A stretch of DNA of 29,672 nucleotides from a virus. The stretch is taken from the IMG/VR virus record IMGVR_UViG_3300046758_000205, positions 1 to 29,672 of that record; one strand, 5' to 3'. The translations under genes and the position numbers were made by a program. A model generated the notes under the pieces. It had not been told where the DNA came from, searched no databases, and saw only the letters and a program-made list of their open reading frames with translations. Of this stretch, positions 1 through 29,672 are shown piece by piece; position 1 is the stretch's first letter; every line of letters begins with the position of its first letter.

Positions 1-490
1 CGCCGTCACGTGCTGCCGGACGTTGTCCTGGTGCTGATGGTGTATTTCCTGATTGAGCCATTCTGCGTATTTTTTCAATTGTATTTGGACCGACAATACC
101 GTCTACTCTTAATCCAGAATTTTGTTGAAATGTTCTTACAGCACGTTCGGTTTTAGGTCCAAATTTTCCGTCTATATCCCTACCTTGAAAGCCTAAGTAT
201 GTTTGCAGTTCTTTTACCATATCTCCGGTTCTAATCATTTCACCGTTTTTCAGTATACCAGTTGGACGTTGAGGCTGTCCTTGTTGATTCATTGCGTTAG
301 CTGCACCAGGCGCTTGTTCTTCTGCTGCTCCAGCGGCTGCTTCTGCTGCTTTTCTAGCTTTTTCTCTATCATATCCAGCTTTTGCAAAAATTCCAAACAA
401 AAATAATAATAGTGGCGCAACTTCATTTAGTTGCTGTTTTTCATTTATAATTTTTTGTTGTTCATTTATAATTTCTTGATCTGTTAACAT
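1..490 (-). CDS. Peptidoglycan-binding domain protein, 3'-truncated by window edge
   Basis: The frame opens at ATG 490 and is still open at base 1, so about 163 N-terminal residues are visible and the C-terminus is missing. Residues 1-23 are polar and helical (rich in Q, E, N, K). A short hydrophobic run VAPLLLFLFGIFA follows at about 24-36, then an Ala-rich linker. From about residue 85 there is a typical PG_binding_1 repeat: GDMVKELQTYLGF, then DGKFGPKTERAVRTFQ, then GLRVDGIVGPNTI. That fold binds cell-wall peptidoglycan and is common in phage lysins and wall-penetrating virion proteins. Any catalytic domain would lie outside the window. The start is one base after the stop of the upstream gene, so translation is probably coupled. 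Domain call is firm; whether this is a virion enzyme or an endolysin cannot be told. Confidence 0.8.
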   Translation of the reverse strand, partial: MLTDQEIINEQQKIINEKQQLNEVAPLLLFLFGIFAKAGYDREKARKAAEAAAGAAEEQAPGAANAMNQQGQPQRPTGILKNGEMIRTGDMVKELQTYLGFQGRDIDGKFGPKTERAVRTFQQNSGLRVDGIVGPNTIEKIRRMAQSGNTPSAPGQRPAARDG

Positions 491-491
491 T

Positions 492-1049
492 TTAACTTCC
501 TATCGGACTTTTGGTGTCTGTAGAGTCCCCAATATCTTTACTTTCTCCTTGCGGAGTATCAGCAGTAGGATCTTCTTTTCTTTCTCCACGTGCAGTTTCT
601 AGTTCTTTGAGCAAGTCCATTACTCTTGAACCTCCGACATCTTCTTGTGCGCTTTCACCGCCCATATCTTCTTGTGTAAGTTTTGCTACATATTCTTCAT
701 CTTCTTTTTCTTCTTGATAAAGTTCTTGTGGCTCATTAGGATTGCGAACAATAACTTTACCTTTTTCTACTCCGCAACTCTGTTCTAAGTATGTTTCTAA
801 AACTTGCACAGTAGTTGGATATTGTAGTTCGATTTCATAGTAAGTGACATCTACGTTTTCTAATCTTGGAAAATCTAACGGGCGTTTTTGAATTGGTGTT
901 TTCTTTCCCGGAGTCATATTTATTACACCATATTTTTCTAACATGGTTTCTAATCTATTGTCAAACCCTTCGGGTAATTCCCCTGCAACACCCACTTTAA
1001 ATGGATAGGTTTTTTTAGATTCAGTCAAGTGTTCTGCAAAACTTTTCAT
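492..1049 (-). CDS. Conserved T4-like phage protein of unknown function (185 aa)
   Basis: I recognise the general style of this protein from marine T4-like phages but know no proven function. The N-terminal half (to about residue 100) looks like a compact alpha/beta domain: FKVGVAGELPEGFDNRLE, a PIQKRPLDFP stretch, VTYYEIELQYPTT, then a probable helix VLETYLEQSCGV. The second half is strongly charged and probably disordered, with the motif LTQEDMGGESAQEDVGG at about 124-140, a helix RVMDLLKELETARGE, and a Ser/Asp/Thr-rich tail. It has its own late-type promoter box 25 bases upstream and an AGGA ribosome site before ATG. It lies in the packaging/tail cluster, so a virion assembly role is possible, but this is inference from position only. 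Confidence 0.75.
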   Translation of the reverse strand: MKSFAEHLTESKKTYPFKVGVAGELPEGFDNRLETMLEKYGVINMTPGKKTPIQKRPLDFPRLENVDVTYYEIELQYPTTVQVLETYLEQSCGVEKGKVIVRNPNEPQELYQEEKEDEEYVAKLTQEDMGGESAQEDVGGSRVMDLLKELETARGERKEDPTADTPQGESKDIGDSTDTKSPIGS

Positions 1050-1073
1050 TATTGTATCCTAAATTCTATATTG

Positions 1074-1081
1074 TATTTATC
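1074..1081 (-). promoter_or_regulatory. T4-type late promoter box GATAAATA for the 185-aa gene
   Basis: The minus strand reads GATAAATACAA, one mismatch from the T4 late consensus TATAAATA. Spacing of +1 six bases after the box predicts a start near 1068, giving a leader of about 19 bases containing AGGA. The same box recurs before most other units of this window. Confidence 0.6.
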
Positions 1082-1082
1082 A

Positions 1083-1661
1083 TTAAAAAGTATATTTAAA
1101 AATTTCAAGTTCTTCGGCATAATCATTTTTTACTTTAGAAATTAATCTATTTGTGTATATATCTTTGTATCGTTTATCAGGTGTATTATTTAAAAAAGGC
1201 AACGGATCATTGCAATCAGTTAACCATTGAATATATCTAAAATTACTAGCCAGTCTTTCAAATTTTATTATATGATCACAATCACGACTATATTGTGTTT
1301 GTGTAAAATAATGTCCTTTATCAATTTGTCTATCATACCAGTATTCAAAACCTTGTTCAAATACATTACTGCGGGTTTTCAATGTTTCCCAGTCATCTTT
1401 ATAATCCAACGATTGTAATTTAAAATAATGCCTATCTTTCTGAAATTTATAATGACTAAACAATCTATCAAATGTATTTCTTACTACACAAAACTTCCAT
1501 CCAAAGTTTTTATATCCTTGTGCAGTTGCTTCTTCTAATGTTATATGCCAGTTATTAACATTTATATGTTTTCTGAAATTTTTTTTGATCCATGTTCTAA
1601 CACTTGTACCTCCGGTTTTTCGAATATGTACAAATGTAAACTTGTTTTCAACTATCACCAT
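1083..1661 (-). CDS. Sulfotransferase family protein (PAPS-dependent type)
   Basis: This 192-aa protein carries both cofactor signatures of the carbohydrate sulfotransferase families. FVHIRKTGGTSV at residues 10-21 matches the 5'-phosphosulfate-binding loop (usually HI.KTGGTS), and VVRNTFDRLFSHYKF at 59-73 matches the 3'-phosphate-binding motif (R.P..R..S.Y), with Asn-Thr where Asn-Pro is usual. It is probably cytoplasmic: no signal peptide or membrane anchor is seen. Known relatives move sulfate from PAPS to hydroxyl groups on sugars; the substrate here is unknown. The start overlaps the end of gp16 by 14 bases, so it is translated from the same message. It sits oddly among packaging genes, which suggests insertion as an accessory gene. 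The protein is short but complete in its motifs. Confidence 0.85.
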   Translation of the reverse strand: MVIVENKFTFVHIRKTGGTSVRTWIKKNFRKHINVNNWHITLEEATAQGYKNFGWKFCVVRNTFDRLFSHYKFQKDRHYFKLQSLDYKDDWETLKTRSNVFEQGFEYWYDRQIDKGHYFTQTQYSRDCDHIIKFERLASNFRYIQWLTDCNDPLPFLNNTPDKRYKDIYTNRLISKVKNDYAEELEIFKYTF

Positions 1662-2133
1662 CCGTGTTTAAGCCTTTTAGCTTTTGTAACAAACTGTTAC
1701 GATCCGTTACTACATAACCGTCACCGTTTACTATATCGCCAGTACCTGGACCACTATCTTTATCCATCTTTTCTTTTTTAAGTTGCAGTTCGACCATTTT
1801 TAATTTTTTATCTAATTTTGCTACTTTTGCATCTAGATTAGTTTTTAACATAGTTCCAGCAACTTCAAATACACGACCAGCATATCTGCCTTCTACATTC
1901 ATTCCTAAATCCATTAGGTCGTCGTATGCTTCCATGGCTTTTTCTGCTACTTCGTTTAACTCTTTATCTGCCATGTCTCCAAGGCCCTTGACAGCTGGTA
2001 ATGCACCTGCAATTTTGTCAAACTCTTCTATATCTCTAAATGTATCTTGCTGTTCAATAATTGCTGTTTCTTTTTTTGAAGCCTTAGGCTTTGTATCAGC
2101 AACATTTAATAATTCTTCTAGTTTTTTGGTCAT
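1648..2133 (-). CDS. 16: Terminase small subunit (T4 gp16-like)
   Basis: The 161-aa length is close to that of T4 gp16. The central helical segment, with DDLMDLGMNVEGRYAGRVFE at about 91-110, AGTMLKTNLDAKVAKLDKKL next, and KMVELQLKKEKMD after it, is the signature I associate with the T4-family small terminase, which forms a ring and helps the large subunit gp17 start DNA packaging. The N-terminal 60 residues are Lys/Glu-rich, and the C-terminus has a short Gly/Asp linker and a final basic helix. It has its own late-type box 27 bases upstream, overlapping the stop of gp4. Unusually, gp17 does not follow; the next gene is a sulfotransferase overlapping it by 14 bases. The assignment is from motif memory, not a search. 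Confidence 0.78.
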   Translation of the reverse strand: MTKKLEELLNVADTKPKASKKETAIIEQQDTFRDIEEFDKIAGALPAVKGLGDMADKELNEVAEKAMEAYDDLMDLGMNVEGRYAGRVFEVAGTMLKTNLDAKVAKLDKKLKMVELQLKKEKMDKDSGPGTGDIVNGDGYVVTDRNSLLQKLKGLNTDGDS

Positions 2134-2159
2134 AATATTATTCCATTATATGCTAGTAT

Positions 2160-2167
2160 TATTTATC
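2160..2167 (-). promoter_or_regulatory. Late promoter box GATAAATA for gp16, overlapping the gp4 stop
   Basis: The minus strand reads GATAAATA with the gp4 stop codon TAA (2163-2165) inside the box. The predicted start near 2154 gives a leader of about 21 bases before ATG 2133. Promoter and coding end share the same bases, typical of the tight packing here. Confidence 0.5.
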
Positions 2168-2600
2168 TACGTTTTCCTTTGTGAAAAATATCACCCTCGT
2201 TTATAATACGAAATGCTATGCCTTTTTGTTTACACCAAGCTCTAGCGGCTGCCCATTTTGCTTGGTTAACAACATAGTGAGCTTGATTAGCACGGCTGCG
2301 TCCTAACTGTTCTCTGTGTGTTTGATTAGCAGGTTTTACTTCGATAAGTTCTACTTTTTCTTTGCCAGTTTTATCAGTATAAACAATAAAAAAATCAGGA
2401 ACGTAAATTGTAAATTTTCCACTAAGTGGATTTCTATAAGGTATCTTGATCGATTCACTTGCCCATTTACTAATGCTGGGATTAGTATCACAAAATTTCA
2501 TAAACATGAACTCCCAACTACTTCTGTAGGTAGGTGTTCTGCCTCCTACATATTTGTCAGGATTTTTTAGTGCATACTTTCCCTGAGCAAATCGAGGCAT
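2163..2600 (-). CDS. 4: Head completion protein, nuclease-fold (T4 gp4-like)
   Basis: This 145-aa protein matches the T4 gp4 (gp50/65) head-completion family in length and motifs. The N-terminus has GKYALKNPDKYVG and YRSSWEFMFMKFCD. The core has a TnsA/endonuclease-like pattern: an acidic residue in the strand YVPDFFIVY (about 67-75) and VELIEVKPA (about 84-92), where the D...E.K arrangement resembles a PD-(D/E)xK nuclease centre. A basic C-terminus ends in KGKRR. In T4 this factor joins the filled head before the tail attaches. It is translationally coupled to the upstream gene by a TAATG junction at 2600. Whether the nuclease site is active is not shown by the sequence. Confidence 0.8.
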   Translation of the reverse strand: MPRFAQGKYALKNPDKYVGGRTPTYRSSWEFMFMKFCDTNPSISKWASESIKIPYRNPLSGKFTIYVPDFFIVYTDKTGKEKVELIEVKPANQTHREQLGRSRANQAHYVVNQAKWAAARAWCKQKGIAFRIINEGDIFHKGKRR

Positions 2601-2956
2601 TAGTATACCACATTTCTAGCTTCTATAGTTGTTGTTTCTATAACACTTTTTATTCCTAATAAACTTGAAGCACTACGATTGCTGTTGAGTATTTTTGCAA
2701 CTATGCCGCTTAACTGAACTTTATCAAATACTTTTAATGTATCTAATACTTTAAATATATCAACTTTATCTTTTATAGATTGTTCTATTAATATAGCACT
2801 TATACTTAGAGCAGACTGTTCTTCAAATCCTCTAGCTTTAAAAAATCCAACAGTTGCATCTACTTTATTTGCACTAACTTCGATTTGTTTGTTAAAATAA
2901 TTGTCAAAAAAGATTTGTGTTTTATCTTTTTGTTTTATGTTTTCTACACTACTCAT
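2600..2956 (-). CDS. Small conserved T4-like phage protein, function unknown (118 aa)
   Basis: The protein is almost wholly helical. A probable virion or assembly factor is suggested by its place between a tube-fold protein and gp4, overlapping the first by ATGA (start inside the previous stop) and the second by TAATG. Visible segments are IFFDNYFNKQIEVSANKVDA, then a VGFFKARGFEE turn, then helices ALSISAILIEQ and DKVDIFKVLDTLKVFDKVQL. I recall similar small proteins (with the VGFFKARGF-type motif) in marine T4-like genomes, always listed without function. No enzyme motif, signal peptide or membrane segment is visible. Confidence 0.7.
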   Translation of the reverse strand: MSSVENIKQKDKTQIFFDNYFNKQIEVSANKVDATVGFFKARGFEEQSALSISAILIEQSIKDKVDIFKVLDTLKVFDKVQLSGIVAKILNSNRSASSLLGIKSVIETTTIEARNVVY

Positions 2957-4278
2957 GCTTGATCCAATGCGCTTTGATAGTATTGCTCTTTGCCTATAGG
3001 ACTTAAACTATTCCATATATCTTTCATGTCTTGAATATTTCCTGAATTGCTTGTACCTACGTCATCTCTAAAGACTTGAAAACTAACTTCGTCAAGTAGG
3101 CCTTGATTATTTTGTAATGCATCTAGTCTCTCTCTTCTTGATAAAGTAGATGTTTGCGAACTGTAGCTCGATACAGTTGTATTTGTAATTGCACTACTAC
3201 TATTTGAATTTGGAAATGTTGAGTTTATTGCTCCAAATATCAATTGATCTAAAATACCAGCTTGAATTCCTTGTCCTTCTGCACTATTAATTATATCTCC
3301 AACATTATCAAACTCTAAATTATTGGCTAATTCTATTGTATTTTTTATTGTAGCAATGGTTCCTAGGTCAAATCTACCTGTTTCAATATCTCTAAATATT
3401 GACGTAAATCCATCTACTAAGCCGCCTCTTCCAAATATATTAGTAATTCGTCCACCGCCGCCTTCAACAGTCAAAGGACTAGGTGTAACATCGTAATGAG
3501 ATGGATTAGCAAATCCACTAGGATTATCTTGACTAGTAGTACCTCTTCCATATAATACAGATTCGTAAGCAACTCGCATAGTATTAGTCATAAAATTACT
3601 TGCACTTTGTTCTACTCTATCATGCGCAAAAGTTTCTATTAATGGATTTACTAAAGTCATGCTAGTAAATACATTGTTTACGTTTGTGCTATGTAATTGA
3701 TTAATTGTAATTGAATTAAAGAAAGGAACATTATTAAATTTTCTTCTGTCTAAACCATGATTGTATGTATTTGCAAATTCGCCTTTGTAATGATCAACAG
3801 GAGAATTATTATAAGGCAAAGGAACACTTGTGTCAGGTTGTCCGTTACTAGTAGTGTTTGCATAGTTAGGATCTTGATAATACCATCTAAAATAACTTTC
3901 CCATAACAATGTTGTAAGTCCTGCATTATCATCATGGAACACAAATTCTACAGGATCGTAATTTACCTTTGTCTGTACAACTTTTTTTCTATTATACATA
4001 TTCAAGGTAGATGTATCAAAAGTATACGAAGGCATTGAAGCTGATTCAACTAAAAGATTAAATTCGTTTTTTTGTAATTGATCGTATACACCTAATTCTA
4101 ATAATGCAGTACGATTTACATCAAATACTACATGATAAAGAAACTTAACTTTGGGCGTAAGACGTAGATTATTCCTAATATACAATGCACTTGCATGTGC
4201 AAAATCTCCTAGGTTTCCTTTAGGATTTCCTAAAGCATTACTAAAGTTATCAAAATAATTTGCTATAAAACTGGCCAT
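2953..4278 (-). CDS. Tail-tube-fold baseplate/tube-initiator-like structural protein
   Basis: At 441 aa this is longer than tail tube gp19 but shows a related core. Residues about 41-165 contain PKVKFLYHVVFDVNRTAL, LVESASMPSYTFDTSTLNMY, NRKKVVQTKVNYDPVEFVFH and DDNAGLTTLLWESYFRWYY. The "sensor strand, kinked Pro, long strand, D-D/N, W" order is what gp19, gp48 and gp54 share, so the best guess is a tube-cap or tube-initiator protein (gp48/gp54-like). The C-terminal 200 residues are Asn/Ser/Thr-rich and end in a helical part. It follows gp19 after a terminator and a late promoter box. There is no clear Shine-Dalgarno sequence, and ATG lies five bases after the box, so the message may be leaderless. 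The exact T4 counterpart is uncertain. Confidence 0.65.
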   Translation of the reverse strand: MASFIANYFDNFSNALGNPKGNLGDFAHASALYIRNNLRLTPKVKFLYHVVFDVNRTALLELGVYDQLQKNEFNLLVESASMPSYTFDTSTLNMYNRKKVVQTKVNYDPVEFVFHDDNAGLTTLLWESYFRWYYQDPNYANTTSNGQPDTSVPLPYNNSPVDHYKGEFANTYNHGLDRRKFNNVPFFNSITINQLHSTNVNNVFTSMTLVNPLIETFAHDRVEQSASNFMTNTMRVAYESVLYGRGTTSQDNPSGFANPSHYDVTPSPLTVEGGGGRITNIFGRGGLVDGFTSIFRDIETGRFDLGTIATIKNTIELANNLEFDNVGDIINSAEGQGIQAGILDQLIFGAINSTFPNSNSSSAITNTTVSSYSSQTSTLSRRERLDALQNNQGLLDEVSFQVFRDDVGTSNSGNIQDMKDIWNSLSPIGKEQYYQSALDQA

Positions 4279-4282
4279 ATTG

Positions 4283-4290
4283 TATTTATC
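4283..4290 (-). promoter_or_regulatory. Late promoter box GATAAATA immediately before the tube-like gene
   Basis: The minus strand reads GATAAATACAAT directly followed by ATG 4278. With T4 late spacing (+1 six bases after the box), transcription would begin at about 4277, at the start codon itself. It follows the gp19 terminator by four bases. Confidence 0.6.
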
Positions 4291-4294
4291 TCAT

Positions 4295-4322
4295 AAAAAA
4301 AAGGAGCATACGCTCCTTTTTT
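4295..4322 (-). terminator. Intrinsic terminator after gp19 (possibly bidirectional)
   Basis: GGAGC (4303-4307) pairs with GCTCC (4312-4316) around a four-base loop. On the minus strand the stem is followed by eight T and preceded by six A, a classical rho-independent terminator. It sits between the gp19 stop at 4346 and the next late promoter box. The A and T flanks would make it work in either direction. Confidence 0.85.
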
Positions 4323-4345
4323 AATTAGGCAATCTCTAAAGTATT

Positions 4346-4972
4346 TTAGCTTCCGCCACCGGTTACTAACGTACTTGTATTTCTAGGAACTGTTGAGCCT
4401 ACGCCTGTTCCTACTGGTGTTTGAATTGCGTTGTCATACTGTATTGTTAATGCAACTTGTACAGCATCGTTGTTGGCATAGTTAAGTGTTCCATAATCAA
4501 CGTTTGTTAAGAAACAACCATATAGTTCCCATGTTTCTAAAACGTTTGGAGTATTTACACCATTACCGCCATCTAATATTTCTATTCTTTGAGTAAATTT
4601 ATAATCAATTCCAGAAGCAGCACTTGACTGTTCAAAGAAATCAAATTGTTTCTGTAGTTGTTCGCCAACTAGTTTTTGCACATTACCGTTTACATCATCT
4701 CTTAGTGTAACGTTTACTGTGTCCCAAGTGTGTTTACCTGCCAAATATACTTTTGAATTATATACGTCAAGTACCATTGGATCAAAACTTAGTGTAGGGC
4801 GTGTTGCTTCTACTACCTGTTTTGTCAATTCTTGAGTTTCAGCACTTACACCAAAATTTTCTAGCGTAATTCTAAAACGATATGATAGTTTTGGCATTAG
4901 CAAGCCTTGGCTATTTGCACTATTATCGTTTGCTAACGGTACCGAAATTTTTGTTAATGTTGAGATTGCCAT
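4346..4972 (-). CDS. 19: Tail tube protein (T4 gp19-like)
   Basis: The 208-aa length fits major tail tube proteins, which stack as rings to form the DNA channel inside the sheath. Features are an N-terminal MPKLSYRFRITLENFG strand (about 26-41), the kinked segment VVEATRPTLSFDPMVLDVY (about 52-70), the HTWDTVNVTLRDDV strand (about 80-93), and C-terminal strands NVLETWELYGCFLTNVDYGT and DAVQVALTIQYDNA. This is the standard T4-family gp19 arrangement. It sits directly downstream of the sheath gene in transcription order, as in T4. A late box (GATAAATA) and a strong AAGGAGA ribosome site precede the start, and a hairpin terminator follows, giving a short, abundantly expressed single-gene unit. 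Confidence 0.88.
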   Translation of the reverse strand: MAISTLTKISVPLANDNSANSQGLLMPKLSYRFRITLENFGVSAETQELTKQVVEATRPTLSFDPMVLDVYNSKVYLAGKHTWDTVNVTLRDDVNGNVQKLVGEQLQKQFDFFEQSSAASGIDYKFTQRIEILDGGNGVNTPNVLETWELYGCFLTNVDYGTLNYANNDAVQVALTIQYDNAIQTPVGTGVGSTVPRNTSTLVTGGGS

Positions 4973-4996
4973 CTACTATTCTCCTTAATACATATG

Positions 4997-5004
4997 TATT
5001 TATC
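4997..5004 (-). promoter_or_regulatory. Late promoter box GATAAATA for gp19
   Basis: The minus strand reads GATAAATACATA. The predicted start near 4991 leaves a leader of about 19 bases with a strong AAGGAGA before ATG 4972. Confidence 0.65.
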
Positions 5005-5009
5005 TAATT

Positions 5010-5031
5010 GGGGCCAAGTTTCCCTGACCCC
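5010..5031 (-). other. Stable hairpin between gp18 stop and gp19 promoter
   Basis: GGGGCCA (5010-5016) pairs with TGACCCC (5025-5031): seven pairs with one G-U wobble on the minus-strand RNA, loop of eight. The T-run (TATTTTTT at 5032-5039) follows it only on the plus strand. On the minus strand, where the genes are, there is no U tail. It may act as a 3' end stabiliser or weak terminator for gp18, or as a true terminator against plus-strand transcription. Confidence 0.55.
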
Positions 5032-5037
5032 TATTTT

Positions 5038-8000
5038 TTATAGACCTGCGATCTCGCCTGTGTTTTTGATACGCAAAGGAATATATATAAATTCAATTGC
5101 TTTTACAGGTTCGATAGCTATATCTACATATAGCTCATTTCTATCAATTCTTGCCGGCGTGTTGTTAGTTTCATCACACACAACTAAGAAGTCATATAGT
5201 GCTCTAAGTCCAACTAATTCTACCATTAAACTTTCTACTTGCTGCTTGATTTCATCACGGGTGATTTTATCATTTGGTTCAAATAGATACGGTTTAGCAA
5301 GTTGATTTAACTGACTACGTAAGTAAACAACTAGTCTTGCAACATTAACTCTGTCCAATGCACTTGCATTTTTAGCACGAGTTTTTTGTCCAAATACAAC
5401 TAATCCTGCGCCATTTAAGAAAGTAATTGGATTAACATTGTTTCTATACAATGTATCACGCTGACCTTCGTTTAGTGCAATACTTACAAATTCGTCCTCA
5501 GCATTTATATAACCTACACTAGAAGCATTTGTTACACCGCCACGTCTTGTACCTGCTGGTGCAAACCATGGATAAGCAACTTGGTCATTTAGTGCAAAAG
5601 TACGTAGTACCATATGCGATGCTGGAACAACAACATTGTTACCTGCATTATCGCTTGTGAAACCACTTGGATAATAAACACCTAAGTATTCATCGCTTGT
5701 TACAAGACCGTCATCGTTATCTTCAACTGCTAGTTGTTGATTAGTTGCCCAATTTTCCAAGCTAGTTGCGGATGGTGTTAGTCTCATTGGACTATCTCCA
5801 ACTACAAATGCAGTTAGTCCTCTATCAAAGTTTAGAGTAATCATTTCGCCTATTAGCTCAGAATATCCTGGGCAAGCAATTAAGTTAAATGTTCTTGACT
5901 CGTCATCTCTAATATCTTGGTTACTATTCATTAATGATTGTAAAGCCTGTGTTACAACTTTACGCTGTGCTGATCTACCAAATGTTCCGCTGCCGTCTGC
6001 TTGATTACCTGATTCAGTAACCCAACGGTGTGGATAATAACTAGACATATCTTGATCGCCAAAGCGTTCGTTATCACCAGTAAGATCAATGTAGTTACGC
6101 TCAAAACGTCTTACATTAAATCCACTTCTACGTAAGTTCCATAGCAACATACCTTTTGGATAAAGTGCAGGATCTGGTGCATCTGGATCTAAATAATTAC
6201 TTGAATTTAAATCTTCAATGTCTGCTGCGGTTGCTGCGTCTGCGCCAGTTGTACTATAACGTGCATCGGCAAATAGTATGCCATTTTCAGTAGTTTGATC
6301 AGTACTATCTAACAATGTCCACTTTGATAGTGTTGCATTGTAAATGTATACTTGTGGATAATTTTCTAAGTCTGCTGTACTAACCCAAATATCACCAGTA
6401 ACTAAGTTACCACTATCTGAACGATCTCCGTTCTTAGGTTCTGTTGCACTTACAATAGGACCTTGCGAATCTGGCGAAGTGTTTGGATCAATGTTATAAT
6501 ATGGACTAGTTGAGTGATTAATACCTACCCATGTAGTACCGTTATGAACAAGCATATCAACTTCGTCTATTGTACTGCTGTACCATAGAGCACCATTCGC
6601 TGCAAGAGCAGTAGGCGCATCGTCGCTTGCACTATAAACTAAAGGTGACCATAAACTAATTACTAGTTTTTCAGGATCGCTATCTGTTTCACCTGGTTGC
6701 CAGTATAAATTCTGTGTACCTGTTTTAGTAGTTGCATTGTAAGGTGCAAATCCAGCAAATGTTAAAGCATTATTAGTATCAGTGATTCTAATTTCGCCGC
6801 CTAGTGTATGAGAAATTGTTATTCTGTTTTGTGAATCTACACTTGCAACAATATTAGTAAATCCTGCTGCGTTAATTGCTGCTACTAATGTTTGTGCATC
6901 TGCCGCTTGTCCAGCTGCTGTAAATGAGATTGTTTTAGCAGAATCTAATGCTTCTTGTGATTTTAAACTTTCCTGCATTGTAAGATTATAACTACCGCCT
7001 GCAAATGTAGATGCTAATATTTTATTACTTGTAATTGATGCTGCACCGCCAGCACGTTTAACAAATATTTTGAAATTTGCTGTATTTGCAGTTTGTTCAA
7101 GAGCATTTGATTGAATGTAAACTGTACCTACTGGTACGTTTGCACCGCCGCCTGATCTATCAAGTGCGAAAATTGCCCCTTGATTGGTGTCATATATTGG
7201 AGAGCTTGTTCTATTCCAAATTTCAGTTTCACCATTAAATTGTTTTACTCTCCAATCTGCACCAAGGTTTGGTGTAGTTGTTTTAATCCAAACACTTCCG
7301 CTTGGACGAGTATCGCTATCATTTGTTTTGAATAATGGTACATCTGTGTGCTTACTAATTTGTGCTTTAGGAGCAAAATAGAAACCTTCGTCGATACCAG
7401 CTGCTGCCATTGGCTGACCTGCACCATCTACAATCTGTATCTCGTCACTACCGCTACGATCGTTTAAAATTACTAATTTATTGTTTCTTGCTTCTGCTGA
7501 AACACCTGTGATACCTGCACCATTGATATCTGCTACCAAAGTAGTCAGTGTGTTACCAGACAACGTAATCTGAACTGATTCTGCACTGTCTGAGCTTGCA
7601 TTGATTACGAAAGTATCACCAATGGAACCTACTGTTGAAGAAATTGCAATTGAACCTGTTACAGAAGGAATACTTCCGCTCCAGTCTGGATTGCCAACAA
7701 TTACCCACGTATCGTCGACATTTTTATAATATATTTTAACAATGTTTGATGTTGTTACAACAGCATATTCGCCTTTTTGTCCTACCCAGCTTCCAGGCGC
7801 GGCAGTTGCATCTGCGCCAATTAAATCTGTCTTGCTTGTGATAACACGAGGAGTTTTTGCTATAAATGTTTGACCTGTTTCAGTTGTAGCTGCTGAAGCG
7901 TCCCATTCAAAAATTCCCCATTCTGTTGTTTGTGTATCTAACCACCATGTACCGTCTTCTGGGTTCGCGGTTGTTGGTGTTGAGCTTGCGTTTAAACTAT

Positions 8001-8349
8001 TTAAGTCTACGTCTGCTCTAACCACATATGCTCTATTGCTTACGCCTAGATAACTATATGCAGCTTGTAAACCGTATTCGTTTTGTTCACCGCCTTGTAC
8101 AACATTATTGTTTACGTCAGTAACAAATGTTGGATCTCCAAATGTTTCTACTAGATCTCTCTGCGATGTCATCAGGTAAACTTTACCTGCGTTTGCTTTT
8201 AGTGTGCCAGGTGCAACTCCAGTGCCCCCGCCATTCAGCTTATTTTCAGCTGTTGCTACAAAAATAATTGGTGTTGTACCAGGTTCAGCTGGAGTATAGA
8301 AACTTTCGTCTATAACGCTAACCTGAACACCAGGTGATGTTAGTGCCAT
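5038..8349 (-). CDS. 18: Contractile tail sheath protein (T4 gp18-like), unusually long
   Basis: The 1103-aa product begins with the sheath signature SPGVQVSVIDES and ends with the conserved sheath C-terminus. From about residue 730 onward this reads PKGMLLWNLRRSGFNVRRFE, then DMSSYYPHRWV, then FNLIACPGY, FVVGDSP, YPSG, AYPWFAPAGTRRGG and FLNGAGLVVFGQKT. T4 gp18 is about 659 aa, so roughly 400 residues are extra. They lie in the middle (about 130-720) and include several W-rich modules with a G-x-x-W pattern (DGTWWLDT about 130, SGSVWIKT about 346, NGALWYSS about 581, TGDIWVST about 647). These probably form surface domains on the outside of the sheath. It has its own late-type box (GCTAAATA) and a GAGGAGA ribosome site, and is followed by a hairpin and gp19. 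Confidence 0.93.
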   Translation of the reverse strand: MALTSPGVQVSVIDESFYTPAEPGTTPIIFVATAENKLNGGGTGVAPGTLKANAGKVYLMTSQRDLVETFGDPTFVTDVNNNVVQGGEQNEYGLQAAYSYLGVSNRAYVVRADVDLNSLNASSTPTTANPEDGTWWLDTQTTEWGIFEWDASAATTETGQTFIAKTPRVITSKTDLIGADATAAPGSWVGQKGEYAVVTTSNIVKIYYKNVDDTWVIVGNPDWSGSIPSVTGSIAISSTVGSIGDTFVINASSDSAESVQITLSGNTLTTLVADINGAGITGVSAEARNNKLVILNDRSGSDEIQIVDGAGQPMAAAGIDEGFYFAPKAQISKHTDVPLFKTNDSDTRPSGSVWIKTTTPNLGADWRVKQFNGETEIWNRTSSPIYDTNQGAIFALDRSGGGANVPVGTVYIQSNALEQTANTANFKIFVKRAGGAASITSNKILASTFAGGSYNLTMQESLKSQEALDSAKTISFTAAGQAADAQTLVAAINAAGFTNIVASVDSQNRITISHTLGGEIRITDTNNALTFAGFAPYNATTKTGTQNLYWQPGETDSDPEKLVISLWSPLVYSASDDAPTALAANGALWYSSTIDEVDMLVHNGTTWVGINHSTSPYYNIDPNTSPDSQGPIVSATEPKNGDRSDSGNLVTGDIWVSTADLENYPQVYIYNATLSKWTLLDSTDQTTENGILFADARYSTTGADAATAADIEDLNSSNYLDPDAPDPALYPKGMLLWNLRRSGFNVRRFERNYIDLTGDNERFGDQDMSSYYPHRWVTESGNQADGSGTFGRSAQRKVVTQALQSLMNSNQDIRDDESRTFNLIACPGYSELIGEMITLNFDRGLTAFVVGDSPMRLTPSATSLENWATNQQLAVEDNDDGLVTSDEYLGVYYPSGFTSDNAGNNVVVPASHMVLRTFALNDQVAYPWFAPAGTRRGGVTNASSVGYINAEDEFVSIALNEGQRDTLYRNNVNPITFLNGAGLVVFGQKTRAKNASALDRVNVARLVVYLRSQLNQLAKPYLFEPNDKITRDEIKQQVESLMVELVGLRALYDFLVVCDETNNTPARIDRNELYVDIAIEPVKAIEFIYIPLRIKNTGEIAGL

Positions 8350-8386
8350 TTTGTTGTTCTCCTCATGGGTAAATACTTTCTACTTG

Positions 8387-8394
8387 TATTTAGC
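8387..8394 (-). promoter_or_regulatory. Late-type promoter box GCTAAATA for gp18
   Basis: The minus strand reads GCTAAATACAAG, two mismatches from TATAAATA but with the same TAAATAC core as the other boxes. The predicted start near 8381 gives a leader of about 32 bases with GAGGAGA before ATG 8349. Confidence 0.5.
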
Positions 8395-8438
8395 TTATCA
8401 GAGGAGAAACCAGGGGTTTTGAGTCTAAAAGTACGTGG

Positions 8439-8939
8439 TTAACGGTGCAAATAAGTTAGTAACTGATCTACATTAAATTCTAAATTACTTAGTGTTGAAT
8501 TGTTATCTATAGTGTAATCGGCCATCCAGTGAGTCAAGCTCATACTATCAATACCTTCTGGCGGCAAATGGTCACTGCGATCTACCCAAATACAATAATC
8601 AAAAACACCAGTATTTTTCATTGCAAAAAATTCTCTTTTGTTTCGCAATCCGCAGTATATATCGTGTTCTTTAAAAATCTCTCGGCCTAAACGAGCTCCA
8701 TCAACTTCATTATAATCACAAATAGCATTATACCATTCTGCACGATGGTTATGTCTATCTGCATAACATTCTTCTTCGGTAGCATAATTGTACTTGTTTT
8801 TTAGATTATTATAAATGAATAATTTTGAACAGAACTGACTACTGCTTTCAAAACTGTAATTGTATTTGTCTCTAAGTATTTCGCAGACAGTATCTTTGCC
8901 ATGTCTGCCGTGGCCAATCACTAATAACTTTTTCTTCAT
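8439..8939 (-). CDS. P-loop deoxynucleoside monophosphate kinase-like protein
   Basis: This 166-aa protein starts with LLVIGHGRHGKDTVCEIL (residues 5-22), a Walker A loop of the GxGxxGKD/T type seen in phage dNMP kinases such as T4 gene 1. The later segments RLGREIFKEHDIYCGLRNK, EFFAMKNTGVFDYCIWVDRS and a C-terminal DYTIDNNSTLSNLEFNVDQL fit the family's substrate and C-terminal regions. Such enzymes phosphorylate dNMPs to feed phage DNA synthesis. At 166 aa it is shorter than T4 gene 1 (about 241 aa), so the substrate is uncertain. It stands among late structural genes but has its own consensus sigma-70 promoter and no Shine-Dalgarno sequence, which suggests an inserted cassette with separate timing. 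Confidence 0.75.
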   Translation of the reverse strand: MKKKLLVIGHGRHGKDTVCEILRDKYNYSFESSSQFCSKLFIYNNLKNKYNYATEEECYADRHNHRAEWYNAICDYNEVDGARLGREIFKEHDIYCGLRNKREFFAMKNTGVFDYCIWVDRSDHLPPEGIDSMSLTHWMADYTIDNNSTLSNLEFNVDQLLTYLHR

Positions 8940-8945
8940 GTTTAG

Positions 8946-8974
8946 ATTATAATATAATTAGAAGTATTTGTCAA
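8946..8974 (-). promoter_or_regulatory. Perfect sigma-70 promoter (TTGACA-17-TATAAT) for the kinase gene
   Basis: On the minus strand TTGACA (8974-8969) and TATAAT (8951-8946) are separated by exactly 17 bases, both full consensus. The -35 box contains the TGA stop of gp13. Standard spacing puts +1 at about 8939, which is the A of the kinase ATG, so the mRNA would have no leader. Confidence 0.85.
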
Positions 8975-9729
8975 CCAATTAAGAAACCGTACCCTGTACC
9001 GCCTGCTAATGCTGTAGCTAATTCCATGTCAAGTTTTTCCATTTCACCTTGTGCTTCAGCTTTAAGAGAATCGCCATTGAGTGTTGTTCCACCGCCTGGT
9101 CCTGCAATAGTTGAGAATTTACTACGTGCTTCACCTAACATATATTTACAACTAGCTAGTGTATAATCTTTACACCACTGATTTGCTTTGTAATCTTTTA
9201 ATATTTCAAAGTCTGGTCTATAGTTGTAACAATATAACAATGCTTCTTCATCAGCTCTTGGACGTTGTAATATAGTTAATTTTTTTGTGCTTGTATTCCA
9301 AGTAAATTCAATAAAACTACCAAACATGCGTCCTACTAATTCTTGTTGTTGTGCAAAGAAATCATAAGTTGCAAGGCCGCCAATTCCTGAACCTGCTAAC
9401 AAATACGTATTAGTGTATGCAAGATTAAAAGGTTCAAACAAACTACCGCCATCTGCACTACCGCCTAATCTGCTGCCAACACTACGTCTATAAATTTTAC
9501 GCACTTCAATTATTTCGTTTGGCAATGTATATACGTTTTTATCTTCTTCAAACCCAATTGTTATATAGCTTTCTTCAACAGCGTTTTCTGTTCGTTGGCG
9601 ATATCTGTTTAGTGCCTTTTGTAGGGCAGTTTTATAATGTACAGGATCTAATTCAACATCGACCATTCCTCCGCCTAGGAAGGTTTCGACATAGTCGTAT
9701 ATTTCTTGATATGCAGTTGCGTTACTCAT
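8971..9729 (-). CDS. 13: Neck protein (T4 gp13-like)
   Basis: The 252-aa product resembles the gp13 neck proteins of marine T4-like phages, which with gp14 form the collar between head and tail. Visible parts are an N-terminal helix AYQEIYDYVETFLGG, VDVELDPVHYKTALQKALN and RYRQRTENAVEESYITIGFE, the strand-turn NVYTLPNEIIEVRKIYRRSV (about 65-84), the motif FEPFNLAYTNTYLLAG, LATYDFFAQQQELVGRMFGS, and a C-terminal helix KAEAQGEMEKLDMELATALA. The start has GGAGATG nine bases upstream. It is divergent from gp14 with only 37 bases between start codons, both served by a shared palindromic promoter. Assignment as gp13 rests on motif recognition and on the gp14 neighbour. Confidence 0.72.
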   Translation of the reverse strand: MSNATAYQEIYDYVETFLGGGMVDVELDPVHYKTALQKALNRYRQRTENAVEESYITIGFEEDKNVYTLPNEIIEVRKIYRRSVGSRLGGSADGGSLFEPFNLAYTNTYLLAGSGIGGLATYDFFAQQQELVGRMFGSFIEFTWNTSTKKLTILQRPRADEEALLYCYNYRPDFEILKDYKANQWCKDYTLASCKYMLGEARSKFSTIAGPGGGTTLNGDSLKAEAQGEMEKLDMELATALAGGTGYGFLIG

Positions 9730-9745
9730 AGTTCATCTCCAATAG

Positions 9746-9753
9746 TATTTATC
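9746..9753 (-). promoter_or_regulatory. Late promoter box GATAAATA for gp13 (left half of palindrome)
   Basis: It forms the minus-strand half of the palindrome TATTTATCGATAAATA (9746-9761). Late spacing predicts +1 near 9740, giving an 11-base leader that begins with GGAGATG, just enough for a ribosome site before ATG 9729. Confidence 0.65.
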
Positions 9754-9761
9754 GATAAATA
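9754..9761 (+). promoter_or_regulatory. Late promoter box GATAAATA for gp14 (right half of palindrome)
   Basis: It forms the plus-strand half of the palindrome. Late spacing predicts +1 at 9767, the A of the gp14 ATG. No Shine-Dalgarno sequence lies upstream, so a leaderless message is predicted. Confidence 0.65.
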
Positions 9762-9766
9762 TACGT

Positions 9767-10921
9767 ATGCCAAAGCTAAGTTTATATAGACCACATAAGT
9801 CAAATGATTATACGTTTTTAGATAATTCTATTTACGAAATGTTCACGGTCGGCGGTACAGATTTTATGATACATAAGTATATTGGGACAAAAAATCCTGA
9901 TGCTGATGATGCTACTTCCGATCAACCACAATACGATGCAGTTAGTGAAACAAACATACAAGATTTATTGTTTCTTGAAAATAGAGATCGAAAGTATGAT
10001 AAAGATGTATACACATTACGTGGGCATTACAACGTACAAGATAATGATTTTGATTTAAGTCAATTTGGATTATTTTTAAGTAACGATACATTATTCTTGA
10101 CTGTACATATTAACAGTAGTGTAAAAACAATTGGTCGTAAACTAATGCCAGGAGACGTAATAGAATTGCCGCATTTAATTGACGAATATGCAGCAAACGA
10201 ATTAGATATTGCTTTAAAAAGATTTTATGTAATTGAAGACATTACTAGAGCAAGCGAAGGATTTAGCCAAACTTGGTATCCACATTTGTATAGAATAAAA
10301 GTAAAACAAATCTATGATGGACAAGAGTATAAGGATATCCTAGATTTACCAGCAGCAGAAGGTAGTGATAAAACTCTTAGAGATGTCCTAAGTACTTTTG
10401 AAATTGAAATGCAAATAAACGATGCTGTTGTTCAACAGGCAAATGATGATATTAAATATGCAGGATATAGTACTGAACAATTTTATACAGTACAAGTAGA
10501 AGATGACGGTAGCGTTAGTCTTGTTACTGTTGATACTAACGAAATTGATGTTTCAAATGGCATTGAAGCAGATAGACTATTTCAAACGCCACTTGCAAGC
10601 GGCTACTTAGGATATCTTGTTGGAGATGGCATACCACCTAATGGAGCACCGTTTGGCGTTGGATCTACATTTCCACTTGTATCAATTGAAGGTGATTATT
10701 TTTTACGTACAGATTTATTGCCTAATAGATTATTTAGATATAGCGGCAGTTCGTGGTCAAAGGTTGAAGATAATGTACGAGCAGAACTTTCAAATACAGA
10801 TACTAGAAATACCCAACTAGGAACATTTATTAACAACACTACAATAAACGAAATATCTGGTGAAGAAGTAGTTGAAAGACAAGCACTAAGTAAAGCTCTA
10901 AGAGCAAAGGCAGATAACTAA
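9767..10921 (+). CDS. 14: Neck protein (T4 gp14-like)
   Basis: The 384-aa product opens with LSLYRPHKSNDYTFLDNSIY and VGGTDFMIHKYIG, then QDLLFLENRDRKYDKDVYTL, then the neck core FDLSQFGLFLSNDTLFLTV (about 104-122), GDVIELPHLIDEYA and RFYVIEDITRASEGFSQTWY. T4 gp14 shows the same order (a FG-x-x-V/L-x-x-D/N strand, then a GD-x-I-x-x-P strand). From about residue 220 there is an added region absent from T4 gp14, including a small W/Y-rich module GDYFLRTD...LFRYSGSSW at about 308-331. Translation ends in a TAATG overlap with gp15. The N-terminal Met directly follows a late promoter box, and the protein's conserved start argues against a later start codon. Confidence 0.72.
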   Translation: MPKLSLYRPHKSNDYTFLDNSIYEMFTVGGTDFMIHKYIGTKNPDADDATSDQPQYDAVSETNIQDLLFLENRDRKYDKDVYTLRGHYNVQDNDFDLSQFGLFLSNDTLFLTVHINSSVKTIGRKLMPGDVIELPHLIDEYAANELDIALKRFYVIEDITRASEGFSQTWYPHLYRIKVKQIYDGQEYKDILDLPAAEGSDKTLRDVLSTFEIEMQINDAVVQQANDDIKYAGYSTEQFYTVQVEDDGSVSLVTVDTNEIDVSNGIEADRLFQTPLASGYLGYLVGDGIPPNGAPFGVGSTFPLVSIEGDYFLRTDLLPNRLFRYSGSSWSKVEDNVRAELSNTDTRNTQLGTFINNTTINEISGEEVVERQALSKALRAKADN

Positions 10922-12687
10922 TGCAATATTTTTATGACGGCCAAGTAAGACGATATGTAACACAAATAGTACGAGCATTTAGTAATTTTAGCTACAAAGA
11001 CGGTGATGGAGATCTAAGACAGGTACCTGTAACTTATGGAGATCTTACAAGACAAGTTGCTAGTATTATGAAAGACAACAGTGAAAATAAGATACCTAGT
11101 GCTCCACGTATGGCTGTATATATTACTGGTTTAGAAATGGACAGAAGTCGAACAAGCGATAGTAGTTTTGTAAGTAAAGTTAATTTACGTGAAAAAAAGT
11201 TTGACGAAGATACTAGTTCATATTTGCAAGAACAAGCCAAAGGTTATACTGTAGAACGATTGCATCCTAGTCCATTTACATTAAGCGTAAATGTAGATTT
11301 ATGGAGCACTAGCACAGATCAAAAATTACAATTATTAGAACAAATATTAATGTTGTTTAATCCTAGTTTAGAATTTCAAACAAATGATAATTATGTTGAC
11401 TGGACAAGTTTAACCACATTGTTTATGGAAAACATAGAATTTAGTTCAAGAACAGTGCCGGTTGGAACTGAAAGCGAAATTGATATTTGCACTATGGGCT
11501 TTACTACGCCAATTTATATTTCGCCTCCAACAAAAGTTAAAAAACTAGGTATTATTACAAAAATAATTACCGGTATTGTTAACAGCGATACAGGAGATTT
11601 AGAATTAGACGGCTTTACACCCGATCCTGATAGCGAAGCTGCATTAACACCAGAAGGTTACATTCCTGGGCAATCAACAGGCGAAACTGGTTTAGGAACA
11701 ACTTTAAATCCAGTTATTAACAGCTACAGAAATTATGGTGTAAACATAAACAACGAAATAGCATTGTTAGCAACTAATAAATTATTGCATCTACCTGATG
11801 TTCACTGGTTCGATGTTATAGAAGCAGAACTACCTTCTCAATACGAACCAGGTATAACTCAAATAGAGCTTAGAAGAAGTTATTTTACTACAAATGTAAG
11901 AGGTACAATAACCGTAAATAACAATAACACAACAGAACTGTTAATTAATTATGACGAAGATACTTTGCCTAGCAACACACTAATTGAAGGTCCGGCGAGA
12001 AATGCAGCACAGTATGGAACCATTGATTATATAATAAACCCAAGGACATTTAATCCTACTAGTGTTAAGGTGCCCGGTGTAAGAATTTTAGTTTTAGACG
12101 CTATTGGTAATGCTACTTCACGTAATGTTGTTATTAACGGAACTACTAACAGAATCGATACATATGTAGATTATTATATTAATGAAATAACTAAACCTAG
12201 CAATGTTAACAGTGGCACAGCATTTCCAGGATCTCCGAATGTAGGAGATTTATTTTACAGAACTGATGAAGAAAAGTTATATTTTTATCAACAATCTTGG
12301 TGGCTTGCAGATAAAGTTACTAGTGCAGAAGTTACAGTTAACGGTGAAACTGTTGGTGCAACAATAGAAAACATAGGAGAACAAGTTTCTTTAATTTTAG
12401 CAAGTAACATATCTCCTGATGATAAAGTACAATATACTCTGCATTACAACGACGACGGTGCCGATGCTTGGAAAAATTCTGATAACACAGATTTCTTTGC
12501 TGATCAAAATGATATTGTAGAATGGACAGGATCAAAATGGACAATTGTGTATGATGCAAGTGAATACACTACACCTGTTTTTACAACCAATTTAACAACT
12601 GGAGTACAATACGTATATAGTGATAACATGTGGGTAGAAAGTATTGACGGTTACTATCCAAAAGGTACATGGAGTATCCTTTTATAA
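10921..12687 (+). CDS. 15: Tail terminator / proximal sheath stabiliser (T4 gp15-like)
   Basis: The N-terminus QYFYDGQVRRYVTQIVRAFS and RQVPVTYGDLTRQVASIM parallels T4 gp15 (YFYN..FRRY...F.N, then RVPITY). The next regions SAPRMAVYITGLEMDRSRT, RLHPSPFTLSVNVDLWSTS and LLEQILMLFNPSLEF also match gp15 order (NPSP..., EQILPYF.P). gp15 caps the tail tube and sheath and binds the neck. T4 gp15 is 272 aa; this one is 588 aa, with extra domains beyond about residue 250. These include GDLFYRTDEEKLYFYQQSWW at about 442-461 and NDIVEWTGSKWTIVY near 530, small modules like those in gp14 and gp18. It is coupled to gp14 by TAATG at 10921. Assignment is good for the first 220 residues. Confidence 0.82.
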   Translation: MQYFYDGQVRRYVTQIVRAFSNFSYKDGDGDLRQVPVTYGDLTRQVASIMKDNSENKIPSAPRMAVYITGLEMDRSRTSDSSFVSKVNLREKKFDEDTSSYLQEQAKGYTVERLHPSPFTLSVNVDLWSTSTDQKLQLLEQILMLFNPSLEFQTNDNYVDWTSLTTLFMENIEFSSRTVPVGTESEIDICTMGFTTPIYISPPTKVKKLGIITKIITGIVNSDTGDLELDGFTPDPDSEAALTPEGYIPGQSTGETGLGTTLNPVINSYRNYGVNINNEIALLATNKLLHLPDVHWFDVIEAELPSQYEPGITQIELRRSYFTTNVRGTITVNNNNTTELLINYDEDTLPSNTLIEGPARNAAQYGTIDYIINPRTFNPTSVKVPGVRILVLDAIGNATSRNVVINGTTNRIDTYVDYYINEITKPSNVNSGTAFPGSPNVGDLFYRTDEEKLYFYQQSWWLADKVTSAEVTVNGETVGATIENIGEQVSLILASNISPDDKVQYTLHYNDDGADAWKNSDNTDFFADQNDIVEWTGSKWTIVYDASEYTTPVFTTNLTTGVQYVYSDNMWVESIDGYYPKGTWSILL

Positions 12688-12695
12688 TATAAGTA
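12688..12695 (+). promoter_or_regulatory. Possible late-type box TATAAGTA before the Nudix gene
   Basis: It is one mismatch from TATAAATA. Late spacing predicts +1 at 12701, the A of the Nudix ATG. A TATAAT is also present at 12683-12688 but without a -35 at 17 bases. The box begins directly after the gp15 stop. Confidence 0.4.
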
Positions 12696-12700
12696 TTTTT

Positions 12701-13141
12701 ATGGATAAGATAATCTGTAGCGGTGCGTTGTTTTATAGCCTAACAACAGAAAGATTTTTACTGTTATATAGAACTAAGAAAAGCACTAACAATACTAATT
12801 GTTGGGGTTTAGTTGGCGGTAAAAACGAAGGCAGTGAAACTCCTTGGCAAGGACTACAAAGAGAAATAGAAGAAGAAATTGGATTCATTCCAGAAATTAA
12901 AAAAACAATTCCTTTAGAAAGTTTTATTAGCAGTGATAATAATTTTAGCTTCCATACGTATCTATGCTTAATCAATGAAGAATTTATACCAAAGCTAAAC
13001 AAAGAACATAGTAGTTATGCTTGGTGTAGCTTTAGTCACTGGCCAAAACCTTTGCATACAGGTTTAGCAAATACATTACGCAGTAAAACTAACAAAAATA
13101 AATTAGAAACAGTTATACAAGTTGCACACTTGATTTCTTAA
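12701..13141 (+). CDS. Nudix hydrolase
   Basis: The Nudix box is complete at residues 40-62: GKNEGSE, seven residues, then REIEEEIGF, fitting G-x5-E-x7-REU-x-EE-x-GU exactly. The enzyme would hydrolyse a nucleoside diphosphate linked to another group; the substrate (damaged dNTP, NDP-sugar, capped RNA) cannot be read from the box. I place the start at ATG 12701 (MDKIICSGALFY, 146 aa), not at an in-frame ATG 57 bases upstream, because the upstream codons lie inside gp15 and Nudix proteins normally begin just before this strand. There is no Shine-Dalgarno sequence; the late-type box upstream predicts a leaderless message. The last 29 bases overlap the opposite-strand glycosyltransferase-like gene. 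Confidence 0.88.
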   Translation: MDKIICSGALFYSLTTERFLLLYRTKKSTNNTNCWGLVGGKNEGSETPWQGLQREIEEEIGFIPEIKKTIPLESFISSDNNFSFHTYLCLINEEFIPKLNKEHSSYAWCSFSHWPKPLHTGLANTLRSKTNKNKLETVIQVAHLIS

Positions 13142-15077
13142 ATTCTTTTTCAAGCCAATCAAAATCATTTATTCTACGCAAATCTTCAGGGGAATCGGCA
13201 TACTTTTCACCGTAGTTTTTGCCGTGAATAGCCCCTGCAATTGCGTATTCTCCAAATGGCTTATCTGCACCTCGAGTACACCATGCTTCTAGTCTAAAAT
13301 TCGTTTCGTCTTCTTTTTGCCTATGTATTGTTTTACTTGCTAACTTTACACATTCTCTAAAGCCACTACGCCATGCACTAAACGGATCTGTGTTAAAGGC
13401 AGTAGTATTACTCATTACTTCTATTCCTTTGAACTTATTACTAATACTAGTAGTCATATCACTGCTATACACATCCATATTTTTTGTAAGACGTGTTGGT
13501 AATAGTTTTACACCACCATATCCGTAGACTAAGTTGTTAATTGGATTGTAACTACGCCAAACATGCACAGTGTTTTTACCATCAATGTCATAATGCGCAA
13601 TTTGATAATCAAAATTAAAATTATCTATTATATTTGCATCGCCGTCTACTACCCAAAACATTTCAGTCTCTGCTGCTTTTGCAGCCATAATATGTGCTTG
13701 ATGAATACCTTTAATACCGTGTACACGATGTATTACTCTATCAGGAAATTGTTCTACAAGTTTTTTAAAATTTTCATCTGCATTAGGTTCGTTATAACTT
13801 ATAAACACTATGTCATACAGAGACGGTGTTGTTGCTTGTATGTCGTGTTCTTTTTTATTTGCAAAAAATCTATATTCAAATTCTTTTCTGCTTATTCTTA
13901 AATTCTTACTAATTAAAGCTAGGCCATCATAGTACATATTATTTTTAAAAATGTGATGTATATTTCTATTAAAAGAATCGTGATGACTTATGTAAAAATT
14001 AAAGTTAAAATCATCTTTAATGTTTAAATCAGAATAAACCATCCAGAACATATCTTCTTCTATTTCGTTACAAGCATTCATATAATCTTTATAAGAATGT
14101 ACTGCCCATTTTTTAAAACTTTTTGGATAACTTGCTACTATGTCTAATTCATTTTTTGATACATAAAATCTGTGTTCTATTTCTTTTTTAGAAACTTTTT
14201 TATCACGGGGTAATAATACTATACCGTCTCTGTGTTCGCCATTTAGAAATACTTGTACAACATTCTTATTTTGATAAGATACATGATAATCAAAATTGAA
14301 ATCTTCTGCAACTTCTACGTCACTTGGAATAGCCCAGAACATTTCTGTCTGACAATGTTCTAAAGCATTTTCATAATCGCTATAACTATCTACTTTAAAT
14401 TTTTCATAAGGTACAGGATCGCTTGCAATGACTTTTATTTGTTTTTTGTTTGCATAAAATCTATAATCTAATTCTCTCTTGTTAAAATTATAATTCTTTG
14501 GAATCAAACAAACGCCATCCATCATATCACTACTACCGTTACCAAAGACGTGTATATTATCTATACTCCAGTAATCAGGCTTGTAGTTAAATTTAAATGT
14601 ATCTCTAACAATTACATTATTAGGCACAGCCCAAAATAGATCTGTAGTAGATTTTTCTTGTGCTTCTAAAATGTCTTCAGGGGAGTTAATATAAAAATAA
14701 TCAAATTTATCTTTGCCATTATATATGTCATAAAAACATGCAATATAATCTGATTTTACTGTTTTGTAATCGCCTTGTTTTGTTGGTACTAATCTAACTG
14801 TGTTGTATGATTTAACTTTTTTACTATCTTTGTATACCTGAGGAAAAGCATGTATCGCAAGTTCTTGCCCTATTGCAGGTTTATAATACCAAGGAAAACT
14901 TTGTAATACTTCTACATTTGGATCAACTAACCAAACATATTCTTTACTGCTTTCCCATTTGCAAACTTCTTCCTCACTGTTTACAACAGGAAATTGTGTT
15001 AAGATATGATTTTTTAAATAGTCTTGTCCGTTATGTAGATGCTGACCAAATAAATCAAACTTATCAAATATGTTCAT
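13113..15077 (-). CDS. Repeat-containing glycosyltransferase-like protein (654 aa)
   Basis: About five copies of a 100-130-residue unit are visible. The core is FWxVxxDxxIxDDFNFDYxI followed by a hydrophobic VHVF strand and DGxxLLP. Copies start near residues 48, 148, 247, 344 and 473. Only the last has the full VVDGDANI (476-483), with a D-G-D like the metal-binding DxD of GT-A glycosyltransferases. It is preceded by DIVFISYNEPNADENFKKL (422-440) and HGIKGIHQAHIMAAKAAET, a GT2-like nucleotide-sugar-binding half. Earlier copies have DPN, PNN, PSD or YSD there. The protein probably transfers a sugar, with inactive repeats serving for scaffold or binding. It overlaps the start-side glycosyltransferase by 14 bases and the Nudix gene tail to tail. 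Acceptor and donor are unknown. Confidence 0.72.
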   Translation of the reverse strand: MNIFDKFDLFGQHLHNGQDYLKNHILTQFPVVNSEEEVCKWESSKEYVWLVDPNVEVLQSFPWYYKPAIGQELAIHAFPQVYKDSKKVKSYNTVRLVPTKQGDYKTVKSDYIACFYDIYNGKDKFDYFYINSPEDILEAQEKSTTDLFWAVPNNVIVRDTFKFNYKPDYWSIDNIHVFGNGSSDMMDGVCLIPKNYNFNKRELDYRFYANKKQIKVIASDPVPYEKFKVDSYSDYENALEHCQTEMFWAIPSDVEVAEDFNFDYHVSYQNKNVVQVFLNGEHRDGIVLLPRDKKVSKKEIEHRFYVSKNELDIVASYPKSFKKWAVHSYKDYMNACNEIEEDMFWMVYSDLNIKDDFNFNFYISHHDSFNRNIHHIFKNNMYYDGLALISKNLRISRKEFEYRFFANKKEHDIQATTPSLYDIVFISYNEPNADENFKKLVEQFPDRVIHRVHGIKGIHQAHIMAAKAAETEMFWVVDGDANIIDNFNFDYQIAHYDIDGKNTVHVWRSYNPINNLVYGYGGVKLLPTRLTKNMDVYSSDMTTSISNKFKGIEVMSNTTAFNTDPFSAWRSGFRECVKLASKTIHRQKEDETNFRLEAWCTRGADKPFGEYAIAGAIHGKNYGEKYADSPEDLRRINDFDWLEKEFKKSSVQLV

Positions 15078-15675
15078 TATTATTTCCTAATGTAAATGCT
15101 TTAGTACCAATGTGCGCTAACATTTTGCTAGTGTCACAATCAACAAAAACCTTGTAACCATTGTCTCTTGCTAATTTGCAAAACCAAATATCTTCGCCTG
15201 CAAAATTATCTATATCTTCATTATACTGATGGTTAAACCAGGGCTTAGGTAATTTCTTATATACATCAGTTTTTACAAGCATACACCCCATACCGACTGC
15301 ATAGACTTCGTGAAGTCCTCTTGTTTTATTAAGTCTGGTAGGAGGGTTTTCAAAATCAATAAAGGCTACTGTATCATACGGTTTGTATCGAGTGCTATAC
15401 GTACACGCAGTAATATCCTTATTATGCGATAACAATTTCTTAATTATAGTAGGAGGAATATGCATATCACTATCCATCCAAAGTATATAATCGGCACCCA
15501 CGTCCAATGCTTCGTTAACTAACGCATTCCTACTGTTTGCAATTACAGTTCCTAAAACAAAATGCAACGAAAAGTCAATATTCTGTTTTGTTAGATATGA
15601 GGTAAGGTTTGCCAGAGCACGAGCAAAAACAGTATGCACAGTGTCTCTTGCAGGAATGCAAAGAGCAAGTTTCAT
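15064..15675 (-). CDS. GT-A fold glycosyltransferase (GT2-like)
   Basis: This 203-aa protein begins LALCIPARDTVHTVFARALA, with a strand and first helix as in GT2 enzymes. It then has GTVIANSRNALVNEAL (42-57), YILWMDSDMHIPP with the metal-binding DSD at 68-70, a receptor-like strand TACTYSTRYKPYDTVAF, GMGCMLVKTDVYKKL (128-142), GEDIWFCKLARDNGY with the usual acidic ED at about 161-162, and a C-terminal His (188) in MLAHIG. It should transfer a sugar from a nucleotide-sugar donor in the cytoplasm. It starts four bases after the preceding gene's stop and its end overlaps the next glycosyltransferase by 14 bases, so the two are co-translated. Targets may be the phage's own adhesins or host glycans; no evidence decides this. 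Confidence 0.85.
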   Translation of the reverse strand: MKLALCIPARDTVHTVFARALANLTSYLTKQNIDFSLHFVLGTVIANSRNALVNEALDVGADYILWMDSDMHIPPTIIKKLLSHNKDITACTYSTRYKPYDTVAFIDFENPPTRLNKTRGLHEVYAVGMGCMLVKTDVYKKLPKPWFNHQYNEDIDNFAGEDIWFCKLARDNGYKVFVDCDTSKMLAHIGTKAFTLGNNNEHI

Positions 15676-15679
15676 TTTT

Positions 15680-16054
15680 TTAAAGTGTCTGTGGTACTGA
15701 TTCTGTAGCGAATTCTTTTTCTGCTGCTACTGTAGAATTGTTAATGTCACGAGCTGTTGCAGTACAAACTTTTACTGCTTCAGAAAAATCTTCTGCTGGT
15801 AATGCACTTGCACTTAGCATATGATCTGGTTGCACTTTACCAATAGTAATTAAGTCAGCGCCCATTAAGCGACCATAAATTTGTATCCAATGATAACGAT
15901 CGTCATCATCTGGTATATCCATTGAAGCTATAGTTTCTTTTACTTGTGTTGTTAAATCTGCATCTAAAACAAGTTGATCAAGAACTGCAAGTTTTCTTGC
16001 TTTTGTATATTGTTGTGCCAAGTCTACGTTTAAGATTTCGTAAAGCGTTTTCAT
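15680..16054 (-). CDS. Small acidic protein of unknown function (124 aa)
   Basis: I do not recognise a family. The protein is acidic and looks mostly helical, with a first helix TLYEILNVDLAQQYTKARKL, an acidic turn MDIPDDDDRYHWIQIYGRLM at about 45-64, and a low-complexity Ala/Val/Glu-rich C-terminal half. It has a good AGGAG ribosome site before ATG 16054. It lies between adhesin-type genes and two glycosyltransferases in one direction with short gaps, so it is probably part of the same message. A fibre-assembly or enzyme-partner role is only a guess. Confidence 0.65.
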   Translation of the reverse strand: MKTLYEILNVDLAQQYTKARKLAVLDQLVLDADLTTQVKETIASMDIPDDDDRYHWIQIYGRLMGADLITIGKVQPDHMLSASALPAEDFSEAVKVCTATARDINNSTVAAEKEFATESVPQTL

Positions 16055-16065
16055 AGTTACTCCTA

Positions 16066-16239
16066 TTATGTTGAAGGTGTGTAATATCCACCAAATGATT
16101 CACTAAGAAAAATCTGTCCTGATGATATTCCAATGAATGCTCCAAGCGTTGCACGTAATAATATAGGAGTCGTACTACTACCAAAGTAGTTGCGAACTTG
16201 ACTCATTGTAATTGTACTGCCTGTTGCGGGTAACGCCAT
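16066..16239 (-). CDS. 57-aa phage structural-type protein (ALPxTG...SQV motif)
   Basis: A complete small gene starting at ATG 16239 with AAGGAA upstream. The product starts MALPATGSTITMSQVRNYFG, continues with a hydrophobic stretch LLRATLGAFIGISSGQI and ends SESFGGYYTPST. The LPxxG-x-I-x-x-SQ/SxV opening and the YYxP-like end are the pattern I know from small proteins and domains next to tail-fibre genes of marine T4-like phages. There they occur as short virion-associated proteins or as fragments of larger tail proteins. No enzymatic motif. Position just after the S74 protein supports a virion role. The opposing longer frame over part of this region is not credible as a gene. Confidence 0.7.
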   Translation of the reverse strand: MALPATGSTITMSQVRNYFGSSTTPILLRATLGAFIGISSGQIFLSESFGGYYTPST

Positions 16240-16260
16240 CTGTATTCCTTAGTTCAACTT

Positions 16261-16289
16261 ATACTAACATAATATATATCATAGGTCAA
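16261..16289 (-). promoter_or_regulatory. Possible sigma-70-like promoter before the 57-aa gene
   Basis: On the minus strand TTGACC (16289-16284) and TAGTAT (16266-16261) are 17 bases apart. The -35 includes the TGA stop of the S74 gene, as at the kinase promoter. The -10 matches only four of six, so this is weak. Confidence 0.25.
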
Positions 16290-16963
16290 CTGTTTTTTAA
16301 GTCATTTACGATTTCAGTTAATTTTTCAATTTGCGTCTGCTGTTCTTTAATTGCTTCGATTAGCAGTGGAACAAGTTTATCATACTTAACTGTTAGATAT
16401 TGTGAATCAACTGGAGCAGGGCCAACAACTTCAGGTAATACTGCTTTAACTTCTTGAGCACTTACCCCTGTTTGTCTATTAGGATTATCATACCCTAAAC
16501 TTCTAGCAACATTATTTTCAGTGTATAGATATCCGTTTAGTTTTTTAACTTTGTCTAGTGCATCCGGTATTGTACCTTCAAAATCTTTTAAACGCTCATC
16601 TGAATAATATGCTGTAACTTCGCCTGTAGCAGTAAAGTTACCAGTGACTTGCATTTTAGCAGCACCGTTGTCACTTGTACTGCCTACAAGAACGTTACCG
16701 CCGAATGGTGCTAATTTTAACAAGCCACTGTCTTCAACTTCGATGCTTGGAACACCCGACACATCATTAACACTGAAGATAGTGCCTGTTAAACTAGGAG
16801 TAATACTGAACAGTTGTCCAGCACTGCTTTCCCAACTTAGACTGTTGTCATCTAGTACGTTTTGTGTAATAGGATCGTTATCAAATCCTGTAAACACAAT
16901 GCTAGGTAATCCACTTGCATTTCGTTGTGTTGTAATTACAATATCTTTATCACTATTTGCCAT
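16286..16963 (-). CDS. Fibre protein with C-terminal Peptidase_S74 intramolecular chaperone
   Basis: The 225-aa product has a beta-rich N-terminal part (residues 1-115: repeated short strands, with GNVLVGSTSDNG and MQVTGNFTATGEVTAYYS). A Peptidase_S74 domain follows from about 121. SDERLKDFEG gives the Ser121/Lys126 pair with the spacing of the self-cleaving dyad in endosialidase-type chaperones. KKLNGYLYT, GVSAQEVKAVLPEVV (166-180), YLTVKYDKLVPLLIEAI (189-205) and a final coiled coil to 223 complete it. Such domains help trimeric fibres fold and then cut themselves off. The start has a late-type box and an AGGAAA site upstream, giving it its own unit just after the lectin array. The N-terminal part is short for a full fibre, so it may trimerise as a small tip. 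Confidence 0.9.
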   Translation of the reverse strand: MANSDKDIVITTQRNASGLPSIVFTGFDNDPITQNVLDDNSLSWESSAGQLFSITPSLTGTIFSVNDVSGVPSIEVEDSGLLKLAPFGGNVLVGSTSDNGAAKMQVTGNFTATGEVTAYYSDERLKDFEGTIPDALDKVKKLNGYLYTENNVARSLGYDNPNRQTGVSAQEVKAVLPEVVGPAPVDSQYLTVKYDKLVPLLIEAIKEQQTQIEKLTEIVNDLKNS

Positions 16964-16986
16964 CTACGTTTCCTATTATCTAAGTG

Positions 16987-16994
16987 TATTTATC
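16987..16994 (-). promoter_or_regulatory. Late promoter box GATAAATA for the S74 gene
   Basis: The minus strand reads GATAAATACACT. Predicted +1 near 16981 gives an 18-base leader with AGGAAA before ATG 16963. It is placed 10 bases after the last lectin gene's stop. Confidence 0.6.
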
Positions 16995-17003
16995 ATTAAA
17001 TGT

Positions 17004-17699
17004 TTATATATTATATCGAGCTCGTTTGAGTTCAAAATTAGTTGCAATTTCCGTGTCTGACAGTGGTCTATCATATAACGAGCACTGATTAAAAGAACAA
17101 GGAGTTGCCTGTGTTGTTGAAAACCCGCCAGCTACAGAATCTTGTTCTTGATTTAATATCCACGACTCTGTTAGGCTTATGTCATTTGCAGCACTGTATT
17201 GTGCAGCAAAAACACCATTTTTATAATATCGTTGAGAACTACCGGAATGTCTAATTGTGAAACAAAATGTTGTTCCTGAAGTATAACTCAAAGTACTTCC
17301 GGCTTCTAGGGTTTCATTCCACGCCGATATGCCGCTGCCTGACCTTAGAATAAGGTAATTATTGTCAGTGGCGGCTCTTGCCTGACTGTGCAGGTAAGTT
17401 GTTCCGCTTGTAGTATTAATACTTAACCAAGTTTCTATAGTCCATTCAGATCCACTAGTTAAACTATTTAAAGCAGCTTCTGGAAATCTAATATAGGTTG
17501 ATATTTGATTACCCGCATACGTAAGTTCTCCGCCATTGGTTGTAGCATCATAACTTTGAGGTCCTACAAGTGTAGCATTGTTGTTTCCGGCAAGGTCGAT
17601 TACTGTATTGGTTCCATTATAGGATCCGAGGTTTCCTATATCGACCATCCAGATTAATCCATCGGTAACAATTTCTTTATTTCCAAATGATATTCCCAT
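17004..17699 (-). CDS. LamG/concanavalin-like lectin-fold adhesin, paralogue 5 (231 aa)
   Basis: The shortest of five tandem paralogues. The N-terminal tag MGISFGNKEIVTDGLIWMVD is followed directly by a single LamG_3-type domain: VIDLAGNNNATLVG, FPEAALNSLTSGSEWTIETW at about 72-91, HSQARAATDNNYLILRSGSG, a YYKNGVFAAQY turn (159-169) and the closing helix CSLYDRPLSDTEIATNFELK then RARYNI. It lacks the extra N-terminal jelly-roll-like region seen in the longer copies. The fold generally binds sugars or protein ligands, so it probably acts in host recognition on the tail. It is joined to paralogue 4 by TAATG, with GGGAGG about 20 bases upstream of the start. Confidence 0.82.
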   Translation of the reverse strand: MGISFGNKEIVTDGLIWMVDIGNLGSYNGTNTVIDLAGNNNATLVGPQSYDATTNGGELTYAGNQISTYIRFPEAALNSLTSGSEWTIETWLSINTTSGTTYLHSQARAATDNNYLILRSGSGISAWNETLEAGSTLSYTSGTTFCFTIRHSGSSQRYYKNGVFAAQYSAANDISLTESWILNQEQDSVAGGFSTTQATPCSFNQCSLYDRPLSDTEIATNFELKRARYNI

Positions 17700-19093
17700 T
17701 ACGCTATTCCAAACCTCCCTTTTAACATTTGTGTTTGTGTTTTAATTTCGTTGTCGCTTAACCCTCTGTTGTATACACTAAAGTATGCAATATTTCCGTC
17801 CCAGCCACTACTATCGCCGCCATATTCTAAACTTGTGCCTAAGTCTGCTCTTTCGGCACTAAGAGTAAAAGTTCCAGCAGTAGTGTTGTTTTGTACTTGA
17901 CTTACTCCGTTAAGAAATATGTTTCTTGTTTGATAGGTGCTACGTAATGCATAAATTTGCATACTGGTCATTGGTGAACCAATTGTTACCTGTGTGCGTT
18001 GATTTGCATTACAACACCCGGCGGTGTCAAAATACATAGTCTGATTGGACCATCCTGGATGTAAAAATATACCACGTGTAGTACTGTTGTTTGTACTGCC
18101 TGTATAAAATTTAAATGCACTGTTACTACTACCTGCATTGGTTTGCATAGCAAGAAAGATTGTATAACCATTTGTTGACGTAATATCAAAACTATTGCTA
18201 GGATCTCCGTTCCAACGTTTACCGCTGGTTGCAAATGTTGGTGTGCCTCCTACGTCAGTAGTTACGTTATAATGATTTGGCTGAAAATGATGTTTGTTGC
18301 CACTAAGGTCTTTCCATCCACTCATAGGATCTGTAAATAGTTCGGTAAACGGACGTTCGGTTCCATCTACACATTCTACACTAGGTTCAAACCATTGTTG
18401 GTTGGTACTGGTGTTTGTACTGTAATACAAATATGTTCTGTGCATACTTTGAGTATTGTCAGTCCTCCATACAAAATCTCTATTTGGACTTGCAACTTTG
18501 TTGCCGTTTATATCCCATACTCCGCTTTGAGGATGATTGTCTCCTGTTCCACTATTAACAGGCCACACATGACCTATAACCAAATACCAGTCGTTGGCAT
18601 TGCCCCACCAGCCACTGCTTTTCAAATACGGATTTGTGTAGTTTGTACCATTGTCTCTTCCAAGTACACCTACATTTGTTCCGCCGCTGTCTCTTCCGCG
18701 AAGTCCCATATAGAAACTACCGTTACCGGTTGTCTTACGTCTTACCCATGTGGTCCATCTGTACATTTTTTGATTGTTGATAGGAAAGTTTGAACTGTTC
18801 CATCCGCCGTCGGCATTACTAGTTGCATCTTGGTTTGACACATCCCACACAAGAGCTCTGCGGCCCCAAGGATCGGTATCTAATAATCTACTATTACCGT
18901 CACCGTTTTGTCCAAAGAAAGTAGCACCTCCGCTACTAACAGTCCAATTGGAAATTGGTAATGCATTGCCGCCGCCATCAGCTGTCCACTCACCTGCATC
19001 TACATACGATTTATCGTAACTTTGTTTGCTGCTTGCATCTAAACAACAAATCATTCCGTCTATTACTGCTCGTGATCCAAAATTTGTACCCAT
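17699..19093 (-). CDS. LamG-like adhesin, paralogue 4 (464 aa)
   Basis: The N-terminal tag MGTNFGSRAVIDGMICCLDA is shared with the neighbouring copies. Residues about 35-250 form a beta-sandwich-like region with ADGGWNSSNFPINNQKMYRW, TTWVRRKTTGNGSFYMGLRG and a Trp/Gly-rich stretch, closely paralleled in paralogue 2. A LamG-type domain follows (DLSGNKHHFQPNHYN, YTIFLAMQTN, NIFLNGVSQVQ). The end is IAYFSVYNRGLSDNEIKTQT with LKGRFGIA. These are likely carbohydrate-binding receptor-type proteins on the tail. The codons for the final KGRFG contain AAGGGAGG, which lies upstream of the next start and may serve as its ribosome site. Coupled by TAATG at both ends. Confidence 0.82.
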   Translation of the reverse strand: MGTNFGSRAVIDGMICCLDASSKQSYDKSYVDAGEWTADGGGNALPISNWTVSSGGATFFGQNGDGNSRLLDTDPWGRRALVWDVSNQDATSNADGGWNSSNFPINNQKMYRWTTWVRRKTTGNGSFYMGLRGRDSGGTNVGVLGRDNGTNYTNPYLKSSGWWGNANDWYLVIGHVWPVNSGTGDNHPQSGVWDINGNKVASPNRDFVWRTDNTQSMHRTYLYYSTNTSTNQQWFEPSVECVDGTERPFTELFTDPMSGWKDLSGNKHHFQPNHYNVTTDVGGTPTFATSGKRWNGDPSNSFDITSTNGYTIFLAMQTNAGSSNSAFKFYTGSTNNSTTRGIFLHPGWSNQTMYFDTAGCCNANQRTQVTIGSPMTSMQIYALRSTYQTRNIFLNGVSQVQNNTTAGTFTLSAERADLGTSLEYGGDSSGWDGNIAYFSVYNRGLSDNEIKTQTQMLKGRFGIA

Positions 19094-20334
19094 TACTTTC
19101 CAAACCTCGCTCTATCTAATCTAAACTGTGCGACTATTTCATCGGCAGTTAACGCTCTGTTATACACATTACACTTTGCTAGTTTGCCGTTGTATTGATA
19201 GCTGGAGCCGTTGCCGTAACGTCCTATCCAAACTTGATTGTTATTGGTTGATATTGTGCCGGATATGCTTTTACTACTTCTTTGTACACCGTCTATATAT
19301 GTTCGTTTTGTTGATCCGTCGTATGTAGCAACCATATGAAACCAGTCGCTAGTATTTAAAAGACTGCTTGCAGTATACAAACTATCGCTGCTACCGTTAA
19401 TATTAGTTCTATGTACAATATTAGTTCCTTCTTGGAAGAAACTATATTGTGTATTCACACTGCCTTTTTCAAACCAAAACCCATTTTGATTAAGAGCGTT
19501 TGTTTTAATCCAGCATTCCATAGTGTATGTTTGGTTATTTAATTGTTCGTTTGCACCAGCCATTACCCAATAATCTATATCAGCAGTAAAGGACCAACAC
19601 CCGCCACCGTCAGTATCTTCTAAAGGCCTATCGTTTCCAGAACTTGCACCAAAGTAATTTCCAGTAACCATGTCAAACATACGATTATGGTTAGGGTAAA
19701 CACGATAGGAATACGAACCGCCTTTACCGCCAACGGTTTCTTTATCAAAATCATTAGATCCTGCACTGGTCCCGAGTGTAAATCTTGGATTTTTATAATA
19801 AAGTGTACCGCTGCTGGCTAGATAGCTACTACTACATGCACCCGGATATAACAAAGGACGTGCAAAGGCAATACTGTTATTATTGCCTCCAAAACTTACA
19901 GTTTGCCATTTTCCCTTTATACTATTAGTAGCAACACTACCGCCAACTGTTCTTTCTATATTTGCTAGATAATTTACAGTGGGAAAATTATTAGCGTCAC
20001 TTGTTACAAAATAATCAAATGCAAATGTCCAATTTCCAGTTCCTATGTTGATGTCCCAACCTTTGTAATGACATCCTGTATTACCTAAGGTATAACCGTA
20101 AACGATATCTGTACCTGTAACTTCATACCCGCCTATTATTGTACCAATTGGAACACGAAAAAGATTGCCAGTGCCGTCAACTGCCATGTTACCACTAGTT
20201 TGTGTAGTGCCAGGTACTCCCCAGTCTGGACACAAATATAAATTTCTACTTTGACATTTGTCGTTGGCAGCATCTACACTCATTACAAGTGATTCAGCAC
20301 CTCCTGGTATACGTCTTCCCATATTAGCAGCCAT
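19093..20334 (-). CDS. LamG-like adhesin, paralogue 3 (413 aa)
   Basis: The N-terminal tag is variant: MAANMGRRIPGGAESLVMSV then DAANDKCQSRNLY. Residues about 45-190 form a beta-rich region (YTLGNTGCHYKGWDINIG, NWTFAFDYFVTSDANNFPTV, IKGKWQTVSFGGNNNSIAFA) resembling a carbohydrate-binding jelly roll. The C-terminal LamG domain has TYTMECWIKTNALNQNGFWF (about 268-287), DWFHMVATYDGSTKRTYIDG (332-351) and VQRSSKSISGTISTNNNQVW, the classic LamG/concanavalin order. It closes with KLAKCNVYNRALTADEIVAQ then DRARFGK. Likely host-receptor binding; partner unknown. Coupled by TAATG to both neighbours, with GCGAGG inside the last codons as a weak ribosome site for the next gene. Confidence 0.85.
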   Translation of the reverse strand: MAANMGRRIPGGAESLVMSVDAANDKCQSRNLYLCPDWGVPGTTQTSGNMAVDGTGNLFRVPIGTIIGGYEVTGTDIVYGYTLGNTGCHYKGWDINIGTGNWTFAFDYFVTSDANNFPTVNYLANIERTVGGSVATNSIKGKWQTVSFGGNNNSIAFARPLLYPGACSSSYLASSGTLYYKNPRFTLGTSAGSNDFDKETVGGKGGSYSYRVYPNHNRMFDMVTGNYFGASSGNDRPLEDTDGGGCWSFTADIDYWVMAGANEQLNNQTYTMECWIKTNALNQNGFWFEKGSVNTQYSFFQEGTNIVHRTNINGSSDSLYTASSLLNTSDWFHMVATYDGSTKRTYIDGVQRSSKSISGTISTNNNQVWIGRYGNGSSYQYNGKLAKCNVYNRALTADEIVAQFRLDRARFGK

Positions 20335-21773
20335 TATAACCCAACCCTTCCTTTAAGCGACTGATACAGTTTTGTTATTTCTGCGTCAGACAGCACTCTA
20401 TTATAAACCGCTAGATACGCTATATCTCCATTGGTCCATTCACTATTTCCTGGATCGTAATGCATTAATCCGAATCCATTAGGACCTGCACTTCCTCCTG
20501 TGCTATTATTAACAACTTTTGATCCATTTACCCAAAAACTGTATCGATCAGTACTTATGTTACCTGTGGCTGCATATATTCTCCAATCGGTATCAGTGCC
20601 TCCGGCATCAACACCACTAACCCAACCTGCTGCATAATGATTTTCTGTTGTATCACTCCAATGTCCTAGCAGCCAATTATTGATCCTTCCTGAAACTATT
20701 CTTCCTTTTGGACTTCCTCCTGGTGCGTATCTAGTTATTGCAATAACAGTGTAATTTGTACTACTATAATCAAAGCCCATTCTCATTGGAAAATCATGAC
20801 TACTGCTGCCGCTGTATCTCAAAAACTCTACACCGTTTTCTTCTAGATAACTCCAATTGTTCATACCGTTTAAATTATTTATATATCCGTGGCCGCTTCT
20901 TTGTACTCCTATTAGATTTTTTAATCCAAATTTAGCATTTGTAACTAATTGGTTTAGTGAAGGTTCTGTTCCGTCTATTTTATCTATGCGTGGATAAGCA
21001 AACTCTAAAGCACTACTGGTATTAGTTGTGTAAAAATGATACACTCTATTTCTTGCAGTTGTAGTTCCAGATGCCCAACGCTGATCAGCATCTCCACAAT
21101 TTCCGTAATAGTTGTCTATACTTGGCAAATATTCGAGATATCTTGATTCTATATCGCCAACTCTAGGAGCAGAAGTTCCTGGAGTAATATTTGCTTTGAG
21201 TTTATACCATCCTGTTAGAGGATGTCTTCCGCCAGTATAGCCTTCATAATGTACATGTGCTATATGGCAATACCATTGACCTACTTCAAATGCACTTTGA
21301 GCTGGATAAGAAAAGTAAGGATTGCCCTGACTTGCACCGTTGTCATTGCGTATAGGATTTGGAGACATTCCATGATACATTCTACCACCTGTAGCGGTAG
21401 TCGGGCGTCTAACCCATATACTATACCTGTAAGTGTAATTAGTATCTATTGTATAGTAATCGCTGTTCCATCCTCCATCAGCGCCACTAGCAGAGTCAGG
21501 TTGTGTACGCCAAACAACATCAACAACACTTATACTAGGAACATTTCCACTGTACTGACCTTCAGTTGTAAATCCAGTATCTGTTCTAAATTGTTCGCTT
21601 CCACTTCCGTTTGGATTGTATCCAGCAGTACTGCCTGTGCCACTTGTCCATGTTAACCAAGGATTTAAAATATTAGATCTTTGATGTTTCCAAGGATTGC
21701 CGTCTACACTACTAGCATCCCATAGGTGTGTCAATCCGTCTGTTGGCATCTTTAACCCTGTATTTGCTCCCAT
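20334..21773 (-). CDS. LamG-like adhesin, paralogue 2 (479 aa)
   Basis: The N-terminal tag MGANTGLKMPTDGLTHLWDA matches the family. The extended region (about 30-280) shares ADGGWNSDYYTIDTNYTYRY, SIWVRRPTTATGGRMYHGMS and a DGTEPSLNQLVTNAKFG end with paralogue 4, so these two are closest relatives. The C-terminal LamG part has YTVIAITRYAPGGSPKGRIV, DWRIYAATGNISTDRYSFWV and NGSKVVNN, closing IAYLAVYNRVLSDAEITKLY with LKGRVGL. Function by family: sugar or protein binding at the tail tip. Its last codons contain AAAGGAAGGG, 13 bases before the next start, which fits a re-initiation ribosome site. Coupled by TAATG at both ends. Confidence 0.83.
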   Translation of the reverse strand: MGANTGLKMPTDGLTHLWDASSVDGNPWKHQRSNILNPWLTWTSGTGSTAGYNPNGSGSEQFRTDTGFTTEGQYSGNVPSISVVDVVWRTQPDSASGADGGWNSDYYTIDTNYTYRYSIWVRRPTTATGGRMYHGMSPNPIRNDNGASQGNPYFSYPAQSAFEVGQWYCHIAHVHYEGYTGGRHPLTGWYKLKANITPGTSAPRVGDIESRYLEYLPSIDNYYGNCGDADQRWASGTTTARNRVYHFYTTNTSSALEFAYPRIDKIDGTEPSLNQLVTNAKFGLKNLIGVQRSGHGYINNLNGMNNWSYLEENGVEFLRYSGSSSHDFPMRMGFDYSSTNYTVIAITRYAPGGSPKGRIVSGRINNWLLGHWSDTTENHYAAGWVSGVDAGGTDTDWRIYAATGNISTDRYSFWVNGSKVVNNSTGGSAGPNGFGLMHYDPGNSEWTNGDIAYLAVYNRVLSDAEITKLYQSLKGRVGL

Positions 21774-22891
21774 TAGATTCCATACCTCCCTCTTAAACCT
21801 TGAAAATTCTTTTTCATTTCGTTTTCTGTAAGTGCAGTTTCGTAAACTCTAGCCATTGCAATACTGCCTTGAAAACGTTCACCATCTCCGGTTCCATGTC
21901 CACCAATACGTAAAAAATCCCAATCTGTAGGATCAGCAAAACTACCGCTGACAAATTGAGTTACGCCATTAACGCAATATGTAATGCCAGAATTACTTCT
22001 ACTAGCTGCTACATACACCCACTGATTACTCGGTACTGTTAAAGTACTAGCAGTTGCAGGCCACCACATTAACACGTTGCTTGGATTTATATATAGTGCA
22101 TCATCACCAGCTAAATTATGCTGTATTATAGATCTGTATCCGTTATTTGCTTTTGTATCATATATTAACGCTTCGACACTAACACTTGAAATAGTCTTAG
22201 CAGTAAAATTTTGTGTATCCATGTACGAATCTGTGCCATTAAATGTCCAAGCCTTTGTAGTAGCGTTATACGTACAATAGTTTTTGTTTACATGATAGTT
22301 GTTAGCAAGATCAACCGGACATGGCGACCTTCCTTCTTGTACTTTTAGATTTGTATAATACCTTGCTCCACTATAGTCACTGCCGGCATAACCTACATAC
22401 CAGTTAAATGTTCCTGTTGAATTTGTTCTAGTCTGTAAAGTTGCGTATCTATATTGCCATGCAACACCGCCCATTTCGACCTCAGCATTTGCACCATTGG
22501 CTATTCCTGTACCAAAAGATATGTTTCCGCTGCCGTCATATGCACGACTGTGAAACATTCTGTTTGCACCTGTATAATTTTCACTTTCTGCATACCAACC
22601 ACTTAATACAATTGGAACACCAGTAGTAGGTATTGACGGGTTACATTGATATTCGGTATTAGCACCACCTTTGGTTTGTCTTAAAACATAATCGCTGTCT
22701 CCTGGATTGTCTAATTGTACAATATCGTTTTGAGCATTATGTCCGCCACTAGGTGTAGCATCAGTACCGCTCACAAAACTTCCATTGGTCAATAGATTGG
22801 CTCCACGGTTAGTCCAATTTTGCTGACTTGCACCGTCAATAGAAAATATTAAATTTCTATTAACCATACTGCTGTTGTGCATTGTTGCCAT
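21773..22891 (-). CDS. LamG-like adhesin, paralogue 1 (372 aa)
   Basis: First of the five in translation order. The N-terminal tag is divergent: MATMHNSSMVNRNLIFSIDG then ASQQNWTNRGANLL. Residues about 35-190 look like a CBM4/9-type jelly roll: LLTNGSFVSGTDATPSGGHN, VLSGWYAESENYTG, WQYRYATLQTRTNSTGTFNW, then YYTNLKVQEG. The LamG domain (about 205-372) has WTFNGTDSYMDTQNF, SVEALIYDTKANNGYRSIIQ, NQWVYVAASRSNSGITYCVN and GVTQFV, ending IAMARVYETALTENEMKKNF then LRGRYGI. It is likely a sugar-binding adhesin. It starts in TAATG overlap with the 71-aa gene, with AGAGAG nearby as a weak ribosome site. The last codons contain AGGGAGG upstream of paralogue 2's start. Confidence 0.83.
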   Translation of the reverse strand: MATMHNSSMVNRNLIFSIDGASQQNWTNRGANLLTNGSFVSGTDATPSGGHNAQNDIVQLDNPGDSDYVLRQTKGGANTEYQCNPSIPTTGVPIVLSGWYAESENYTGANRMFHSRAYDGSGNISFGTGIANGANAEVEMGGVAWQYRYATLQTRTNSTGTFNWYVGYAGSDYSGARYYTNLKVQEGRSPCPVDLANNYHVNKNYCTYNATTKAWTFNGTDSYMDTQNFTAKTISSVSVEALIYDTKANNGYRSIIQHNLAGDDALYINPSNVLMWWPATASTLTVPSNQWVYVAASRSNSGITYCVNGVTQFVSGSFADPTDWDFLRIGGHGTGDGERFQGSIAMARVYETALTENEMKKNFQGLRGRYGI

Positions 22892-23106
22892 TAAATAAAT
22901 CTCTCTACTTCTACAATATTAAAGTGAGGCAAACTTTTTGTCATGGCTTCCCAATTGTCAAAATATTCTTTGTTCATATCTTGTTCGATCACAGGTATTT
23001 CTTCGTTCCAAATAATGTTACCTTCGAGTGTCTGTATAGTTTTTGTCCACACTAATTCTTCTCTACGGAATATTAATTTACTAGGTTTAGGTGTTACGTT
23101 TAACAT
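22891..23106 (-). CDS. 71-aa protein between fibrinogen-like and lectin genes, function unknown
   Basis: The gene overlaps its upstream neighbour by seven bases (ATGTTAA) and its downstream neighbour by TAATG, so it is translated in the same chain. The product has a basic first third (PKPSKLIFRREELVWTKT), a short beta-like middle (GNIIWNEEIPVIEQDMNKE) and an amphipathic end (YFDNWEAMTKSLPHFNIVEV, then ERFI). No family recognised. The position suggests a small assembly factor for adhesins or a tiny virion component. Real coding status is supported by the tight overlaps and the lack of any competing frame with such fit. Confidence 0.65.
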   Translation of the reverse strand: MLNVTPKPSKLIFRREELVWTKTIQTLEGNIIWNEEIPVIEQDMNKEYFDNWEAMTKSLPHFNIVEVERFI

Positions 23107-23897
23107 ACATAAATTCCTCCGTATTGATGATTATCACCGCCACTACTGTTCCAATATGGTCTGTCTTGATATCCACCGCCTGCAAACCAGTTTCCACTCC
23201 AACAACTTCCGTACCAAAAAGGATTGTTATTGTAATAGGTTGCACAATTTCCGCCGTTGGTATCAACATCGTTATCGAAAGTTGTTAGTCCAAAATTGCC
23301 GGATGCATGATAACCGTACATGCCTGGATAACCTCCGCCTGTGTCATCTTGTAACTGACTAGGACTTAGGAACGAATAAGCACCTGCAATTGATTTGTCT
23401 TGAAAATTAAAATCAGTAAATGTCCATCTAGCACGTTTGGTATGAGAACCGGTTTGATTTAATCTAATGCCGTCAGTTGTACTTACGTATTGGCATACTG
23501 TTACTCGAGAAGTGTCTCTACGTTTACCGAGATATCTCCAAAAGTCTAACCCTACCCAGACGTTGTAAGAATTTAAATTATTTAAATTACTAAAATTAGT
23601 TACAGTAGTATTTGACCCTTGATTAGATCCGCCTGTACGAATGTTTACTTTTTTTACAGCATCGTCCCAACGCAAATTGTTCATACCACCTGTACTACTT
23701 CTATTTGCTAGTACAAGTGCCCAATTTCTGTCAGATTCAAAATCACATTCTATCCAAGTATGACATATACCAGCGGGTGTTCTAATACTGTACCACCCGC
23801 TGGTTGTAATCTCTGAAATGTCAATATGGCCTGTAGGGTTTGGTCTACTTACTTTTGAATAACCTGCACAAAACTGTCTACCGTATAAGGTTGTCAT
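23100..23897 (-). CDS. Fibrinogen-related-domain tail adhesin (265 aa)
   Basis: The protein reads as a fibrinogen C-terminal-like domain (FReD). HIDISEITTSGWYSIRTPAG (24-43), then CHTWIECDFESDRNWALVLA (45-64), mirrors the family's SGVY.I...F.VYCDM...GGW start. TTFDNDVDTNGGNCATYYNN (205-224), then FWYGSCWSGNWFAGGGY (227-243), mirrors the family's Ca-site and pocket region (F.D.DND...GNCA..Y...WW...C....LNG.Y), with Cys218 and Cys232 in the usual disulfide places. Such domains bind acetylated or other sugars in animal lectins (ficolins, intelectins). Here it probably binds a host surface glycan. It starts six bases after the giant fibre's stop, with AAGGAA as ribosome site. The middle, with LRWDDAVKKVNIRTGGS, is not identified. 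Confidence 0.8.
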   Translation of the reverse strand: MTTLYGRQFCAGYSKVSRPNPTGHIDISEITTSGWYSIRTPAGICHTWIECDFESDRNWALVLANRSSTGGMNNLRWDDAVKKVNIRTGGSNQGSNTTVTNFSNLNNLNSYNVWVGLDFWRYLGKRRDTSRVTVCQYVSTTDGIRLNQTGSHTKRARWTFTDFNFQDKSIAGAYSFLSPSQLQDDTGGGYPGMYGYHASGNFGLTTFDNDVDTNGGNCATYYNNNPFWYGSCWSGNWFAGGGYQDRPYWNSSGGDNHQYGGIYVC

Positions 23898-23903
23898 ATA
23901 ATA

Positions 23904-26900
23904 TTATTCCTTGTACTCTGTATCCCATCTGTCAACATCTTTACGTTCACCGTACACAGTATAGAAACAATTAATAGGTCCATCACTTCCAACAATTACA
24001 GTGTTGTCAACAATATCTTCAACCCAAATATCCTGCTTACCACCTATTGCTGTTAAGTTAACAGTAATAGTATCTTCGTGTACAAGGCCAGTCCAATAAT
24101 CAGGTAATTCGATTACATTGGTGTCTTTTAATTTACCACGTACATATACGCCGTCTTCTGGACCTTCAAGAGATCCGTGACGTAATTTCATACCTTCTTT
24201 TGTTGGGTGATCTATAACGAAGCTTTTTGTTGTTGCTGCAAGAGATCCACTAACTTCTAAGACATAGTTAGTACCAGGACTTGTTGTATCACTCTGTCCA
24301 AAGCCTAAACGCATTGCTTTTGCAACAGTCAACTCACCGTCAGTAGTAAGTGCCATTGCACCTTGCGCATCAGAATGACCAGTGTCTAACCAAATAAATC
24401 CTCTAGCATCTGTGTTACTCATTTGGAAACTCATAGCATAATCGCCTAAGCCACCGTATGTGTATCCTGATTTCATACCAATTGAGTATGTGCCGCTATC
24501 CCATACACGTAACTTATCACGTGTCTGCGAACTGTTACCATCTATCAATCCGATGTTGTAGCGTGTAGTGTTAGAAAATCTATCTGGGAATGTACCGGCG
24601 TTAATGTTACTTGCATCGCGATAGAATGCACTGCTTTCTCCGTCTAACAAGTCTGCATCTAGTCCACTACCTGAGCCATCGTTACCACTTGTCCAAACAG
24701 TGTATTCTGTACCATCTGCATTGTGCTTCAAGCCATTTACACCAGCTCCCAAGTCAATGTAGTCGTCGTGTACATCGTTGTAGATACGCACTTTGTTACC
24801 ACTGTCAACAAACTGCATGTAAGCTCTGCGTGTGCCTGCTTGATACCAACTGATGTACGGGTTACCAGTTGCAGAAGTATCTGCCATACGGATCATTTCG
24901 TCGCCTGCGTGACTCATATTTAGTCGACCAGTCATTGTATCGCCGCCAACTGCTACAAATCCAGTGCTATCAATACCGTCTAGTGTGTCAGCGTCAACAT
25001 CTGTTAGTCCACTACCATTACCACTGAATGTGCTTGTACCAATGTTGATGTTACCAAATGTTGTAGTAATTTCACCTGCATCTAGTACACCAGTACCTGT
25101 TAAGTTACCGTACGTGCCGTCGATACGTGCGTTAGGAACAGTACCACTGCTTAAATTACTTGCATTTAGCGATGTTAATCCTGCCCCTGAACCATTATAA
25201 CTACCACCGTATATTGCACCTTGTACACCAAGTCCGCCGTTAATTCTTACAGCACCAGTAGTAGTACTAGAAGCAGCACTAGTATTAGTAAATGTTTTTA
25301 CACCTCCCATACTTTGATTGCCGCCTAGTCTAGCGCCACCAACTGTACCACTTGTAATTTTTCCTGCGTTTAATGATTCTATATTCGAACCGTTACCAGT
25401 AAAGTTGCTAGTTCCAATATCAATGTTTCCAAAGTCAGAAGTAATACTACCAGCGTTTAGTGCGCCAGTGCCTGTGATATCACCTTGGTGTTGTGTTACA
25501 CTTGAAGATGATATAGCTGCATCAGGAACAACACTACTGTCAACTGATGTTATAGCAGAAGCGTTAACACTTGTTAGTCCAGCACCGCTACCAGTAAATA
25601 TACTTGTACCAATGTTTATATTTCCAAAGCCTGTGTTTATACTACCACTGTTTAGTATACCAGTTCCTGTAATACTTGCTTGGTGCTGTGTAACATTTCC
25701 GCTGCTAATACGTGCATTTGCAAATGTACCGCTTGTGATTTGGTTTGCAGCAATGTCGCCCCAGAAATTATCAGCTACTACATCTTTAGCAACACGTAGT
25801 CCGCCTGTAATTTTTACACTTGGCGAATCGTCTGCAAATGTTTCAGTTCTATCAACATTTGTAGCATCTGTAAATGTAACGAAACTATTAGCTGCTAATG
25901 TTGTAAATGCACCTGTGCTTGGAGTAGTATTACCAATTGGTGTATTGTTCAAACTTGGAATTGTAAGTGTACCGTCTACGTTTGCATCGCCATCTATATC
26001 AACACTATGTCTAAATTGTGTTGTACCAGTAGTCTCGCCTATTACTATACTTGTTGCTGCTTGAGCAAACGCTAGTGTTGTAACATTATCTTTTAGTAGA
26101 TTAAATGTACCAGTTTCGTCTGAGTTTATTTGTGTACCATTAACATTTAGATTTCCACTTAATGTAGTTGTAGCATTTCTAATTGTTGTAGTACCTGTTG
26201 TGGCACCAATAGTAATACCTGTACCTGCGCTTGCAAAGTTTACAGTAGTAGCAGTTGCATTTATAAGATTAAATGTACTTGCGTTTGTTGTAATATCACC
26301 GCCATCAACATTTAAATCACCATCTACATCTAAGTTATTGTTTATACTTGTTGTACCTGTTGCGGCACCAATATCAATAGCTGTAGCTGCTCCACCAAAA
26401 TTAATTGTAGTTGCAGTACTATCAAACAATCCCATTGTTGCGCTACTCGCACCAATTCCTGTAGTAAAACTCGGAGATGTAGCAAATGCTAATTTACCAG
26501 ATCCTGTTTCGTCGCTAATTACTCCCCTAAGCTGCGCACTTGTAGTCGAAGCAAACTGACTTAAATTTCCTCTGTTTGCTAATGTACCGCTTGTAGGTAG
26601 TGTTACACTTGTATTACCTGTAGTTGTAAGTCCTAGTGTATGCGCACCAGTATGTGTGAAACTGCCGCCTAATGTAATAGTTTTACTACCATTATTTACA
26701 CCAGTACCACCGTATGTTGCGCCAATTATGCTACCATTCCATGTACCAGTAGCAATAGTTCCTACACTAGTTAAACTACTGTTTACTACTGCACTTCCTA
26801 ATGTTGTACTACTTAAAACGCTAGAGCCATTTATGCGATATGCTTTACTACTTGCTAATTCAAAGTTTTCACTACTGGTCCAGCTATCTGTGGCATTAAT

Positions 26901-29672
26901 CCAATTAATAGTTTTATCAGTTGCACCTTTAAGTGTTATACCACCGCCGTTAGCAGTCGAATCGGTTGGCGAAGCAACAGTTCCTAATTCAATATTTTTA
27001 TCATCAACTTGAAGTGTTGTTGAATTAAGTGTAGTTGTAGTACCATCAACTTGCAAGTTACCAGTTACAGTTAAATCACCAGCAATACCAGTGTTACCAC
27101 TTGCAGCAGCAACAGTAAATTTGTTTAAACTATCGCCAAATGCTAAGTCACCTGTTGCACCAATTTGCATACGCTGAGTGCCTGCTGTGTAAAAATCTAA
27201 CTCGTCGTTGTCAGCACCTGCACTAGTTTCAGCTTCAATCTTTGTATCTTGGTCGACATCTTTTACGCCGCCTAATGAACCCCAGTTAGTTCCGTCGTAG
27301 CCTTCAAAAGTACTATCACTTGTATTGTATCTAATCTGACCTTGTGCATCAGATACTGCAACTCCAGCTTCTCCTGGACGTTCAGCTGATGTACCAACTG
27401 GAATTTGTATTGCTGTGTTACTAGTAAGTTGTAAATATCCCGGTACTATTACATTACCATCTGTATCAAGAGTCATTCTAGTTGTATAAGACTGCTCAAT
27501 ATCGCCTGCTGTACCAGTATCACCTGTTTTTATTATTACAGAACCGCCAGTTGCGCTACCTGTGCTTAGTCCACCTGATAGTATCAAATCGCCAGCAGCA
27601 ATGTTATTACCTATGCCGCTTTCACCTTTTATAGTTGCATCAACTGGTGCTGCACTTGCTTCGGCGCTTCCTAAGATTACATTTCTATTTCTTAATAAAA
27701 GTGTATTTTCTTTAATAATAGTACCGTTTTGTGTTATTGCAGGGTCAGCACTTACGTTTGCATCAACTCTTACAGTAAAAGATGTTGCAGTATCAGATGC
27801 ACCCAGAACTGGCCATGTACCGTCAACATTTGTTATACCACTGCCTGAAATTACTATAGTATCTCCTGCACGTATACCGAGTGTAACAGGAGTAGTTGTA
27901 AATGTAATATTTTGTCCTGTAAGAATACTTCCTGTTAAATTATTACTAAGGAAAACTTCACCCGATGTAGTAACACCCGAAACTGTTGTATTTGCAGGAA
28001 TGTTTCCACTACCTGTAACAAGCATACCAAATAAAATTCCTGTTACATCGCCAAATAATATAACATTTTCAGTATTGGCGCTTGCGTCATTTGTTTGTCT
28101 AGTTACGCTATTTAGATTTACTGTAAGATCTTGGCTAGTTGCTGCTTCGTAACTAACAACGTTATCGGCTATATCCTTGCCTGCGGTAGATGCACCTATT
28201 TTTATATTTTCTGCATCTGAACCAATTTCAAGAGCTGAAACATTTTCGTTGTATACTTGACCAAGTCCTGTACTACTAGATGTAAGTTTTGCACTACCAA
28301 CGTCTAGTCCTTCTGCAAGATCAAGTGCTGTACCCCATTCTGGTACTACTCCGTCTGATTTTAAGAAACTATTTGCTCTACCAATTTCTAGTGTATTCAG
28401 GCTACCAGCTGATTGTGCATAAAGAATATCACCAACTGCATATGTGCTAATATTTGTTCCACCTTTGTTAACTGGAACTAAACTAGTTAAGTTAGCTGGA
28501 TTTAAGAAATATGCACTATCTAGTCCGTCTAATGTACCTGCATCAACAATACCGTCTTTAATAAAGACCTCACCGCTGCCGTTGTCATTTACATTAAATT
28601 GGTTTTGTAAAAATCTACTAGTACCTAGTGTTGAGAATGTTCCAAGTGGATCATAGTCTGCATTAGAAATACCAATGTTAACTGGATCTCCATAAAACTC
28701 GCCGCCTAAACTGCTGCCTGTAAGTGTAATTGGGTTATCGGCTGTTGTTGATTTTTTCAAACTTTGAACAACAGTTTGATAACTACTGTCACCTCTTAGG
28801 AACGTATCACTGTTTGCAACACCTCCGGCACCTAATCTACTTGGAGAAACTGTACCAGAAATAATATTACTTGCGTCAATGTTTGTAACTGCAAGTGTAT
28901 TCCAATTTACCTTTATTCTACTACTTGTATTAATAACAGATGATACTTGAACATTATTTGGAATAATTTCTGCACTGCCTAATCCTTGTGCATCTATATC
29001 TTTTGAATTTGTAACCAACCCGTTGATACTAACTAGAGCATCAGATCTTAGTTCGTGTATAGTAAATGAGTTTGTTGTTACAGATCCTACAAAGAATCTC
29101 GATCCTGATACAACTTCTTCACCTATTATAGAAAATAGTGCATTAGCAGTAGATCCATCACTAAGAGATTCAATTCGTATTGCGTCACCTGTGCTTAATC
29201 CGTGTCCTAATACTGTTAAACTATTGTCAACTTGGTTAACTACTCTTCTTGTAATGTTATGATTATTGTTTGCAGGAGTAGTTAAGAATTCTATTTGATT
29301 TAAAAGACTGAAATCCTCGTATAGTTCGATAGTATTTGAGTCAATGCGCTTGGTATGATAAACTAAACCATTTACCAAACCACCTATTGCAACATTTCCT
29401 AATGTATTATATATAACAGGATCACCGTCAGCAAAAACATGACTAGGTATTGTAATTCTGTAAGTAGTATAATCAACAGCACCGCCACCGGCAACAGTAC
29501 CAGCTAGGAAGTTTTTAGATTCTGCATCGTCTAAATTTACTATTTTACCAGCTTGAACTGCTGCGTTATCTTCCACAAAGTCAATACTTGTTGCACTTGC
29601 AACAAACAATTCTCCTCCTAAAATATTTACATAAGCACGTTTTTCAACTGAAGCAACTTCGATTTGAAATCC
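23904..29672 (-). CDS. Giant repetitive tail fibre, 5'-truncated by window edge
   Basis: The frame is open from the right edge and at least 1922 codons are visible. A TTG at 29609 after GGAGGAG is a possible internal start, but coding continues upstream (GFQIEVASVEKRAYVNILGG), so the true start lies outside. The chain is low in charge and rich in G, T, S, N, with many short beta repeats: TVTGNLQVDGTTTTLNSTTL, DDKNIELGTVASPTDSTANG and SLTSVGTIATGTWNGSIIG (typical of marine phage long fibres), then two repeat sets. The last 115 residues form a conserved terminal domain: SFVIDHPTKEGMKLRHGSLE, GPEDGVYVRGKL, ELPDYWTGLVHEDTITVNLT, AIGGKQDIWV. It is probably a trimeric fibre that reaches the host. 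It is co-transcribed with all downstream adhesin genes. Confidence 0.88.
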   Translation of the reverse strand, partial: GFQIEVASVEKRAYVNILGGELFVASATSIDFVEDNAAVQAGKIVNLDDAESKNFLAGTVAGGGAVDYTTYRITIPSHVFADGDPVIYNTLGNVAIGGLVNGLVYHTKRIDSNTIELYEDFSLLNQIEFLTTPANNNHNITRRVVNQVDNSLTVLGHGLSTGDAIRIESLSDGSTANALFSIIGEEVVSGSRFFVGSVTTNSFTIHELRSDALVSINGLVTNSKDIDAQGLGSAEIIPNNVQVSSVINTSSRIKVNWNTLAVTNIDASNIISGTVSPSRLGAGGVANSDTFLRGDSSYQTVVQSLKKSTTADNPITLTGSSLGGEFYGDPVNIGISNADYDPLGTFSTLGTSRFLQNQFNVNDNGSGEVFIKDGIVDAGTLDGLDSAYFLNPANLTSLVPVNKGGTNISTYAVGDILYAQSAGSLNTLEIGRANSFLKSDGVVPEWGTALDLAEGLDVGSAKLTSSSTGLGQVYNENVSALEIGSDAENIKIGASTAGKDIADNVVSYEAATSQDLTVNLNSVTRQTNDASANTENVILFGDVTGILFGMLVTGSGNIPANTTVSGVTTSGEVFLSNNLTGSILTGQNITFTTTPVTLGIRAGDTIVISGSGITNVDGTWPVLGASDTATSFTVRVDANVSADPAITQNGTIIKENTLLLRNRNVILGSAEASAAPVDATIKGESGIGNNIAAGDLILSGGLSTGSATGGSVIIKTGDTGTAGDIEQSYTTRMTLDTDGNVIVPGYLQLTSNTAIQIPVGTSAERPGEAGVAVSDAQGQIRYNTSDSTFEGYDGTNWGSLGGVKDVDQDTKIEAETSAGADNDELDFYTAGTQRMQIGATGDLAFGDSLNKFTVAAASGNTGIAGDLTVTGNLQVDGTTTTLNSTTLQVDDKNIELGTVASPTDSTANGGGITLKGATDKTINWINATDSWTSSENFELASSKAYRINGSSVLSSTTLGSAVVNSSLTSVGTIATGTWNGSIIGATYGGTGVNNGSKTITLGGSFTHTGAHTLGLTTTGNTSVTLPTSGTLANRGNLSQFASTTSAQLRGVISDETGSGKLAFATSPSFTTGIGASSATMGLFDSTATTINFGGAATAIDIGAATGTTSINNNLDVDGDLNVDGGDITTNASTFNLINATATTVNFASAGTGITIGATTGTTTIRNATTTLSGNLNVNGTQINSDETGTFNLLKDNVTTLAFAQAATSIVIGETTGTTQFRHSVDIDGDANVDGTLTIPSLNNTPIGNTTPSTGAFTTLAANSFVTFTDATNVDRTETFADDSPSVKITGGLRVAKDVVADNFWGDIAANQITSGTFANARISSGNVTQHQASITGTGILNSGSINTGFGNINIGTSIFTGSGAGLTSVNASAITSVDSSVVPDAAISSSSVTQHQGDITGTGALNAGSITSDFGNIDIGTSNFTGNGSNIESLNAGKITSGTVGGARLGGNQSMGGVKTFTNTSAASSTTTGAVRINGGLGVQGAIYGGSYNGSGAGLTSLNASNLSSGTVPNARIDGTYGNLTGTGVLDAGEITTTFGNINIGTSTFSGNGSGLTDVDADTLDGIDSTGFVAVGGDTMTGRLNMSHAGDEMIRMADTSATGNPYISWYQAGTRRAYMQFVDSGNKVRIYNDVHDDYIDLGAGVNGLKHNADGTEYTVWTSGNDGSGSGLDADLLDGESSAFYRDASNINAGTFPDRFSNTTRYNIGLIDGNSSQTRDKLRVWDSGTYSIGMKSGYTYGGLGDYAMSFQMSNTDARGFIWLDTGHSDAQGAMALTTDGELTVAKAMRLGFGQSDTTSPGTNYVLEVSGSLAATTKSFVIDHPTKEGMKLRHGSLEGPEDGVYVRGKLKDTNVIELPDYWTGLVHEDTITVNLTAIGGKQDIWVEDIVDNTVIVGSDGPINCFYTVYGERKDVDRWDTEYKE
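24975..25702 (-). repeat. Three divergent fibre repeats (TGTGxLxAGxI...FGNIxIGTS)
   Basis: Within the fibre, three units of about 45 residues lie near 25548-25702, 25348-25507 and 24975-25118. Each reads as (N/S)VTQHQ..ITGTG.LN.GSI or a variant, followed by FGNI.IGTS.F.G.GS, with similar DNA. The first two keep the leading VTQHQ; the third has a different lead (GTYGNLTGTG). They look like shaft repeats. Confidence 0.75.
25963..26418 (-). repeat. Three fibre repeats (TxxFxxAxTxIxIGxxTGTT)
   Basis: Three units of about 42-56 residues with TTINFGGAATAIDIGAATGT, TTVNFASAGTGITIGATTGT and TTLAFAQAATSIVIGETTGT, each followed by a VDGDLNVDG-like strand. They lie at about 26297-26418, 26130-26258 and 25963-26085. 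They are a common shaft repeat of marine phage fibres. Confidence 0.75.

Follow-up and report, generated by a model that had tools for sequence, protein, structure and literature searches.

The window analysed here, meaning the whole 29,672-base IMG/VR virus record, which is probably a fragment (36.6% GC), carries between two divergently oriented genes the sequence TATTTATCGATAAATA, composed of two abutting copies of GATAAATA, one on each strand (Table 1). It was verified that, as the initial annotation had described, this 16-bp sequence is identical to its own reverse complement and that 37 bases separate the start codons of gp13 (ATG at 9729, minus strand) and gp14 (ATG at 9767, plus strand). 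The palindrome is present as a single copy in the window, while shuffled sequence is expected to hold 0.05 copies with up to two mismatches. The box GATAAATA itself was counted seven times versus 2.66 expected, a number reached in only 1 of 100 shuffles; two of these copies are the halves of the palindrome, and the remaining five are all found on the minus strand, 4–26 nt ahead of an ORF. Additionally, a terminator-like hairpin, AAAGGAGCGTATGCTCCTTT, followed by a T-run, was observed at 4295–4322 (minus strand); it immediately precedes the short-spaced late box that serves the tail-tube-like gene of 441 aa.

Table 1. Features of the gp13/gp14 region and of a second short-spaced box in the window
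Feature	Positions	Strand	Remarks
Late-promoter box GATAAATA, short-spaced	4283..4290	-	tail-tube-like gene (441 aa) has its ATG at 4278, 4 nt after the box
gp13, head-tail adaptor Ad2, 252 aa	8971..9729	-	phrog_211 (PHROG 211), E 1.7e-30
GGAG Shine-Dalgarno of gp13	9737..9740	-	begins at predicted +1
Palindrome TATTTATCGATAAATA	9746..9761	.	two abutting boxes; found exactly in 17 of 92 distinct gaps
Late-promoter box GATAAATA for gp13	9746..9753	-	predicted +1 at 9740; core in 92/92 distinct gaps
Late-promoter box GATAAATA for gp14/gp15	9754..9761	+	predicted +1 at 9767; core in 92/92; TAAATA columns 100% conserved
Spacer, right box to gp14 ATG, 5 nt	9762..9766	+	no Shine-Dalgarno; length 5 in 77/92 distinct gaps
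gp14, probable neck protein by synteny, 384 aa	9767..10921	+	phrog_11591; predicted leaderless
gp15, tail sheath stabilizer, 588 aa	10921..12687	+	Pfam PF16724, E 1.2e-21

The middle gene was given the name gp14 because it stands between gp13 and gp15, and its homology to T4 gp14 is weakly indicated. Its product matches phrog_11591 and not phrog_679 or phrog_460; an hhalign comparison with T4 gp14 that used four sequences gave a weak match (E 0.03, probability 1.6%, 74 columns), the same comparison of the window gp14 with T4 or P-SSM2 gp14 alone did not succeed, and its AlphaFold model reached a pLDDT of 52.6. The gp15 ATG and the gp14 stop codon share one base. In agreement with the earlier proposal of an inverted block, gp14/gp15 (9767–12687, plus strand) is reversed with respect to the colinear 13-14-15 order of T4, P-SSM2, S-PM2 and HTVC008M. 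Beside this block, a 654-aa ORF (13113–15077, minus strand) had no PHROG match. In gp14 protein comparisons, the jumbo phages Atu_ph07 (42% identity) and Phosso (37%) were the closest cultured relatives, followed at a greater distance by PA5oct/MIJ3 and the RaK2-like phages. The divergent arrangement of gp13 and gp14 was also found in Atu_ph07, Phosso and every fetched relative holding both genes, while in RaK2, 121Q and CBB the gp14-gp15 pair diverges instead from a ClpA-like gene.

The late promoters of T4, TATAAATA, belong to the gp55/gp33/gp45 system. Both window boxes present the identical 7-base core, ATAAATA, ahead of structural genes, at –12 to –6 in a numbering that assumes the T4 start site, and differ from the T4 sequence by a G instead of a T at –13. 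Since position –13 is poorly conserved in most T4-like phages (PMC1524935), this G was not counted as excluding a T4-type late promoter. Moreover, the lineage encodes a gp55-type late sigma factor, whose gene was detected in a lineage contig (G001, E 4.9e-14), in Atu_ph07 (1.7e-14) and in Phosso (3.1e-12), and is also found in MIJ3.

The conservation of the gap was evaluated in loci fetched by protein similarity, eighty with gp14 and eighty with gp13. After removal of identical gaps, 92 distinct gp13/gp14 gaps remained, which were not selected for the palindrome and include those of the window, Atu_ph07 and Phosso; they share ancestry, so that they are not phylogenetically independent, and most of the loci are metagenomic fragments. 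Both cores, TAAATA rightward and TATTTA leftward, were found in 92 of the 92 gaps, which bears out the claim of back-to-back late boxes, one for each gene. The exact palindrome, on the other hand, was found in 17. Therefore, it is the divergent promoter pair that is conserved, and the palindrome represents one compact packing of it; its previously proposed role as a functional unit was not supported, because 75 gaps keep the divergent pair without it, an outcome that the initial annotation had itself named as refuting, and the palindrome was likewise rejected as a conserved unit. The number of bases between the cores ranges from 2 to 21 (2–5 in 41 gaps, 7–10 in 44 and 14–21 in 7), an arrangement in which these pairs differ from T4 late promoters. 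Core distances were seen to cluster near 4 and 9 bp, and in the gaps with 7–10 bp between cores the symmetry often reaches past the boxes (TCGTTACGA, TCCTACGGA, TCGCTAGCGA).

It could be argued that the sequence is a functionless AT-rich palindrome arisen by chance, considering the GC content of the window (36.6%) and the occurrence of the same 16-mer in unrelated contexts, some of them coding, among the matches listed. Indeed, when IMG/VR loci were selected by the pattern itself, 36 exact palindromes lay outside the gp13/gp14 gap among the matches listed, some between other divergent genes. However, 75 of the 111 exact palindromes were located in this one gap, again among the matches listed, and the retention of both cores in all of the 92 gaps contradicts this explanation, which is hardly credible.

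Alternatively, the palindrome could be the operator at which a dimeric DNA-binding protein regulates both genes, in which case its likeness to promoter boxes would be secondary. The symmetry past the boxes (TCG...CGA, TCC...GGA), seen even with boxes 7–10 bp apart, is in line with this hypothesis, as is the third flanking base, for which 36 of the 51 spaced gaps show a match between the two sides versus 28.5 in shuffled ones, a figure uncorrected for shared ancestry. Covariation of the flanks as inverted repeats, where the boxes are spaced, was nevertheless rejected, being a weak excess at one position with the same lack of correction. A half-site distance that varies from 2 to 21 bp, instead of being fixed, would hardly be tolerable for a dimer site, and the half-site is also found singly ahead of other structural genes, which makes the operator highly improbable.

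The distance between the right box and gp14, missed by the initial annotation, varies far less. The late boxes of T4 are located at –13 to –6 (PMC1524935), so that the sixth nucleotide past the box is +1. In the 92 gaps, the distance from box to gp14 ATG was 5 nt in 77, 4 nt in 2 and 8 nt in 6, the other 7 being leadered. The start codon was ATG in all of the 103 short-spaced distinct gaps. With the fixed 5-nt spacing, transcription is predicted to begin at the gp14 start codon itself. Since a spacer of 4–8 nt leaves no room for a transcribed Shine-Dalgarno (SD), and the ATG falls on the predicted +1 in 77 of the 92 gaps with no SD, the gp14 mRNA should be leaderless. Across these 77, every column of TAAATA and of ATGCC reaches a conservation of 1.00, and columns more than 17 bases upstream mostly reach 0.3–0.6.

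The absence of an SD ahead of gp14 could also indicate that only the left box works, in which case the right one would persist through chance or common descent and transcription of gp14 would start elsewhere. This would be in accordance with T4, where the late genes of the scanned stretch (74–115 kb) are leadered, with spacings of at least 14 nt that give room for an SD. Nevertheless, the right TAAATA core is invariant in divergent relatives and its spacing to the ATG is nearly fixed; the upstream gene, gp13, is antiparallel; and a TAAATA box also precedes gp14 in RaK2, CBB and MIJ3. Thus, a silent right box is very unlikely.

On the gp13 side, the SD is found at the same edge. In the 92 gaps, it starts 5 nt after the box in 46, 6–8 nt in 35, 4 nt in 7 and later in 4, with a minimum of 4. 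Transcription starting at that base would require such an edge, which could explain why the gp14 start codon and the gp13 SD both lie against it. The predicted 5′ end of the window gp13 mRNA is 5′-GGAGATGAACTATG. Taken together, these features suggest that the palindrome is very probably a compact form of a T4-type late promoter pair, lineage-conserved and divergent, with a predicted leaderless gp14-gp15 mRNA. In this mechanism, a phage late sigma of the gp55 type would bind either box and RNA would start at the sixth base after it; the leftward transcript would carry an 11-nt gp13 leader opening with the SD, and the first base of the rightward transcript would be the A of the gp14 ATG, from which gp14 would be translated in the leaderless form.

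The initial annotation had proposed that the gp13:gp14 ratio could be fixed by two polymerases competing for one shared site. Given the size of a polymerase footprint, two holoenzymes could hardly sit together on boxes 2–21 bp apart. Since the footprints would overlap at every spacing seen, and not only in the palindrome, mutual exclusion of the polymerases is likely in all relatives, as such a competition would need. Even so, a ratio set in this way is unlikely, considering that the window boxes are identical and predict no bias and that the pair is retained despite a roughly tenfold variation in spacing. The translation signals, in turn, differ far more than the boxes, gp13 being SD-led and gp14 predicted leaderless. 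As identical boxes give no bias, an imbalance between gp13 and gp14, if any, would more plausibly arise at translation than from box competition.

Leadered forms of gp14, with 20–28 nt from box to start codon, were observed in eight distinct gaps, and the leader state requires six changes on the gp14 tree, a quick tree with several open forks. Atu_ph07 and Phosso have a leader with an SD-like sequence ahead of gp14, and so do RaK2, 121Q, CBB and MIJ3, which are more distant; the leaderless state is probably derived for this reason. In four leadered loci, gp14 apparently starts with ATT, with GGAG 7 nt upstream (L053 4001, plus strand; L127 3942, L135 3932 and L154 1444, minus strand). The ATT occupies the position of the ATG of other members, no in-frame ATG, GTG or TTG lies between SD and ATT in these four loci, and they fall into three or more separate parts of the gp14 tree. 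Two leadered loci of the lineage, L052 and L194, keep ATG, and their SDs are weaker. A lineage-wide habit of ATT starts was not found, since this triplet follows GGAG no more often than several others do (703 kb).

AUU initiation is known for infC and, within T4 gene 26, at an internal start. The four ATT loci resemble these cases in their GGAG-preceded start and differ from them in that ATT is found only alongside a leader and a strong SD. Leaderless translation requires AUG and is opposed by initiation factor IF3, which likewise discriminates against AUU (PMC4611024). It is conceivable, although doubtful given the few loci, that gp14-gp15 initiation is kept under IF3 control, either by a leaderless AUG or by AUU with a leader and strong SD. 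If true, late genes would fall into two classes, one SD-led and the other IF3-sensitive, the latter responding to the state of the host translation machinery.

The short spacing is not restricted to gp14. When ATAAATA-to-ATG distances were surveyed in nine lineage contigs and the window (703 kb), they were bimodal, with 38 of 103 at 4–5 nt, 2 at 9–15 nt and the remainder mainly at 16–28 nt. An SD-like match was found for 46 of the 54 boxes located 12–32 nt from an ATG, and permuted heptamers in the same 703 kb produced no 5-nt peak. In cultured phages, compared with one uniform script on partial genomes, the 4–5 nt class comprised 8 of 14 cases in HTVC008M, 5 of 25 in Mosig, 2 of 8 in Melnitz-2 and 1 of 4 in P-SSM2, and none in the scanned stretches of T4 (0/14), S-PM2 (0/10), Atu_ph07 (0/2) and phiM12 (0/1). 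All short-spaced cases outside the lineage are at exactly 5 nt. Therefore, a large class at 5 nt from the ATG distinguishes these phages from the T4 stretch, and the single P-SSM2 case indicates that the class is not sharply confined.

The lambda repressor mRNA is an example of leaderless mRNA. The transcripts predicted here share with the leaderless mRNAs of bacteria and phages a 5′-terminal AUG with neither leader nor SD, and differ in that their prediction is systematic, following from the fixed distance of late promoter to ATG in phages of the T4 superfamily. Phage transcripts have been termed often leaderless (AR9; PMC5312081). In the open-access literature, in which prior reports may have been missed, no relevant report was found of late transcripts lacking a leader in T4-like phages, cyanophages or pelagiphages. 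Judging from the gaps compared, this marine T4-related lineage appears to hold back-to-back promoters so close that the gp14 message begins at its start codon. If a third or more of the box-preceded genes of marine T4-superfamily phages were leaderless, start-codon prediction and expression models would need changing, and translation would constitute a control layer dividing late genes into two classes. The prediction is sharp, as RNA should begin precisely at the A of the ATG, and HTVC008M, Mosig and Melnitz-2, which are in culture, carry the class.

Back-to-back pairs also recur at other loci. The cultured pelagiphage HTVC008M carries one, TATTTATATCTAAATA, between gp2 (minus strand) and gp4 (plus strand), at 5 nt on both sides (L315:18916-18943). 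Similarly, a second conserved divergent pair of the lineage (L283:2734-2762, L292:8041-8069 and L303:15861-15889) has both genes at 5 nt, with 17 bp between the cores.

Follow-up and report, generated by a model that had tools for sequence, protein, structure and literature searches.

Lectin proteins with LamG or concanavalin-type domains occur in jumbo and marine T4-like phages (PMC7824862), as well as in the host recognition cluster of pelagimyophages (PMC7029224), where the domains are tied to tail fibres or other virion parts and lie in a variable region with many fibre and glycosyltransferase genes. The locus described here appears alike in both respects, although the portions of these papers available to us describe no head-to-tail array of separate genes, no nested inserts and no overlaps carrying ribosome-binding sites. 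Recombination concentrates in the fibre region (195-205 kb) of Schizotequatroviruses, where fibre exchange is linked to receptor use (PMC12028318), and in phage D479 a LamG-bearing protein adjoins the distal subunit of the long tail fibre. These phages differ, as far as the accessible part of that source goes, in having few long fibre genes and no row of small cassettes, and their inferred LamB-binding protein is T4 gp37-like, not LamG (PMC12028318). The cyanophages S-PM2 (L206) and S-SKS1 (L205) encode LamG-bearing structural proteins that match the same LamG profile as our array, but with several LamG domains fused within proteins of 960-1058 aa. Flavobacterium phage immuto (L204) matches this profile as well: a tail-fiber-like gene overlaps by one base a LamG gene annotated 'structural protein', which is followed by a second LamG gene and then a longer one. 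Immuto differs in that two of its LamG genes are short and one is of 458 aa, with an overlap at the first junction only; literature searches did not find the source of its 'structural protein' annotation. No description of tandem LamG gene arrays or of nested inserts in phages was recognised in the open-licence literature searched.

The array lies in 29,672 nucleotides of DNA from a large phage (IMG/VR record IMGVR_UViG_3300046758_000205, analysed at full length and called the window below) and is a tail-fibre-linked, shuffled lectin array, a variant of these known lectin systems. No near DNA match of 12-24 kb was found in the phage collection, and the annotation of Atu_ph07 (best sheath match) from 96 to 125 kb names no tail-fibre or lectin product. 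The genes concerned are as follows.

23904..29672, minus strand: protein resembling a long tail fibre, truncated where the record ends (1922 aa seen); its PHROG matches include tail and tail fiber families, and it flanks the array on the 5' side
23100..23897, minus strand: 265-aa gene between fibre and array, 80% to its counterpart in L002, no Pfam or PHROG match
22891..23106, minus strand: 71-aa gene that overlaps array gene 1 through TAATG; no family match
21773..22891, minus strand: array gene 1, 372 aa; LamG strand 1 at about residues 1-26 and remainder at 197-372, insert at about 27-196
20334..21773, minus strand: array gene 2, 479 aa; LamG with an A4-type insert at about 27-290
19093..20334, minus strand: array gene 3, 413 aa; LamG with an A5-type insert at about 27-238
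17699..19093, minus strand: array gene 4, 464 aa; LamG with an A4-type insert at about 27-256
17004..17699, minus strand: array gene 5, 231 aa; insert-free LamG, where the run ends
16286..16963, minus strand: 225-aa MANSDKD protein with a Peptidase_S74 chaperone domain (Pfam E 2e-11) and matches to PHROG tail fibre families; 3' flank of the array

An earlier note had read the five genes as LamG/concanavalin-like proteins arranged head to tail with no gene between them, and the ORFs and a LamG profile agree: all five proteins match a profile of 56 single-domain relatives drawn entirely from outside the window, which places the five in the LamG/concanavalin-like lectin superfamily. Curated Pfam cut-offs are reached by the 372-aa and 413-aa proteins (Laminin_G_3, E 1.3e-23 for the latter) and by the 231-aa protein (at the Pentaxin cut-off); the 464-aa protein (Sialidase N-terminal, concanavalin type) and the 479-aa protein fall below. 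A pattern search of viral contigs with the 464-aa protein as sole query returned no relative, which reflects a limit of that search, because the insert family was later found with an alignment. The account that we favour, and hold to be rather probable, is that these genes form a tail-fibre-associated array of translation-coupled lectin cassettes that are virion-borne and exchangeable.

The array sits in a tail-fibre module, with the long fibre upstream and the S74 gene downstream, and this arrangement, including the fibre end that precedes the array, is kept in L002, L032, L123 and L288-L290; the S74 protein itself is conserved (96% in L002, 84% in L288). Among 120 distinct LamG runs, a fibre-end domain lies upstream of 34 and downstream of none, the other 86 lacking it upstream (23 of these have no upstream sequence). 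The S74 gene next to the array, like some LamG proteins in other phages, starts with an N-terminal module (MANSDKN type) such as the earlier note had imagined, which none of the five array proteins has. The array products are probably borne by the virion close to the long tail fibre. It is also possible, but unlikely, that they are decoration proteins on fibre, tail or head that bind particles, mucus or algal glycans rather than a host receptor. In line with this, PHROG 8510 ('virion structural protein'), matched by the 231-, 413- and 372-aa proteins, is filed under head and packaging, and lectin domains are reported on head and tail decorations of jumbo phages in the part of that work available to us (PMC7824862). 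The position of the array between fibre and S74 genes speaks against this alternative, as does the match of the 372-aa insert to phrog_16097, 'hinge connector of long tail fiber' (E 1e-11).

The same locus, with a long fibre before and an S74 fibre gene after it, is present in four further kinds of viral contig, which differ in whole genes gained, lost or reordered. The window order is 372-479-413-464-231. Between the fibre end and the S74 gene, L002 has 372-404-484-416-232, with a 372 orthologue at 88%; L288 has 473 (479-type), 414 (413-type), 230 (231-type), 291 and 245; L032 has 412-220-242-442-232; and L123 has 413-242-442-221-407-372. Even relatives that share 95-97% DNA identity in their flanks vary in gene number, order and identity. 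All ten breakpoints within the arrays (window/L002 and L032/L123) fall at most 34 nt from a gene end, or 35 nt in the partner's coordinates, a placement no finer than the conserved junction; in the pair L039/L111, they fall inside a gene. Recombination at the junctions would be a plausible mechanism of exchange. The suggestion of an exchangeable lectin-fold row in the tail-fibre region is thereby borne out, since relatives show gene gain, loss, reordering and domain swaps (see below). To call five copies a striking expansion was an overstatement: aquatic viral contigs often contain tandem LamG genes, in runs of up to ten (10 in L044 and 6 in L113 among junction-selected loci and, among 77 unselected loci, three of 6), so that a run of five is unexceptional.

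The junctions through which such exchange would pass are short and alike.

21765..21790, minus strand: junction 372/479, GGGAGG and a TAATG overlap
20326..20351, minus strand: junction 479/413, GGAAGG and a TAATG overlap
19085..19110, minus strand: junction 413/464, GCGAGG and a TAATG overlap
17690..17715, minus strand: junction 464/231, an AGG codon for Arg and a TAATG overlap

As the earlier note had stated, each of the four internal junctions is a TAATG overlap of one base (-1 nt), and the preceding 71-aa gene enters the 372-aa gene in the same way. One-base overlaps occur elsewhere in this phage too, since 3 of the 19 other same-strand neighbour pairs of the window have them. Motifs resembling a Shine-Dalgarno (SD) sequence lie inside the upstream gene before the four starts (GGGAGG, GGAAGG, GCGAGG, GGGAGG), and junction 44-mers score 17.2 on average in local alignment (21 pairs), against 6.2 for random pairs from the array. 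The conserved C-terminal Arg is written AGG at all four internal gene ends and CGA in the last gene (231 aa), after which no gene overlaps, whereas AGG makes up only 16 of the 319 Arg codons across 22 window genes. In an unselected sample, this Arg is AGG at 14 of 20 TAATG and 18 of 35 ATGA junctions, compared with 13 of 105 gene ends without overlap (Fisher p 2e-9, an optimistic value because related phages are not independent). Given this enrichment at overlapping junctions, the 3' end of each gene probably doubles as the ribosome-binding site of the next. For the ATGA type, a junction-selected sample argues against an SD reading, with AGG at only 1 of 10 overlaps.

Termination-reinitiation is described where genes overlap by -1 or -4 nt and the upstream gene contains an SD (PMC6728339 and PMC10666635, as far as the text available goes). 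Array junctions appear, by their sequence, to combine both features, and their genes may be translationally coupled in the same manner; they differ from the described pairs in that the SD is written in a conserved C-terminal motif of a repeated, exchangeable cassette. Overlaps of this kind lead to coupled translation and show enrichment among subunits of heteromeric complexes, according to the accessible parts of the same papers (PMC10666635; PMC6728339), and among unselected loci 61 of 102 LamG-to-LamG junctions overlap by -1 or -4 nt, against 83 of 575 other pairs. Both observations would fit a reading, rather improbable in our judgement, in which a single hetero-oligomeric fibre or tip has the LamG proteins as its subunits, with the overlaps maintaining subunit stoichiometry and turnover being a mere by-product of divergence across the tail region as a whole. 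The variation in gene number, order and identity under nearly identical flanks is, however, hard to fit to a fixed complex.

The products of the cassettes had been described in the earlier note as constant ends with variable middles. Its N-terminal MGxNxG tag is loose, because the 372-aa protein begins MATMHN and the 413-aa protein MAANMG, and the shared LKGRxG end needs correction, the actual ends being RGRYGI, KGRVGL, RARFGK, KGRFGIA and RARYNI. As judged from sequence, these ends form the opening strand and the final strand with its helix in a single LamG domain, and both 'tags' are present in the consensus of 56 insert-free LamG proteins. An N-strand profile scores 10 bits or more in 56 of the 68 long LamG proteins, compared with 3 of the 565 control ORFs and a single one of 1360 shuffles, and gives 17.1, 15.7, 17.5 and 27.0 bits in the 372-, 479-, 413- and 464-aa proteins, respectively. 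Strand 1 of the 413- and 479-aa proteins is seen by this profile only, and missed by the whole-domain profile. Split LamG matches occur in 48 of the 68 long proteins, including the 372- and 464-aa ones (47 when L017, which has two whole LamGs, is set aside), while the 231-aa protein has a continuous full-domain match. The LamG of the 464-aa protein is 46% to an insert-free single LamG in L119. In four of the five array proteins, the middles accordingly appear as separate domains nested after strand 1.

That the middles differ holds for the 372- and 413-aa proteins, which carry other types, but not for the 464- and 479-aa pair, whose middles are homologous; the 231-aa protein has none. The comparison of ends with middles, set beforehand as the refuting test, goes partly against the claim for this pair, at 28-31% identity over the middle and 33-34% over LamG. 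The insert family shared by the two (A4) has 127 relatives in viral contigs; 32 A4 ORFs were counted without LamG, an upper figure because at least two of them (L273 and L275, of the 442-aa type) carry the N-strand and a LamG-like end. A Pfam search of the four window inserts gave no match up to E 1, and PDB sequence searches gave six matches for the A4 profile (best E 0.05, none credible) and none for the A5 profile.

Models of two of the five proteins, both of low confidence (pLDDT 59 for the 413-aa and 57 for the 464-aa protein; strand 1 at 49 and 65), predict a jelly-roll closed by the N- and C-terminal strands. In the 413-aa model, 195 residues spread over 8-405 align to the 206-residue domain 4 of AbnA (Z 18.1), and VIA-align gives Z 18.9 against 5hp6 (194 aligned, rmsd 3.0); the 464-aa model gives Z 15.8 against 3n7j (199 aligned, rmsd 3.3). 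Lectin relatives in the PDB are sialidase lectin domains, pentraxins and AbnA domain 4. For both models, clostridial neurotoxin binding domains fill most of the top rows from Foldseek and VIA; we take these matches to reflect the shared concanavalin-like fold and read nothing into their function. Glycan binding by the array proteins is plausible, bearing in mind that LamG folds need not bind glycans.

Relatives further indicate that LamG cores and inserts exchange independently. Between the 413-aa protein and its 416-aa relative, the middle is 97% and the LamG 75% identical, and between L039:544 and L111:526 the values are 95% and 33%, the LamG core having been swapped under a constant insert; the middle, proposed as the variable part, can therefore be the more constant one. 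Similarly, L039:434 joins a 479-type insert (48% over 253 aa) to a 372-type LamG (53% over 167 aa). In all, 108 discordant pairs were found, some on short matches, and only the long-alignment pairs named here are used. The view that constant ends form a docking site for variable binding domains draws on the ends being the parts most alike between window paralogues. It is nevertheless very doubtful: the ends are two edges of one LamG domain that is itself variable, insert-free copies exist (the 231-aa protein and, among 126 short proteins, the 106 whose match is continuous), and the core is swapped beneath a constant insert. That the products are non-virion proteins, such as enzymes or intracellular factors, lying in the fibre region by chance is scarcely credible given the fibre setting and the annotation of isolate relatives as structural proteins (basis not found), even though virion membership of the array products is, for this phage, a prediction.

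Returning to the array of exchangeable lectin cassettes, its anatomy, cassette turnover, module swaps and codon bias are all found at the level of sequence. Each gene would encode one LamG/concanavalin domain, in four of five cases with a second domain nested in the loop after strand 1, and its 3' end would be triple-coded, specifying the closing strand and helix of the lectin, a ribosome-binding site in the AGG of the conserved Arg, and the TAATG start of the next gene. Whole cassettes could be gained, lost or moved with expression intact, because, as we propose, each carries the ribosome-binding site of its neighbour and a similar junction of about 40 nt, whereas recombination in conserved stretches within the domain would swap LamG cores or inserts. 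The products would most likely act at the virion near the long tail fibre, binding glycans of the host or its surroundings, and the array could thereby affect host range. More tentatively, the junction of about 40 nt may be a dual-coded adaptor that closes one lectin, gives the next its ribosome-binding site and overlapping start, opens the next lectin and is alike enough from gene to gene to guide recombination, such that any cassette could be plugged in anywhere and translated in step. No dedicated recombinase would be needed for such an 'adhesin cassette array', and a single insertion loop, fixed in the lectin fold, would add another level of exchange.

Conserved protein ends should, as a caution, not be read as docking tags. 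If the favoured account is true, the LamG end motif KGRxG is tied to a translation signal, and cassette, insert and junction become testable units that link phage genotype to attachment. Phages of aquatic microbes would then alter their adhesive surface by trading small genes, not by rebuilding one long fibre.

The five LamG (concanavalin-like) genes reported in the earlier note are present in the window, whose 29,672 bases make up the whole record of a virus fragment:

22891 down to 17004, minus strand: array of LamG genes, in the order 372, 479, 413, 464 and 231 aa (lengths used here as names)

The TAATG overlap claimed for every junction was found in the sequence at all four internal junctions, and the same overlap joins a 71-aa gene to the first array gene; elsewhere in the window, one-base overlaps occur at 3 of 19 same-strand neighbour pairs. 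On one side of the array lies a long fibre protein truncated by the record end; on the other, a protein of 225 aa carries a Peptidase_S74 chaperone domain and matches tail-fibre PHROGs. Neighbouring genes include a tail sheath of 1103 aa (5038-8349, minus strand). It is unusually long, and among isolates, jumbo myophages match it best (e.g., Agrobacterium phage Atu_ph07 and members of the PA5oct group); Atu_ph07, Phosso and PA5oct-type jumbo phages are closest to it at about 42-44% identity. The structural region also contains, at 1083-1661 and 15064-15675 (both minus strand), a PHROG galactose-3-O-sulfotransferase match (E 2.7e-9) and a glycosyltransferase-like protein, a pair likewise reported from host recognition clusters of other marine myophages.

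By Pfam, 413 and 372 are Laminin_G_3 proteins and 231 lies at the Pentaxin cut-off, while 479 and 464 have sub-threshold matches to Laminin_G_3 and the sialidase N-terminal family. The constant protein ends had been read as docking tags enclosing exchangeable binding domains. A LamG profile drawn from 56 insert-free relatives (205-262 aa, none from the window) has a consensus that starts MAISYGPKIVTDGLVLALDAANTKSYPGSGTTWTDLSGNGNNGTL and ends YNRALTAAEIQQNFNALRGRFGI; since it carries both tags, these are the N- and C-terminal edges of a single, ordinary LamG domain. In a survey of 198 distinct LamG ORFs, the profile match was unbroken in 106 of the 126 ORFs of up to 275 aa and split in 48 of the 68 of 330 aa or more, one of the 48 (at locus L017 on another viral contig) being two whole LamGs. 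In the split pattern, about 26 residues fit the profile start, and the remainder picks up past the insert at profile position about 24-67. Within the window, the whole-domain profile is split in 372 and 464, continuous in 231 and detects only the C-terminal part of 413 and 479, and against a profile limited to the first strand, the four long proteins each score between 15.7 and 27.0 bits. At 10 bits or more, this first-strand profile matches 56/68 long proteins vs. 3/565 other ORFs and 1/1360 shuffles; long proteins lacking the strand mostly have a MANSDKN module start followed by a whole LamG. For each LamG of 479, 413 and 464, an insert-free relative exists at 46-48% identity.

The S74 gene (16286-16963, minus strand) also opens with a MANSDKN-type module (about 100 residues), which in other phages (L032, L037, L096, L116, L125) stands ahead of whole LamG domains or other ends; as a shared attachment module, it is a more plausible candidate than the LamG ends. 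Additionally, a 265-aa gene (23100-23897, minus strand) without Pfam or PHROG match encodes a C-terminus (...WNSSGGDNHQYGGIYVC) resembling, by eye, the ends of some MANSDKN proteins (...DSSTSDYHSYGALYVR) in L025, L037 and L077.

The inserts fall into three families: A4 (464 and 479), A5 (413) and that of 372, which matches the PHROG "hinge connector of the long tail fibre" (E 1e-11); none of the four window inserts searched had a Pfam match. For A4, viral contigs yielded 127 relatives; 80 loci were kept, giving 68 distinct ORFs in which it is nested in LamG (20), otherwise ahead of LamG (13), cut (3) or without a following LamG (32, an upper figure); A5 is nested in LamG in 15/16. The inserts are therefore independent domains. 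The models of 464 (pLDDT 57, pTM 0.53) and 413 (pLDDT 59, pTM 0.54) are both of low confidence. In the former, 199 residues across 8-460 align to a single concanavalin-like subdomain (3n7j, Z 15.8, rmsd 3.3); in the latter, 195 residues across 8-405 align to the 206-residue lectin-like domain 4 of arabinanase AbnA (5hon_A, Z 18.1, rmsd 3.4), with Z 18.9 against 5hp6. From these alignments, strand 1 and the C-terminal part are predicted to form a single lectin domain, from which the insert loops out. In sequence, the LamG profile A3 matches the solved structures of sialidase lectin domains, of pentraxins, of an S-layer domain and of AbnA domain 4, relatives from which we infer that the array proteins may bind glycans.

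Exchange is seen between related viruses. L002, whose flanking proteins from S74 to sheath are 96-100% identical to those of the window, carries the row 372 (88%), 404 (new), 484 (479-type, 64%), 416 (413-type, 86%) and 232 (another LamG), and the 464 gene is absent. Its 416- and 232-aa genes are separated by a 65-nt spacer (L002:6240-6304), possibly the scar of a lost cassette; its other internal array junctions overlap. With the same flanks as the window, L288-L290 has 473 (479-type), 414 (413-type), 230 (231-type), 291 and 245. In the pair L032/L123, with downstream DNA 97% identical, a 220/221-aa gene is shifted from second to fourth place, and the last gene of L032 (232) is replaced in L123 by two (407 and 372) that match the 404 and 372 of L002 in reversed order. 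Measured from the nearest gene end, homologous blocks stop at distances of 16, 20, 5 and 10 nt in window/L002 and 17, 3, 34, 2, 8 and 4 nt in L032/L123, i.e., within 34 nt for 10/10 within-row block ends in the pooled pairs, not counting fibre-internal blocks and one gene that carries internal repeats. In five more distant contigs, retrieved with the glycosyltransferase gene (L005-L008 and L014; core about 48-81% identical), no LamG genes lie between the fibre end and the conserved genes, this stretch being little or not covered for L014 and L007.

Following the glycosyltransferase gene, a 654-aa gene (13113-15077, minus strand) has counterparts of 869 aa (L032) and 1268 aa (L005), and its counterpart locus shows internal repeats in the L032/L123 DNA comparison; its product may be a repeat-number variable protein adjoining the array.

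Swaps also occur inside genes. A 434-aa protein of L039 combines a 479-type insert (48%/253 aa) with a 372-type LamG (53%/167 aa), the remaining comparisons with 479 and 372 being at chance level. L039:544 and L111:526 are about 97% alike in DNA through the insert and LamG start, diverge across the LamG core and become identical once more over the last 12 residues.

The junctions may double as ribosome-binding sites. Internal gene ends in the window read GGGAGG, GGAAGG, GCGAGG and GGGAGG just 5' of TAATG, with AGG encoding a conserved Arg; in the last array gene, which has no overlapping neighbour, this Arg is CGA, and AGG accounts for 16/319 Arg codons in 22 window genes. At loci fetched regardless of junction, AGG encodes this Arg in 14/20 TAATG, 18/35 ATGA and 13/105 non-overlapping cases (background 193/1388), counts that span related loci, so that their significance is inflated. 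Among loci selected by LamG end plus TAATG, a pattern accepting any Arg codon, AGG is found in 95/114 TAATG and 17/63 non-overlapping cases; only 1/10 ATGA overlaps carry it, which counts against this reading for ATGA. Coupling is known for overlapping genes with an SD in the upstream gene, as described in two reports (PMC6728339, PMC10666635).

Such runs are widespread. The DNA pattern search (LamG end plus TAATG) in viral contigs returned 110 stretches, nearly all LamG genes on inspection; the longest run comprises ten genes (L044), with one-base overlaps at 7/9 junctions. At least two consecutive LamG genes occur in 57 of 77 unselected loci, and six in 3; of their LamG-LamG junctions (n=102), 21 are one-base and 40 four-base overlaps, vs. 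40 and 43 among 575 other gene pairs. Across 120 distinct LamG runs, the window's fibre-end domain lies upstream of 34 and downstream of 0. In the isolate Flavobacterium phage immuto, a tail-fiber-like gene overlaps a LamG gene annotated as structural protein.

The idea of an exchangeable cassette array was largely right, its unit being an entire LamG gene, which may or may not carry a nested domain, rather than a tag plus binding domain. The array products are putative virion proteins with a putative ligand, and the genes are candidates for translational coupling and for exchange by recombination.
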